Source: an uncultured SAR116 cluster alpha proteobacterium
Lineage (GTDB): Bacteria; Pseudomonadota; Alphaproteobacteria; Puniceispirillales; Marisalimonadaceae
Length of the DNA stretch: 64,000 bases
Direction of reading: 5' to 3'
NCBI GenBank assembly: GCA_902590245.1
Contig: CACIWG010000006.1
Coordinates: 1 to 64,000 of the forward strand
Below are positions 1 through 64,000 of the stretch, one piece after another; the first letter of the stretch is position 1; each line of letters opens with the position of its first letter. The position numbers and the translations under genes are program-made. A model generated the notes under the pieces. That model was not told where the DNA came from, did no database searches, and saw only the letters and a program-made list of their open reading frames with translations.

Positions 1-1376
1 TGGACATCTGATTTTATGATAGTGAGAATTTGTAGAGCTGTTTCTCCACTATCTTTAAGTGTTTTTCTGAACATTAAATCATTGGCTTGTATAGCATTTG
101 TGCCTTCATATATAGGCAAAATTCTTGCATCTCTCATTATTTGAGCGGCTCCAGTTTCTTCAATATAACCCATTCCACCATGTATCTGAACACCTAAACT
201 CGTTACTTCTTGAGCTAATTCTGTACACCAGCCTTTTATAATAGGGATTAAAAAAGCCTCCAATTTCATTTTACTATTTTCCTTACCAGCTTCTTCCATT
301 ATTTCAGCTGAAACCAGGATAAGTGCTCTCATGGCTTCAGTTAATGAACGCATAATTAATAATTGTCTTTTAACATCACCATGACCAATTATTGGAGTCC
401 CTTTTGTCTTATTTAAAGGTATACCTTGTACCCGTGTTTTAGCATATTGAATTGCTTTTTGTCTTGCAGTTTCAGCAATCGCCATACCTTGTAACCCAAC
501 ATCAAATCTTGCTCTATTCATCATTATAAACATATATTCAATGCCCTTACCCTCCTCACCAAGCATATAACCAATAGCACCTTCATTGTCTTCACCATAG
601 GACATTACGGCAGTTGGACTTGCTTTAATTCCTAATTTATGTTCAAGAGAAATACATTTTAAATCATTTCTTTCGCCTAAAGAGCCGTCTTCATTAATTA
701 GATATTTTGGTATGATAAATGTAGATATACCCTTTATTCCGTCAGGCGCTCCTTCTGTTTTTGCTAGAACTAAGTGAATAATATTTTCAGAGAAATCATG
801 TTCACCATAAGTTATGTATATCTTTTGACCTTTTATTCTCCAATTTTTTCCATCATTAATGGCTTTTGTTTTTATGGTACTTAAATCTGTTCCAGATTGT
901 GGTTCAGTTAAATTCATAGTACCTGTCCAAGAACCATTTATTAATTTTGGTAAATATAATTCTTTTTCTTTATCTGTACCAACTAAGGTTAATGCGTCTA
1001 TGAGGCCTTGACTTAAAAGGTTACACAATGCAAATGACATATTTGCACCTTGCCAGTATTCACTCACTGCAGCAGCCATGCGGAATGGCAATCCCATCCC
1101 TTCATAATCAGGATTACTCGAAACTCCTATCCATCCACCTGAGGCTATTTTTTTAAATGCATTTTTAAATCCTGGTGAAGTCTCAACTTCATTATCCTGT
1201 CTTAATTTAGGTGGATTTTTATCACCTTCATGGTTTAAGGGAGCTAAATTTTCGTTAGCTAATTTCCCAGCCTCTTCAAGAATTGAATTCATTAAATCAT
1301 TTTCAATTGCTGAAGGATTATCTAATAAATTTTCTAAAACAAACTTTGTATCTTTTACAGGTGAAACATAATTCAT
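1..1376 (-). CDS. Acyl-CoA dehydrogenase, C-terminus cut by window edge; resembles 3-methylmercaptopropionyl-CoA dehydrogenase (DmdC)-type long ACADs
   Basis: Not in the ORF track because it is partial. Minus-strand translation from ATG at 1376: MNYVSPVKDTKFVLENLLDNPSAIE...GGWIGVSSNPDYEGMGLPFRMAAAVSEYW...MNLTEPQSGTDLSTIKTKA; open to position 1. Confidence 0.88.
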   Translation of the reverse strand, partial: MNYVSPVKDTKFVLENLLDNPSAIENDLMNSILEEAGKLANENLAPLNHEGDKNPPKLRQDNEVETSPGFKNAFKKIASGGWIGVSSNPDYEGMGLPFRMAAAVSEYWQGANMSFALCNLLSQGLIDALTLVGTDKEKELYLPKLINGSWTGTMNLTEPQSGTDLSTIKTKAINDGKNWRIKGQKIYITYGEHDFSENIIHLVLAKTEGAPDGIKGISTFIIPKYLINEDGSLGERNDLKCISLEHKLGIKASPTAVMSYGEDNEGAIGYMLGEEGKGIEYMFIMMNRARFDVGLQGMAIAETARQKAIQYAKTRVQGIPLNKTKGTPIIGHGDVKRQLLIMRSLTEAMRALILVSAEIMEEAGKENSKMKLEAFLIPIIKGWCTELAQEVTSLGVQIHGGMGYIEETGAAQIMRDARILPIYEGTNAIQANDLMFRKTLKDSGETALQILTIIKSDV

Positions 1377-1460
1377 ATCAAATATCTCCTTATAAAGAAA
1401 TGCCATTACATATTGATAAAATCAAGTGTAAATATTAAAACTATATGTAAGGAGTTTAAT

Positions 1461-3092
1461 ATGAGCATTTATGAAACAAATCTAGATCAAAATTTAGCTA
1501 ATTATACAGTTTTAAGTCCATTATCTTTTCTTGAAAGATCTAGAAAAACTTTTCCAGATCAAATTGCGATAGAATATGAAGATTATAAACTTACATATAA
1601 ACAAGCAGCAAAAAGATGTAATGCTCTATCTGAGTTGTTAAAAAGTTATAATGTTAGTAAAAATGATACTGTAGCTGTAATGCTTCCAAATATTCCAGAA
1701 ATGTGGGAGTGTCATTTTGGAATTCCAATGGCAGGAGCTGTTTTAAATGCTATCAATACTAGATTAGATTATAACACTATTAATTTTATTTTAGGTCATG
1801 GGGAAGCAAAGGTTTTTATTTATGATTCTTCTTATTCTGACATTGTAGAAAAAGCTGTTCAAAATATTGAAAACAAACCAATTCTTTTAGAAGTTGTTGA
1901 TAGAGTTGCTGGTTTAAAAAATTCTGAATTTGCTGAAAACCAAAAAATTCTTAATTATGAGAATGAACTGAATAAATTTTCTGATTTAGAAATGGTTTAT
2001 CAATTACCCCAAAACGAATGGGATGCCATTGCTTTAAATTACACGTCAGGAACTACTGGTAATCCTAAAGGCGTTGTATATCATCACAGAGGAGCATATT
2101 TGAATGCTATTGGAAATACTCTTGTTTGGGAAATGCCAATGTTTCCAAAATATTTATGGACACTACCTATGTTTCATTGTAATGGCTGGTGCTTTCCTTG
2201 GACTGTTACTGAAAGAGCGGGGACGCATGTATGTCTCAGACAGCCAGCTGGAGAATTAATTGTAAATGCTTTAATTAAACACAAAGTATCTCATTTAAGT
2301 GGTGCACCAATAATTATGCAAATGATAGCAGATCATTTAATTAGTAATAATATTGATTTAACTCAAGAGATTAAAATGATGACAGCTGGAGCCCCTCCAC
2401 CTGAAGCTGTTTTAGGTAAAATGAAAACATGTGGCATAGATGTAATTCATGTATATGGATTAACTGAAACTTATGGACCTTCAGTTGTTTGTGCTTGGAA
2501 AACAGAATGGAATAATTTAAGTCCAGATGAACAAGCCAAAATGAAGGCTAGACAAGGTGTGCCTTATTCTGTTCAAGAAGATATAAAAATAGTCGATCCT
2601 AAAACATTAAAAAATGTACCTCAAGATGGTGAAACAATTGGTGAGGTCTTTACAAGAGGAAACATTACTATGAGAGGATACTTGAAGAATGAAAAAGCTA
2701 CAAAAGAATCATTTGAAGATGGATGGTTTCATACTGGTGACTTAGGTGTTTGGCATGAAGATGGATATATTCAATTAAAAGATAGATCCAAAGACATTAT
2801 CATTTCGGGTGGAGAAAATATCTCATCTATAGAAGTTGAAGACGCTCTTTACAAACATCCTGATGTCGTGGCTGTTGGTGTTGTTGCAAAACATGATGAA
2901 AAATGGGGCGAAACACCTTGTGCTTTCGTCGAGTTAAGAGAGGGGTCAAAAGTTACCAGCGATGAATTAAAAATACATTGCAAAAACATTCTAGCTGGTT
3001 TTAAAGTTCCAAGTGAATTTCAATTTATTGAAATTCCTAAAACAAGTACTGGTAAAATCCAAAAGTTTAAATTAAGAGAATTAATTAAATAA
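1461..3092 (+). CDS. AMP-dependent acyl-CoA synthetase (medium-chain/AlkK-DmdB-like)
   Basis: YTSGTTGNPKGVVYHH, GWFHTGDLGVWHEDGYIQLKDRSKDIIISGGENISS, KTSTGKIQK motifs. Track start 1413 is TTG; ATG at 1461 is preceded by 'aaggag' and begins MSIYETNLDQNLANY. Confidence 0.92.
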   Translation: MSIYETNLDQNLANYTVLSPLSFLERSRKTFPDQIAIEYEDYKLTYKQAAKRCNALSELLKSYNVSKNDTVAVMLPNIPEMWECHFGIPMAGAVLNAINTRLDYNTINFILGHGEAKVFIYDSSYSDIVEKAVQNIENKPILLEVVDRVAGLKNSEFAENQKILNYENELNKFSDLEMVYQLPQNEWDAIALNYTSGTTGNPKGVVYHHRGAYLNAIGNTLVWEMPMFPKYLWTLPMFHCNGWCFPWTVTERAGTHVCLRQPAGELIVNALIKHKVSHLSGAPIIMQMIADHLISNNIDLTQEIKMMTAGAPPPEAVLGKMKTCGIDVIHVYGLTETYGPSVVCAWKTEWNNLSPDEQAKMKARQGVPYSVQEDIKIVDPKTLKNVPQDGETIGEVFTRGNITMRGYLKNEKATKESFEDGWFHTGDLGVWHEDGYIQLKDRSKDIIISGGENISSIEVEDALYKHPDVVAVGVVAKHDEKWGETPCAFVELREGSKVTSDELKIHCKNILAGFKVPSEFQFIEIPKTSTGKIQKFKLRELIK

Positions 3093-6000
3093 TTAACTAA
3101 CTTTTTTGACAGAGTGCAGGTCAATTTTTCTTAGAAAAGAATCCCATTTCTCTTCGTAAAGCTTGATATTTTTTTCTTTTACGTGACCATATCCTTTAAT
3201 ACTTAAAGCAGCATTTATTAAATCTTCACAAATATTATAATTTGTTCTTGAAATATTTTTAATGATTATATCGATTGTTAATAATGATTTTTCAGCTAAA
3301 GCAACTTCTTTTTTTCTTTCGTTTGTTAGTCCGAAAAAATCAAATTTTGTTCCCCTTAAAAATTTTAATTTTGATAAAAGTTTAAAAACATAAAACATCC
3401 ATGAACCAAACTTAATTTTTTTTAAATGACCTGTATTTTTGTCTCTAATATTTAATAAGGGAGGAGCAAGATAAAAATTAATATTCTTTTTCATGTTTTT
3501 ATTTAAAAAACTATTAGCAAATTCGCCAGATGTATGAAGCCTAGCTACTTCATATTCATCCTTATATCTCATAAAACGAAATAACATTAATGCAGAATTT
3601 TTTGTTAAACTAAAATCAAATTTGTTTTTAAACAGTAATTTCTCTTTAGCGTACAATTTTTCAATAGTTTCTAAATATTTTTTAGCATATTTATCATCTT
3701 GATAATCAGATAATATATTATGAAATTTTTTGATTTTAACTTTTGGATCATCATCACTTAATTTTTCAACTAATAGACCAGCTTTTTTGAAAACTAAAGA
3801 TCGATTTGAAACTAAAAGCCTTCCCCAATTGAATGCATCTAAATTTTGTTGTATTGAAACCCCATTTAGCTTTATAGCTTTTTCTAGGGCATGGTGTGAG
3901 ATTGGAAGAAAACCTTTTTGCAATGCGAATCCTAATAACATTATGTTAGCAGAAACAGTATCTCCAACTAGTTTTTCTGCAAGGTCAGACATATTAATAA
4001 ATTCAATATTTTCTGAGTTTAAATGGTTTTCTAAATGTTTTTTTAACAATTGATCATCAACTGTAGTTCCAGTATAAACGCCAGAAACTCCTACAGGTTC
4101 TACTCTACCATTTATAACTGCTTTAGTTTTATTTAAATTTAGTGTTCTCGTAATTAATGGGGATACTGAAACAACAGCATCACAACCTAATAATAAATCT
4201 GCAGATTTGTTAGGCAGTCTAGCTGATTTTTCATATAAGTTTTTTCTAGAACTAATTCTTATTTGGCTTGTCACAGCCCCATTTTTTTGAGCTAATCCTG
4301 TAAAATTCATAGTTTGAGCCCATTTATTTTCTATTCTACAAGCCATAACAATTATCGCTGAAACAGTTGAAACTCCAGTCCCACCGATGCCAGCCATTAC
4401 TAGGTTGATATCTTTATTCAATACATTTGGTTCATGAAAATATTTTTTTAAGATTGGTAAAGCTGGATAAGATTTTTTGTTTTCCGTAAAAATCTCATTT
4501 TGAGGAATGCTTATAAAACTAGGACAAAATCCTTTTATGCAAGAATAATCTTTATTGCAAATGCTTTGATCAATTTGTTTTTTTTCTCCATCAAAATGTT
4601 TTAGAGGCTTAACTCCAACGCAATTCGATTTTTCTGCACAATCACCACAACCTTCGCAAACGTCTGGGTTAACAAAAATTTTTCTTTCACGATCCTCAAC
4701 ATAACCTCTCTTTCGTCGACGTCTTAATTCTGTAGCACATGTTTGTACGTAAATAATTGCTGTAACACCTTCAATTTCTCTAAGTTGTTTTTGAATTGGG
4801 ATCATTTCATCTCTATGTGCGATAGTTACTCCATCAGCAAAAAGCTTTAGTTCAGAGAATTGCTCTGGTTCATCTGATATGACAAAAACTTTTTTAACTC
4901 CTTCAGCGGTTAGTTGCTTTGAAATATTCCATGGAGTTCCTCCTCCTATGGCTGATTGTCCACCAGTCATTGCAACGGCGTCATTATAAAGAATTTTAAA
5001 AGTTATATTAGTTCCTGTTGAAACTGCTGCTCTAATAGCGAGTGATCCAGAGTGAGCATAAGTACCATCTCCAATATTTTGAAAAGAATGTTTTTTTGTT
5101 GAAAAGGGAGATCTTCCAATCCAATGACCACCTTCACCTCCCATCTGACTAAAATTAGTTAATTTGTCAGGATGTAAAAAATAGCCAATCGAGTGGCAAC
5201 CTATTCCTATACCTACTATTTCGTCATCCATCATTTTAGTCCCAGAGTTATGAGGGCATCCAGCACAATACCAGGGACTTCTTGTTGCCACAGACGGAAG
5301 ATTATCTCCAATCAATTCATTTTTTACTACTTTTTTTAAACTGATATTATTATCTAAGTTAATTTTTTTTATTAATGCATCAGCTATAATATCACTAGAA
5401 AGTTCTGCAATTTCAGGTATTAATTTTTCTTCAGTTTTCCCATCAAATTTACCTGAGAGGATGGGTTTTTGATCATGGTTGTAAAGAATATGGGCAACTT
5501 GTTCTTCAACGACAGCCCTTTTTTCTTCAATAACAAAAATTTCTTTATATCCATTAATGAAATTTTTTATTTCTTCTCCATTTAATGGCCATGGAACTTT
5601 ACAAGAAAAAATTCCAATACCATTTTTTTCAGGATCTATGATACCAATACTCTCTAAAGCATCTATAGTTTCTGTGCAGGCTTTTCCTACAGCAATTATT
5701 CCAAGATTTTTATCTTTTGGATTTCTTATAATTTTATTAATCTTATTTTGAAAAATAAAATTTTTTGAAGCTGGCAATCTTTTAGTAAATAAAGTTTCTT
5801 CTCTATCTAGAGCCGACTCATGTTTTTGAATATGAACATTTTCAATATTTAAGAGATTTTTAAATTTTGGTCTTAATGATGTTAAATCAACAACAGCACT
5901 CGAATCTGCTGTATCAGCTGTTATTTTTAATCCAACACAAATACCAGCATATCTTGACAATTGATATGCTTGAAGTCCCAAAGGGACAACTTCATGGACA

Positions 6001-6542
6001 TTGGCAGGATAAAATATTGGAATGCCAGCAGATATTAAAGATTGTTCGGATTGATATGCTAATGTTGAACTCTTTCCTATTGGGTCATCAGCAACTGCTA
6101 ATAACATTCCGCCCAGTTTCGAGGAACCTCCCATATTTGCATGTCTAATTGCATCCATGGCTCTGTCTAACCCAGGTCCTTTACCATACCAAAGTGAAAA
6201 GACCCCATCAATTTTTGGTTGATCATACAACTGTATCATTTGGGTGCCCCAAGCTGCTGTTGCAGCTAATTCTTCATTTACGCCAGGTTGAAATACTATG
6301 GCCTCATCATTTAAATATTTTTTAGCTTTATTTAATTCTAAATCCAAAGTTCCTAAGGGTGAACCAGGATAGCCACTGACGTAACCTTGTGTCTTAAACC
6401 CTTTTTCTTTATCAATACGTGATTGTTCTAATAAAAGTCTAACAAGTGCCTGCACTCCATTCATAAGAGCCAAGTCTGATGATTTAGTATAACAATCTGA
6501 AAGTTCAATAGTATTCAAATTTTGAAGTTTTTTATTTTTCAT
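3093..6542 (-). CDS. Indolepyruvate ferredoxin oxidoreductase, fused alpha/beta
   Basis: 1149 aa; CxxCxxC Fe-S motifs (CEGCGDCAEKSNC, CIKGFCPSF), N-terminal pyrimidine-binding and TPP regions (GIGCHSIGYF, GDGTYAHSG), C-terminal gamma-type domain (GIGGTGVST). Confidence 0.93.
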   Translation of the reverse strand: MKNKKLQNLNTIELSDCYTKSSDLALMNGVQALVRLLLEQSRIDKEKGFKTQGYVSGYPGSPLGTLDLELNKAKKYLNDEAIVFQPGVNEELAATAAWGTQMIQLYDQPKIDGVFSLWYGKGPGLDRAMDAIRHANMGGSSKLGGMLLAVADDPIGKSSTLAYQSEQSLISAGIPIFYPANVHEVVPLGLQAYQLSRYAGICVGLKITADTADSSAVVDLTSLRPKFKNLLNIENVHIQKHESALDREETLFTKRLPASKNFIFQNKINKIIRNPKDKNLGIIAVGKACTETIDALESIGIIDPEKNGIGIFSCKVPWPLNGEEIKNFINGYKEIFVIEEKRAVVEEQVAHILYNHDQKPILSGKFDGKTEEKLIPEIAELSSDIIADALIKKINLDNNISLKKVVKNELIGDNLPSVATRSPWYCAGCPHNSGTKMMDDEIVGIGIGCHSIGYFLHPDKLTNFSQMGGEGGHWIGRSPFSTKKHSFQNIGDGTYAHSGSLAIRAAVSTGTNITFKILYNDAVAMTGGQSAIGGGTPWNISKQLTAEGVKKVFVISDEPEQFSELKLFADGVTIAHRDEMIPIQKQLREIEGVTAIIYVQTCATELRRRRKRGYVEDRERKIFVNPDVCEGCGDCAEKSNCVGVKPLKHFDGEKKQIDQSICNKDYSCIKGFCPSFISIPQNEIFTENKKSYPALPILKKYFHEPNVLNKDINLVMAGIGGTGVSTVSAIIVMACRIENKWAQTMNFTGLAQKNGAVTSQIRISSRKNLYEKSARLPNKSADLLLGCDAVVSVSPLITRTLNLNKTKAVINGRVEPVGVSGVYTGTTVDDQLLKKHLENHLNSENIEFINMSDLAEKLVGDTVSANIMLLGFALQKGFLPISHHALEKAIKLNGVSIQQNLDAFNWGRLLVSNRSLVFKKAGLLVEKLSDDDPKVKIKKFHNILSDYQDDKYAKKYLETIEKLYAKEKLLFKNKFDFSLTKNSALMLFRFMRYKDEYEVARLHTSGEFANSFLNKNMKKNINFYLAPPLLNIRDKNTGHLKKIKFGSWMFYVFKLLSKLKFLRGTKFDFFGLTNERKKEVALAEKSLLTIDIIIKNISRTNYNICEDLINAALSIKGYGHVKEKNIKLYEEKWDSFLRKIDLHSVKKVS

Positions 6543-6619
6543 AATAAAATTAACAAGCTTGTTTTAACTTATTAACATATTACAATAAAATTATATATTA
6601 AGTCACATGATAATTAAAA

Positions 6620-8284
6620 ATGTTACCAAAATCTCTAAATTATGATCATCTTTATAACACATTTAATTTAAATATCCCCTATAAGTTTAATATAGCAAGT
6701 GCCACTATTGATAAATTTGCTAACACAAATCGTATAGCTTTAAAAAACTTAAAATATAATGGAGAGTTTGAAAATTTATCTTTTAGATTTATTCAGAAAA
6801 AATCCAACCAATTAGCTAATGCTTTAGATAATTTGAATTTAAATAAAAATGATAGAATTGGTATTATTTTAGGACAGTGTCCTGAAACTTTAATAAGTCA
6901 TATTTCATGTTTTAAAAGTGGAAAAATTTCAATCCCCTTATTTAATTTATTTGGAATCGATGCTTTGAAATTTAGACTAATTGATTCATCGGCATCAGCT
7001 GTTATATGCGATGAACATGGACTAGAAAAATTAATGAAAATTAAACATGATCTTCCGTCATTAAAACACATCATATGTACTGACAAAAAAGAAAGTGACA
7101 ATGACATTTTATTTTTTGATGGCTTGTTAAATAGATCTAAAGACGAATATAAAAATGTTAATACTAATTCTGAAGATCCTGCTTTAATTATTTATACATC
7201 TGGAACAACTGGTGATCCAAAAGGAGCTCTTTTACCACATAGAACATTATTGGGGCATATTCCTGGTGTAGAAATGCCTCACGAATTTCTATCTTCTGAT
7301 CTTTCAAATAATGACTGTTTTTGGACTCCAGCGGATTGGGCGTGGATAGGTGGATTATTTGATGTTTTATTACCTTCTCTTTATTTTGGTATACCTGTTA
7401 TTTCGTTTAGAAGTTCGAAATTTGATCCAGAATTTACATTTGATTTAATGGAAAAGCTTGAAGTTAAAAATACTTTCTTACCACCAACCTCTTTAAAAAT
7501 GATGAAATCATTTAATCTATATAAATCACGAGACAAACTCCATTTAAGAACTGTAGGATCAGGTGGCGAAGCTTTAGGTGAAGAGTTATTAAATTGGGGA
7601 AAAGAAATTTTGAATGTTGGGATCAATGAATTCTACGGTCAGACAGAATGTAATTTAACTGTTTCTAACAATGGACTAATAATGAAGCAAAAACTTGGTT
7701 CAATTGGAAGACCTGTACCAGGACATAAAGTAAAATTAATGAAAGATGATGGAACATTTATTTCAAAAAGTGATGATGAAGGTGAAATAGTTGTTCAAAG
7801 TAATTCCCCATCAATTTTTTCAGGCTATTGGAATAATGATAAAGAAACTCATAAGAAAATTATTGATGGATGGTTACATACAGGTGATTATGCTACAGTT
7901 GATGATGAAGGATATTTTTATTTTAAAGGAAGAAAAGATGATTTAATTAACAGTTCTGGATACAGAATAGGACCAACTGAGATAGAAAATACCATACTAT
8001 CACTTCAAGAAGTTGAAATGGTAGCTGTAGTTGGAGTTCCAGATGAATTAAGAGGAGAAATAATAAAAGCTGTGATTGTACCTAGAGAAAAATCCCTACT
8101 AAAAAACAAAAATGAAAACTTAAAAGATAAAATTAAAGAACATGTGAAACAAAATCTAGCAGCTCATGAATACCCAAGGCTTATAGAATTTGTTAAGGAA
8201 TTACCATTAACAACAACTGGAAAAATTAAAAGAAATTTAATAAGGAAAAATCATATAGAGGTTAAAAATGAGCGAAAAATATAA
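6620..8284 (+). CDS. AMP-dependent acyl-CoA synthetase (acetyl/medium-chain CoA ligase-like)
   Basis: YTSGTTGDPKGALLPHR; GWLHTGDYATVDDEGYFYFKGRKDDLINSSGYRIGPTEIE; TTTGKIKRN. Confidence 0.9.
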   Translation: MLPKSLNYDHLYNTFNLNIPYKFNIASATIDKFANTNRIALKNLKYNGEFENLSFRFIQKKSNQLANALDNLNLNKNDRIGIILGQCPETLISHISCFKSGKISIPLFNLFGIDALKFRLIDSSASAVICDEHGLEKLMKIKHDLPSLKHIICTDKKESDNDILFFDGLLNRSKDEYKNVNTNSEDPALIIYTSGTTGDPKGALLPHRTLLGHIPGVEMPHEFLSSDLSNNDCFWTPADWAWIGGLFDVLLPSLYFGIPVISFRSSKFDPEFTFDLMEKLEVKNTFLPPTSLKMMKSFNLYKSRDKLHLRTVGSGGEALGEELLNWGKEILNVGINEFYGQTECNLTVSNNGLIMKQKLGSIGRPVPGHKVKLMKDDGTFISKSDDEGEIVVQSNSPSIFSGYWNNDKETHKKIIDGWLHTGDYATVDDEGYFYFKGRKDDLINSSGYRIGPTEIENTILSLQEVEMVAVVGVPDELRGEIIKAVIVPREKSLLKNKNENLKDKIKEHVKQNLAAHEYPRLIEFVKELPLTTTGKIKRNLIRKNHIEVKNERKI

Positions 8285-9572
8285 ATTCGATACTATGTCC
8301 TTACATTCTGGGCATGTGCCAGATAAGGAAACTGGTTCAAGAGCTGTTCCTATCTATCAAACGACATCCTATGTTTTTAAGGATACCGATGAAGCAGCTG
8401 CACTATATAATATGGAGGTAGGTGGACATTTATATACAAGAATTTCAAACCCAACAATAGCGACTTTAGAGCAGAGATTAGCTTCTTTGGATGGAGGTGT
8501 AAGTTGTGTTGCTTGCTCAAGTGGGATGGCTGCAATGCATTTAGTTGTAACAGCGATATGTTCAAGTGGAGATCATATTGTAGCATCAAATAAAATGTAT
8601 GGTGCTAATATTAATTTACTTCAGCATACGATGACAAGGTTTGGAATTGAAACGACATTTGTCAATCCAAATAACTTAGAAGAAATTGAAAAAGCAATTA
8701 AGCCAAATACTAAATTAGTATTTGGAGAAGTTATTGGAAATCCTGGTTTAGATGTCATGAACGTGCCTGAGGTTGCTAAAATATGTAAGAAAAAAAATGT
8801 TCCTCTAGCAATAGATGCTACATTTAATACTCCTTATTTAATGAAGCCTATTACATATGGAGCAAATATAGTTATACACTCATTAACGAAATGGATAGGT
8901 GGACATGGTATTGCAATTGGAGGTGCTATAATAAATGGAGGAAACTTTGATTGGGGAAATAAAGAAAAATTTCCTACAATATCAGGGTCCCATTTTGCTC
9001 TTAATGGAATAAGTTTTTGGGAAGAATTTGGACCATCTGCACTAACTGCCAAAATTAGAGCTGAAGGCATGTATAATTTTGGACCATCATTATCTCCAAA
9101 TAACGCTTTTTATATTTTACAAGGAATAGAAACACTTTCATTAAGAATGAAAAAGCATATAGAAAATACAAAAATGATGCTAGAATTTTTAAAAGAAAAT
9201 GAAGCTGTATCTTGGTTGAGACACCCCGATTTACAAGATCATCCAGATCATAAAATTGCAAAAAAAATCTTACCATTAGGATCTGGATCAATAATTGTAT
9301 TTGGTATTAAAGGTGGAAGAGATGCTGGTAAAGCATTTATTGAAAATGTAAAGCTTTCTTCTCATTTGGCAAATGTTGGTGATGCAAAAACATTACTTAT
9401 TCATCCAGGTAGCACGACACATTCACATTTAAGTTCTGAAGCAATGAAGATGTCTGGGTTAACTGATGACTTGATAAGACTTTCTGTTGGTTTAGAAGAT
9501 ATTGAAGATATCAAAATTGATTTTGAAAAAGGCTTTAAAGCTGCTGCCAAAATCTTAAGTAAGAGAAGTTAA
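8268..9572 (+). CDS. metY: O-acetylhomoserine sulfhydrylase-like Cys/Met-metabolism PLP enzyme
   Basis: PIYQTTSYVFKDTDEAA, YTRISNPT, PLP-lysine motif HSLTKWIGGHG, GNFDWGNKEKFPTIS; SD 'agagg' upstream; overlaps previous CDS by 17 nt. Confidence 0.82.
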   Translation: MSEKYKFDTMSLHSGHVPDKETGSRAVPIYQTTSYVFKDTDEAAALYNMEVGGHLYTRISNPTIATLEQRLASLDGGVSCVACSSGMAAMHLVVTAICSSGDHIVASNKMYGANINLLQHTMTRFGIETTFVNPNNLEEIEKAIKPNTKLVFGEVIGNPGLDVMNVPEVAKICKKKNVPLAIDATFNTPYLMKPITYGANIVIHSLTKWIGGHGIAIGGAIINGGNFDWGNKEKFPTISGSHFALNGISFWEEFGPSALTAKIRAEGMYNFGPSLSPNNAFYILQGIETLSLRMKKHIENTKMMLEFLKENEAVSWLRHPDLQDHPDHKIAKKILPLGSGSIIVFGIKGGRDAGKAFIENVKLSSHLANVGDAKTLLIHPGSTTHSHLSSEAMKMSGLTDDLIRLSVGLEDIEDIKIDFEKGFKAAAKILSKRS

Positions 9573-10370
9573 ATGTATAAAGACTTCAAAGGCAATAAAG
9601 TTTATCTCTCAACTGGAGGTCTAAATTTAGTAAATGATAAGGAAACATTATGTTTTGTTCACGGAGCTGGACAAAATCATTATTCATTTACACAACAAAT
9701 TCGATATTTTGTCAGTCAAGGATATAACGTTGTAGCTCCTGATTTTCCTGGTCATGGTTTTTCAGAAGGTTATCAAACTACTTCAATTGAAGAAGATATG
9801 TTGTGGCTTTCCGAATTATTAGCATTTCTTAAAATTGAAAAAGCTACTTTTATTGGTCACTCACAGGGATGTTTAACTATTCTTGAATTAGCAGAAAAAA
9901 AACCTGAACTAGTAATGGGTTTAGTATTCGTAGCTGGAGCAATGTCAATTCCTGTAAATGATTTCTTAATTGACACTTCAATTAATAATCCAGAAAAGGC
10001 GTATGATCTCATGGTTACTTGGGGACAGGATATTTATGGCTCTTTTTCTATATCGGATTGGCCTGGACATAATCATTTAGCTGAAGGTAACGCGGTCATG
10101 AAAATGAATGATCCTTCAGTATTATCGACGGATTTAAAGTCATGTAATTTATATGAAAACGGTAAACAAGCTGCTTCAACAATAAATATAAATTGTTTAG
10201 CTGTTTTAGCAAAATTTGATATGATGACACCCCTAAAAAAAGGTCTTCAAATGGTAGAAAATATTAAGCAGTGTGATTATAAAATTTTAGAATGTGGTCA
10301 TTTTCTTCCAATTGAACAACCTAAGGAATTAAACGCTCTTATTAAAAATTATCTTAATTCTTTGAAATAA
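9573..10370 (+). CDS. Alpha/beta hydrolase
   Basis: FVHGAGQNHYSF oxyanion region, nucleophile elbow GHSQG, C-terminal His (CGHFLPIEQP). Confidence 0.88.
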   Translation: MYKDFKGNKVYLSTGGLNLVNDKETLCFVHGAGQNHYSFTQQIRYFVSQGYNVVAPDFPGHGFSEGYQTTSIEEDMLWLSELLAFLKIEKATFIGHSQGCLTILELAEKKPELVMGLVFVAGAMSIPVNDFLIDTSINNPEKAYDLMVTWGQDIYGSFSISDWPGHNHLAEGNAVMKMNDPSVLSTDLKSCNLYENGKQAASTININCLAVLAKFDMMTPLKKGLQMVENIKQCDYKILECGHFLPIEQPKELNALIKNYLNSLK

Positions 10371-11935
10371 TGAGTAATTGTCTAAAAGAATTAAATTTAA
10401 ATGATCATAAAAATTGGATTATTTCAGATTTAATATTAAAGCAAGCTAAAAAATTCCCAAAATTTAATATTATTGAATTCATTGATAATGAAAAATGGAC
10501 TTATGAAGATATTTTGTCAAAAGGTCTTAAAGCTTCATTTAGATTAAAAAAGAATGGTTTAACAAATGGTGATTCAATAGTCGTTATGATTGATAATCCA
10601 AAGGTCTTTATTCCAATATGGTTAGGAGCGTGTTTTCTTGGAATTACATTTGTTGCACTTAACACAGCATTAAGAGGAGATGTTCTTAAACATCAAATTG
10701 AAATTTCAAAACCTAAATTAATCATAACTGAAAATATATATTTTAAGTACTTCAAAAAAATAAATTGGGGTAAAAAAAATTTAAATATTTTAAATCATGA
10801 TAAATTTCTTCTATCAAAAGAATTATTAATTTCTGAAATTCATCAATCAAAGATGGAAGATATTTCTTGTGTAATGTTTACTAGTGGAACTTCTGGCCCA
10901 GCAAAAGGTGTAATTATGCCAAATGCTCATTGCGTTTTATTTGCTATTGGAACTATTGAAAATTATATTTTGGATAAAAAAGATATTTTTTATATTTGTT
11001 TGCCTTTATTTCATGCAAATGGATTATTTATGCAACTCCTAGCTTGCATTATAAATAGAACAAAGGCCGTAATAAGAGAGAAGTTTTCAGCCAGTAATTG
11101 GTTAAATGATATAATCAATTATAAAATTACTCATACGAATATGTTAGGTGCTGTTGCTGCTTTTGTAGTAGCACAATCGCCAACAAAATTTGATAAAAGG
11201 CATAAGTTAAAAGTAATCGGCTCTGCTCCTTTGCCAAAGGAGCCTGAAAATATCTTTAGAAAACGATTTGGTGTTAAAGAAGTGTTACCTTTATATGGCA
11301 TGACAGAAGTTAATATTCCTGTTTATGGAAAATTAGGAAAAAAGGGAAATGGAACATGCGGAGAAGTATATTCCAAGTATTTTGATGTGGAGGTACGAGA
11401 CACTAATACAGATGAGAAATTAAAAAATGGTGCAGTTGGTGAAATAATGGTTAGACCTAAAATATCATTTGGATTCATGCAAGGTTATTTAGGTATGCCA
11501 GATAAATCTTTTGAAGCTTACAGAAATTTCTGGTTTCATACTGGTGATGCAGGTTTTTTAAATAAAAAAAATCAATTAATATTTGTTGACAGAATTAAAG
11601 ATTGTATAAGAAGAAGAGGTGAAAATATATCTTCTTATGAGGTTGAGCAAGCTTTTTTAAAAATTCCTCAGATTGCTGAGGCAGCGGCATTCGCCGTGCC
11701 TGCAAAAGATCATGGACAAGAAGATGAGGTTATGGTTGCTTTAATGATAATTAAAGGATCAAAAATTGAATACTCCGAATGGATAAATAAAGTAAGTGCT
11801 GACCTGGCAAAATTTGCAATACCTTTATATTTACGTGTTATGAAAAATTTTCCAAAAACACAAACAGGTAAAATTATTAAACATGCATTAAGAACTGAGG
11901 GCATTACAAATGACACTTGGAAAAATAATCTTTAA
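10370..11935 (+). CDS. AMP-dependent acyl-CoA ligase (CaiC-like)
   Basis: FTSGTSGPAKGVIMP; FWFHTGDAGFLNKKNQLIFVDRIKDCIRRRGENISSYEVE; KTQTGKIIK. Confidence 0.9.
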   Translation: MSNCLKELNLNDHKNWIISDLILKQAKKFPKFNIIEFIDNEKWTYEDILSKGLKASFRLKKNGLTNGDSIVVMIDNPKVFIPIWLGACFLGITFVALNTALRGDVLKHQIEISKPKLIITENIYFKYFKKINWGKKNLNILNHDKFLLSKELLISEIHQSKMEDISCVMFTSGTSGPAKGVIMPNAHCVLFAIGTIENYILDKKDIFYICLPLFHANGLFMQLLACIINRTKAVIREKFSASNWLNDIINYKITHTNMLGAVAAFVVAQSPTKFDKRHKLKVIGSAPLPKEPENIFRKRFGVKEVLPLYGMTEVNIPVYGKLGKKGNGTCGEVYSKYFDVEVRDTNTDEKLKNGAVGEIMVRPKISFGFMQGYLGMPDKSFEAYRNFWFHTGDAGFLNKKNQLIFVDRIKDCIRRRGENISSYEVEQAFLKIPQIAEAAAFAVPAKDHGQEDEVMVALMIIKGSKIEYSEWINKVSADLAKFAIPLYLRVMKNFPKTQTGKIIKHALRTEGITNDTWKNNL

Positions 11936-11965
11936 TTGCTACTCTTTAACTAAGAGAGAGGTTTT

Positions 11966-12880
11966 ATGACTAATAACTTTACAGGGTGCTGGCCAGTTGC
12001 ACCAACACCATTTAAAGAAAATGAAGATTTAGATCTTGAGGGAATGAAAAGAGTTTTAGATTGCATGATTGATCAAAAAGTAGATGGCATTTGTATTTTA
12101 GCAAATTATTCGGAACAATTTTTGTTATCTGACTATGAAAGAGAAATTTTAACAAAACTGTGTATTGAACACGTTGCTGGAAAGGTTCCAATAATTGTAA
12201 CTGTAAGCCATTTTTCTACAGATATTGCGTTTAAAAGAGCTAAGTTAGCAAAAGATGTTGGAGCAAATATGGTCATGATGATGCCTCCATATCATGGTGC
12301 TTTGTTAAAAGGAAATGCTGACCAAACTTTCGAACAATTTAGAAAAGTGAACGAAGCCGGAATAACAATTATGGTTCAAGATGCACCTTTATCTGGAGTT
12401 GATCTTTCAGTTAACCTTCTAGTAAAAATGGCAAGAGAAATAGAGCATGTTAAATGTTTTAAAATAGAGTGTGCACAAGCAGCAAACAAACTTAGGGCAT
12501 TAATTGATAAAGGTGGGAGCACTATAGAGGGTCCATTTGATGGCGAAGAAGGAATAACATTATTTGCGGATTTGGAAGCTGGCGCAAAAGGAAATATGAG
12601 TTCAGCTATGTTACCAGATTTGATTGGACCTTTGGTTAAAAATTACATTACAGGAAATAAAAAAGAAGCAAAGAATGAATATAATAGGGTCCTTCCACTC
12701 ATAAATTATGAAAATAGACAGTGTGGATTTAGAGCTACCAAAACAGTATTTAAAGAAGGTGGAGTTATCAAATCAGACGTTTGCCGTCATCCAATCCCAA
12801 GTTTGGATGAAAATACAAAAAAGGGATTATTAGATTTAGCAAATAATTACGATTTAATTGCTATGAAATGGGGATTATAA
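11966..12880 (+). CDS. Dihydrodipicolinate synthase/N-acetylneuraminate lyase superfamily protein
   Basis: WPVAPTPFKENEDLDLEGM N-terminus and candidate Schiff-base Lys (CFKIECAQA); canonical DapA YNxP motif replaced by VQDAP. Confidence 0.85.
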   Translation: MTNNFTGCWPVAPTPFKENEDLDLEGMKRVLDCMIDQKVDGICILANYSEQFLLSDYEREILTKLCIEHVAGKVPIIVTVSHFSTDIAFKRAKLAKDVGANMVMMMPPYHGALLKGNADQTFEQFRKVNEAGITIMVQDAPLSGVDLSVNLLVKMAREIEHVKCFKIECAQAANKLRALIDKGGSTIEGPFDGEEGITLFADLEAGAKGNMSSAMLPDLIGPLVKNYITGNKKEAKNEYNRVLPLINYENRQCGFRATKTVFKEGGVIKSDVCRHPIPSLDENTKKGLLDLANNYDLIAMKWGL

Positions 12881-12896
12881 TTATAAGGAGGCTTTT

Positions 12897-13397
12897 ATGC
12901 CATATTCGTTAGATGAGTTAGCTAAAGATATTAAAGGTATTTTAAAAGATCATGGCATTCAAGAAGGTTCAGATAAAGTTTGTTATTATGTTCAAAAAGC
13001 ATTAATGGATCAAAATTTTATTCAAAATAATTTAAAAGATAGAGATGACCAAAACCCGAGAGAAATTCTTTATGAAGATCCTGAGCTTGGGTTTTGTGTT
13101 TGTGGTCATGTCTATAATCAAGAGGCTATCGGGTTACCTCACGATCATGGATCAAGCTGGGCTGTATACGGTCAAGCTGCTGGAGAAACAGAAATGACAG
13201 AGTGGGAAATCGTAAAACAAGAAAATGATATTAAGCTCGTTAAAGAAATAAAAAAATATGTAATGAAACCAGGTGATGTTAAATTTTATAATGTTGGCGA
13301 TGTTCATTCACCAATAAGAAAAGAGCCTGTAAGACTGCTTAGAATTGAAGGAAAAAATTTGGATAATGTAGAAAGGTCAAAAATTAAAGAACTTTAA
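12897..13397 (+). CDS. Cupin metal-dependent protein, cysteine/thiol dioxygenase-like (COG5553-type)
   Basis: GLPHDHGSSWAVYGQAAGETEMTEW (HxH) and GDVKFYNVGDVHSP (third His) fit a 3-His cupin site. Confidence 0.72.
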   Translation: MPYSLDELAKDIKGILKDHGIQEGSDKVCYYVQKALMDQNFIQNNLKDRDDQNPREILYEDPELGFCVCGHVYNQEAIGLPHDHGSSWAVYGQAAGETEMTEWEIVKQENDIKLVKEIKKYVMKPGDVKFYNVGDVHSPIRKEPVRLLRIEGKNLDNVERSKIKEL

Positions 13398-14970
13398 ATC
13401 TAATTATTTCTTCTTCGTCCATATGATTTAATAAGTCTTTTTCCCAACTTAAGTAAGCCAAGGCATGAGATCTATTTCCAAGGTGCCTTTTGTAGGTATG
13501 ATAAACAAAATCGATACAAATTTCTTTTTTCATAAAAGTTTCTTTTTTCGTACAAAATTCGCTTAATCGTTTAAAATTTTGATCAAATTTATAAAAATAT
13601 ATTGAAGTTTTATATTTAGATGTAATGTCTTTATAAATTAGTTCTGCTTTAGATAAATCATTATAAATTATCAAAAAATCCTTGTTTCTATTAAAGTTAT
13701 AAAATCTTAAGTTTGCTCTATTTATCCACTTAGATCTTTTTATATGAGTTTTTTTAAATTCATGACTTGTTCTAATATCTAACAAATTCAATTTTAAAAA
13801 ATCAGGTAAATAATCATTTTCAACAATTTTTGATTTTGGAATTGTAAATTTTTTTTTCTGATCAAAAAAATTTTTTAAGTAATTGATATCATCGTCAAAA
13901 ATATAAACATCAAAACCCATTTGTTTCAGCCAAGAAGCTGTTAATGAAGCACGTAATAGTTCTCCGTCATCAATCAAAATAATTTTACCATTTAAAACTC
14001 CAACATAACTATCAGTAGCTTGTATTAGTTGTCCACCGGGTGCATGCTTCAAATACATTTTATTTTCAGAAAAATTTTGATTGGCAGTTACATTAAATAT
14101 AAAAGTATTTTTTGTTTTTTCTTCAAGGAAAGAATTTAGTGTTCTAAGGTTAATTTTTTTTAAATTAAATTTATTAATAATTTTATTTGCTGAATTTTGA
14201 TACTTACTTTTCTGGGATTTAATTTTATCTAAGTTTAATGCTTCTATTTTATTGTTTTCAAGTTTGTATCCAGATAATGTCCAACCTTGAGTTCCATTCT
14301 CAAGAGCTCTGACTTTATTTTTAATACCAAAGTTGATTAAATTTTGCGCTCCGATTATTGAACGAGTTCTACCAGCACAATTGATAATTATTTCAGTTTT
14401 ATCATTAATTTCATTTTGAATTCGTAAGGGAATTTCCATATTAGGACAACATACACCTGTTGGAATATTCATTTTTTTAAATTCTTCAAAAGGTCTTCCG
14501 TCAATTACAATGATATCATCTTTTTTGTTTATTTTTTTTCTCAGTTCTGATGGTTTAATATGAGGAGTATTTTTTTTTAACTCTACTAATTCACCAAAGG
14601 CTTTGCTTGGAACATGTATTCCTTTAAATAAAAAAAAACCAGCTTTTTTCCATCCAAAAACTCCATTCTTAAGAATTTGAATATTTCTATATCCAAGATT
14701 GGATGCAATTTCTTCAACTATTTCAGATAAACCGTCATTGTGATCCATTAAAATTATTAACGTTTCTTTACTTGGTATTAGATCAATAATCTTGTTTTCA
14801 AAAATACTATACGGAATTGATATTGAAAAAAAAGGGTGTCCATCTGTATGTTGTCCAATTTCTCTTATATCAATTAAAGAGAATTCAGATGTGCCTGCAT
14901 ATAACTTTTTAACGTCTTTTGCTTTAATATATTTTTTCACTATACTTAAATAATCTAATTTTTTTTCCAT
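13384..14970 (-). CDS. Multi-module rhodanese-like sulfurtransferase
   Basis: Tandem rhodanese-like repeats (LIDIREIGQHTDGHP..., IVIDGRPFEEFKK..., LLDIRTSHEFKKTHI...); one catalytic loop with Cys (INCAGRTRS). Track start 14997 is TTG; ATG at 14970 (MEKKLDYLS) is more likely. Confidence 0.8.
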   Translation of the reverse strand: MEKKLDYLSIVKKYIKAKDVKKLYAGTSEFSLIDIREIGQHTDGHPFFSISIPYSIFENKIIDLIPSKETLIILMDHNDGLSEIVEEIASNLGYRNIQILKNGVFGWKKAGFFLFKGIHVPSKAFGELVELKKNTPHIKPSELRKKINKKDDIIVIDGRPFEEFKKMNIPTGVCCPNMEIPLRIQNEINDKTEIIINCAGRTRSIIGAQNLINFGIKNKVRALENGTQGWTLSGYKLENNKIEALNLDKIKSQKSKYQNSANKIINKFNLKKINLRTLNSFLEEKTKNTFIFNVTANQNFSENKMYLKHAPGGQLIQATDSYVGVLNGKIILIDDGELLRASLTASWLKQMGFDVYIFDDDINYLKNFFDQKKKFTIPKSKIVENDYLPDFLKLNLLDIRTSHEFKKTHIKRSKWINRANLRFYNFNRNKDFLIIYNDLSKAELIYKDITSKYKTSIYFYKFDQNFKRLSEFCTKKETFMKKEICIDFVYHTYKRHLGNRSHALAYLSWEKDLLNHMDEEEIIRFKVL

Positions 14971-14983
14971 ATTAGAGGATAAA

Positions 14984-16636
14984 ATGAATGAGTACAATGT
15001 TGGTGACTTAATATCAGATTTTTTATTTGAAAATGATTTGAAGACAGTATTTGGTGTCGTTTCAGTTCATAACATTCCCATTTTGGATGCTATTGCAAAA
15101 AGAAATTTAATTAAATTTGTACCAGCAAGAGGCGAAATGGGAGCAGGTCATATGGCAGATGGTTTTGCTAGATCTTCTGACAAAGTAGGAGTTGTTATTA
15201 CAAGTACTGGTCCCGGTGCAGCAAATGTTGTAGGATCTCTAGTTGAAGCAAGATTTGCTGGAACACCATTACTTCATATAACTGGTCAAACTGCTACCGA
15301 AAATTTGGATAAAAATCAAGGTACTGTTCATGATGTTCCAAATCAACTTGAAATGATGAAATCTGTTTCAAAAAATGCTTATAGAATATCATCGTCTAAA
15401 AATGTTTTAGAGGTATTAGAAAAAGCACTAGAAGAGGCTATGACGCCTCCAACAGGCCCAGTATCAATTGAGGTTCCAATAGATGTTCAACGTACAATTA
15501 TTAATAGGCAAGAAATATTTAATAAAGTAATTGTCAACGATAAAAATATCTCTTTAGGAGATTTGAAATCATTAGATCTTATCGAAAAAGAAATTAGAAA
15601 CTCAAAAAGAAAAATATTATGGATTGGTAATGGTGGAAAAAAACTTACTTTTGAAGTTGAAAAGTTTATTGATTTGGGTTTTGCGGTCATAACAAGTACT
15701 CAAGGAAGAGGCGTTATAGATGAAAATCATGAGATGTGTTTAGGTTCGTTCAATGCAATTCCAAAAGTTGAAAAATTTTATTCTTCTCTAGATTTAATGA
15801 TTGTTGTTGGAAGTAGATTAAGAGGACATGAAACAAAAGACATGTCATTAAGACTACCTGAAAACCTTATACAAATTGATATAGATTCAAATGCAGAAAA
15901 TAGAACTTATCCTTCAAAAATATTTCATTTAGGTGACGGGAAAAAGGTTTTAGAAAATCTTTATGAGAGATTAGATGATATAAAAAATATAGATGAAAAT
16001 TGGATACATGAAGTGAAATCATTAAAAAAAGAAATTAAAAAAGATTATAAAGAATTTCTTAAAATTTACGGAGAATTCCCTGAAATAATAGAGAGAAATT
16101 TACCTAAAAACGCAAGATGGATTAGAGATGTAACCATATCCAACAGTACTTGGGGAAATAGGTTAATGCCAGTACAAAAATGGTTTCAAAACATTTATCC
16201 AGTTGGAGCAGGGATAGGTCCTGGGATGTCCCTTGGAATTGGCGCATCTTTAGCGACAGAAGAAAAAGTAAAATCAATTGCTATGTGTGGTGACGGCGGG
16301 TTTATGTTAAACGTTTCTGAATTATGGACAGCTGTTGAAATCAACAGCAATATAATTTTCATGGTAATGAACGATAAAGGTTATGGAGTTATAAAACATA
16401 TTCAAGATAGTTTATATGAAGGGAGAAGAAATTTTGCAGACTTACAAGTTCCAAATTTCAAAGAGCTTGCAGATACTGTTAAGATGAAATATTTAATTGT
16501 AAGGTCTTCAAGCGAATTTGAAAATATTTTAAAAAAATCATTTAATTTATCTGGTCCTGTATTATTGGAAATAGATATAAATAGTATTGGGGAATTACCA
16601 AGATATTTTATACCACCACCTTTTACAGAAAAGTAA
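14984..16636 (+). CDS. TPP-dependent enzyme of the acetolactate synthase/2-oxoacid decarboxylase family
   Basis: PARGEMGAGHMADGFAR (catalytic Glu), TSTGPGAANVVGSLVEA, C-terminal GDGGFMLNVSELWTAVEINSNIIFMVMNDKGYG TPP-binding motif; SD 'agagga'. Confidence 0.88.
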   Translation: MNEYNVGDLISDFLFENDLKTVFGVVSVHNIPILDAIAKRNLIKFVPARGEMGAGHMADGFARSSDKVGVVITSTGPGAANVVGSLVEARFAGTPLLHITGQTATENLDKNQGTVHDVPNQLEMMKSVSKNAYRISSSKNVLEVLEKALEEAMTPPTGPVSIEVPIDVQRTIINRQEIFNKVIVNDKNISLGDLKSLDLIEKEIRNSKRKILWIGNGGKKLTFEVEKFIDLGFAVITSTQGRGVIDENHEMCLGSFNAIPKVEKFYSSLDLMIVVGSRLRGHETKDMSLRLPENLIQIDIDSNAENRTYPSKIFHLGDGKKVLENLYERLDDIKNIDENWIHEVKSLKKEIKKDYKEFLKIYGEFPEIIERNLPKNARWIRDVTISNSTWGNRLMPVQKWFQNIYPVGAGIGPGMSLGIGASLATEEKVKSIAMCGDGGFMLNVSELWTAVEINSNIIFMVMNDKGYGVIKHIQDSLYEGRRNFADLQVPNFKELADTVKMKYLIVRSSSEFENILKKSFNLSGPVLLEIDINSIGELPRYFIPPPFTEK

Positions 16637-16643
16637 TAATTGA

Positions 16644-17414
16644 ATGGATCTTCTTTATTTTACTTTCCCAGAAGAGTTATCTGAGTTTAGTATTATTTTT
16701 CTTATTTTCTCAAGTATTTTCACTTCTTTTATATCTGCAGCATTTGGAATAGGAGGAGGGGCTGTATTTTTAGGTTTGTTAGCGATATTTCTAAATCCAA
16801 TAGCTTTATTACCTGTCCATGGCTCTGTTCAAATTGCATCTAATTTTGGAAGAATGCTTCTCATGATTAAAGATGTTTACAAAAAGCCAATTTTACCTTT
16901 TTTTATTGGTACAATTATCGGGAGTTTATTTGGAGGCTACACTTTTATTCAGTTTCCAGGTTGGTTTATTCAATTGATTGTAGGCATTTTTATTTTATGG
17001 ACTGTTTATGGGAAGATACCTGCAATTAAATCAAGATACATTATTATAGGAGGTGTTTTTTCAAGTTTTTTAACTATGTTTTTTGGAGCTACTGGCCCTT
17101 TTATTGCTGGTATGGTAAAGACTATGAAATTAAATCCACTAAGTCATACGGCAACTCATGCAGCACTGATGTCAATGCAGCATGCTATAAAAGTTTTAGT
17201 ATTTGGATTTATGGGATTTAGTTTTTCAGATTATTTTCACATCATTTTATTGATGATAATTTCAGGTTTTATAGGCACATATATTGGTAAAAAAGTTTTA
17301 ATTAAATTTGGTCAAAAGTACTTTAAGATATTTCTTAACTCAATTTTAACAATTATTTCAATTTATTTAATACTAAATGGATTTTTAAATTATGATTTTA
17401 CTTTCTCTTCATAA
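16644..17414 (+). CDS. TauE/SafE-family membrane exporter (sulfite/sulfonate exporter-like)
   Basis: Hydrophobic protein with GIGGGAVFLGLLAIFL near the N-terminus and FFGATGPFIAGMV at the second repeat, as in the TauE/SafE family. Confidence 0.8.
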   Translation: MDLLYFTFPEELSEFSIIFLIFSSIFTSFISAAFGIGGGAVFLGLLAIFLNPIALLPVHGSVQIASNFGRMLLMIKDVYKKPILPFFIGTIIGSLFGGYTFIQFPGWFIQLIVGIFILWTVYGKIPAIKSRYIIIGGVFSSFLTMFFGATGPFIAGMVKTMKLNPLSHTATHAALMSMQHAIKVLVFGFMGFSFSDYFHIILLMIISGFIGTYIGKKVLIKFGQKYFKIFLNSILTIISIYLILNGFLNYDFTFSS

Positions 17415-18879
17415 TTAATGAATATATGTATGGTCCACATAGCCCCAAAAATGCAAATATTAAAAACATAAGTGCAAGAGGTTGAGTAAAGATCATCCAC
17501 CATGCTCCATCAAACATTTTAAGAGAATGTTGTAAATTTGTTTCAACCATTTCACCAAGAATTAAACCTACAGCAATCGGTGCAACAGAAAAACCATGTC
17601 TTCGAGCAAAGAATCCAATTACTCCAAAAATTAAAGCAAGCCAAACATCTAAAAGTTGGCCTTGGAAAGCATATGCACCAATGACAGAGAGACCAAAAAC
17701 AATTGGCCATAATATAGCTGTAGGTACAAGTGAAACCCTAGCAAATATCTTTGCGGCATATAGACCCATTAACATAAACATAATATTTGCAAAAAACATC
17801 GAACCAAATATTTGATAAACTTTTTCAACTTGTTCTGTAAATAAGTACACACCTGGTCTTAAGCCGTGCACCATTAACCCAACTAATATGATAGCAGTAG
17901 TTCCACTGCCAGGAATGCCTAAAACCATTGTCGGCACCATCGCACCACCAGTTGCTGAATTGTTTGCAGCTTCGGCCCCTGCTATGCCTTCAATAGAACC
18001 TTTCCCAAATTCTTCTTTGTTTTTAGACCATCTTCTTGCTTCTGAATATCCAATCATTGATGCAACAGTTGCACCTTCTGCAGGCAAAACACCAATGAAG
18101 GTACCTATCCCACATGAACGTAAAATTGTTTTCCAAATTTTCTTATAATCTTCTTTTGTTGGTAGTTTAACCGCTTTCATACTTACAGTATTAACAATTT
18201 TATTAACAGTTTTTGATTGAACTAAAAGTTCTGAAATAGCAAAAAGCCCAATAAATATTGGAACAAAATGAAGACCTTCATACAGTTCATAATTTCCAAA
18301 CATAAATCGTTCAATACCTGTAACTCTCTCGGCCCCAATAGTTGATAGCCAAACACCAAAAATTCCACCTATTAAATTTTTAACGGCCCCACCTGCACTT
18401 ATACTAGCTAACATTGATAACCCAAATACAGTTAATGCAAAGTATTCTGGTGAACGAAATTCATAAGCTACTCTCGCTAACAATGGAGCTGCAAAGCATA
18501 ATACAATCACAGAAAAAACTCCACCTACTGTACTAGAAATAACAGCAACTCCAAGGGCTCGACCAGCTTCACCTTTTTGTGCAAGAGGATAACCATCAAA
18601 TGTAGTTGCCGCAGCCGCAGATGTACCAGGCGTATTAATTAAGATAGCAGTTATAGATCCAGCAAAAGTTGCTGAGACATAAATTGTTGCAAGAACAGCA
18701 ATAGCATGAACAGGATCCATTGTTAAAGTAAAAGGTAATAACAATGCAGCACCTGTAGTTGCACCCAAACCAGGTAAAACTCCAATTATAACGCCTAGTA
18801 TAGTTGTAGCAAATATCAAGAATAGTAAATATGGATCAGTTGCTACTGAAGCCATTGCTAATAATGCTTGTTCAAACAT
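17398..18879 (-). CDS. tctA: Tripartite tricarboxylate transporter large permease (TctA)
   Basis: GVLPGLGATTGAALLLPFT, LINTPGTSAAAATTFDGYPLAQKGEAGRALG, VPTMVLGIPGSGTTAIILVGL. Confidence 0.95.
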   Translation of the reverse strand: MFEQALLAMASVATDPYLLFLIFATTILGVIIGVLPGLGATTGAALLLPFTLTMDPVHAIAVLATIYVSATFAGSITAILINTPGTSAAAATTFDGYPLAQKGEAGRALGVAVISSTVGGVFSVIVLCFAAPLLARVAYEFRSPEYFALTVFGLSMLASISAGGAVKNLIGGIFGVWLSTIGAERVTGIERFMFGNYELYEGLHFVPIFIGLFAISELLVQSKTVNKIVNTVSMKAVKLPTKEDYKKIWKTILRSCGIGTFIGVLPAEGATVASMIGYSEARRWSKNKEEFGKGSIEGIAGAEAANNSATGGAMVPTMVLGIPGSGTTAIILVGLMVHGLRPGVYLFTEQVEKVYQIFGSMFFANIMFMLMGLYAAKIFARVSLVPTAILWPIVFGLSVIGAYAFQGQLLDVWLALIFGVIGFFARRHGFSVAPIAVGLILGEMVETNLQHSLKMFDGAWWMIFTQPLALMFLIFAFLGLCGPYIYSLIMKRK

Positions 18880-18890
18880 TTAAAAATTTC

Positions 18891-19352
18891 CTAGCCATAA
18901 TACATGTCCATAAGAAGTCCTCTTGGAAATCTTATTTTCAATACAAAATCAAATAATAAAAAAATAAATAGCGGTGTTAGCGTTGCTGTTAAAAAAGAAA
19001 CCCAAATCCTTTTTTCACCCCATAATAATCCCATCAATAACATCACAACAAAAATCCCAATAAACATATCAGTATAAACAGTTAGCAAATAGAATATAAA
19101 AAATAAGCCCATACTTCCCCAAGTTGGAAATTTTTCTAATTTTATTGGCTCTGGATTATTTTTTTTATATTGGAAAGTTAATACCGATATTAAAATTAAA
19201 TTTAAAATCATTAAAAATATTGGAAAGGATCTAGCTTGCATACTATCACCAACAATCATTTCAGGTGACGTATCAAGCTGAAGTGAAATTCCAATGACTA
19301 TAATTGAAAAAACTGTAAGAAATAATGGGATTGTATAAAATTTATTAGTCAT
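18891..19352 (-). CDS. tctB: Tripartite tricarboxylate transporter small permease (TctB)
   Basis: Four-helix-like hydrophobic protein between tctA and tctC; QARSFPIFLMILNLIL. Confidence 0.85.
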   Translation of the reverse strand: MTNKFYTIPLFLTVFSIIVIGISLQLDTSPEMIVGDSMQARSFPIFLMILNLILISVLTFQYKKNNPEPIKLEKFPTWGSMGLFFIFYLLTVYTDMFIGIFVVMLLMGLLWGEKRIWVSFLTATLTPLFIFLLFDFVLKIRFPRGLLMDMYYG

Positions 19353-19363
19353 AGTTTATATAA

Positions 19364-19391
19364 AATGCCCTCTGCTTTAACAGAGGGCATT
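19364..19391 (-). terminator. Intergenic hairpin between tctC and tctB (partial terminator or mRNA-stabilising)
   Basis: Perfect 11-bp inverted repeat AATGCCCTCTG-ctttaa-CAGAGGGCATT; followed on the minus strand by only a short T-run. Confidence 0.75.
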
Positions 19392-19401
19392 AATTATTTG
19401 T

Positions 19402-20379
19402 TTACTTCATTAAGCCCATTTCTTTAAGAGCTGGTCCAAATTCACCAACCATAAAAGCAATTTGCTTACCCCAAGGTCCTGAAGGTTGAGGTGAAGTATT
19501 ATCTAGTCCAGAATTTGCTAAATAAGCCTGATACATTGAATGTTTCATAGCTTTTGCCATTCCCTTTTCAAGCTCTGCAACTCTAGCTTTATCTACGCCT
19601 GCGTGAGTTACAAATCCTCTTGTTGTAGATAACACAAGATCAATACCTAACTCTTTTGCTGTTTTAGCTTTTGGAATAGGAGCCATTCCATTTTCAGCTA
19701 AGATAACTAAAGGACATATATCGCCAGCTTCAACAGGTGCAGCAGCTTCAGATAAGTTCAACGTTCCTACATCAACCTCACCAGCAACAAGTCTAGTTGC
19801 TAATTCTCCACCACCTTTGTATGGAATATATTTCGGCATTTTCTGTCCTAATCTTTTTGCCCATAAATAAACTGTTATATGATCTATTGTTCCAGTATGG
19901 GTTCCACCAAATGTAATTTTGTCACCTTTCTTCATTCCGGCAACGAAATCTTCTGGTGTTTTGTAAGGACTCTTTTTACAATTAACCATTAGAATTTGAG
20001 GGTCATTTGTACCTCTTGCTATTGGAGCCATATCGCTGACTTTTAACTTAGTTTTACCCATTGCCATTGTAATAGCATGTCCTACTGTAAAAGTTAGGAT
20101 TGTATTTCCATCTGCAGGCCTTGTCATGAAATAATTCATAGCAGCAGCTCCGCCACCACCTCTTTTATTAACAACAACCATATCTTGTTTTAGAGTTCTT
20201 CTAGATCTTAACATCATCATTCTTGAGTTAACATCTGTTCCACCCCCTGCACCAGCATGAGTAACAACCTCAATGGCAGGTTTTTTCTGAGCGAAACTTG
20301 GAGCAGCAGTAAAGGCAATTAATCCTGTAAGGACAGTCAAACCTGAACCAATGCTCAAAAGTGTTTTTTTATTAATCAT
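19402..20379 (-). CDS. tctC: Tripartite tricarboxylate transporter substrate-binding protein (TctC)
   Basis: Signal peptide MINKKTLLSIGSGLTVLTGLIAFTAAPSFAQ; THAGAGGGTDVNSRMM; KITFGGTHTGTIDH; IPYKGGGELATRLVAGEVDVG. Confidence 0.95.
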   Translation of the reverse strand: MINKKTLLSIGSGLTVLTGLIAFTAAPSFAQKKPAIEVVTHAGAGGGTDVNSRMMMLRSRRTLKQDMVVVNKRGGGGAAAMNYFMTRPADGNTILTFTVGHAITMAMGKTKLKVSDMAPIARGTNDPQILMVNCKKSPYKTPEDFVAGMKKGDKITFGGTHTGTIDHITVYLWAKRLGQKMPKYIPYKGGGELATRLVAGEVDVGTLNLSEAAAPVEAGDICPLVILAENGMAPIPKAKTAKELGIDLVLSTTRGFVTHAGVDKARVAELEKGMAKAMKHSMYQAYLANSGLDNTSPQPSGPWGKQIAFMVGEFGPALKEMGLMK

Positions 20380-20409
20380 TAATTCCTCCCGAGAATTTAT
20401 ATAATAATT

Positions 20410-20440
20410 ATACTATTCTAAGGAAAACAAAGAGAGTCAA
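20410..20440 (-). promoter_or_regulatory. Possible sigma-70-type promoter for tctCBA
   Basis: On the minus strand TTGACT, 19-nt spacer, TAGTAT, about 30 bp upstream of the tctC ATG; spacer longer than ideal. Confidence 0.35.
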
Positions 20441-20460
20441 GTAACAATAAATTTTACTTG

Positions 20461-22032
20461 TTAATTATCTATAAAATTTTCTTTAAATAAGTCGATATTT
20501 ATAACTTCATTGATAGGTTTATCTCGTCTTAAACGTTTGATTCTTGGAAAACGTAAAGCTACGCCAGATTTGTGTCTTTTGCTAAAATCTACAGAATCAA
20601 ATGCTATCTCAACTACAAATTTTTTTTCAACTTCTCTAACGGGTCCAAATTTATTAATGGTATTACTCCGAACAAACTTGTCTAAAATTTCTAATTCTTC
20701 ATTGCTAAATCCAAAATAAGCTTTGCAAATTGGGACTATATTATTTTGATCCCAAAGACCAAATGTGAAATCTGAATAATATGAGCTTCTCTTACCATGG
20801 CCCCTTTGTGCATACATCATAACAGCGTCAACCACCAAAGGGTCGTTTTTCCACTTATACCAATAACCTTTTGGTCTTCCTGAAATGTAAGAGCTAGTCT
20901 TTCTTTTGATCATTAAACCTTCATGTACAGTTTTATTTAATTTTTTGGACTTAATATTTTTCAGGTTTTCCCAGGTTTTAAATTCGAAAATTTCTGAGAG
21001 ATCAAAAAATTTATTTTGAATTTTATTATGCCATTCAGATAAAATATTCCGTCTTTCAGAAAAATCTAAGCTTCTTAAATCTTTATTTTTTAAAAACAAA
21101 ATATCGTAAAGTTTTACAAATGCTGGAAAATTTTCTAAGTGATTTTTTGATACTTTTTTTCTATTCAATCTTTGTTGTAATTTGTTAAATTTAAAAGGTT
21201 TAAAATTATTTCCTACCAAAAGTTCACCATCTAAAACAACCAAGTCTTTTTCATTATTCTGAATTTCCGGAAAGGTGTTTGAGATATCATCTCCAGTTCG
21301 AGAGAAGATTCTGATTTTGGATTTAAATAAAACTAATTGTACTCTTATCCCATCCCACTTCCATTCTGCAAAAAATTCGGTTGGGTTTAAGTTATTGAAA
21401 TCTTTTTTTTCAATGGGGTGTGCCAGCATTAAAGGATGAAATACTTTCTCAACTTCTATTTCGGGTTTAGTACCTTTTTCAAAAATCCAATTAAATAATT
21501 TATTGTAGGGAGGAACTACACCATGCCAAATTTGTTCAATTTGAGAGATCTCAATAGTTGTGTTAAGAATTAATGAAAGTTTTGTTAATCTTGTTGAAAC
21601 ACCAATTCTTAAACCACCAGATAAAAGTTTGATAAATGCCCATCTCTCATTTTCTGAAAAAATTGAAAGATATTTTTTTATTAATTTGGTTATATTTGTA
21701 GTACTTGAATTTTCTAGCTCATTTATAATGAAGTTTAATTTTGGTACTTTACCTTTTTGTTTATAAGGCCAAATTAAAGCTATTGTTTCAGCAAGATCGC
21801 CAACATAATCATATGATAAATCAAACAATTCAGGATCAACTTCTTTTTTGATTAGTTCTTTAATTTTTGAAATGGAAATATTTTTAATTTTCAAATTTCC
21901 TGTCAAAATAGCCAATGCTAATCCTCTGTCAGGATTTTCGGTATTTTTAAAATAATGGTTTAATAGCTCAATTTTTCTGTTTCTTGATCTAGTAAGAATT
22001 AATTGATTAATTAATTGGCTAAACTCTTTCAA
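20461..22032 (-). CDS. ATP-dependent DNA ligase of the ligase-associated DNA-damage-response cluster
   Basis: Nucleotidyl-lysine motif EWKWDGIRVQ, VVLDGELLV, HEGLMIKRKTSSY; neighbours match the known cluster. Confidence 0.93.
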   Translation of the reverse strand: MKEFSQLINQLILTRSRNRKIELLNHYFKNTENPDRGLALAILTGNLKIKNISISKIKELIKKEVDPELFDLSYDYVGDLAETIALIWPYKQKGKVPKLNFIINELENSSTTNITKLIKKYLSIFSENERWAFIKLLSGGLRIGVSTRLTKLSLILNTTIEISQIEQIWHGVVPPYNKLFNWIFEKGTKPEIEVEKVFHPLMLAHPIEKKDFNNLNPTEFFAEWKWDGIRVQLVLFKSKIRIFSRTGDDISNTFPEIQNNEKDLVVLDGELLVGNNFKPFKFNKLQQRLNRKKVSKNHLENFPAFVKLYDILFLKNKDLRSLDFSERRNILSEWHNKIQNKFFDLSEIFEFKTWENLKNIKSKKLNKTVHEGLMIKRKTSSYISGRPKGYWYKWKNDPLVVDAVMMYAQRGHGKRSSYYSDFTFGLWDQNNIVPICKAYFGFSNEELEILDKFVRSNTINKFGPVREVEKKFVVEIAFDSVDFSKRHKSGVALRFPRIKRLRRDKPINEVINIDLFKENFIDN

Positions 22033-23024
22033 ATTTCTTCTCCACTATCATCTCTCCCTTGAATAGATAATGCAGATGCTTTTAAGCCTCTTTTTTTACA
22101 CCAATGTACTAAAGCTTCTTCTCGACCATGTGTTACTAAAATATTTTTTGCTAAACTATTATTTATATTCGATGTTAATTCATTCCAATCAGCATGATCT
22201 GATATTAATAAAGGTAATTCAACCAAACTCTGTTTCGCTCTTTGTTTTACTGACATCCATCCAGAAGCGTGAGACAATATAGGGTCTATAAATCTTCTTG
22301 ACCAAGTTGATTTTAGAGCTGAAGGTGGTGCTAAGATAATCTTTCCATTAAAATCTTTTTTCTCACCTTTAATAAGAGCTTTGGATAAATTTCCTAAATT
22401 TATACCAGACTGAATATAATAATCACAAATCTTCTCTAATGCTCCATGGATAAAAATAGTTTCATCATATCCTTTATTTCTTAATAATTTAATTAAACGT
22501 TGGGCTTTTCCAAGGGCATAAACACCAATTAAATGTGGACGATTTGAAAAATTTTTTAATGAATTAATTAATTTATTTATTTCAACTTCTGGATCTGGAT
22601 GTTGAAATATAGGTAGGCCAAATGTAGCTTCAGTTACTAACGTATCGCATGTGACTGGTCTAAAGTTTTCGCAAGTATCATCTTTCGTTATTTTAAAATC
22701 ACCAGTAAAATTTATTTTATCTTTCCGATATTCAAGTAAAACTTGAGCACTTCCTAATATATGTCCAGCCGGAAAAAAAGTAACTTTCACACCATTAACA
22801 TTTAATGGAGAATTAAATGATAATTCTTGAAAATTATTTGCACAATTCTCTCCATATCTAATTTTCATAATTTCTATTGTATGTTTTGTTGCAAGAACAT
22901 TATTATGACCAGGCTTTGCATGGTCAGCATGAGCATGAGTTATGATTGCATTTTCAACTGGAAAAATTGGATCAATAAAGGTATTTATTGGTACTATTTG
23001 TAAATGTTTATTAACCCAATCCAT
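22029..23024 (-). CDS. Metallo-beta-lactamase-fold exonuclease, ligase-associated
   Basis: HAHADHAKPG, PAGHILGSAQVLLE, NFTGDFKI, LISDHADWNEL, VTHGREEAL. Confidence 0.92.
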   Translation of the reverse strand: MDWVNKHLQIVPINTFIDPIFPVENAIITHAHADHAKPGHNNVLATKHTIEIMKIRYGENCANNFQELSFNSPLNVNGVKVTFFPAGHILGSAQVLLEYRKDKINFTGDFKITKDDTCENFRPVTCDTLVTEATFGLPIFQHPDPEVEINKLINSLKNFSNRPHLIGVYALGKAQRLIKLLRNKGYDETIFIHGALEKICDYYIQSGINLGNLSKALIKGEKKDFNGKIILAPPSALKSTWSRRFIDPILSHASGWMSVKQRAKQSLVELPLLISDHADWNELTSNINNSLAKNILVTHGREEALVHWCKKRGLKASALSIQGRDDSGEEI

Positions 23025-23041
23025 ATTTTTTATATATCATT

Positions 23042-25465
23042 ATGATACCAAAATTAAAGTCTCATCCTATTACTAAATGGTTAAATAAAAATGGTTGGAG
23101 TTATCACAAACACCAAATTGATACACTAGAAGAGGCTACAAAAGGATATGATATATTGCTAGTTGCACCAACAGGAGGTGGAAAAACTCTTGCTGGATTT
23201 ATGCCGGCAATTACAGATTTAATTGAAAAAAAATATAAAGATAATTTTTTACATACTCTTTATATTTCACCATTAAAAGCACTTACTGTTGATGTACAAA
23301 GAAATTTAGTTCAACCAATAAATGACCAATCTTTAAATATTTCTGTTGAGACGAGAACTGGTGATACTCCATACGCAAAAAAAAGAAGGCAAAAGACATC
23401 GCCACCTCAAATGCTTATGACAACTCCTGAGTCTTTTGCTTTGTTGATGTCAGATGAAAATGCTGAAGATTATTTTAAAAATATTAAATTTTTAATTATT
23501 GATGAAATTCATACATTGATAAATTCTAAAAGAGGCGATTTATTATCACTTAATATAGCAAGATTAAATGAATTAGCTTCGAATTATACTAAAATTGGGT
23601 TATCGGCTACTATTAAAGATAAAGAAAATGTTTTGAACTTTTTATCTCAAAATAAACAAAAAAAAATTATCGATATTCCATCTTTAAATAAGCCAAAAGT
23701 AGAAATTTTAATGTCTGAAAACAGAATACCTTGGTCAGGTCATATGGCAACCTATTCTATTAGAACATTATATTCAAAAATTGAAAAAGCAGAAATGAGT
23801 ATAATTTTTGTTAATACTAGAGCTCAAGCCGAGTTAATTTTTCATAATTTATGGCTTGAAAATAAATCTAATTTAAAAATAGCTGTTCATCACGGAAGTC
23901 TTGAAAGAGAAATAAGGAGAAAAGTGGAACACAAAATGTCCAAAGGAGAGATTGATTGTGTGGTTGCAACAAGTTCTTTAGATCTTGGAATTGATTGGGC
24001 CAAAATAGACTTAGTCATTCAAGTTGGTGCTCCAAAAGGTGTTTCAAGATTATTACAAAGAATTGGCAGAAGTAATCATACTTTAAATAAGCCATCAAAG
24101 GCTTTATTAGTTCCAGGAAATAGATTTGAATATCTTGAATGTTTAGCTGCTATAGAAGCTATAAAAGAAAACATCATAGATGGAGATAATTTAAAATCTG
24201 GTAGTCTTGATGTTTTAGCTCAGCATATATTAGGTGTTGCCTGTAGCAATCCATTTGATAAAACCAAACTTTATAAAAATGTTAAAACCGCTTGGCCTTA
24301 CAGAAAACTCTCAATAGAAGATTTTACCCAAACTTTGGAGTTTGTTCAAAACGGTGGTTATTCACTTAGACAATACCAGAAATACTCTAAAATCGGATTA
24401 AATAAAAATAATCACTTTGCAATCAGAAATAAGACAGTTAGACAGAAGTACAAGATGAATATTGGCACTATTGTTGAATCGTATATGCTTAAAGTGAAGC
24501 TTCGAAATAAAACCTTAGGTAATATAGAAGAATGGTTCATTGAAGGTTTGACTGAAGGTGATACTTTTCTGTTTGGAGGGAAAGTTTTAAAGTTTTTAAA
24601 TATATCAGAGAAGGGAGTTCATGTAGCTTTAACAAAAGATAAAAGGCCTAAAATACCATCTTACGCTGGGGGAAGAATGCCTCTTACTTCTGAGTTGGCG
24701 TTACAAGTGAAAAAGTTAATAAGCAAAAAAAAGTCTTTAAATAGTTATCCTGAACAGATAAAAGATTGGTTAATTTTACAATCTCAAAAGTCAATTTTAC
24801 CAATGCATGATAAAGTTTTAATTGAAACTTTTCCTAGAAAAATGGGGAATAAAAAAAGACATTTTTTAATTTGTTATGCCTTTGAAGGAAGAAATGTTCA
24901 TCAGACTTTAGGTTTTTTAATTTCGAAGAGAATGCAAAGATATAATCTTAAACCACTCGGATTTGTTGCAACTGACTATGCTCTCGCTATTTGGAGCATG
25001 AAGGAAATTAATGACATTAAATCCTTATTTAATGAAGATTTAATGATAAGCGATTTGTATGAATGGTTAGATGACACTCCATTAATGAAAAAAAATTTTA
25101 GAGATGCATCGATTATTTCAGGATTAATTGAAAGAAAAATGCCTGGTTTGACAAAAACATCGAAGCAAATTTTATTTAATACAGACTTGATTTATGATGT
25201 ACTAAAGAAACATGAAGGTAACCACTTGCTTCTCAAAGTTGCTAAAGAAGATTCATTAAATGGTTTGATTTCAATTGATAGGTTAGGCAAACTAATGAAG
25301 AGAATCCAAAATAAAATTTTATTTAATAAATTAGAAAAAATATCCCCATTAGCAGTACCTCTTTTGCTTGAAATAAATAGAGAAACAATTAATAAAGATG
25401 AGCTTAATGAATATTATTTGGAAGAATTTGAAAATGAATTACTTAGTGAAATTGGTTTTTCATGA
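23042..25465 (+). CDS. Lhr-like DEXH-box helicase, ligase-associated
   Basis: APTGGGKTLAGF (Walker A), IIDEIHTL (DEIH), LGLSAT, HHGSLEREIR, LLQRIGRSNH. Confidence 0.93.
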   Translation: MIPKLKSHPITKWLNKNGWSYHKHQIDTLEEATKGYDILLVAPTGGGKTLAGFMPAITDLIEKKYKDNFLHTLYISPLKALTVDVQRNLVQPINDQSLNISVETRTGDTPYAKKRRQKTSPPQMLMTTPESFALLMSDENAEDYFKNIKFLIIDEIHTLINSKRGDLLSLNIARLNELASNYTKIGLSATIKDKENVLNFLSQNKQKKIIDIPSLNKPKVEILMSENRIPWSGHMATYSIRTLYSKIEKAEMSIIFVNTRAQAELIFHNLWLENKSNLKIAVHHGSLEREIRRKVEHKMSKGEIDCVVATSSLDLGIDWAKIDLVIQVGAPKGVSRLLQRIGRSNHTLNKPSKALLVPGNRFEYLECLAAIEAIKENIIDGDNLKSGSLDVLAQHILGVACSNPFDKTKLYKNVKTAWPYRKLSIEDFTQTLEFVQNGGYSLRQYQKYSKIGLNKNNHFAIRNKTVRQKYKMNIGTIVESYMLKVKLRNKTLGNIEEWFIEGLTEGDTFLFGGKVLKFLNISEKGVHVALTKDKRPKIPSYAGGRMPLTSELALQVKKLISKKKSLNSYPEQIKDWLILQSQKSILPMHDKVLIETFPRKMGNKKRHFLICYAFEGRNVHQTLGFLISKRMQRYNLKPLGFVATDYALAIWSMKEINDIKSLFNEDLMISDLYEWLDDTPLMKKNFRDASIISGLIERKMPGLTKTSKQILFNTDLIYDVLKKHEGNHLLLKVAKEDSLNGLISIDRLGKLMKRIQNKILFNKLEKISPLAVPLLLEINRETINKDELNEYYLEEFENELLSEIGFS

Positions 25466-26133
25466 AAAAATTAGAGTTTTGTCAAAATACATTTGATATA
25501 GATCCGCACGGAATTCTCATTTGGTCAAAGCTTAATACTGCAATTGTTTCAGATTTACATTTAGAAAAAGGCTCAAGTTACGCTAAGTATGGGCAATATA
25601 TTCCTCCATATGACAGTTTAGAAACATTAATCAAATTAGAAAAAATTTTATCAAACTATGTGATTAAAAAAATTATTTTTTTAGGCGATACTTTTCACGA
25701 TAAAAATTCACTAAATAGAATGAATATTAAAACTCAAAAGAAATTAAAATCATTAACTAATATTTATGAATTCATTTTAATTGAAGGAAATCATGATAAA
25801 AACATAATGTATGAAATCCCAAGTTATAAAATTTTACGATTAAATGATATTGAGTTTATTCATGAAGCAATTGTTGACGATAGACATCAGATTTCTGGAC
25901 ATTATCACCCAACTTTATCTGTCAAATTGAATGGAAAAAGAGTAACTGAAAAATGTATCTTACAAACTGAAAGAAAATTAATTCTTCCTTCATTTGGAAA
26001 ATATACTGGAGGGCTATCGATTAATAATAAAATATTTAAGCCTTATTTAAAATCTGGTTTTAATGCATATATATGTAATGAAAAAAATGTATATAAATTT
26101 TCTTCATCAGATTTGAAAAAAAATGTTAAATGA
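25462..26133 (+). CDS. pdeM: Ligase-associated metallophosphoesterase
   Basis: SDLHLEKGSSYAKYGQYIPPYDSLETL, FLGDTFHD, EGNHDKN, SGHYHP. Confidence 0.92.
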   Translation: MKKLEFCQNTFDIDPHGILIWSKLNTAIVSDLHLEKGSSYAKYGQYIPPYDSLETLIKLEKILSNYVIKKIIFLGDTFHDKNSLNRMNIKTQKKLKSLTNIYEFILIEGNHDKNIMYEIPSYKILRLNDIEFIHEAIVDDRHQISGHYHPTLSVKLNGKRVTEKCILQTERKLILPSFGKYTGGLSINNKIFKPYLKSGFNAYICNEKNVYKFSSSDLKKNVK

Positions 26134-26335
26134 AAAGTATTTAAATAAAGTAATTGATTTTGCTTGGGCAGATGAAATAAGTTTTGATTCAATTAAAGAA
26201 CAAACTGGGTTAAACGAAAAGCAGGTTATAAAATTGATGAGAAGTTATCTCAAGCCTAGAAGTTTTAAACTTTGGCGTGAAAGAGTATCTGGAAGAAAAT
26301 CCAAACATAGTAAAATAAATAATATTTATAGATGA
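26123..26335 (+). CDS. DUF2805/TIGR03643-type small protein
   Basis: VIDFAWADEISFDSIKEQTGLNEKQVIKLMRSYLKPRSFKLWRERVSGRKSKH. Confidence 0.8.
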   Translation: MLNEKYLNKVIDFAWADEISFDSIKEQTGLNEKQVIKLMRSYLKPRSFKLWRERVSGRKSKHSKINNIYR

Positions 26336-26898
26336 TTTTCGTGGAAAATATTTTAAAAAAATACAATGCGATTGGAATTAGTATTCCAAAATTTATGATT
26401 AAATGGATGAGGTCAAACCACGCTGGAGAAACAGGAGCAGTTTGGATTTACAAAGGTGCAAGTTGTATTTTTTGGAATAAAAAAATATTGAAGATGTCAA
26501 AAGAACACATTGTAACTGAAACCAATCATCTGATAGTTATGGAAAATCTTTTAACCTCTAATGAAAAAAGCAAACTACTTTTTTTATGGAGAATTATGGG
26601 TTTTGTATTAGGATTTTTGTCAGCACTATTTGGTTATAAATTTTTTTGCATTACCGTAGATGCAGTCGAAACTTTTGTTGAGATGCATTACAATGAACAA
26701 ATTGAATATTTATTAAATAATAATATAAATTATAAGTTAGCAATGGTTATAAAGAAATGCTGTGATGAAGAAATAGAACACCAGCAAGATGCAAGATCAA
26801 AGGTATTAGAAAAAGATGAAAGTAAAATTACTAACTTTTGGAAAAAAATTGTTGGGTCAGGCTCTAATATCGCAGTAAATGTTTCAAAGTTGGTCTAA
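26332..26898 (+). CDS. coq7: COQ7-type demethoxyubiquinone hydroxylase
   Basis: MRSNHAGETGAVWIYKGA and di-iron ExxH motifs (ETNH, EIEH); start overlaps previous stop (ATGA). Confidence 0.85.
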   Translation: MIFVENILKKYNAIGISIPKFMIKWMRSNHAGETGAVWIYKGASCIFWNKKILKMSKEHIVTETNHLIVMENLLTSNEKSKLLFLWRIMGFVLGFLSALFGYKFFCITVDAVETFVEMHYNEQIEYLLNNNINYKLAMVIKKCCDEEIEHQQDARSKVLEKDESKITNFWKKIVGSGSNIAVNVSKLV

Positions 26899-26902
26899 TA
26901 AT

Positions 26903-27271
26903 ATGATAAAAGTTCTTTATGATGGTAAGTGTGGATTATGTAATAAAGAGATCAGTTATTATAAAAAAATTGCCAATAATAAAAAGTTTAAATGGTTAGA
27001 TATTGCTAATAACCCTAAAGATTTAAAAGAATTTAATATTAAACAATCGGACGCACTTTTGTATCTACACGCATTTGATTCTAAAAATAAACAATATATC
27101 GGAGTTGATGCCTTTATTTTAATTTGGAAAAATCTAAAGTACTGGAAACTTTTGGCTTTTATTGCATCTTTGCCAATAATTAAAAGTTTATTGTCCGTAA
27201 TCTATAAGAAATTTGCTTACTACAGATTTAACAAATTAGAACATTGTATTATTAGTAAGAATAATGCTTAA
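26903..27271 (+). CDS. Thiol-disulfide oxidoreductase DCC family (DUF393)
   Basis: MIKVLYDGKCGLCNKEISYYKK; start refined from 26879 to the ATG at 26903. Confidence 0.82.
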   Translation: MIKVLYDGKCGLCNKEISYYKKIANNKKFKWLDIANNPKDLKEFNIKQSDALLYLHAFDSKNKQYIGVDAFILIWKNLKYWKLLAFIASLPIIKSLLSVIYKKFAYYRFNKLEHCIISKNNA

Positions 27272-27443
27272 CAAAATAAAATATAAACTCTTTGGAAAGT
27301 TTCAAAACAAAAAACGTTTAGAACAAATGAAAAAAAATCCATTTAAAAGAGTTGATTCGCAAAAAATGACTGATATTGAAAAAATGGATAAAGGTTTTAA
27401 TGGCAAAACCTATTCTATAAATGGTATGGATATAGATTTTTAA
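27264..27443 (+). CDS. Small basic hypothetical protein, 59 aa
   Basis: Not in track. ATG at 27264 overlaps the upstream stop (ATGCTTAA); MLNKIKYKLFGKFQNKKRLEQMKKNPFKRVDSQKMTDIEKMDKGFNGKTYSINGMDIDF*. Confidence 0.6.
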   Translation: MLNKIKYKLFGKFQNKKRLEQMKKNPFKRVDSQKMTDIEKMDKGFNGKTYSINGMDIDF

Positions 27444-27514
27444 CCAGGAAAACTAATTTTTTGATTTTAAAGTGATTTTTAGTTAAGTTATAGAAAGTTT
27501 TAAGAGGAAAAATA

Positions 27515-28657
27515 ATGATGAAATATATTATAAGTATAATTGCAATACTCGGTTTATTTATAAACTCTGTTTTTGCTGGTGGACATAAAAAAATAAAAGT
27601 TGGTATGATTACCACTTTATCTGGAGGGGGTTCAGGTCTTGGAATTGACGTTAGAGATGGTTTTTTATTAGCTGTTAAAGGCGACAAACATTTTGAGGTT
27701 ATTGTTAAGGACGATCAAAGAAAACCGGACATTGCGGTTCAAATTGCAGATAAAATGATACAGTCAGATAAAGTAGATGTTCTTACTGGAATTATATGGT
27801 CAAATTTAGCAATGGCAGTGGTGCCTGCCGCTGTTAAACAAGGAAAATTTTATTTATCTCCGAATGCAGGACCTTCTAAATTAGCGGGTAAAGGTTGTCA
27901 CAAAAATTATTTCAACGTTGCTTGGCAAAATGATAATTTACATGAAGCGGCTGGTGGATATGGAAATGCTGCTGGGTATAAAAACTCATTTATTCTTGCG
28001 CCTAATTATCCAGCAGGTAAGGATGCGTTAACAGGATATAAAAGATTTTTTAAAGGCAAAATTGAAAAAGAATTATATACCAAACTTGGTCAAAAAGACT
28101 ATGCAGCAGAAATTGCTCAAATAAGGTCATCTAAAGCTGATAGTATCTTCTTCTTTTTACCTGGCGGAATGGGTATTTCATTTATGAAACAATTATCTCA
28201 ATCAGGTATAAATCTTCCAGTCATTGGACCAGCCTTTTCATTTGACCAAGGTATTTTAAAAGCTGTTGGTGATGCTGCTCTAGGTGTTAAAAACACTTCT
28301 CAATGGTCAAAAGATCTTGATAACAAAGCTAACAAGAAATTCGTTCAAGATTTTCAAAAAGAGTACGGACGGTTGCCATCTTTATATGCATCTCAGGGAT
28401 ATGACACTGGTAAATTGTTAATTTCTGCTTTAAATGTAGCAGACGTTAAAGACCAAGATAAATTCCGAAGTGCATTGAAAAATGCTAATTTTGAAAGTAC
28501 CCGTGGTTCATTTAAATTTGATACAAATCAACATCCTATTCAAGACATTTATGTAAGAGAAGTGATCAAAGAGGGAAAAATTTTAACAAATAAAATTATT
28601 TCAACTGGTCTTAAAAATAGATCAAATGCTTACGTTAAAGATTGTCCTTTGAAATAA
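27515..28657 (+). CDS. livK: Branched-chain amino acid-type ABC transporter substrate-binding protein
   Basis: Signal peptide MMKYIISIIAILGLFINSVFA; KIKVGMITTLSGGGSGLGIDVRDGFLLAV; followed by livHMGF. Confidence 0.93.
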   Translation: MMKYIISIIAILGLFINSVFAGGHKKIKVGMITTLSGGGSGLGIDVRDGFLLAVKGDKHFEVIVKDDQRKPDIAVQIADKMIQSDKVDVLTGIIWSNLAMAVVPAAVKQGKFYLSPNAGPSKLAGKGCHKNYFNVAWQNDNLHEAAGGYGNAAGYKNSFILAPNYPAGKDALTGYKRFFKGKIEKELYTKLGQKDYAAEIAQIRSSKADSIFFFLPGGMGISFMKQLSQSGINLPVIGPAFSFDQGILKAVGDAALGVKNTSQWSKDLDNKANKKFVQDFQKEYGRLPSLYASQGYDTGKLLISALNVADVKDQDKFRSALKNANFESTRGSFKFDTNQHPIQDIYVREVIKEGKILTNKIISTGLKNRSNAYVKDCPLK

Positions 28658-28663
28658 AATATA

Positions 28664-28692
28664 GATAAGTGAGTTTTAATAACTCACTTATT
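28664..28692 (+). promoter_or_regulatory. Intergenic hairpin between livK and livH
   Basis: GATAAGTGAGTT-ttaat-AACTCACTTATT, about 12-bp stem with 5-nt loop; no clear poly-T after it. Confidence 0.75.
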
Positions 28693-28700
28693 ATCATCAT

Positions 28701-29624
28701 ATGGAATTTCAATTATTAATTGAACAGTTTCTAAACGGCCTGCAATTTGGAACAATGTTGTTTCTTATGTCTGCTGGTTTGACTTTAGTGTTTGGTGTTA
28801 TGGGATTGATTAATCTTGCTCATGGTTCCTTTTACATGATTGGTGCTTTTGGAGCAGCTCTATTTGCTGAAATTACAGGATCTTTTTTTATTGGATTAAT
28901 AAGTAGTTTTATTGTTGCTATGTTTGCAGGCGTAATAACTGAAATTTTAGTAATAAGAAAGTTATATAAAAAAGATCACTTAGATCAAGTACTAGCAACC
29001 TTTGCTTTAATTTTAATTTTTTCTGAAGGTATTAGATGGCTTTTTGGAGCATATCCACTTTATCTGAATATACCTGCAGAACTTAATGCTAGTGTTTCTC
29101 TTCCTTTAGAAATTATATATTCGAAATACAGACTTTTAATAATTGCAATTGGAATTTTAATAGCATTTTTCTTATACATTTTAACTTCTAAAACTTTACT
29201 AGGAATCAGAATAAAAGCAGGACAAAACGATAGGGAAATGATTTCTGTTTTGGGAGTAAATATTAAAACTCTTTATACAATTGTTTTTGCATTAGGTGCT
29301 GCGTTAGCTGGTTTATCTGGGGCATTGATCGGTGCGATACAATCTGTTGAGGTAGGTATGGGTGAACCAGTTTTGATATTAGCATTTGTAGTAATTATAA
29401 TTGGTGGAATTGGCTCAATAAAAGGTGCTTTTGTTGGGGCTTTGTTAGTAGGAGTTACAGATACTTTAGGGCGTTTCTTACTTCCTGAGTTGTTTAAATT
29501 ATTTTTTGATAATGCTGATGCAAATTTAATTGGTTCATCGATTGCCTCAATGTCAATATATATACTTATGGCAATCGTTTTAATTTTTAAGCCATCAGGT
29601 TTGTTTGGTGAAAGATCAGCATGA
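28701..29624 (+). CDS. livH: Branched-chain amino acid-type ABC transporter permease LivH
   Basis: FLMSAGLTLVFGVMGLINLAHGSFYMIGAF; VVIIIGGIGSIKGAFVGALLVG. Confidence 0.94.
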   Translation: MEFQLLIEQFLNGLQFGTMLFLMSAGLTLVFGVMGLINLAHGSFYMIGAFGAALFAEITGSFFIGLISSFIVAMFAGVITEILVIRKLYKKDHLDQVLATFALILIFSEGIRWLFGAYPLYLNIPAELNASVSLPLEIIYSKYRLLIIAIGILIAFFLYILTSKTLLGIRIKAGQNDREMISVLGVNIKTLYTIVFALGAALAGLSGALIGAIQSVEVGMGEPVLILAFVVIIIGGIGSIKGAFVGALLVGVTDTLGRFLLPELFKLFFDNADANLIGSSIASMSIYILMAIVLIFKPSGLFGERSA

Positions 29625-30613
29625 TGTCTGAAAAGAAATTAAATTTTTTAATTCTAATATTTTTATTTTTAGTACCTTTATTTTCAATTCTTTTAAATGA
29701 TATCTATATAACAACATTATTTTCAAAGATTGTTATATTAGCTATTGCAGGTATTGGTCTTAATTTAATATTGGGGTATGGTGGCATGGTTTCCTTTGGT
29801 CACGCTGCTTTTTTTGGCTTAGGTGGATATATTACAGGAATTTTAGCTTTTCATTTTAATAATTACGAACCTATCCAAATATTAGTTTTTGAGTTTGAGG
29901 GAACAAATCAACTATTATTTGTCTGGATTTTTAGTTTAATTTTTTCATCTTTATTAGCTCTCTTTATTGGTTATTTTTCATTAAGAACAACAGGTGTTTA
30001 TTTCATAATGATAACATTAGCATTTGCTCAAATGTTATACTATTTTTCAATAAGTTGGCCTACTTATGGTGGAGAAGATGGATTGTCACTTTCACTTAGA
30101 AATCAAATCCCTTTTCTTAATACTATGGATCCTATCACTTTTTTTTATATTTGTTATGTATGGTTAATTATAGCAATAATATTTGTAAAATTTATTTTAA
30201 ATTCTCCATTAGGAATTTCATTAAAAGCTAGCAAAGAAAATGATGATAGAGTTAGATCAGTTGGAATTAACCCTAAAAAAGTTAAATTAATTTCATTTAT
30301 GATATCCGGAGCAATAACAGGTTTGGCTGGTTCTTTATATGCCGATCTTAATAGATTTGTAAGTCCAACAATTTTAAGTTGGCAAATGTCTGGTGAAATT
30401 ATGATCCTAGTAATTTTAGGTGGAATGTTCAGACTTTATGGACCAATTTTGGGTGCTTTTTTTTATATTATATTAGAACAATTTCTTGGTGGTATTACAG
30501 AAAATTGGCAATTTTGGCTGGGTCTTATAATTCTTTTAGAAGTGCTTTACGCAAAGGCAGGGATAATGAGCTTTTTAATTAAAGATAAATATGATGATAA
30601 AACCAGTTCTTAA
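29621..30613 (+). CDS. livM: Branched-chain amino acid-type ABC transporter permease LivM
   Basis: GIGLNLILGYGGMVSFGHAAFFGLGGY; GAITGLAGSLYA; ILGGMFRLYGPILGAFF. Confidence 0.94.
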   Translation: MMSEKKLNFLILIFLFLVPLFSILLNDIYITTLFSKIVILAIAGIGLNLILGYGGMVSFGHAAFFGLGGYITGILAFHFNNYEPIQILVFEFEGTNQLLFVWIFSLIFSSLLALFIGYFSLRTTGVYFIMITLAFAQMLYYFSISWPTYGGEDGLSLSLRNQIPFLNTMDPITFFYICYVWLIIAIIFVKFILNSPLGISLKASKENDDRVRSVGINPKKVKLISFMISGAITGLAGSLYADLNRFVSPTILSWQMSGEIMILVILGGMFRLYGPILGAFFYIILEQFLGGITENWQFWLGLIILLEVLYAKAGIMSFLIKDKYDDKTSS

Positions 30614-31343
30614 AATTGATAAACTCAGCAAATCATTCGGAGCTATAAAAGCTAATGATAACTTAAATTTAAATCTATTTAAAAATGAAATTCATGCCCT
30701 AATAGGTCCAAATGGTTCTGGTAAGTCAACATTAGTTAAACAAATTTCAGGATTTTTAAAACAAGATAGTGGTCAAATTTATCTTGAAGAAATTGATATT
30801 TCCAATTATTCAGCTGAACATAGGTCAAGAATGGGTATTGCTAGAAGCTTTCAAATTTCTTCTGTTATAAATTCATTTAAAGTCATTGATAATTTAAGAT
30901 TATCCCTAATGGGTAGAGATGGAGGTTATTTAAATCTATTTAGTAATATCTATAGAAATAAAGATTATAGTGATGAAGCATTTGATTTACTTAGAATTGT
31001 TGATTTAACAAATAAGGCTAATGATTTAGTAAGTACTTTAAGTCATGGTGATAAAAGAAAACTTGAGATAAGTTTGGCGCTATCAATGAATCCAAAGTTA
31101 TTACTTTTTGATGAGCCAATGGCTGGATTAGATAAAACATCATCACAATTAATGATTGATTTGTTTGAAAAATTAAAAGTTAAAGCTCCGATTTTACTTA
31201 TAGAACATGATATGGAATCAGTATTTGCATTAGCTGACAGGATATCAGTTTTAGATTATGGAAGTTTAATTGCTTCTGGAAATGAAAAAGAAATAAAGTC
31301 AAATGCCAAAGTTCAGGAAGTTTATCTTGGGGATAAAAATTGA
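30591..31343 (+). CDS. livG: ABC transporter ATPase LivG
   Basis: Walker A GPNGSGKST, signature LSHGDKRKLEISLAL, Walker B LLLFDEPMAGL. Confidence 0.94.
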   Translation: MMIKPVLKIDKLSKSFGAIKANDNLNLNLFKNEIHALIGPNGSGKSTLVKQISGFLKQDSGQIYLEEIDISNYSAEHRSRMGIARSFQISSVINSFKVIDNLRLSLMGRDGGYLNLFSNIYRNKDYSDEAFDLLRIVDLTNKANDLVSTLSHGDKRKLEISLALSMNPKLLLFDEPMAGLDKTSSQLMIDLFEKLKVKAPILLIEHDMESVFALADRISVLDYGSLIASGNEKEIKSNAKVQEVYLGDKN

Positions 31344-32029
31344 ATACACTTCTTAAAATAGACCAATTAAGTGCTTGGTATGGTGATACCCGCGTACTAA
31401 ATGAAGTGGAAATTGAAATTAAAGAAGGAGAAATTGTTGCCTTACTGGGTAGAAATGGAATGGGAAAAACTACTACTTTACATTCAGTATGTGGGATAAT
31501 CGAGAAAGTTTCAGGCAAAATATTTTTTAAAAATAATTTAATTTCAAATTTACCAAGTTTTGAAATATCTAAATTAGGTATCGGTTTAGTGCCTGAAGGC
31601 AGAAGGATTTTTTCAAATCTTACTGTCGAAGAAAACTTGATTGTTGCTTCTAGAAAGGGTTATTGGGATCTAAATAAAATTAAACTAATTTTCCCAAGGT
31701 TATCGGAACGTTTAACACAAATGTCAAATTCACTATCCGGTGGTGAACAGCAAATGTTATCAATCGCAAGAACTCTTATGACTAATCCAAAGATGTTAAT
31801 TTTCGATGAAGCAACTGAAGGTTTATCACCAAATATAAGAAATGAGATATGGACAATTATCTCTGAAATTAAAAAAAAGGAAGTTTCAATAATTTTAGTA
31901 GATAAATACTTGAACAAAATAAAACAAATTGCAGATAAGTTATATATTCTTGACAGAGGAGAAAATGCTTGGAATGGAAAACCTTCTTTATTAACTGATC
32001 AGATTGTTAAGAAATATTTATCTGTCTAA
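31340..32029 (+). CDS. livF: ABC transporter ATPase LivF
   Basis: GRNGMGKTTT, LSGGEQQMLSIARTL, MLIFDEATEGLSP. Confidence 0.94.
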   Translation: MNTLLKIDQLSAWYGDTRVLNEVEIEIKEGEIVALLGRNGMGKTTTLHSVCGIIEKVSGKIFFKNNLISNLPSFEISKLGIGLVPEGRRIFSNLTVEENLIVASRKGYWDLNKIKLIFPRLSERLTQMSNSLSGGEQQMLSIARTLMTNPKMLIFDEATEGLSPNIRNEIWTIISEIKKKEVSIILVDKYLNKIKQIADKLYILDRGENAWNGKPSLLTDQIVKKYLSV

Positions 32030-32034
32030 ATTTT

Positions 32035-32343
32035 CTAATTAAATGATAAGTCCCCAAGATCTTGCGTAACAACTCCAGTAAATTCAATAGTTTTGGGTGT
32101 TAGAGTTTTTACATACTTTTGAATATTTTCTTGAATAAGTTTTTCGATATTTTTCATAATTTCTTTGTCTGGAAATTCCCAAATAACTACACTTACGTTA
32201 GGCGTATTTGGGTTTTTCAACGATCTAAACCTTACACCTTTAACAGTCTGAAGTAGAGATGGCCATTTTGTTTCTAGCATAGACTCAAAAAGCTCACAGT
32301 CTTCATTACTTGAAAATGTTCTAACAAATATTTTTACTAACAT
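32035..32343 (-). CDS. Hypothetical protein, possibly a ferredoxin-like/ABM-type fold
   Basis: 102-aa ORF filling the gap between livF and nrtS; MLVKIFVRTFSSNEDCELFESMLETKWPSL. Confidence 0.6.
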   Translation of the reverse strand: MLVKIFVRTFSSNEDCELFESMLETKWPSLLQTVKGVRFRSLKNPNTPNVSVVIWEFPDKEIMKNIEKLIQENIQKYVKTLTPKTIEFTGVVTQDLGDLSFN

Positions 32344-32410
32344 ACGAATACCTTACACTTTATTTTTAAATATTATGATCTATAGTAAGGTTACAAAATA
32401 TGAGGACATT

Positions 32411-32638
32411 ATGGTAGAATTATTTTTAAGAAAAGACGTTGCATTTAGGGCTTTTAAAATTGCTTTAATTGTTGGTGTTATTCTAGCAGGAATAAATCAT
32501 GGAGATCATATCATAAAGGGTGAGATGACTGGCAACAATTGGATCAAAATAATGATTACCTTTTGTGTTCCGTACTGTGTTTCTTCATTTTCATCTGTAA
32601 TGGCAATTAAAAAAGAACAAAACATATCTATAATGTAA
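32411..32638 (+). CDS. NrtS-like nitrate/nitrite transporter family small membrane protein
   Basis: MVELFLRKDVAFRAFKIALIVGVILAGINHGDHIIKGEMTGNNWIKIMITFCVPYCVSSFSSVMAI resembles the NrtS pattern (INxGD...PYCVS); track start 32375 likely too early. Confidence 0.65.
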   Translation: MVELFLRKDVAFRAFKIALIVGVILAGINHGDHIIKGEMTGNNWIKIMITFCVPYCVSSFSSVMAIKKEQNISIM

Positions 32639-32650
32639 TAATTATTACTT

Positions 32651-33502
32651 ATGATTAAATTAGGTTTATTAGGAAACAATATATCAAAATCTGAAATGCC
32701 TAATCTTATCACAAAATTAGGAAATGAATTTGGGTTTGATGTTAAGTACGAACTTTTTGATCAAGCTTCAAAAACAAATTTTAATTTCAAAAAATTTTTA
32801 AGCCAAATAAAAGAAAAGAATATTTCTGGGATTAATGTTACCTACCCTTTTAAAGAACTAGCATTAGAGCATTCAATTAAATTTAGTAAAGAAACAAAGT
32901 TAGTAAAATCAACCAATCTTATTTTAATCAATGAAAGTATGACTTCACATAATACAGATTTCACTGGTTTTCTTAATACTTATAAATTTAATTTTAATAA
33001 AGAACCTTCAAAATTAGTTATTTTAGGAGGTGGTGGAGTTGGAAAATCAGTTTGTTTTGCTTTATTAAAATTAGGAGTTAAAGAACTTTACATAATTGAA
33101 AAAGATCACATTAAATTAGAAAAATTAATAGAGGATTTAAAGAAACAAAACGAAAAGGTGTATTCAATAAAGTTAGATGAGTTGATAGAAAATCAGCATG
33201 AATTTGATGGATTTTTAAATTGTTCTGAGCAGGGTCATATTAACACTCCTGGAAATCCATTTGATGGGTTGAAATTAAATAGTAATCAATGGTCTTTTGA
33301 TGTAATTTACACGCCTGCTATGACAACTTTTTTAAAAAATTCAGAGAATAGTGGAGCAAAAATAATTACTGGCATTGATCTTTTTTTATTCCAAGGAATA
33401 GAGTCATTTATCATTTTTACAGAACAAGAAAAATTAAGAAAAAAAATCATGAGTAATTATGACAATATAAGAGAGTACTATTTTAAAAAGTTAATCACTT
33501 GA
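32651..33502 (+). CDS. Shikimate/quinate dehydrogenase family protein
   Basis: NVTYPFKELALEH, HNTDFTGF, LGGGGVGKSVCFALLKLGV. Confidence 0.82.
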   Translation: MIKLGLLGNNISKSEMPNLITKLGNEFGFDVKYELFDQASKTNFNFKKFLSQIKEKNISGINVTYPFKELALEHSIKFSKETKLVKSTNLILINESMTSHNTDFTGFLNTYKFNFNKEPSKLVILGGGGVGKSVCFALLKLGVKELYIIEKDHIKLEKLIEDLKKQNEKVYSIKLDELIENQHEFDGFLNCSEQGHINTPGNPFDGLKLNSNQWSFDVIYTPAMTTFLKNSENSGAKIITGIDLFLFQGIESFIIFTEQEKLRKKIMSNYDNIREYYFKKLIT

Positions 33503-34687
33503 TAATGTCAATTTTACTACATTAGAACTAACTAAATTTTCTATTTCATCTTTTGTATAATTTAACTCCAATAAAATTTCATTTGTATGTTCACCAATTT
33601 GAGGTGGTATATTTTTAACGCCAACTGATTTTGATCTGCTAAACTTTATTGGAGAAGCTATACCTTGATATTCATCTTTACGAAGAACCATTTGTCTTTC
33701 TTTTGTCTGAGAATGATTGATAGCTTCTTCCATGTTCCTGACTGGACCAGCTGGAACACCTGCATTTAAAAGTTTTTCTGAAAAAGAGTTTCCATCAACA
33801 TCCTTAAGTGCACTTTGTAAATAATCTGTTAATTCTAATCTGTTTTTAACTCTATCTGCATTAGTTTTAAATCTATCATCGTCTATCAAGTTATCTAAAT
33901 TGAGTGCTTTACAGAGTCTTGCAAATCCAGCATCGTTTCCTATTCCCATAAAAATTTCATTAGTAGCTGTATCGAACTTGTCATATGGAGATATGTTAGG
34001 ATGTGAGTTTCCTGTTGCTTTTCCAGGTTTTTTACTCAGAAAAAAATTTGCATTGTGAGGATGCATTAAAGCTAGAGAAGAGTCATATAATGTCATGTCA
34101 AGATATTGGCCTTTATTGGAGGTATTTCTTTCTTGTAAAGCCATTAATATTCCAATTGCAGAGTATAAACCAGTGCCCATATCTACAAAGGGTGCTCCCA
34201 TTCTTACACTACCACTTTCTGGTGTTCCATTTATAGACATCATTCCAGTCATCGCTTGAACAATTGCATCATAACCAGGTGCTCCACCTAGTGGGCCCTC
34301 TTGACCAAAGCCAGATATTCTACAATGAATAAGTTTTGGAAATTTTTCTTTTAAAACTTCTTCATATCCTAAACCCCATTTTTCCATTGTCCCTGTTTTA
34401 AAATTTTCAATAAGAACATCTGCATCTTCCAGAAGTTTAATTAATATTTCTTTTCCTTTTTCTGATAATAAATCAATTGCAATTGATCTTTTATTTCTAT
34501 TTACATTTATAAAATATGATGCCATTCCATTTGAGAATGGTGGCCCCCATCCTCTCACCTCGTCGCCTATGTGAGCTTCTACTTTTATAACATCGGCTCC
34601 ATGATCAGCAAGAATTTGAGTTGCGTAAGGTCCCCCAAGAACTCTGGTTAGATCTATTATTTTTAAATTTTCCAAAGCATGTTTCAT
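33491..34687 (-). CDS. CaiB/BaiF family (class III) CoA-transferase
   Basis: LKIIDLTRVLGGPYATQILADHGADVIKVE; NVNRNKRSIAIDL; GFGQEGPLGGAPGYDAIVQAMTGMMSI. Confidence 0.95.
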   Translation of the reverse strand: MKHALENLKIIDLTRVLGGPYATQILADHGADVIKVEAHIGDEVRGWGPPFSNGMASYFINVNRNKRSIAIDLLSEKGKEILIKLLEDADVLIENFKTGTMEKWGLGYEEVLKEKFPKLIHCRISGFGQEGPLGGAPGYDAIVQAMTGMMSINGTPESGSVRMGAPFVDMGTGLYSAIGILMALQERNTSNKGQYLDMTLYDSSLALMHPHNANFFLSKKPGKATGNSHPNISPYDKFDTATNEIFMGIGNDAGFARLCKALNLDNLIDDDRFKTNADRVKNRLELTDYLQSALKDVDGNSFSEKLLNAGVPAGPVRNMEEAINHSQTKERQMVLRKDEYQGIASPIKFSRSKSVGVKNIPPQIGEHTNEILLELNYTKDEIENLVSSNVVKLTLSSD

Positions 34688-34707
34688 TTTATTTCCTATA
34701 GTTTTGA

Positions 34708-35874
34708 TTAGTACGATCTTGGTAAATGAAGTATTTTTTCTGATATATAATTTAATATCATTTGTGAACTAACAGGTGCTAACTTTGGTATTAAGGATTC
34801 TCTTAATAATCTTTCAACATGATACTCTTTTGCATATCCCATTCCTCCCAAAGTTACAACAGCTTGTGTTGCTGTTTTAAATGCTATTTCTGCAGCGTAA
34901 TATTTTGCAGCATTTGCAAGTCCCCCAGAATTTTGACCTTTATCATATTGATAGGCGGCTTTCGATATTAATAATTCGGCAGCCTCAAGTTCTATCCACA
35001 ATTCAGCTAAAGGATGTTGAATACTTTGATTTTTACCAATCGGTCTATCAAATACAATTCTTTCATTAGCATATTTTACAGCTTTGTCTAAAGCATCTTT
35101 TCCAATGCCTAGAGCTTCTGCTGCAATCAATATTCTTTCAGGATTTAAGCTATCTAAAATATATCTAAAGCCTTTGCCTTCTTCTCCAATTCGGTCTTCT
35201 TCAGATATTTCTAAATTATCAAAAAAGATTTGATTACTATCAACAGAACCTCTCCCCATTTTTTTTATCTCTCTTACTTCAATTTTTGTTCTGTCAAAAT
35301 CTGTGTAAAATAAAGTCAATCCATCAATATTACTTTTTGTTTCTCCTAATTCAGAAGTTCTTGCTAAAAGTAGAATTTTATTTGCAATTTTTGCTGTTGA
35401 GGTCCAAATTTTTTGTCCGTTTATTAAATATCCACCTTGGATTTTACTTGCTGTAGTTTTTATTTTTCCAGTATCTAACCCAGCATCAGGTTCAGTAACT
35501 CCAAAACAAGTTTTGTCATTGCCAGAAATTAAGTTAGGTAACCAATTCTTTTTTTGTGTTTTAGTCCCATAAACAACTATAGGGTGTGGTCCAAAAATAT
35601 TAATATGTATAGATGATGCAGCAGACATTCCACCACCATTTCTAGCTATATTTTGCATAAAAAGAGCAGCTTCTTGAATGCCTAAATTAGCTCCTCCATA
35701 TTCTTCAGGCATACACATGCCTAACCAACCACTTTTGGCAACTTCATTATAGAATTCTGTAGGAAATTCTGACTTTAAGTCTAAATCTAACCAGTAATTA
35801 TCATCAAATTTTGATGAAATTTTTTTAGCTGCTTCAACAATATTTTTTTGTGTTTCAGTTAGTTCAAATGTCAT
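34708..35874 (-). CDS. Acyl-CoA dehydrogenase
   Basis: CFGVTEPDAGLDTGKIKTTA; GQKIWTSTA; GMGYAKEYHVERLLRES. Confidence 0.93.
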   Translation of the reverse strand: MTFELTETQKNIVEAAKKISSKFDDNYWLDLDLKSEFPTEFYNEVAKSGWLGMCMPEEYGGANLGIQEAALFMQNIARNGGGMSAASSIHINIFGPHPIVVYGTKTQKKNWLPNLISGNDKTCFGVTEPDAGLDTGKIKTTASKIQGGYLINGQKIWTSTAKIANKILLLARTSELGETKSNIDGLTLFYTDFDRTKIEVREIKKMGRGSVDSNQIFFDNLEISEEDRIGEEGKGFRYILDSLNPERILIAAEALGIGKDALDKAVKYANERIVFDRPIGKNQSIQHPLAELWIELEAAELLISKAAYQYDKGQNSGGLANAAKYYAAEIAFKTATQAVVTLGGMGYAKEYHVERLLRESLIPKLAPVSSQMILNYISEKILHLPRSY

Positions 35875-35879
35875 GAAAA

Positions 35880-36476
35880 TTATCTATGAGATGAGTGATA
35901 AATATCATTTGGCTCCATTTCAGTAGCGATAGCTAGTCTGTTTGTCATGTTAAAAAAACCAGTAATTAAACTTATGTCCCAAATGTCTTTGTCAGAAAAA
36001 CCATTTTTACTCAATTCATCCCTTGATTTTTTATTTACGTCAGAAGGGTTTTTTGTAAGTTCTTTGACATATCTGAGCATTATTTGGTGCTTTTTTGCTA
36101 AATTTGCTGCTTCTAAGTTTGAAATTAATCTTTCTCCTAACTGAGGATCTCCAGATAATTCTCTAACAGCTGATCCATGTGCAACTATACAGTAATAGCA
36201 GTGATTTAAAGATGAAACAGTAACTGCTATCATTTCTCTTTCTAACTTAGTTAAACCAGAATCTCCTAACATAATAGAATTGTATAATTTGGTAAAACCT
36301 TCAAACTGTTTTGGAAAATTAGAGAATGCAGCTAAAACATTTGGGATAAATCCAATTTTTTCTTTAACAATTTTTAAATAATTTTCAGCATTTAAATCAT
36401 CTTTAGTTTTTTTCTTATTTTTAAGATTTAAACTTGTGATTTTATTTTTTGCCAATTGTCTTGGTATTTTAGTCAT
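35880..36476 (-). CDS. AhpD/carboxymuconolactone decarboxylase-like, peroxidase-related protein
   Basis: LTKLEREMIAVTVSSLNHCYYCIVAHG (CxxC...H). Confidence 0.88.
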   Translation of the reverse strand: MTKIPRQLAKNKITSLNLKNKKKTKDDLNAENYLKIVKEKIGFIPNVLAAFSNFPKQFEGFTKLYNSIMLGDSGLTKLEREMIAVTVSSLNHCYYCIVAHGSAVRELSGDPQLGERLISNLEAANLAKKHQIMLRYVKELTKNPSDVNKKSRDELSKNGFSDKDIWDISLITGFFNMTNRLAIATEMEPNDIYHSSHR

Positions 36477-36478
36477 TA

Positions 36479-37264
36479 CTACTCCTTAATCCAATTAGGT
36501 TTTTTCTTATTAAAAAAAGCATTTATACCATCTTTAGCTTCTTTAGTGTCCCATATATCTGCTAGTTTGTTAATTGTAAGATCTACAATATTTTGATCTA
36601 TAGGATAAGATAAATCTCTCACCAGTTTTTTTGATTCTAATATTGAATTAGGGGCTGAATTTTTAAAATTATCTATAAACTCAGATATTTTAGAATTAAT
36701 TTCATTCTCTTCGTATATAAAATCAATCAACCCAAATTTAACTCCATCATCAGGTCTAAAAATTTTTGCAGATGTAAATAAATGGATTGCGTTTTTTTCG
36801 CCAATTTTTTTAATTACATATGGACTTATTGTTGCTGGTATAAGGCCAAGTTTTGCTTCTGTTAATGCCATCTTGATGTTTTTTATTGAAAAAACAAAAT
36901 CACATATTGACATAATTCCAATACCACCACCAAAGGTATTACCTTCTATGTTACCAATAATAGTTTTAGGACAATTGTAGAGTTTTAGAAGCAAGTCAGC
37001 AAGTTTAGATGCTTCTATAATTCTATTTTCTCTTGGTGCAGATAGTTGTTTTTTCATCCACGATAAATCACCTCCAGCACAAAAACTTTTCCCATTTGCT
37101 GAAATTAAAATAAGAGATGATGTATCTCTAGATAACTCATCAATACAAAGGCTTAATTCGTTTATGATATCTAGTGTAAGTGCATTATGAACATCTGGAT
37201 CGTTTAACCTAATTTCAGTAGCAATATTATTAATTTTTGTAACTATAATCTTCTTGAAATTCAT
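36479..37264 (-). CDS. Enoyl-CoA hydratase/isomerase family, probable methylglutaconyl-CoA hydratase (LiuC-like)
   Basis: SANGKSFCAGGDLSWM; GNTFGGGIGIMSICDFVFS; EAKLGLIPATISPYV. ATG at 37264 (MNFKKIIVT) favoured over track start. Confidence 0.87.
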   Translation of the reverse strand: MNFKKIIVTKINNIATEIRLNDPDVHNALTLDIINELSLCIDELSRDTSSLILISANGKSFCAGGDLSWMKKQLSAPRENRIIEASKLADLLLKLYNCPKTIIGNIEGNTFGGGIGIMSICDFVFSIKNIKMALTEAKLGLIPATISPYVIKKIGEKNAIHLFTSAKIFRPDDGVKFGLIDFIYEENEINSKISEFIDNFKNSAPNSILESKKLVRDLSYPIDQNIVDLTINKLADIWDTKEAKDGINAFFNKKKPNWIKE

Positions 37265-37271
37265 AAAAATT

Positions 37272-38873
37272 CTACATTCTAAAAAGACCAAATTTTGTTT
37301 TTTTAATTTTTGAGTTCAAACTTATTTGCAGACACATTGAAAGAATATTTCTTGTATCTCTTGGATCTATAATACCATCATCCCACAATCTGGAAGATGA
37401 ATAAAGAGGATTTGACTGATAATCAAATTGTTTGACCAATTTAGAAAAAAATTCTTTTTCTATCTTTTCGTTCCATTCTTCGTTTTTCTTCTTAACATTT
37501 ATTTTTTTAAGCTGAAGTAAAACATTTGCAGCTTGCTCTCCACCCATGACTGATATTTTTGAACTTGGCCAAATCCATAAAAAATTAGGCTGAAAAGCTC
37601 TTCCACACATACCATAGTTACCAGCACCAAAACTGCCACCTACGATGACTGTTATTTTGGGAGAATTTGAATTTGAAACAGCATTAATTAATTTAGCGCC
37701 GTTCTTAGCAATTCCAGTATGCTCGGCTTGTTTGCCAACCATAAAACCAGTAATATTTTGAAAAAATATAATAGGTATTTTTCTCTTACTACAAAGTTGA
37801 ATGAAATGAGTTCCTTTTTGCGCACTCTCAGAAAATAAAACGCCATTGTTGGCTATTACTCCACAACTGATTTCATTTATTTTTGCAAAACCTGTTATAA
37901 GAGTTTTTCCATAATTTGGTTTAAATTCATCTAAATCAGAACCATCAATTATCCTCATTATAATTTCACTTATATCAAATGGTTTTTTAAGATCACTTGG
38001 GACAATTCCTATCAGTTCTTCACTGTCATATAGTGGCAACTTTGTTATTTGATCAAATTTTTTTTGAGTAATGTTAGCATTTTTAATGCATTGGCGAGTT
38101 AATTCTAAAGCATGATAATCATCATCTGCAAGATAGTCAGCAACACCTGAAATTTCTGTATGAACTTTACCACCTCCTAAATCTTCTGCAGATATTTTTT
38201 CACCAATTGCTGCTTTTACTAAAGGTGGTCCTGCTAAAAAAATAGTTCCCTGATTTTTTACAATTATAGTTTCATCGGACATTGCTGGGACATAAGCTCC
38301 ACCAGCGGTACAACTTCCCATAACAACTGCCACTTGCATTATATTATTAGAAGACATTTTTGATTGATTATAAAAAATCCTTCCAAAATGATCTCTATCT
38401 GGAAATACTTCGTCTTGATTTGGAAGATTTGCTCCTCCTGAGTCAACTAGATATATACAAGGTAAGTTATTTTGCATTGCAATTTCTTGAGCTCTTAAAT
38501 GTTTTTTCACAGTAATAGGGTAATAAGTACCCCCTTTTACTGTGTAATCATTACAAATTATCATCACATTCAAGTTATGAATTTTTCCAATGCCTGTTAT
38601 TAAGCCACCTCCAGGACATTCGTTGTCGTAAAGGTCATGTCCAGCTACTGATCCTACTTCTAAAAAAGTAGAGTTTTTGTCAAGTAACTGAGTAATTCGC
38701 ATTCTAGGGAGTAATTTTTTTTCTTTGGAAGTTTTTTTGTTGAACTTTTTAATACCGCCTTTAAAGGCAAAATCTTTCACCTTTTTGATTTCATCAATTT
38801 TCAAGAGCATATAATTTTTATTATTTATAAAAATATCACTAGATACTGATAAATTAGATTTTAAAATGCCCAT
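37272..38873 (-). CDS. mccB: Methylcrotonoyl-CoA carboxylase carboxyltransferase (beta) subunit
   Basis: CPGGGLITGIGKI, VDSGGANLPNQDEVFPDRDHFGRIFYNQ, TGFMVGKQAEHTGIAKNGAKLI, MGGEQAANVL. ATG at 38873 begins MGILKSNLSV. Confidence 0.93.
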   Translation of the reverse strand: MGILKSNLSVSSDIFINNKNYMLLKIDEIKKVKDFAFKGGIKKFNKKTSKEKKLLPRMRITQLLDKNSTFLEVGSVAGHDLYDNECPGGGLITGIGKIHNLNVMIICNDYTVKGGTYYPITVKKHLRAQEIAMQNNLPCIYLVDSGGANLPNQDEVFPDRDHFGRIFYNQSKMSSNNIMQVAVVMGSCTAGGAYVPAMSDETIIVKNQGTIFLAGPPLVKAAIGEKISAEDLGGGKVHTEISGVADYLADDDYHALELTRQCIKNANITQKKFDQITKLPLYDSEELIGIVPSDLKKPFDISEIIMRIIDGSDLDEFKPNYGKTLITGFAKINEISCGVIANNGVLFSESAQKGTHFIQLCSKRKIPIIFFQNITGFMVGKQAEHTGIAKNGAKLINAVSNSNSPKITVIVGGSFGAGNYGMCGRAFQPNFLWIWPSSKISVMGGEQAANVLLQLKKINVKKKNEEWNEKIEKEFFSKLVKQFDYQSNPLYSSSRLWDDGIIDPRDTRNILSMCLQISLNSKIKKTKFGLFRM

Positions 38874-38874
38874 A

Positions 38875-40038
38875 TTAATATCCCTCAGATATCTCTCTTC
38901 CAATTAGCATTCTCCTTATCTCCGAGGTTCCTGCACCAATTTCATATAATTTTGAATCTCTTAATAATCTTTCAACTGGATAATCTTTCGTATAGCCATT
39001 ACCTCCTAAAATTTGGATGGCATCTAAAGTGATAGTTGTTGCTTTTTCCGCTGCATACAAAATACAACCTGCAGCATCTTTCCTTGTTGTTTCCCCTCTA
39101 TCACAAGCAGATGCAACTGCATAAACATATGATCTACAGGCATTAAGTGTGGTATACATATCTGCAATCTTACCTTGGATTAATTGAAATTGGCCAATTG
39201 ATTTACCAAACTGTTTTCTTTCCTGTGTATAAGGTATAACAGTATCTAGTGCTGAAGCCATAATCCCCAAAGGACCTGCAGCCAATACAACTCTTTCAAA
39301 GTCTAATCCACTCATTAGTATTGATGCACCATCTCCAGGATTTCTTAATATATTGTTTTCAGGTACTTCACAATTATCAAATATTAATTCAGATGTATTT
39401 GAACCACGCATTCCAAGTTTATCAATTTTTTTTCCTACAGAAAATCCAACCATGTCCTTTTCAACTATAAATGCTGTTATTCCCTTTGAGCCGGCAGCAG
39501 GATCAGTTTTAGCATATATTATTAAAACATCAGCATCTGGACCGTTTGTTATCCACATTTTTGTTCCATTCAATAAATACGTTTTATTACCTTGTTTTTC
39601 AGCATGTAATGACATAGATACAACGTCAGATCCTGAGTTAGGCTCACTCATTGCCAAAGCACCTATTTTTTTTCCAGAACATAACTCTGGTAAATATTTA
39701 TTTTTTTGCTCATGGTTTCCATTTCTATTAATTTGATTCACACATAAATTTGAAAATGCTCCATAAGACAATCCTATTGAAGCACTAGCTCGACTAATTT
39801 CTTCCATAACAATGCAATGTGATAAATAGTTTAATCCAGTACCTCCATAATCTTCATCAGCTGTGATGCCTAGCAAGCCTAGCTCCCCAAATTTTTGCCA
39901 TAAAAAATTTGGAAATTCATTCTTTTCATCAACTTCTTTTGCTAATGGAGCAATTTCATTTTGAGCGAATTTATTTACAGTATTTTTTAATTGATTTAGA
40001 TCTTGGTTAAATCCAAAGTTAAGAGTTTTATCATACAT
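38875..40038 (-). CDS. ivd: Isovaleryl-CoA dehydrogenase
   Basis: [62 protein letters not shown]; adjacent to mccB. Confidence 0.93.
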
Positions 40039-40042
40039 AATT

Positions 40043-40489
40043 TTAATTCATAGCACGTTTTTTAGCTTCATTTGTTTCAAAGCTTGATACATGAAGTAAG
40101 CTTGATATTTTTCTCATGAGATTTGATTCATAATCATCTAAATTTCCATCAGCTAATACTACTCCCCATAGCATTTCGACAACTTTTATTCTTTCTTCAT
40201 GATCCATTGTATCAAGAATGACTTTAATATCTGAAAATATTTCAACTTTTTCATTTTCTTTTTCTAAAACAAAATTAACTGCATTTTTTGCTTTGCTTGG
40301 TTCTAGATGAAATTTATTAATTAGTAAGCTTGTAATTTTTTCTATTTCATCATCTGAAACTATTCCATCAACCTTGCAGGCTTCAATTAAAAGAGACAAT
40401 ACTGCATAGATTTCTTCTTCAATTATTTCAACTTGCGAATTCTTGTCCTGTTTAACTTTCTCAAAGATATTTTTTAAATTTTGAAACAT
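40043..40489 (-). CDS. TerB-like family protein
   Basis: [23 protein letters not shown]... and ...[25 protein letters not shown] paired TerB-like acidic repeats. Confidence 0.8.
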
Positions 40490-40593
40490 ATATTTTCCTT
40501 TTTACATATTAAAGACCTAATTTTATTAAAAATCAATTTACAGATTTAAATAAATACAATTATAGTAATTAATCATTTATTGGGAGGAATTAA

Positions 40594-42015
40594 ATGGCAG
40601 GCCGTGAATTTTTAGAATCAATTGAAGTAAATTACAAAAAAGCAGTTGAATGCTTGCAAAAAACTGAAGGAAAAGAAATCTATAGTGATGAGTTAGCAGG
40701 TCAAATAATGACAGCAAATTCTACCTACGTGGTAAGATTTGGTGTTAGACTACGTGGAACTATATACACTTTTACGGGCTACAGATCTGTTCATTCTGAT
40801 CATTTTGAACCTGTAAAAGGGGGCATAAGGTATGATGTTGAAGTAAATCAGGATGAAGTAGAAGCTTTAGCAGCACTTATGACCTATAAATGTTCATTAG
40901 TTGAAGTTCCATTTGGGGGATCGAAAGGTGGTCTTGAAATAAATATTAGAGATTGGAAGGAAGACGAGTTAGAAAAAATTACAAGACGTTTTACCCAAGA
41001 ATTAGCTAAAAGAGATTTGATACATCCGTCCCAAAATGTACCAGCTCCGGATGTTGGCACAGGTGAAAGAGAGATGGCTTGGATGGCTGATGAATATAGA
41101 AAACTAAATCCTACAGATTTGAATGCTTGGGCGTGTGTAACTGGAAAACCAGTGAATAAAGGCGGCATTGGTGGAAGAACAGAAGCGACCGGAAGAGGAG
41201 TTCAGTATGCTTTAAGAGCATTTTTTGATCATCCCAATGATGTAAAAAAAACAGGTTTAACACCAGGTTTAAAAGGTAAAAGAGTTATAATACAAGGCTT
41301 AGGGAACGTTGGTTATCATGCGGCTTTATTTTTATCAAATGAAGATGGATGTTTAATTACTCATGTCATCGAAAGAGATGGTTCAGTAGTAAATCCAAAA
41401 GGAGTGAATATAAAAGAATTACGAGAGTATATTTTCAAAAATGGGGGAGTTAAAGATTTTGAAGGATTTGTTTCAAAAGGAGCAGAAACTCTAGAAGAGG
41501 ATGCCGATATTTTAATTCCTGCTGCAATGGAATTAGTCATAAATAAAGGAAATGCTGAAAAGATAAAAACTCCGTTAATTATTGAGGCTGCAAACGGCCC
41601 TGTATCTAGTGAGGCTGACGAAATACTTTTTAAAAGGGGAGTTGTTATAATCCCAGATCTTTATGCAAATGCAGGTGGAGTTACAGTTAGTTATTTTGAA
41701 TGGATAAAAAACTTAAGTAGAATACGATTAGGAAGACTTCAACGACGTGCTCAAGAAAATCAAACTATATTAATGATAGAAGCACTTGAAAAAATGACTG
41801 GTTCTAGATTCCCAGATGAATATAAAGATTTAGTGATGCAAGGTTCAGCAGAAATTGATTTAGTAAGATCAGGGTTAGAGGATACTATGAGAAATACCTA
41901 TAATGTAATAAGTGAAGTTTGGAACAATAATTCTAATGCTAATGATTTAAGAACTTCTGCCATGATGGTGTCTGTAAAAAGAGTGATGGATAGTTATAAT
42001 TCACTAGGATTATAG
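40594..42015 (+). CDS. gdhA: Glu/Leu/Phe/Val dehydrogenase (glutamate dehydrogenase)
   Basis: FEPVKGGIRYDVEVNQDEVEALAALMTYKCSLVEVPFGGSKGG; PDVGTGEREMAWMADEY; ATGRGV; SD gggagga. Confidence 0.93.
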   Translation: MAGREFLESIEVNYKKAVECLQKTEGKEIYSDELAGQIMTANSTYVVRFGVRLRGTIYTFTGYRSVHSDHFEPVKGGIRYDVEVNQDEVEALAALMTYKCSLVEVPFGGSKGGLEINIRDWKEDELEKITRRFTQELAKRDLIHPSQNVPAPDVGTGEREMAWMADEYRKLNPTDLNAWACVTGKPVNKGGIGGRTEATGRGVQYALRAFFDHPNDVKKTGLTPGLKGKRVIIQGLGNVGYHAALFLSNEDGCLITHVIERDGSVVNPKGVNIKELREYIFKNGGVKDFEGFVSKGAETLEEDADILIPAAMELVINKGNAEKIKTPLIIEAANGPVSSEADEILFKRGVVIIPDLYANAGGVTVSYFEWIKNLSRIRLGRLQRRAQENQTILMIEALEKMTGSRFPDEYKDLVMQGSAEIDLVRSGLEDTMRNTYNVISEVWNNNSNANDLRTSAMMVSVKRVMDSYNSLGL

Positions 42016-42036
42016 ACTATAGGATTAAAGAAAATA

Positions 42037-42067
42037 AAAAAAGGCAGTCAATAAAGACTGCCTTTTT
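42037..42067 (+). terminator. Rho-independent terminator downstream of gdh
   Basis: AAAAAAGGCAGTC-aataaa-GACTGCCTTTTT: 9-bp stem flanked by A-run and T-run; potentially bidirectional. Confidence 0.9.
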
Positions 42068-42087
42068 ATGGGGAGGTAATTTGATTA

Positions 42088-43368
42088 TTATTTTTTAAAA
42101 TCAGGGTATGCTTCCATACCAACTTCACTTACATCTACACCTTCAAGTTCTTGTTCTTCTGATACTCTGATACCAATAATTATTTTTATTGCATACCATA
42201 CAACTGAAGAAGCGATCACTGTAAATGCTCCTATAGCTAATATACCATAAAGTTGAGCACCAATATTTGCATCAGAATTTGAAAACACTACAGCGATTGT
42301 TCCCCAAATACCTGCAAATAAATGTACTGGTATTGCACCTACAACATCATCAACTTTGAATTTGTCTAACATTGGTATTGATAATACGACTATCAATCCA
42401 CCTACTGCTCCTATAAAAATTGCAAGCATTGGTGATGGAGCTAAAGGCTCAGCTGTAATTGCCACTAACCCACCAAGAGCACCGTTTAAAGCCATTGTTA
42501 AATCAGTTTTTTTGTAAAATAACATAGTTAAAATTATTGCTACAACAACACCACCCGCCGCAGCTAGATTTGTATTGATATAAATGTTTGATATAGCAGA
42601 AACATCAGCAGCAGAACCCATAGCAAGTTGAGAACCACCATTAAATCCAAACCAACCAAACCATAATATAAAAGTTCCTAATGTTGCTAACGGTAAGTTT
42701 GAACCTGGCATTGGATTAACACTACCATCTGATGTATATTTACCTTTTCTAGCGCCTAAAATGATTGCACCAGTTAAAGCAGCCCATCCACCGACACCAT
42801 GTACTATGGAAGAACCTGCAAAATCCAAAAATCCAGCTTCACTTAAATATCCACCACCCCAAGACCATGAGCCTTGAATTGGATAAATGAAACCACACAA
42901 AACAACAACAAATATTAGAAAGCTTGATAATTTAACCCTCTCAGCAACGGCTCCACTAACAATTGACGCAGCGGTAGCACAGAAGACCATTTGAAACCAC
43001 CAATCAGATCCTGATGAATAATCACCTTCAAGGGGTTCAAGTTTGTCTGAAGGACCCCATAAAGAAAATGAACCTATCCAACCTGTCACATCCATATACA
43101 TGAGATTATAACCTACAACTGCAAACATTATTCCTGCAATAGAATACAGACCAATGTTTTTAGCACACTGAACAACAGCATTTTTAGCTCTGACTAAACC
43201 AGTTTCTAACATGCAGAAACCAGCAGCCATGAGCATTACTAAAAACCCATGAACCAAAAAGGAAAATGAGTTAAAAATATAAGCGACTTCAGCATCAACT
43301 GCTGCATTTGCAAATGATGAAATAAACAAGCAAGCTGAAATAAAGCCTAATGTAAAAATTCTTTTCAT
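42088..43368 (-). CDS. amt: Ammonium transporter (Amt)
   Basis: AAGFCMLETGLVRAKNAV, DFAGSSIVHGVGGWAALTGAIILG, FGWFGFNGGS; signal peptide MKRIFTLGFISACLFISSFANA; ATG at 43368 with SD aggag. Confidence 0.95.
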   Translation of the reverse strand: MKRIFTLGFISACLFISSFANAAVDAEVAYIFNSFSFLVHGFLVMLMAAGFCMLETGLVRAKNAVVQCAKNIGLYSIAGIMFAVVGYNLMYMDVTGWIGSFSLWGPSDKLEPLEGDYSSGSDWWFQMVFCATAASIVSGAVAERVKLSSFLIFVVVLCGFIYPIQGSWSWGGGYLSEAGFLDFAGSSIVHGVGGWAALTGAIILGARKGKYTSDGSVNPMPGSNLPLATLGTFILWFGWFGFNGGSQLAMGSAADVSAISNIYINTNLAAAGGVVVAIILTMLFYKKTDLTMALNGALGGLVAITAEPLAPSPMLAIFIGAVGGLIVVLSIPMLDKFKVDDVVGAIPVHLFAGIWGTIAVVFSNSDANIGAQLYGILAIGAFTVIASSVVWYAIKIIIGIRVSEEQELEGVDVSEVGMEAYPDFKK

Positions 43369-43506
43369 AAAAACTCCTAACGTTAAATAATTAATAAAGA
43401 ATTTGAACAACATATTTAATTATGAGATTTATTAAATGTATCCAAAGTTATAATATGATTAAATTATATGCAAAAAAACGTTTAAAATTTAATATACGAC
43501 TATTTA

Positions 43507-45078
43507 TTAATCAAAAATTTTGTTCTTAAGTATGTATATTAAGTACTTATTAATCTCATTCTTTGTATTTTTAAGACTCAGTTTGAGAGAACCTAAATCT
43601 CTTATATTTAGATTTTTCTGAAGCTTTTCTAGAATTTGATTTGTTAATTTGCTTGGCTTTTGATCTGAGAATGTAAGATTTACAAATTGATCAATAATAA
43701 AATAAAACATTTTTGCTTTTTTAATAAAATATTTTTTCTCTTCTATATTTTCTATTAATTCATTGTATTTTGGATTGCTATAAAAAAATTCCAAGAATTC
43801 AATGTCCCTTTGACCGCCTAAAGAGTATTTAGTTTCGTACCAATGAATTTTATTTTCTACATTTTCAGAAATATTTAAACTAATTTGTTTTTTATTATTT
43901 TCAATTTTTTCGGGTTTTATGTTAATTCTTCTCATTTCATTAATTTCTTGAATTAAATTTTTACTGTTGATTGTTTGTGATTTAAATTTTTGAATAACTT
44001 TGTCTAGTTCAATTTGAAAATTCCCCTCTTTAAAAACTAATTCACTTTTCATTAAAGCCATTTTTTCCCATGAAAAAGTCTCATTTTCATGAAATGATTT
44101 AAATTCAGATAATGTACAAGCGTTTGAACAAATACGATCTTTTGGTCCAAGTTTTGTATCTATTTCATAAATTAAATTTTCAGATGTTCTTGAACTTAAA
44201 ATTGAAATCATTTTTTGTGAAATAAGAGACAAAATTAAATGATAAGTTTTCTGATTTTGAAAATTTTGGTTCTTATCTGGGAAAATAAACACTAGATCTA
44301 AATCAGAATTTGATGTCATTAAATTTTGAGCAAATCTTCCATATGCCAAAATTCCAAAATCATTTATGATATTTGAGTCAAAATTTTTCTCTTTAGATAT
44401 TAAATCAACTGCAACTTTTTGAGCTTTTTTTAATGTGCAATGAGCTAATAAATAAAATTCATACGCAGCATCTTCTACTTTTAATTCATCAGTTATAATT
44501 GATACAATAATTTGAAATTTAAGCTTTCTATGAATTTTTCTTAATTTATTTAAAATTGTTTCTTCATTTTCATTAAAATTTATTTTGTTAAACTCTTTCT
44601 GATATATATTGACGTTTTTAGTTAATTTTATTCCGTAATAAGGATCTAATATTTCTAGTAAATCAATATCTTTAGACAAAAGATTTGTAGCATGCCCTGA
44701 GAAGGTAAGAATGTCTGATATTTTTTTGTGAGAAAAAGAATTTAAAATCACCATTTCAATAAATTCAAAATTGGGTTGTATAGCATCAATGAATCTCAAA
44801 AGCTGATAAGTACCTTGTCTAGGGTATTTAGATTTTAAAATTATAGGCAGTATAGAACTTGAAAACTTTTCAATTAAGTCAATGTAATCTTTTTGTATTT
44901 TTTTATTAATAATATTTTTAAAATATTCTCTAAAAAAAACTAAAATATCATGTTTACTAATTTTTGTTTTTTTAAAAAGATAGGTTATTAAATTATTGAT
45001 ATTATGATCATAATCTTCATTTACATCGTTTATTGACGAAATATTTTCTGGCAATCGAATTTTATCTAAATAGTTCAA
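43507..45078 (-). CDS. Half-length GlnE-like (glutamine synthetase adenylyltransferase family) nucleotidyltransferase
   Basis: FGILAYGRFAQNLMTSNSDLDLVFIF (NT motif with DxD), LSSRTSENLIYEIDTKLGP, SWEKMALMKSELV, GGQRDIEFLEFF; 523 aa with a single NT domain. Confidence 0.75.
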   Translation of the reverse strand: MNYLDKIRLPENISSINDVNEDYDHNINNLITYLFKKTKISKHDILVFFREYFKNIINKKIQKDYIDLIEKFSSSILPIILKSKYPRQGTYQLLRFIDAIQPNFEFIEMVILNSFSHKKISDILTFSGHATNLLSKDIDLLEILDPYYGIKLTKNVNIYQKEFNKINFNENEETILNKLRKIHRKLKFQIIVSIITDELKVEDAAYEFYLLAHCTLKKAQKVAVDLISKEKNFDSNIINDFGILAYGRFAQNLMTSNSDLDLVFIFPDKNQNFQNQKTYHLILSLISQKMISILSSRTSENLIYEIDTKLGPKDRICSNACTLSEFKSFHENETFSWEKMALMKSELVFKEGNFQIELDKVIQKFKSQTINSKNLIQEINEMRRINIKPEKIENNKKQISLNISENVENKIHWYETKYSLGGQRDIEFLEFFYSNPKYNELIENIEEKKYFIKKAKMFYFIIDQFVNLTFSDQKPSKLTNQILEKLQKNLNIRDLGSLKLSLKNTKNEINKYLIYILKNKIFD

Positions 45079-45164
45079 CGTAAATACTTTAAATTAAATC
45101 TTTTTTTATATAAAAAAAATGCTATTAGAATTATAAATCAAATTTTACGAAAGTTGCAATTAAA

Positions 45165-46112
45165 ATGGATTTAAAAACCTTTCTGGAAAAGAACTATTCA
45201 ATAGATTCTTTAAACAAGGTTATATTAGATATTTCAAATGCAGCTGTTAAAATATCAAACTCAATAAGAAATAATAATAAAATAGAAAGTAAGAAAGAAT
45301 CTACTCAAAATGCTGATGGTGACAAACAAAAACCATTAGATATTTTTGCTGATGAATGTATTTTTAAATCTATAAGTAATAGTTCTGTTGCTGCCTATTG
45401 TTCTGAAGAACAAGATGGAATGACAATTATAGATGCAAATGGAAAATATTTGATATTTTGTGATCCATTAGACGGATCATCTAATATCGATAATAACATA
45501 TCAATAGGAACAATTTTCTCAATTCTTACTTTTAAAAATGGTTCAATTGAAAATTCTTTAAAACAAAATGGCAAATCTCAACTATGTGCTGGTTTTTTTG
45601 TCTATGGGCCTCAAACAACTCTTATTTTATCACTAGGTTGTGGAGTACATTCTTTTTACTATGATCATACAGATAATCAATTTAAAATATTAAATCCAAA
45701 TATATTGATCCCAGAATCAACATCTGAATTTTCTATTAATTCTTCTTACAGGAGACATTGGAATAATAAAGTAAAAAATTACATAAAGAATTGTGAAGAT
45801 GGAATTGATGGAATAAGAAATAAAAATTTTAATATGAGGTGGGTGGGATCATTAGTTGCAGACGCAAGTAGAATCTTTGAAAGAGGTGGAATTTTTCTTT
45901 ATCCAGAAGATAGAAGAGAAAAAAATAAAAGTGGAAGATTAAGGCTAACATATGAAGCTAATCCCATATCTTTTTTGATAAGTCAGGCTGGAGGAAAAGC
46001 TACAAATGGTTCAATTGATATTTTGAACGTAGAAGTGAATGAAATACATCAACGTGTACCTTTTATTTTTGGTTCTAAAGGAGAGGTTGAAATTTTTTTA
46101 AATACTAACTAA
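45165..46112 (+). CDS. fbp: Class I fructose-1,6-bisphosphatase
   Basis: CDPLDGSSNIDNNISIGTIFSI; RWVGSLVADASRIFERGGIFLYP; LRLTYEANPISFLISQAGGKA. Confidence 0.95.
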   Translation: MDLKTFLEKNYSIDSLNKVILDISNAAVKISNSIRNNNKIESKKESTQNADGDKQKPLDIFADECIFKSISNSSVAAYCSEEQDGMTIIDANGKYLIFCDPLDGSSNIDNNISIGTIFSILTFKNGSIENSLKQNGKSQLCAGFFVYGPQTTLILSLGCGVHSFYYDHTDNQFKILNPNILIPESTSEFSINSSYRRHWNNKVKNYIKNCEDGIDGIRNKNFNMRWVGSLVADASRIFERGGIFLYPEDRREKNKSGRLRLTYEANPISFLISQAGGKATNGSIDILNVEVNEIHQRVPFIFGSKGEVEIFLNTN

Positions 46113-46140
46113 GTCTAAATCAAAATTGTCGAGAAAAATT

Positions 46141-48132
46141 ATGTCTAAAACATCTGAATTAAATATAGAAAAATTAAAAAAAATGTCTAATGCAATAAGA
46201 GTACTTGCAGCTGAAGGGGTACAAAAAGCAAACTCAGGTCATCCTGGTATGCCTATGGGTATTGCTGATGTTGCAACAATTTTATTCTCCCAATATTTGA
46301 ATATTGATGTAAAAAAACCTGATTGGCCTGATAGAGATAGATTTGTTTTGTCAGCTGGTCATGGATCAATGCTTATATATGCTCTGAATTACCTTTTAGG
46401 TTATGCTGATATGAATGTTGAAAGTTTAAAAAACTTTCGCCAATTAAATTCCAACACACCTGGTCACCCTGAATATGGGGATACTTTAGGAGTTGAAACT
46501 ACAACAGGACCTCTTGGTCAAGGGTTAGGGACTGCTGTTGGTATGGCTTTGGCGGAAAGGATGTCTAACGCTAAGTTTGGAAAAAATCTTGTTGATCATT
46601 TTACTTATGTCATTGTTGGTGATGGATGTCTTCAAGAGGGTATAAGTCACGAAGCTATAGAATTTGCAGGACATCTAAAGTTAACAAAGTTAATTGTTCT
46701 TTTGGATGATAATTCAATTTCTATTGATGGCAATATTAATTTGTCAAATTCAAGTAATCAAGTTGCCAGATTTAAAGCATCAGGTTGGCATACTCAATCA
46801 GTTGATGGACATAACTTTGATCAAATATCAAAAGCAATTGAAAATGCAAAAAAAACAAATAAACCATCATTTATTGCTTGCAAAACTATAATTGGTTTTG
46901 GTTCACCAAATCTTTCAGGTACTGAAAAAACACATGGAGCTCCACTTGGGGATGATGAAGTTGAAAAAGTTAAAAAAGAATTAAATTGGAAAAGTAACCC
47001 ATTTGAAGTTCCAAAAGACATACTTAATGATTGGAGATCTTCAGTTGAGCGAGGATCAAAAATTAGAAAGGAATGGGAAAATAGATTTAATAAAAGCTCT
47101 AAAAAAAATAAATTTATTAAAAACAATTCGAACTATTTATCTCAAGCTTTTAATAAAAATTTAAAATCTCATATTGAAAAATTGAAATTAGAAAAACCTA
47201 AATTAGCCACAAGACAAGCAAGTTTAGAATTTTTAAAAATTTTGTCATCTAATGTAGATAATATTGCTGGTGGATCAGCAGATTTAACAGGATCAAATTT
47301 GACAAAAACTCCAGATATGAATTCTGTAAAACCAAAAAAATTTAAAGCTAATTACATTCATTATGGAATTAGAGAACATATGATGGGAGCTGTTATGAAT
47401 GGAATAGCACTTCATAAAGGTTTTGTAACATATGGAGGAACTTTTTTAGTTTTCAGTGATTATATGAGAAGTTCAATTAGGTTGTCAGCTCTCATGAAGA
47501 CTAAAGTAATTTATGTGCTAACTCATGATTCAATTGGCCTGGGTGAAGATGGCCCTACTCATCAACCGGTAGAACATTTAGCAATGCTGAGAGCTACTCC
47601 TAACCTAAATGTATTTCGTCCTGCCGATGCAGTTGAAACAGCAGAGGCATGGGAAATTGCACTTAAATATAATGGACCATCTATATTGGCTTTATCAAGA
47701 CAGGGTTTAAAAACATTTAGAGATGAAAAAGGGAATAATAATCTTACAAGTAAAGGGGGATATCTCGTTAAAGATTTTGGAAATGACAGAGATTTAACAA
47801 TAATTGCCACAGGTTCTGAAGTTGAGATTGCATTAGAAACTTCTGATCTTTTATTAAAAGATAATATTAAGGCATCAGTGGTATCTTTACCATGTTGGGA
47901 GATATTCGAAAAACAATCAGAAGAATATAAATTAAATGTTCTTGGAGAAAAATTAAAAGTTGGTGTTGAAGCAGGTTCAGAATTAGGCTGGCATAAATAT
48001 ATAGGATCAAATGGTATTTTTATTGGAATGAAAACTTTTGGAGCATCAGCACCCGCAAATCATTTATTTGAATATTTTGGATTAAGTTCAGATAAGATTA
48101 GAGAAAAAATTCTAGCTAAAATTAATACATAA
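46141..48132 (+). CDS. tkt: Transketolase
   Basis: NSGHPGMPMGIADVATILF, STPGHPEYG-like NTPGHPEYGDTLGVETTTGPLGQGLG, THDSIGLGEDGPTHQPVEHLAMLRATPN; ATG 46141 favoured over TTG 46126. Confidence 0.97.
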   Translation: MSKTSELNIEKLKKMSNAIRVLAAEGVQKANSGHPGMPMGIADVATILFSQYLNIDVKKPDWPDRDRFVLSAGHGSMLIYALNYLLGYADMNVESLKNFRQLNSNTPGHPEYGDTLGVETTTGPLGQGLGTAVGMALAERMSNAKFGKNLVDHFTYVIVGDGCLQEGISHEAIEFAGHLKLTKLIVLLDDNSISIDGNINLSNSSNQVARFKASGWHTQSVDGHNFDQISKAIENAKKTNKPSFIACKTIIGFGSPNLSGTEKTHGAPLGDDEVEKVKKELNWKSNPFEVPKDILNDWRSSVERGSKIRKEWENRFNKSSKKNKFIKNNSNYLSQAFNKNLKSHIEKLKLEKPKLATRQASLEFLKILSSNVDNIAGGSADLTGSNLTKTPDMNSVKPKKFKANYIHYGIREHMMGAVMNGIALHKGFVTYGGTFLVFSDYMRSSIRLSALMKTKVIYVLTHDSIGLGEDGPTHQPVEHLAMLRATPNLNVFRPADAVETAEAWEIALKYNGPSILALSRQGLKTFRDEKGNNNLTSKGGYLVKDFGNDRDLTIIATGSEVEIALETSDLLLKDNIKASVVSLPCWEIFEKQSEEYKLNVLGEKLKVGVEAGSELGWHKYIGSNGIFIGMKTFGASAPANHLFEYFGLSSDKIREKILAKINT

Positions 48133-48136
48133 GTTT

Positions 48137-49327
48137 ATGCCCTCTTCAAAAGAACTATTTAAATTAGATTTAACGAATAAATTGATTCTTGTTAGGGTTG
48201 ATTTGAATATGCCTTTGGTAAATGGTGTTGTTCAAGATGAAACAAGGCTTCAATCTGTTTTACCAACTATTCAAGAAATTATTAAAAAAGGTGGTAAGTT
48301 AGTACTTTGTAGTCACTTTGGAAGACCTAATGGTCAATATAATAAAAAATACAGTTTAAAACCATTAATAGAGCCTTTGTCAAAAGCATTAAATTGTCCT
48401 ATTGATTTTTCACCAACTTGTATTGGACCGCAAGCTGAGGAATTAAAAAATAATCTTAAAGAGGGTCAAACTTTACTTTTAGAAAATTTACGATTTCATA
48501 AGGGAGAAGAAACTAATGATAAAGATTTTTCGGAAAATTTAACTTTGGGGATTGATTATTTTGTTAATGATGCTTTTTCATGTTCTCACAGAAAGCATTC
48601 TAGTACGGTAGGTGTGACAAATTTTTTACCTTCTTTTATGGGAACTCACTTAGAAAAAGAGATTAAAGCTTTAGAGGGTGTTTTAAATAATCCCAATAAG
48701 CCTGTAGCTGCAATAATTGGAGGCTCCAAAGTTTCAACTAAAATAGATGTAATAAATTTTTTACTCAAAAAAATGGATATTATTATTATTGGTGGAGCTA
48801 TGGCTAATACTTTTATTGTTGCTAAAGGTCTTAATGTCGGTAAAAGTTTATTTGAAAAAGATTCCATTGATTTAGCTAGAGAGCTTATAGAAAAGTCACA
48901 AAATAATAATTGTAATTTAATTTTGCCAATTGATTTTATTGTATCTAAAAATTTAAAAAAAAATGCTGAATATACAACTACTAATTTTGACTCAATACCA
49001 CGTAATATGATGGCACTAGACATTGGCCCAAAATCGATAGAGCTTATTAATAAAAATATTAATAACTGTAAAACTATTTTATGGAACGGACCATTAGGTG
49101 CTTTTGAAACTTGCCCATTCGATAAAGGTACTAATAAAGTCGCTTCGTATGTTTCAAGCCTTACAAAACAAAAAAAGATTTTGAGTGTTGCAGGTGGAGG
49201 TGATACAGTTTCTGCATTGAACAATGCACAAGTATTGAATGATTTTAGTTATGTATCCACTGCAGGTGGAGCATTTTTAGAATGGTTAGAAGGTAAAATA
49301 TTGCCAGGTATCGAACCTATATGTTAA
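48137..49327 (+). CDS. pgk: Phosphoglycerate kinase
   Basis: ILVRVDLNMPL, CSHFGRPNG, NDAFSCSHRKHSSTVG, NGPLGAFE, VAGGGDTVSAL. Confidence 0.97.
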   Translation: MPSSKELFKLDLTNKLILVRVDLNMPLVNGVVQDETRLQSVLPTIQEIIKKGGKLVLCSHFGRPNGQYNKKYSLKPLIEPLSKALNCPIDFSPTCIGPQAEELKNNLKEGQTLLLENLRFHKGEETNDKDFSENLTLGIDYFVNDAFSCSHRKHSSTVGVTNFLPSFMGTHLEKEIKALEGVLNNPNKPVAAIIGGSKVSTKIDVINFLLKKMDIIIIGGAMANTFIVAKGLNVGKSLFEKDSIDLARELIEKSQNNNCNLILPIDFIVSKNLKKNAEYTTTNFDSIPRNMMALDIGPKSIELINKNINNCKTILWNGPLGAFETCPFDKGTNKVASYVSSLTKQKKILSVAGGGDTVSALNNAQVLNDFSYVSTAGGAFLEWLEGKILPGIEPIC

Positions 49328-49344
49328 CTTAAGAAAGGAAAATA

Positions 49345-50352
49345 ATGTCAGTCAAAGTAGCAATTAATGGATTTGGAAGAATTGGTAGAAATATACTTAG
49401 GTCTATCATTGAAAATAAAAATGACAATGTCAAAGTAGTTGGCATTAACGATTTAGGTCCTATAGAAACAAATGCGCATTTATTAAAATATGATTCTGTT
49501 CATGGCATTTTTAAAAGAGATGTTATAATTAATGGTAGTGATCTAGATGTCGGAACAGGACCAATTAAAGTCACTTCAGAAAGAAACCCAGAAAATTTAC
49601 CTTGGAAAGAATTAGACGTAGATGTTGTTTTAGAATGTACTGGAATTTTTACTAGTAAAGAAAAGGCTCAACAACACATAACTGCAGGCGCGAAAAAAGT
49701 TCTTATATCTGCGCCTGCGAGTGGAGTTGATCTTACTGTCGTGTACGGTGTAAACCATAAAAAAATTTCAAATGAACATCAAATTTTATCAAACGCTTCG
49801 TGTACGACTAATTGTCTTGCTCCTTTAGCGTATGTTTTAAATAAATCCATAGGTATAGAAAATGGTTTTATGACCACAATACATTCTTATACTGGAGATC
49901 AACCAACATTAGATACGATGCATGGTGATCTTTATAGGGCTAGGGCTGCAGCTGCTAATATGATACCTACATCAACAGGTGCTGCTAAAGCTGTTGGGTT
50001 AGTTTTACCTGAACTAGATGGTAAACTTGATGGTGTTGCAATTAGAGTTCCTACACAAAATGTTTCAGTTGTTGATTTTAAGTTTAATTCAAAGAAAGAA
50101 ACTTCAATTGAAGAAATTAATGAGGCAATAAAAATTGCATCTGAAAATGAATTAAAAAATATTCTAAGTTTTAATGATAAAAAACTAGTTTCGAGTGATT
50201 TTAATCATAATCCATCCTCTTCAATATTTCATTCTGATCAAACAAAAGTTATGAATAAGAAATTTGTAAGAATTTTGAGTTGGTATGATAATGAATGGGG
50301 TTTTTCAAATAGAATGTGTGATACTGCATTAGAAATAGGAAAATATATATAG
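49345..50352 (+). CDS. gap: Glyceraldehyde-3-phosphate dehydrogenase
   Basis: VAINGFGRIGRNILR, SNASCTTNCLAPLA, SYTGDQPTLD, WYDNEWGFSNRM. Confidence 0.98.
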   Translation: MSVKVAINGFGRIGRNILRSIIENKNDNVKVVGINDLGPIETNAHLLKYDSVHGIFKRDVIINGSDLDVGTGPIKVTSERNPENLPWKELDVDVVLECTGIFTSKEKAQQHITAGAKKVLISAPASGVDLTVVYGVNHKKISNEHQILSNASCTTNCLAPLAYVLNKSIGIENGFMTTIHSYTGDQPTLDTMHGDLYRARAAAANMIPTSTGAAKAVGLVLPELDGKLDGVAIRVPTQNVSVVDFKFNSKKETSIEEINEAIKIASENELKNILSFNDKKLVSSDFNHNPSSSIFHSDQTKVMNKKFVRILSWYDNEWGFSNRMCDTALEIGKYI

Positions 50353-50355
50353 TTT

Positions 50356-51012
50356 ATGTCCTCACAAAAAATAATTATTGCACCATCAATTTTATCTGCT
50401 GATTTTAGTATTCTTGGTCAAGAAGTTAATGATATTGATGAAGCTGGCGCTGATTGGGTTCATTTGGATGTAATGGATGGACATTTTGTTCCAAATTTAA
50501 CTTTTGGACCTTCTATTATTTCTAGTATTAGAAAAAAAACCAAAAAATGTTTTGATACTCATTTAATGATATCAAACCCTGATGAGTATATAGAACAGTA
50601 TAAAAATGCTGGTTCAGATATAATTACTGTTCATAAAGAAGTTTGTGGACATTTAGATAAAACTTTATCATCTATAAAAAATACAGGATGTAGAGCTGGT
50701 GTTTCAATCAATCCTGGTACTGATATTTCTGGGTTAGAGTATGTCTTAGATAAGATTGATTTAATTTTAGTTATGTCAGTAAATCCAGGTTTTGGAGGAC
50801 AAAAGTTTATAAACTCATCAATTCAAAAAATTAAAAAAATAAAAAAATTAGTGCAAAACTTTAATATTGATATTGAGGTTGATGGTGGCATAGATGATAA
50901 AACGGCAACACTTGTTAAAAATGCTGGTGCCAATATTCTTGTTTCTGGATCTTTTATATTTTCCGGAAAAAATAAAAGTATATATAAGGAAAGAATAGCC
51001 TCTTTGAGATAA
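50356..51012 (+). CDS. rpe: Ribulose-phosphate 3-epimerase
   Basis: IAPSILSADFSILGQEV, VHLDVMDGHFVPNLTFGP, MSVNPGFGGQKFI, EVDGGID. Confidence 0.97.
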   Translation: MSSQKIIIAPSILSADFSILGQEVNDIDEAGADWVHLDVMDGHFVPNLTFGPSIISSIRKKTKKCFDTHLMISNPDEYIEQYKNAGSDIITVHKEVCGHLDKTLSSIKNTGCRAGVSINPGTDISGLEYVLDKIDLILVMSVNPGFGGQKFINSSIQKIKKIKKLVQNFNIDIEVDGGIDDKTATLVKNAGANILVSGSFIFSGKNKSIYKERIASLR

Positions 51013-51015
51013 TTT

Positions 51016-51681
51016 ATGTCAAAGAAGACTGCAAACAAAATAATCATTTTTGATTTAGATGGAACTTTAATTCATTCAATACCAGATATGTGTATTGCTA
51101 TGAATAAAACATTAGAGCAATTTAAATTAAAATCTATAACAGAAGAAAAACTTCAAGAGTTTGTTGGAGAGGGTATGTTGAAATTATCTGCTAATGTACT
51201 TAAATTTTCAGGAGCCAGTTTGAATTTAATAGATGACTTTTTCTTAATATATAGAAAAGAATATTCTGAAAATCCGTATTATCTGACTACTTTAATGCCA
51301 GGTGTTAAAGATATTCTTAACTATTTATTAGATAAAAACATTCGCATAAATATATGTACTAATAAAAGACAACATATTGCAGAGAAAATTTTAAAACTAA
51401 TGAATTTATTTGATAATTTTGATTTTATTGTTGGTGCAAAAGAGAATGTTCCACTTAAACCTCAAAGACAAATGATAGACTTTATATGCAATCAATATGA
51501 CAGTGATGAAAATGAATTTATAATGGTTGGAGATACAAAGGTAGATATTTTAGCAGCAAAAAATGCAGGAATTAGTTCTGTAATAGTTGATGGTGGTTAT
51601 ACAAATGAGGATTGTAAATCTTTAGGTGCAGATTTTTACTTAAATAATATATCTGAGTTAAAATCAGTTTTAAATTTATAA
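51016..51681 (+). CDS. gph: Phosphoglycolate phosphatase (HAD family)
   Basis: IIFDLDGTLIHSIPDM; CTNKRQHIAEKIL; KPQRQMID; VGDTKVDILAAKNAG. Confidence 0.9.
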   Translation: MSKKTANKIIIFDLDGTLIHSIPDMCIAMNKTLEQFKLKSITEEKLQEFVGEGMLKLSANVLKFSGASLNLIDDFFLIYRKEYSENPYYLTTLMPGVKDILNYLLDKNIRINICTNKRQHIAEKILKLMNLFDNFDFIVGAKENVPLKPQRQMIDFICNQYDSDENEFIMVGDTKVDILAAKNAGISSVIVDGGYTNEDCKSLGADFYLNNISELKSVLNL

Positions 51682-52593
51682 GGGATCCCAATTAAATACA
51701 TCACCACTTCTTTCTAAAGGAGTTAAGTAAGGCTTAAATGCTGGCATTGCTATTTCCATTATTTTTTGTGGGTTCCATCCTTCGCTGTTATGAACACTTT
51801 TTACAGGTCTATTTTGGTTATAAATAAATAATTCGTTTAATCTTGAGCTAAAAATTTGCCCTGTAATATTCTTTGCATCTTCTGAAGAAAGGTATACTGC
51901 AAGTGGAGCATTTGTTTCGGGAGTCATTTTTTTTAGACGTTCGACTCTAGCTTTTTCTTGTTCGGTTGTTGAGGGTATAGAATTTGTCATTCTACTCCAA
52001 GCAAATGGTGCAATGCAGTTTGATCTTACATTAAAACGCTTCATATCTAAAGATATTGACTTAGATAATCCAGCAATCCCTAATTTTGCTGCAGAATAGT
52101 TAGCCTGCCCGAAGTTACCTATTAAACCAGAAGTACTTGTCATATGAATAAAGGAACCTGAGTTTTGTTCTCTAAAAAATGGTGCTGCTGCTCTGCTAAT
52201 ATAAAAACTACCATTTAAATGTACATCGATAACATCTGTCCAATCTTTTGGATCCATTTTATGAAAAATTACATCCCGTAAAATACCTGCATTATTTACA
52301 ATAATATCAATTTGTTTAAAGTTATCTAAAGCATTCTCAATAATTTTTGATGCTGATGACCATGAGGTAACACTATTAGTGTCTGGTATAGCTTCTCCTC
52401 CTTTTTGGGTTATCAATCCGCAAGTTTCTTCTGCAGGTTGAATTGATCCACCTTCTCCACTTAGAGATACACCTATATCATTTACTAAAATTTTTACACC
52501 TTCATTGGCTAGGGCTAACGCTATTTCTCTTCCAATTCCTCCACCTGCACCTGTAACAATTGCAACTTTACCTTTTAATCCTAAATCATTCAT
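51676..52593 (-). CDS. Short-chain dehydrogenase/reductase (3-hydroxyacyl-CoA dehydrogenase-like)
   Basis: KVAIVTGAGGGIGREIALALA; NNAGILRD; NYSAAKLGIAGLSKSIS. Confidence 0.93.
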   Translation of the reverse strand: MNDLGLKGKVAIVTGAGGGIGREIALALANEGVKILVNDIGVSLSGEGGSIQPAEETCGLITQKGGEAIPDTNSVTSWSSASKIIENALDNFKQIDIIVNNAGILRDVIFHKMDPKDWTDVIDVHLNGSFYISRAAAPFFREQNSGSFIHMTSTSGLIGNFGQANYSAAKLGIAGLSKSISLDMKRFNVRSNCIAPFAWSRMTNSIPSTTEQEKARVERLKKMTPETNAPLAVYLSSEDAKNITGQIFSSRLNELFIYNQNRPVKSVHNSEGWNPQKIMEIAMPAFKPYLTPLERSGDVFNWDPL

Positions 52594-52641
52594 AGATAAT
52601 CCTCTTTATAGCCCATTAAACACTTTTTCATTTACTTAGTC

Positions 52642-52647
52642 TATAAT
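52642..52647 (+). promoter_or_regulatory. Possible -10 element (TATAAT) upstream of tRNA-Arg
   Basis: Exact TATAAT, 24 nt before the tRNA 5' end; no convincing -35 at canonical spacing. Confidence 0.35.
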
Positions 52648-52671
52648 AGGTTTATAGAATGTTTGATAAGT

Positions 52672-52748
52672 GGGGGCGTAGCTCATCAGGATAGAGCGTG
52701 AGATTCCTAATCTCAAGGTAACAGGTTCGAGTCCTGTCGTCCTCACCA
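52672..52748 (+). tRNA. tRNA-Arg (anticodon CCT)
   Basis: Cloverleaf by eye: acceptor GGGGGCG/CGTCCTC (with G-U), D arm GCTC..GAGC, anticodon arm TGAGA-TTCCTAA-TCTCA, T arm ACAGG-TTCGAGT-CCTGT, encoded CCA. Confidence 0.95.
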
Positions 52749-52750
52749 CT

Positions 52751-54454
52751 TTATTTATAAAGTGATTGAAGTTCTTTGTGATAATTTTTTTCTATAATTC
52801 TTCTTTTGATTTTTAACGTTGGGGTTAATTCTGATGATTCAATGGAAAATGGGTTTTTTATTAAATAAAATTTTCTAATTTTCTTTGTTAAACTTAAATT
52901 ATTGTTAACCTCATCAAAAATTTTTCTTACTAATTTCTTATTTTCTTTAATGTCTTCAGAGGGATAAACTAAAGCAACCAAATATGGTTTTTCATGTCCA
53001 TAAATCATAATTTGATCTATTTCATCATAGGATAAAAAAAGATCTTCAAGAGGTGCTGGTGCAATGTTTTCACCTCCTGAATTTACAATCATTTCATTTT
53101 TTCTGCCTAATATTTTTAAATAGTTTTCATCGTCAATAAATCCTAAATCACCTGTATGCAGCCATCCATTTATAATTGTTTTGTCTGTAGACTTTTTATC
53201 TTTCCAATAACCTTGCATTAGAGATTTTCCTCTAACTAAAATTTCTTTATCTTTAGATAGTTTGATTTCTGTCAAATGTATAGCTTTACCAACTTTATCT
53301 AACTTAATATTATTAAAGGGGGTTATAGAAATAATTGGTGAATATTCAGTTTGTCCGTAACCCTGTAAAATTTTAATGCCCATTGAAAAGAAAAAAATCG
53401 CAGCATTTTGTTTCAAAGCAGCTCCTCCAGATACAAAAGCCATTAGGTTTTTACCAAAAATTTTCTTGATTTTTTTTCTTATGGTTAAATCAACAATAAA
53501 GTCTAAAAATTTGTCTTTTAAATTAAGATTTTCATTTTTGTATTTTTTATTTCCTAATATTAAGTTTTTTTCAAACAAGTATTTGATTATTTTATTTTTT
53601 GATTTAATAGAGTTTGAAATTTTTTTTAATAATACGTCATACAGTCTTGGAACTGCTACCATAAGAGTGGGATTAACAAATTGTAAATCATTTAATAATT
53701 GGTCTCTATTATTTGAAAAGTAAATCTCACCACCAATATAAATAGGAAGTAAAAAACCTCCTGTTCTTTCATAAGCATGTGAAAGAGGTAAAATAGAAAA
53801 AAATTTATGATTATCTATTTTAATATCATCTAAATATATTTTAGCGCCTGCAATATTTGATTTTATAGAATTGTGGCTGAGCATAACACCTTTTGGATTA
53901 GCGCTTGTGCCTGATGTATAAATTATACAAGCCGTATCATTTTTATTAATTTTATAATCGATATTTGTTTTTTGAGAATGTGTAACAATTTTTTTATTTA
54001 AAATATCTTTTTGATATATATAAAAACTTTTATTTTCAGTACTTTTAAAATTCTCTAACAAAATAAATTTTTTTGTAAAAATAAGTTTCTTTTTGATCTT
54101 TTTAATTTTTAGATAAGCTTCTTCATCTAATAAAGCTAGTTTGCTTTCTGAGTGATTAAGTAAATAAAGTAATTCATTTTTATTGCTGGTTGTATATGCA
54201 GGAACAGTTATTGCTCCTATTTTCATAATTGCTAAATCAGAAATACACCAAAAGGGTGAATTCTTAGAAATTATACTAACTTTATCACCTTTATTAATTC
54301 CAATTCTTTTTAAGAGTTCGGACAAAATATTAATTTGTCGACCAGCCTCGTTCCAACTGATTGAAACCCAATTGCCATTTTCTTTATACCAAAATAAAGA
54401 TTTGTCTCTAAGTTTATTTTTTTGACTTTCAAAAATTTCATTTAAATTATTCAT
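52751..54454 (-). CDS. AMP-dependent long-chain fatty-acid-CoA ligase (FAA1-type)
   Basis: IIYTSGTSANPKGVMLSHNSI; GWLHTGDLGFIDDENYLKILGRKNEMIVNSGGENIAPAPLEDLF. Confidence 0.9.
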   Translation of the reverse strand: MNNLNEIFESQKNKLRDKSLFWYKENGNWVSISWNEAGRQINILSELLKRIGINKGDKVSIISKNSPFWCISDLAIMKIGAITVPAYTTSNKNELLYLLNHSESKLALLDEEAYLKIKKIKKKLIFTKKFILLENFKSTENKSFYIYQKDILNKKIVTHSQKTNIDYKINKNDTACIIYTSGTSANPKGVMLSHNSIKSNIAGAKIYLDDIKIDNHKFFSILPLSHAYERTGGFLLPIYIGGEIYFSNNRDQLLNDLQFVNPTLMVAVPRLYDVLLKKISNSIKSKNKIIKYLFEKNLILGNKKYKNENLNLKDKFLDFIVDLTIRKKIKKIFGKNLMAFVSGGAALKQNAAIFFFSMGIKILQGYGQTEYSPIISITPFNNIKLDKVGKAIHLTEIKLSKDKEILVRGKSLMQGYWKDKKSTDKTIINGWLHTGDLGFIDDENYLKILGRKNEMIVNSGGENIAPAPLEDLFLSYDEIDQIMIYGHEKPYLVALVYPSEDIKENKKLVRKIFDEVNNNLSLTKKIRKFYLIKNPFSIESSELTPTLKIKRRIIEKNYHKELQSLYK

Positions 54455-54537
54455 AAATTTTTAATTTCTAATGTAATTTAAAAAATAGATACTATTTAAT
54501 TAGTATACTAATTTAATAAAGAGAATAAATTATAATC

Positions 54538-56301
54538 ATGAAAAAAAATAAACTGCCTAGATGGAATTTGGATGAAATTTATGTAGGGCATAATGATTCT
54601 AAAATTGATAAAGATTTAAGGAAACTTTCAAAGTTAACAAATCAATTTATTGATAAATGGAAAGGGAAAATTAAAAACTTATCAGGAAAAGAAATATCAA
54701 ATTGTTTAAAAGAGTATGAAAAAATTAATGAAATAATGGGACTTTTAAGCACGCATAGCAGTCTTTCATTTGCAAGTAATATGGAAGATGTTGAAGTATC
54801 TAGATATAACGCAAAGATCTCTGACAATTTATCGTTGTTATTTTCAAAACTAATATTTTTATCTTTAGAAATTTCCTCTGTTAATAATAAGGTTTTTAAG
54901 GCTTGGGAAAATGATAAGTTTTCAAAAAATTGGATCCCCTTAATAAAGAACCTAAGAAAAAGAAAAAAATATCAATTATCTCCTCTCGTCGAAGAAATAT
55001 TAGTTGAAAAATCTCCAACTGGAAGGTCATCATGGGTTAGATTATTTGATGAAACTTCAGCAGCTTTAAGGTTTCCATATGGAAAACAAACATTAACTGA
55101 AGCTGAGATTTTAAATAAATTATCAGATAGTAATCCAGAAAGCAGAAAAATTGCAGGGAAATCATTATCAAAAATCTTAAAAGAGAATTCAAGGTTATTT
55201 GGAATGATCTTAAATGTAATCTCAAGAGATAAATATGTAGAAGATAGTAAAAGAGGTTTTGAGTCTATATTAGAATCAAGAAATTTAGATAATGATATAG
55301 AAAATAAAGTTGTTGATTCACTTGTGTCAACTGTGTCAAAAAAAATGCCAGATCTTACACATAAATATTATAAATGGAAAGCTAAAGTATTTAAGAAAAA
55401 AAAATTAGATTGGTGGGATAGAAATGCACCACTGAATCACAGTGAAAATACTCTTATTAAATGGGATGATGCAAAAGATATAGTTTTAGAAGCATTTAAT
55501 GACTTTAATCCGCAGATCTCAAAAATAGCTAAACAATTTTTTGATAATAATTGGATTGACGCTGAGCCAAGAAAAGGTAAAGCCTCTGGCGCTTTTGCTC
55601 ATCCATCAGTTCCAAGTCATCATCCTTATATTTTAATGAATTATCAGGGTAAAGTAAGAGACGTCATGACACTTGCTCATGAACTAGGTCATGGTGTTCA
55701 TCAAGTTTTGGCAGGGAAACAAGGATATCTTCTTTCAGATACACCTTTAACACTTGCTGAGACAGCATCTGTATTTGGAGAAATGTTAGTATTTAGAAAA
55801 CTTCTCAATAAGGCTGAAAAAAATCAAAAGAAAATAATGTTAGCAAATAAAATTGAAGATATGTTAAATACAGTTGCAAGGCAGATAGGATTTCATCAAT
55901 TTGAAAATGAATTTCATAAAGCGCGTGTCGCATCAGAATTAACTGTTGAAGAAATCTCTGATATATGGATGAAAACTCAACAACATGCAGTTGGACCTTA
56001 CATAAAATTAGATAATGATTATAGATCTTTATGGGCTTATATTCCTCATTTTGTTCACACGCCATTTTATGTTTACGCGTATGCTTTTGGTGATTGTTTA
56101 GTAAATGCACTTTGGAATGAATATCAAAATAGTGATAAAAGTAAATTTGCAAATCAATATATCGATCTATTAGCAGCAGGTGGAACTAAGAGACATGATG
56201 AATTATTAAAGCCATTTTCATTAAGTGCTTATGACAATAATTTTTGGGCTAAAGGTGTCAATTCAATCACAAATATGATTGATGAATTAGAAACTTTATA
56301 A
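54538..56301 (+). CDS. pepF: M3-family oligoendopeptidase F
   Basis: TLAHELGHGVHQ (HExxH), ETASVFGEMLVF downstream Glu. Confidence 0.93.
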   Translation: MKKNKLPRWNLDEIYVGHNDSKIDKDLRKLSKLTNQFIDKWKGKIKNLSGKEISNCLKEYEKINEIMGLLSTHSSLSFASNMEDVEVSRYNAKISDNLSLLFSKLIFLSLEISSVNNKVFKAWENDKFSKNWIPLIKNLRKRKKYQLSPLVEEILVEKSPTGRSSWVRLFDETSAALRFPYGKQTLTEAEILNKLSDSNPESRKIAGKSLSKILKENSRLFGMILNVISRDKYVEDSKRGFESILESRNLDNDIENKVVDSLVSTVSKKMPDLTHKYYKWKAKVFKKKKLDWWDRNAPLNHSENTLIKWDDAKDIVLEAFNDFNPQISKIAKQFFDNNWIDAEPRKGKASGAFAHPSVPSHHPYILMNYQGKVRDVMTLAHELGHGVHQVLAGKQGYLLSDTPLTLAETASVFGEMLVFRKLLNKAEKNQKKIMLANKIEDMLNTVARQIGFHQFENEFHKARVASELTVEEISDIWMKTQQHAVGPYIKLDNDYRSLWAYIPHFVHTPFYVYAYAFGDCLVNALWNEYQNSDKSKFANQYIDLLAAGGTKRHDELLKPFSLSAYDNNFWAKGVNSITNMIDELETL

Positions 56302-56304
56302 TTC

Positions 56305-57666
56305 ATGACTAATTATTTTGAAGATAAATTAGACAGCTCATCTACAACCGGGAGAATCAAAAGATACGCTAAGGTAACTTCAGCAGTTGGCGGACTTGCT
56401 GCTAAACTGGCAGGCGAAAAATATCTGGGGCTTAAAATTGATAAAGAAAATCACGCAAAACAGTTAAGAGAAGCTCTTGGTGGGATTAAAGGTCCGATTA
56501 TGAAAATAGCTCAAATATTATCTACAATTCCTGATGCTGTCCCTAAAGAATATGCAAATGAGTTAGCTCATCTTCAAGCTGATGCACCTTCAATGGGATG
56601 GTTATTTGTAAAAAGACGAATGAGGGCAGAGTTAGGTGAGGATTGGGTTTCAAAATTTAAAAATTTTGATAAGCAAGCTTCTGCTGCTGCATCATTAGGA
56701 CAAGTTCATTTTGCTGAAGATTTAAAAAGTAATAAATTAGCATGTAAGCTTCAATATCCAGATATGAGTTCTGCAGTCCAAGCAGATCTCAACCAGCTTA
56801 AACTTATATTTTCTATTTATGAAAGATATGATTCTGCAATTTCAACTAATGCAATACATCAAGAGTTATCAGAAAGATTAATGGAAGAATTAGATTATTC
56901 ACATGAAATGAAAAACTTAAATTTGTATAGAGAAATGTTATTAAAGTTTGAGGAAATAACTTTACCAAAGCCAATAAAAAATCTCTCTACTAATAAGTTA
57001 TTAACTATGACTAGGATTGAAGGTCAAAAAGTCATGGACTTTATATCAGAAACTGAAGATCAAGAACTTAAAAATAAACTTGCTCTAAATATGTTTAAGG
57101 CTTGGTATGTTCCTTTTTATGAATATGGAATTATTCATGGAGACCCTCACTTAGGCAATTATTCTATAAGAAAAGATGCTGGTGTAAATTTATTAGATTT
57201 TGGATGTATTAGAATATTCAAGCCTGAATTTGTTACTGGAGTTATTGATTTGTATGAAGCTTTAAGAGATGATAACGTTGAATTAGCAATATCAGCATAT
57301 GAGAGATGGGGTTTTGAAAACTTGAATAAAGATTTAATCGAAATATTAAATATTTGGGCTAAATTTATTTATCAACCTCTATTGGAAGATAGAATTAGAC
57401 CTATTTCAGAAATGCCAACTGGTCAATATGGAAGAAAAACAGCTGAAAAAGTTCATAAAGAGTTGAAAAAAATTGGAGGTGTAAAACCCCCTAGAGAATT
57501 TGTTTTAATGGATAGAGCAGCTATTGGACTTGGTTCAGTTTTTATGCATTTAAAAGCTGAAATCAACTGGTATAGAGTTTTTCATGAATTAGTTAGTAAT
57601 TTTAGTGAAAAAAACCTTAAAGATAAACAAAATAAAGTATTGAAAAAAGTAGGATTATCTAATTAA
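56305..57666 (+). CDS. ABC1/AarF/UbiB-family atypical kinase
   Basis: [39 protein letters not shown] in place of KxGQ. Confidence 0.9.
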
Positions 57667-59032
57667 TTTTTTGTAAAATTTCATCTAAGGATTTTTTTGC
57701 ATCTCCATATACCATTCTTGAGTTTTCTTTAAAGAACAATGGATTCTCAATACCTGAGTAACCTCTGCCTTGACCACGTTTAAATATAAAAACTTGACTT
57801 GATTTCCAAACTTCAAGGACGGGCATTCCAGCAATTGGGCTATTAGGATCATCTTGTGCAGATGGATTAACAATATCATTAGCACCTAATATTAAGACAG
57901 CGTCAGTTGTTGGAAAATCTTCATTTATTTCGTCCATTTCAAGAACAATATCGTAAGGTACTTTAGCTTCTGCAAGTAAAACATTCATATGTCCTGGAAG
58001 TCTCCCAGCTACTGGATGAATAGCAAACCTGACGTTTTTCTTTTTATTTCTTAATCTAGATGTTAACTCAGATACTGTGCTTTGAGCTTGAGCCACAGCC
58101 ATGCCGTAACCAGGTACTATAACGATATTTTGAGCATCATTAAGTGCGCCTGAAACTGTTTCAATATCTGCTGGGACCATTTCACCTTCAATTTCTTGAG
58201 ATGAAGATAAATTATCTCCCCAGCCACCTAAAATTACAGAAATAAAATTTCTGTTCATAGCTTTACACATTATGTATGAGAGTATTGCTCCTGAAGAACC
58301 AACTAGTGCACCAGTAACGATTAATAAATCATTGCCCAGTAAAAATCCAGTAGCCGCAGCAGCCCAACCAGAATATGAGTTTAACATTGAAACAACTACG
58401 GGCATGTCAGCTCCACCAATAGCAAGAACAAGATGAGCTCCGATAATAAAAGCTATTATAGTCATTGCAATTAAAGTCCATAAACCATATTGATGCAAAA
58501 ACATATAACCTAAAACAAGACAAGCTAATGTCATTAATATATTTAGAACATGTCTACCAGGAAGTACAAGTGCTTTACCAGTTATCAATTCAGAAAGTTT
58601 CCCATATGCAATAACTGAACCTGTGAAAGTTATTGCTCCTATAAATACGCCAAGGAATATTTCTATTTCGTGAATTATAATCTCAACATTAGATAAATTT
58701 TGAGGGGGTTCAATTGATGAGTTGATCCCAATAAACACAGCTGCCAAACCTACAAATGAATGGAGAGCTGCAACAAGTTGTGGCATTCCTGTCATTTGAA
58801 CTTTTAATGCTACAACTAATCCAATAATTGATCCAACAACTAAAGCTGGTATTAATAATATATCTAGTTTCATATCTGGGCCTAGAATGGTTCCAAAAAT
58901 AGCTATGATCATTCCAATGATGCCGTACCAAACAGCTTTTTTAGCCTTTTCTTGATCACTTAAGCCACCGAGTGATAATATAAATAAAACACTAGCTGCA
59001 ATATATAATGCTGTTAATAATTCTTGTGTCAT
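57659..59032 (-). CDS. pntB: NAD(P) transhydrogenase beta subunit
   Basis: [68 protein letters not shown]. Confidence 0.97.
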
Positions 59033-59034
59033 AA

Positions 59035-60591
59035 CTAACTTTTCTTAAACATTGATAACATTCTCTTTGTGACAAGGAATCCACCAACAATATTTATAGT
59101 TGCAATCATGACTGATATAATTGCTAAAATGTTAACGATGTGATTGGAAGAACCAATTTGTAAAAGGGCACCGACAATTATAATGCCTGAAATTGCATTT
59201 GTTACCGCCATTAATGGTGTATGAAGAGAATGAGAAACATTCCATATTACTTGAAAACCAACAAAGCAAGATAAAACAAAAACTATGAAATGTTGCATAA
59301 AAGATGGGGGTGCATAAAAACCAATTAATAGCATTAATAATGAGCCAACTATTAACAAAACAAGCTGTTGAAAACCTGCTTTTTTTTGTTTCAGTATATT
59401 TTCTTTTTCAATTTCTTCTTGTGTTTTTGATGTATTTTTACTTTCATGTTTAGCAATACCTTGAACTTTTGGAGGAGGTGGAGGGAATGTTATTTTTCCA
59501 TTTAAAACAACTGTAGAGCCTCTAATAACATCATCATCCATATTAATATTAATTTTACCATTTTTGTCAGGAGTTAAATCACTTAACATGTGTCTAATAT
59601 TCGTAGAATATAGATTGGAAGATTGTGTTGCCATTCGACTTGGTAAATCAGTGAATCCAATAATAGTGACGTTATTACTTGTTTTATAAAGTTTATTAGG
59701 TTTAGTTAAATCACAATTTCCACCTTGTTCTGCAGCTAAATCAACTACAATAGAACCAGGTTTCATTAGCTTAACCATCTCTTTTGGCCATAATAGAGGT
59801 GCAGGTTTTCCAGGAATAAGGGCTGTAGTAATAACGATATCAATTTCAGGGGCCTGTTCTCTAAAAAGTTGCATTTCTTTTTTTATGAATTCTTTTGAAG
59901 CAGGCTTTGCGTATCCACCTTCGCCTGACCCATCTTCATCAAAATCTAAAAGTAAAAAATCAGCACCCATTGACTCTATTTGTTCAGCAACTTCTGGTCT
60001 TACATCAAATGCTCTTACAATTGCCCCTAATGACTGAGCAGTTCCTATCGCAGCTAACCCAGCGACGCCGGCACCAATAACTAAAACTTTAGCAGGAGCA
60101 ACTTTCCCTGCAGCAGTAATTTGGCCTGTAAAAAATCTACCAAAGTTGTTGCTTGCCTCAATTACTGCTCTGTAACCAGCTATATTAGCCATAGATGAAA
60201 GAGCGTCCATTTTTTGTGCTCTACTAATTCTCGGTATCATATCCATGGATATTACAGACACATTTTTTTTCTTAAGATCTTCTAGAAGTTTTTTGTTTTG
60301 TGCAGGCCAAATAAAAGAGATGAGAGTTGTTTTTGGTTTTAATATTTTTAGTTCAAGGTTAGAGGGAGCTCTAACTTTAACAATTATGTCTGATTTAGAC
60401 CAAATATCTTTTGAAGATATAACTTTGACTCCAGCATCCTTATAATCTTGGTCAGAGTAGTTTGATTCTAATCCTGCTTTAGTCTCTATTTGGCACTTAA
60501 ATCCAAGTTTTATTAACTCTTTTGCACTTAATGGTGTTAGAGCTACTCTTTTTTCATCTTTACTTAGTTCTTTAGGACAACCTATTATCAT
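59035..60591 (-). CDS. pntA: NAD(P) transhydrogenase alpha subunit (fused alpha1-alpha2)
   Basis: [41 protein letters not shown]-terminal transmembrane region. Confidence 0.97.
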
Positions 60592-60601
60592 TTAATTCTC
60601 A

Positions 60602-60626
60602 AAAAAAAACCGTACGAATGTACGGT
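60602..60626 (-). terminator. Rho-independent terminator of rpsU
   Basis: On the minus strand ACCGTAC-attc-GTACGGT followed by a run of T (the + strand shows the A-run 60601-60609). Confidence 0.85.
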
Positions 60627-60650
60627 ATAAAAATTATTAACGTAAGAATA

Positions 60651-60854
60651 TTAATAACCTTCTCTTTCCAATCTCTTTCTCATCAGCTTTCTTACTCTTC
60701 TTGTGCTCTCAGCTAATTCTCTAGCCTTTTTTTCAGATGGTTTTTCATAAACTCTTCTGTTTTTCATTTCTCTGAAAACACCTTCTCTTTGCATTTTCTT
60801 CTTGAGAATGCGTAAAGCTTGATCAACGTTATTGTCTCTTACAGATACATACAT
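60651..60854 (-). CDS. rpsU: 30S ribosomal protein S21
   Basis: [65 protein letters not shown]. Confidence 0.97.
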
Positions 60855-60994
60855 AAAATTTATTCCTTAAAGAGCGTCTTAATAACATGTTTTTTTAACT
60901 ATTTGCAAGTGTTTTATATAAATTACAAAATTAAATTATTTATTTTCTTGAAACACTATTAAATTCTCATACTTAATAGTATAATTGGATTATT

Positions 60995-61687
60995 ATGAAA
61001 GATATTAATAAAAAAACAAAAAAAAAATTATTACTGTCATTCTTAGAAAATGTACCTTTTGATGGTTGGTCATGGGAAACTCTATATTCTTCTGCTGTTG
61101 ATATCGATTTAATTAAATCAAAAAAATTATCAGAAATTGAAAAGGGTAATATTAGAAACCTCTTTAATAATAATATTGTTAATATTATTCAGGAATTTAA
61201 TATCTATTTAGATAATGAAATGAAAGAAAATTTCAAAAAAACTAAATCTAAAAATTTTAGAATACCAGATAAAATCAAGTCTCAGATAATACTAAGACTT
61301 AAAGCTGCAAATAAATTTAAAGAAGCTGTTAGAATATCATTAGGTATGATGGCTTTACCAAAAAATTCTAAAATAGCTTTAAACATGTTATATAAGACAT
61401 GTGACATTATTTGGAGAGATTGTGGAGATAAATCCACTGATTTTTCTTTTTACACAAAAAGATTAATTCTATCGGGTGTTTATAGTTCTACTTTGTCATA
61501 CTGGTTAAATGAAAGTGACTTTTCTAAAGTTGAAGATTTTCTTCAAAGAAGATTGAATAATGTTTCTAATTTTGGAAAAATCAAAAAATTTAAGAATGTC
61601 ATTAATCAATCTAATCCATTCAATACATTCTTTAAAATATTGCAAAGATTTAATTCAAGCAAATATTCATACAAATCAAATGATTAA
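60995..61687 (+). CDS. COQ9-family ubiquinone biosynthesis protein
   Basis: LLSFLENVPFDGWSWETLYSSAVDI...; divergent from rpsU, a common alphaproteobacterial arrangement. Confidence 0.8.
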   Translation: MKDINKKTKKKLLLSFLENVPFDGWSWETLYSSAVDIDLIKSKKLSEIEKGNIRNLFNNNIVNIIQEFNIYLDNEMKENFKKTKSKNFRIPDKIKSQIILRLKAANKFKEAVRISLGMMALPKNSKIALNMLYKTCDIIWRDCGDKSTDFSFYTKRLILSGVYSSTLSYWLNESDFSKVEDFLQRRLNNVSNFGKIKKFKNVINQSNPFNTFFKILQRFNSSKYSYKSND

Positions 61688-61690
61688 GTA

Positions 61691-62602
61691 ATGCCAATAA
61701 AAATCCCTGATAATTTGCCTGCAAGAGAATCTCTCTTAAGTGAAGCAGTCGACGTAATTAATAGTAGTTATGCTGAAAGGCAAGATATTAGACCACTTAA
61801 GTTTTTGTTGTTGAATCTTATGCCAAAAAAGGTTCCTACTGAAATTCAATTTGCTAGATTAATAGGAGCTTCTCCATTGCAAATTGAACTAACCTTAATG
61901 ACTACAAAGTCATATCAACCTAAAAACACGAATCAAGATTACTTGATTCAATTTTACAAAACATTAGATGATATTAAGCATGACTTTTTTGATGTTTTAA
62001 TTGTCACAGGTGCTCCGATTGAGACATTACCTTTTAAAGATGTCAATTATTGGGATGAATTGTATGAAATTATAAATTGGTCTAAATCAAACGTTTTTAG
62101 AAGACTTGGGATTTGCTGGGGGAGCCAAGTTTTTTTAAAAATTTTCTATGATGTAGAGAAGCATATTTTAAAAAATAAATTATTTGGTGTGTACGATCAT
62201 CAATTATTAGAAAATAATGATAGATTACTGCAAGGTTTCACAAATCGATTTCCAATGCCAGTTTCACGTTTCACTGAAACAAGAAGGCAAGATTTAATTG
62301 ATGAAGATCTTGAAGTTCTTGCAGAATCAACTTTATCAGGGGTTGGTATGGTTAGATCACGAAGTACAAAAGATCTTTATATTTTAAATCATTTAGAATA
62401 TGACGCAGAAACTTTAAAAGATGAATATTTACGAGATAAAAATGAAAATTTAAATATATCTCTTCCTGAAAACTACTTTCCTGATAATGATGATCAAAAA
62501 TTACCAGTTAATCGCTGGAGACCTTATGCTTTTTTATTATTTTCAAATTTTATCAATGAAGTCTATCAGGATGTACCATTTGATTTTGGAAAAAACAACT
62601 AA
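61691..62602 (+). CDS. metA: Homoserine O-acyltransferase MetA
   Basis: MPIKIPDNLPARESLLSEAV, RPLKFLLLNLMPKKVPTEIQFARLIGASPLQIE, GICWGSQ, VSRFTE, Glu at the position linked to acetyl-CoA use (TGAPIETLPF). Confidence 0.96.
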   Translation: MPIKIPDNLPARESLLSEAVDVINSSYAERQDIRPLKFLLLNLMPKKVPTEIQFARLIGASPLQIELTLMTTKSYQPKNTNQDYLIQFYKTLDDIKHDFFDVLIVTGAPIETLPFKDVNYWDELYEIINWSKSNVFRRLGICWGSQVFLKIFYDVEKHILKNKLFGVYDHQLLENNDRLLQGFTNRFPMPVSRFTETRRQDLIDEDLEVLAESTLSGVGMVRSRSTKDLYILNHLEYDAETLKDEYLRDKNENLNISLPENYFPDNDDQKLPVNRWRPYAFLLFSNFINEVYQDVPFDFGKNN

Positions 62603-63654
62603 ATTGGATATGTGATATGACCCATCTTTCTTCCATTTTTTACTTCTTTTTTCCCATAAACATGAATTTTCTGATCTTTATGAAAATTAAAAAATTTTAA
62701 ATTTTCAACCTCATCTCCAAGCAAATTTATCATTTTCCAGTTTTTACCTACTATCTGATCATTTATATCTTGACCCATTATTGATTTAACTAAAATGTCA
62801 AATTGACTATTTTTACAACCTTCAATAGTCCAATGAAATGAATTATGGGGTCTTGGAGCAATTTCATTAAAGATAAAATCATTATTACGTTGAAACAGCT
62901 CTATAGTTAAAAGGCCTTTTAAATTTAATAATTTTGCAAATTTTTTTACAGTTAACTTTAAGTTAATTTCTAATTCTTGTTCGAGAATAGCTGGTGCTAT
63001 AGTATGTTTTAAAATACCATTTTCATGATGGTTTTCTGATAATGGGAAGAAACACTCAGATTCATTTAAGCTTTTGGCATAAAGAATAGAAACTTCTCTG
63101 TCAAAATTAACTTTTTCTTCTAAAATGCAATCATCAAAGTTTATTTCACTCCAAATTTTTTTAAAATTTATTTCTGATGAAATATTAATTTGGCCTTTAC
63201 CATCATATCCAAGAGAATTAGTTTTCAGAATACAATCATGATTTAAAATTTTTGAGTATTTTATTAAATCTTTTAAAGATTTAATTCTGTACCATTTTGG
63301 AACTAAAAAACCTGATTTGGCTGCCATTTCTTTTTCTTTGTTTCTATGTTGAGCAATACTAAAACAAAAACTTGATGGATAAACTTTTGTTATCTTTGAT
63401 AAATTATCTAAGGTTTTTGCAGGTATGTTTTCAAACTCGGATGTAATAACATCAACTTTTGATCCAAATATTTCTAGTTTTTTATTATCATCCCAATCTC
63501 CAAAAATATATTCATTGACACTATACTCAGCTGGGTTGTCTCCTTTTGGGCAATAAAGGAAAGTGTGATAACCTAATTTTTTTGCAGCTATAGCTGTCAT
63601 TTTGCCAAGTTGACCACCTCCAAGTATGCCAATAGTTTTATTTTTAAGTGTCAT
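62599..63654 (-). CDS. purK: 5-(carboxyamino)imidazole ribonucleotide synthase
   Basis: IGILGGGQLGKMTAIAAKKLG; GYDGKGQ; NEIAPRPHNSFHWTIEGC. Confidence 0.95.
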   Translation of the reverse strand: MTLKNKTIGILGGGQLGKMTAIAAKKLGYHTFLYCPKGDNPAEYSVNEYIFGDWDDNKKLEIFGSKVDVITSEFENIPAKTLDNLSKITKVYPSSFCFSIAQHRNKEKEMAAKSGFLVPKWYRIKSLKDLIKYSKILNHDCILKTNSLGYDGKGQINISSEINFKKIWSEINFDDCILEEKVNFDREVSILYAKSLNESECFFPLSENHHENGILKHTIAPAILEQELEINLKLTVKKFAKLLNLKGLLTIELFQRNNDFIFNEIAPRPHNSFHWTIEGCKNSQFDILVKSIMGQDINDQIVGKNWKMINLLGDEVENLKFFNFHKDQKIHVYGKKEVKNGRKMGHITYPI

Positions 63655-63678
63655 TAATTAAAAAAAAATATTAAAATT

Positions 63679-64000
63679 TTATTCTGGCTTGTATGGTACA
63701 TTATTAGTCAATGAAATTTTCCAAGATGATAATTTTTTACTGATTTTTTCATCTTGAAGGCTTAAAATTTCTGCTGCTAAAATTGCAGCATTTTTTGCTC
63801 CAGTTTTACCAATGGAAACAGTTGCAACAGGAATTCCTTTAGGCATTTGCACAATTGATAATAGACTATCAATTCCATTTAAACTCGTACTTTCAATTGG
63901 AACACCAATTACTGGTATCTGTGTATGAGATGCCATCATGCCAGGCAAATGAGCTGCACCACCTGCACCTGCAATAATGACTTTAATACCATTTTCCAAA
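63679..64000 (-). CDS. purE: 5-(carboxyamino)imidazole ribonucleotide mutase, N-terminus cut by window edge
   Basis: [72 protein letters not shown]. Confidence 0.96.

Follow-up and report, generated by a model that had tools for sequence, protein, structure and literature searches.

What would a SAR116 bacterium do with a gene block in which two acyl-CoA ligases, a Cys/Met-type PLP enzyme, a cupin, a rhodanese and a TctCBA importer lie side by side? The block is part of the window, a 64,000-nucleotide stretch of DNA from a SAR116 (Puniceispirillales) genome, and an earlier note had proposed that it forms a catabolic island for an organosulfur carboxylate. As the best explanation, to which we give a probability of about 0.5, we propose that this conserved SAR116 cluster serves the catabolism of a small sulfur-bearing carboxylate and has a dioxygenase–rhodanese core. 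SAR116 members rank with the most abundant bacteria of the surface ocean; such a pathway, if it holds, would be an unrecognized route from dissolved organic sulfur in this clade. Two clade-wide SAR116 studies cover DMSP, sulfonate and Sox genes (PMC8547437, PMC12262181). Rhodanese is mentioned in the main text of neither, TauE and dioxygenase are not mentioned in that of PMC8547437, and tricarboxylate is not mentioned in that of PMC12262181.

Gene content and conservation of the block

All twelve open reading frames listed in the earlier note were found (Table 1), and their families were matched by Pfam, NCBIfam and PDB searches, which confirms its gene inventory. Hydrolase C reached no NCBIfam equivalog. 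Gene order and orientation are intact in 18 of 20 fetched stretches from four genera, and the encoded proteins fall to ~45% identity across these loci. Because the order is identical across genera, the block is more than a chance arrangement. The co-occurrence that the note's reading called for is therefore borne out, with the gene set forming a conserved unit across the four genera; the complete loci all belong to one SAR116 family. Nearly all loci of this family carry the gene for the POR + DUF6537 protein to the left of CoA ligase A, and in two (L012 and L014) it is swapped for a different IOR plus a CoA ligase. This gene is a conserved flank whose membership of the cluster is uncertain.

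Table 1. Genes of the block and its left flank, with positions in the window
Gene	Product	Position	Strand	Evidence
Flank	POR + DUF6537 protein (indolepyruvate/2-oxoacid ferredoxin oxidoreductase-type)	3093..6542	-	Pfam; divergent left neighbor
A	Acyl-CoA ligase (AMP-forming), ACSM/acetyl-CoA-synthetase-like	6620..8284	+	PF00501, 222 bits; PDB 5u2a, 9g79, ACSM2A
B	MetY-type PLP enzyme, O-acetylhomoserine sulfhydrylase family (Cys_Met_Meta_PP)	8268..9572	+	TIGR01326; best PDB match 8sf5
C	Alpha/beta hydrolase	9573..10370	+	PF00561
D	Second acyl-CoA ligase (AMP-binding)	10370..11935	+	PRK06155-like, under the PRK06155 cutoff
E	DapA (DHDPS) superfamily, L-2-keto-3-deoxyarabonate-dehydratase-like	11966..12880	+	Match to 3fkk
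F	3-His cupin, thiol-dioxygenase homolog (H82, H84, H137, R149, R160)	12897..13397	+	Profile, fold, alignment
G	Four-domain rhodanese, one catalytic-type Cys (C207, CAGRTRS loop)	13384..14997	-	1yt8 match; Cys conservation
H	TPP-dependent enzyme, PRK07064 family	14984..16636	+	NF005470
I	TauE/SafE-family permease	16644..17414	+	PF01925, 68 bits versus 32.6
J	TctA	17398..18879	-	PF01970, 501 bits
K	TctB	18891..19352	-	PF07331
L	TctC solute-binding receptor	19402..20379	-	PF03401; PDB TctC/Bug proteins 4x9t, 8hka

The cupin and the rhodanese

Searched alone, cupin F matches no Pfam or NCBIfam model. Its profile matches mercaptosuccinate dioxygenase in the PDB (8vni, 1e-9), as well as 3-mercaptopropionate dioxygenase and CDO; its profile hits include 4wvz at 0.0025. 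With its AF2 model (pLDDT 96.5), Foldseek ranks 1–25 are all thiol dioxygenases, with TM (query) values of 0.64–0.81. By profile and predicted fold, cupin F is a thiol-dioxygenase homolog. H82, H84 and H137 are invariant in 19 sequences and align with the iron ligands of MDO (three His, no Glu); a carboxylate-binding Arg aligned to MDO Arg168, the role of which has been described (PMC8050391), is also kept. Characterized thiol dioxygenases further have in common an outer-sphere Ser-His-Tyr motif (PMC8050391), which the alignment shows to be absent from cupin F, where L147, R149 and E151 stand opposite S155, H157 and Y159 of MDO. R149 is invariant within the cupin subfamily. With this motif missing, thiol oxygenation is not assured. 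The earlier description of a 3-His thiol-dioxygenase-like cupin holds for the His triad and the fold, and the Arg is kept as well, but of the two features that characterized thiol dioxygenases have in common, one is absent. H-x-Y is kept in all CDO-type frames with an HxH motif in the rhodanese loci; the apparent HxY matches in two loci, L051 and L055, precede the third His (GDAHFYG); they are not the motif.

The cupin subfamily has members beside the rhodanese in one betaproteobacterium (L018) and at the end of a contig in one alphaproteobacterium (L058); in L051 and L055, a member forms part of a sulfoacetaldehyde operon that also carries SauS, Xsc and Pta. The last two loci come from one genus and thus represent a single event. 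Genome-wide, co-occurrence of Xsc and the cupin is not enriched: both, with Xsc over its cutoff, are found only in G065 and G185, of the same genus. Many further loci of the subfamily have no sulfur neighbors, which counts against the organosulfur reading. A phylum-wide search returned few homologs beyond the Alphaproteobacteria, and a search of plasmids gave weak matches only; the cupin that adjoins the rhodanese on a Ti plasmid is a different, ordinary one.

Rhodanese G matches 1yt8, a Pseudomonas aeruginosa thiosulfate sulfurtransferase of known structure from a 539-aa family, at 2e-74 (best stretch, residues 28–431 of 537), and the likeness is one of four-domain rhodanese homology. The term quadruple rhodanese, used previously, fits this four-domain architecture, but only one domain has a catalytic-type Cys: Cys207 is invariant in 45/45 homologs, and none of the remaining three domains has a conserved Cys in its loop. 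An alternative ATG start is possible at 14970. To our knowledge, the four-domain 1yt8 family has no established function.

Among 34 alphaproteobacterial rhodanese-homolog loci, a thiol dioxygenase is fused to the rhodanese homolog in eight and directly adjacent to it in 11, and this frequent fusion gives the four-domain, single-Cys family a testable partner. Compared from general knowledge, the CDO–rhodanese fusions found here resemble persulfide dioxygenase–rhodanese fusions in coupling an iron oxygenase to a rhodanese, whereas the dioxygenase of the latter has the ETHE1 metallo-beta-lactamase fold and is not a cupin. Across 189 alphaproteobacteria, with the window's own genome excluded, 20 of the 25 genomes with the cupin (one of them a marginal match to a CDO-type cupin) also have the rhodanese (p ~7e-15, from raw counts that ignore phylogeny and genome size). 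Gene fusion, adjacency and the published precedent of a mercaptosuccinate cluster tie the pair to sulfur metabolism, in agreement with the earlier note. A bolder suggestion, which we hold to be doubtful, is that the subfamily has traded Ser-His-Tyr for its invariant Arg and, with the four-domain rhodanese, may constitute a new kind of sulfur oxygenase that would act on a persulfide- or sulfite-type species, not a simple thiol, and serve an undescribed SAR116 organosulfur-carboxylate pathway. If true, this would connect the dissolved organic sulfur of surface seawater with sulfur oxidation there.

Alternative readings of the block

The MetY-type enzyme B scores 546 bits with TIGR01326 (cutoff 495) and narrowly misses the PRK08134 equivalog (618 versus 636). 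It is not a sole assimilatory copy, as other strong, full-length PF01053 paralogs occur here (two) and in every relative searched; an assimilatory role for B could nevertheless apply, which counts against the organosulfur reading. Protein E, previously called a DapA-superfamily aldolase, belongs to the superfamily, but its nearest match is a dehydratase, that of L-2-keto-3-deoxyarabonate (3fkk, 1.9e-91, residues 4–303, 300 of 304 residues). TPP enzyme H scores 686 bits with NF005470 (cutoff 495), and homologs of its family lie in varied clusters (aromatic or oxo-acid) in which sulfur genes are not evident. Such matches suggest that H is a generic TPP enzyme and that H and E would suit sulfur-free chemistry equally well. 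The earlier note had also linked TauE/SafE to sulfite; the family is too broad for this, and because it has six members in this 75% complete genome, TauE is not proof of sulfite export. The proposed organosulfur-carboxylate island is thus partly upheld, by its conservation as a unit and by the sulfur link of the cupin and rhodanese, and not by E and H.

These two enzymes lend themselves to a somewhat unlikely alternative, a sulfur-free oxo-acid or sugar-acid cluster. TctCBA would import a sugar acid or dicarboxylate, E would lead to a semialdehyde, H and the IOR-type protein would decarboxylate 2-oxo acids, the CoA ligases would activate the products, and the cupin and rhodanese would be housekeeping or regulatory passengers. 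The dehydratase match of E, its 60–64% homologs in Rhodobacterales sugar-acid operons, the surroundings of the H family and the IOR-type gene that flanks the block in most loci are in keeping with this. However, the partners present around the Rhodobacterales homologs, a sugar-acid dehydratase and a semialdehyde dehydrogenase, are not among the window genes scanned, and the retention of a thiol-dioxygenase-fold cupin, a rhodanese of a dioxygenase-linked family and MetY would be left unexplained. We also find it unlikely that the block comprises two or three neighboring operons, each with a task of its own (A–F; H–I with antisense G; TctABC), which do not make up one pathway and have stayed side by side through vertical descent in genomes that rearrange slowly. 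The division of the genes into three transcription blocks, spread over both strands, and the confinement of every full locus to one family are consistent with such a history, as is the conservation of TctA at 87–98%, against enzymes down to 45–65%, which suggests different constraints. Yet the right edge is sharp, with the DNA-ligase gene adjoining TctC confined to the window's genus and the block itself intact, the rhodanese has diverged to ~45% identity without reordering, and extra CoA-type genes have been gained inside the block in some loci.

The operon context of L051 and L055, an authentic SauS–Xsc–Pta setting for the cupin subfamily, would favor a sulfonate pathway with H as sulfoacetaldehyde acetyltransferase and TauE as sulfite exporter, which we consider very improbable. 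H reaches 144 bits with the Xsc-type model PRK07525 (cutoff 620), the block has no phosphate acetyltransferase or SauS-type gene, and the best match to the Xsc model in the genome (75% complete) is 6.4e-65, versus 1e-234 to 1e-292 for over-cutoff matches. The curated scores rule out H as Xsc, and the sulfonate pathway is largely refuted.

A candidate route and its relatives

The organosulfur reading is backed by data in its gene set, the conservation of the unit, the predicted cupin fold and the rhodanese–thiol dioxygenase coupling seen elsewhere. On this reading, TctCBA would import the acid, the handling of CoA thioesters would fall to ligases A and D together with hydrolase C, and the MetY-type enzyme B would break or remake a C–S bond. 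Cupin F may use O2 to oxygenate the released thiol or persulfide sulfur, which the single-Cys rhodanese G could pass onward, for example from persulfide and sulfite to thiosulfate, or in reverse, with TauE as a putative exporter of the sulfur oxyanion. The carbon skeleton would be handled as a 2-oxo acid by the keto-deoxy-acid dehydratase E and the TPP enzyme H.

In the mercaptosuccinate degraders Variovorax paradoxus B4 and Advenella mimigardefordensis, msdo is clustered with cystathionine beta-lyase and rhodanese genes, and sulfite is a product of the degradation (PMC5373536). The SAR116 block has the same combination of a thiol-dioxygenase-fold cupin, a Cys/Met-type PLP enzyme and a rhodanese in one neighborhood, with an importer nearby. 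It differs in that MetY replaces the beta-lyase, the cupin lacks Ser-His-Tyr, the importer is of the TTT and not the ABC type, and there is no LysR regulator inside the block. The SAR116 block additionally has a pair of CoA ligases, along with a hydrolase, dehydratase, TPP enzyme and TauE. The Advenella cluster for DTDP and 3-mercaptopropionate comprises Mdo, the desulfinase Acd, a CoA transferase and TctC (PMC5373536); there, too, TTT binding proteins and CoA-thioester chemistry accompany a thiol dioxygenase, whereas the SAR116 block has no acyl-CoA-dehydrogenase-type desulfinase and a dioxygenase of another subfamily.

S-(2-succino)cysteine was an attractive substrate because a C–S lyase plus Msdo would fit it; it was rejected as the natural substrate, as the 2SC-lyase paper mentions neither mercaptosuccinate nor a dioxygenase. 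Sox is not an obligate partner either, with SoxY in just four of eight genomes searched. On plasmids, rhodanese homologs adjoin CDO; two of these neighborhoods also include cystathionine beta-lyase and one includes TauE, and on a Ti plasmid a homolog lies next to alkanesulfonate transport genes.

Conservation and layout of the block

All twelve genes described in the earlier note are present where it had placed them, and its family assignments hold with refinements for the cupin (F), the rhodanese (G), the DapA-superfamily protein (E) and the TPP enzyme (H). CoA ligase A, MetY-type PLP enzyme B, alpha/beta hydrolase C, CoA ligase D, E and F lie head to tail on the + strand, neighboring genes overlapping or standing apart by no more than ~30 bases. 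G is on the − strand between F and H, H and the TauE/SafE permease (I) are on the + strand and TctABC (J–L) is on the − strand. The host genome (1.56 Mb, 75% complete) has uncultured SAR116 alphaproteobacteria as the closest named relatives of the window.

Of 58 genomes in the window's family, 45 carry the TPP gene H, with all four genera represented; other genomes of the order gave no match at the same cut-off, save one distant 40% hit. The neighborhood check proposed in the earlier note bore out conservation: 18 of 20 stretches fetched around H, some being contigs that also appear among the window's nearest relatives, keep A–L in full order and orientation, and the other two are one broken by a contig end and the distant hit. 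Identities to the window in other genera are 44–53% (G), 51–56% (C), 57–65% (D), 59–70% (H), 62–68% (F), 73–77% (E), about 78–84% (MetY) and 87–95% (TctA). The right edge is sharp because a DNA ligase gene adjoins TctC in the window's genus only. To the left, an indolepyruvate/2-oxoacid ferredoxin oxidoreductase-type (IOR) gene is a frequent neighbor; in comparison loci L012 and L014 the usual one is replaced, and ligase A identity falls to 73% in L012, which suggests segment replacement. Extra sequence separates cupin from rhodanese in L016, L147 and L150. Given the intact order, sharp edge and in-block insertions, the block behaves as a unit that accepts added CoA-type enzymes.

Cupin F, rhodanese G and thiol dioxygenases

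Searched on its own, cupin F matched neither Pfam nor NCBIfam families. Its profile, built from 19 sequences, matched mercaptosuccinate dioxygenase (MDO) first, at 1e-9, followed by 3-mercaptopropionate and cysteine dioxygenases, and thiol dioxygenases are the nearest structures to its AF2 model (pLDDT 96.5). H82, H84 and H137 are invariant. In the alignment, R160 corresponds to Arg168, through which MDO binds the carboxylate of its substrate (PMC8050391). The proposed thiol-dioxygenase-like 3-His cupin is thus upheld in profile, fold and His triad, but the Ser-His-Tyr motif, common to structurally characterized thiol dioxygenases and not strictly needed for activity (PMC8050391), is absent by alignment, with L147/R149/E151 in its place (R149 invariant in the subfamily). 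Because this shared feature is missing, we regard F as a homolog of thiol dioxygenases and do not count it among them.

Rhodanese G, previously called quadruple, matches thiosulfate sulfurtransferase 1yt8 of P. aeruginosa, but across 45 homologs a catalytic-type Cys is kept in domain 2 only (C207, CAGRTRS). Of 34 homologous alphaproteobacterial loci, eight (L165, L166, L170, L172, L173, L177, L183, L189) have the rhodanese fused in frame to a thiol-dioxygenase domain that keeps H-x-Y, and in 11 such a domain directly adjoins it; a Cys/Met PLP gene lies within 450 bases in five. The fusions, single open frames of 751–870 aa joining this domain to the four-domain rhodanese, provide a direct functional link for this family. 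Annotated plasmids carry cysteine dioxygenase (CDO), metC and rhodanese; CDO and rhodanese; or CDO, metC, two rhodaneses and TauE. In SAR116 and betaproteobacterial locus L018, a gene-F-subfamily cupin occupies the dioxygenase's position beside the rhodanese. Cupin–rhodanese co-occurrence in other genomes, one part of the four-gene co-occurrence (with TPP and TauE) on which the earlier note had staked its proposal, is strong (20 of 25 cupin genomes, p about 7e-15, uncorrected for relatedness and genome size).

Candidate function

The best-supported reading, at roughly even odds (about 0.5), is that the block serves organosulfur-carboxylate catabolism around an oxygenase–rhodanese core. Judged from protein families, it would combine import, C–S chemistry, oxygenation, sulfur transfer and export; block conservation and the rhodanese's genomic coupling to thiol dioxygenases are observed directly. 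Its parts and logic resemble known organosulfur clusters: in Variovorax and Advenella, the MDO gene is clustered with rhodanese-domain and cystathionine beta-lyase genes (PMC5373536). The earlier note knew of no pathway with this exact set, and the open-access literature subset likewise yielded no description of the twelve-gene set, the motif-less cupin subfamily or the dioxygenase–rhodanese fusions.

The main rival, a sulfur-free oxo-acid or sugar-acid route, is rather unlikely. The nearest match of E, labeled an aldolase in the earlier note, is L-2-keto-3-deoxyarabonate dehydratase, and homologs of E (60–64%) in Rhodobacterales lie inside sugar-acid operons. H is of the PRK07064 family; sulfoacetaldehyde acetyltransferase (Xsc) was ruled out by family-model search. 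MetY has further strong paralogs in the same genome. By themselves, these three give no pointer to sulfur. Adjacent but unrelated operons are somewhat less probable still. The organosulfur reading also draws on two genomes from the same genus (L051, L055), where a cupin of this subfamily neighbors SauS, Xsc and Pta; together they count as one independent link to sulfur.

Coordinates of the block, its flanks and comparison loci
Locus	Positions	Features
Window	6620-20379	Genes A–L
Window	17398-20379	TctA (87–98%) and mostly TctC far better kept across genera than the block's enzymes
Window	1413-6542	Left flank, differing among close relatives: IOR and CoA ligase
L012 (also L014)	2-3711	Left flank: different IOR, CoA ligase, crotonase-like ORF (441 aa in L012)
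L016 (same gap in L147, L150)	10537-12461	Inserted between cupin and rhodanese, both on the reverse strand: one crotonase-like and one family III CoA-transferase-like gene, assigned by sequence reading
L051	1597-9185	Sulfoacetate-type operon (SauS, succinyl-CoA-ligase-like pair, Xsc, Pta); gene-F-subfamily cupin and 2OG-Fe(II) oxygenase alongside
L055	8600-19000	As L051
L101 (Ti plasmid)	4005-11044	Rhodanese homolog adjoining alkanesulfonate-type ABC transporter and flavin monooxygenase; cupin of ordinary type, unrelated to gene F
L099 (Marinobacter plasmid)	8526-8969	Thiol-dioxygenase-like ORF just before rhodanese, overlapping an annotated hypothetical; surrounding TRAP/CoA-transferase/acyl-CoA dehydrogenase cluster resembles mercapto-acid degradation
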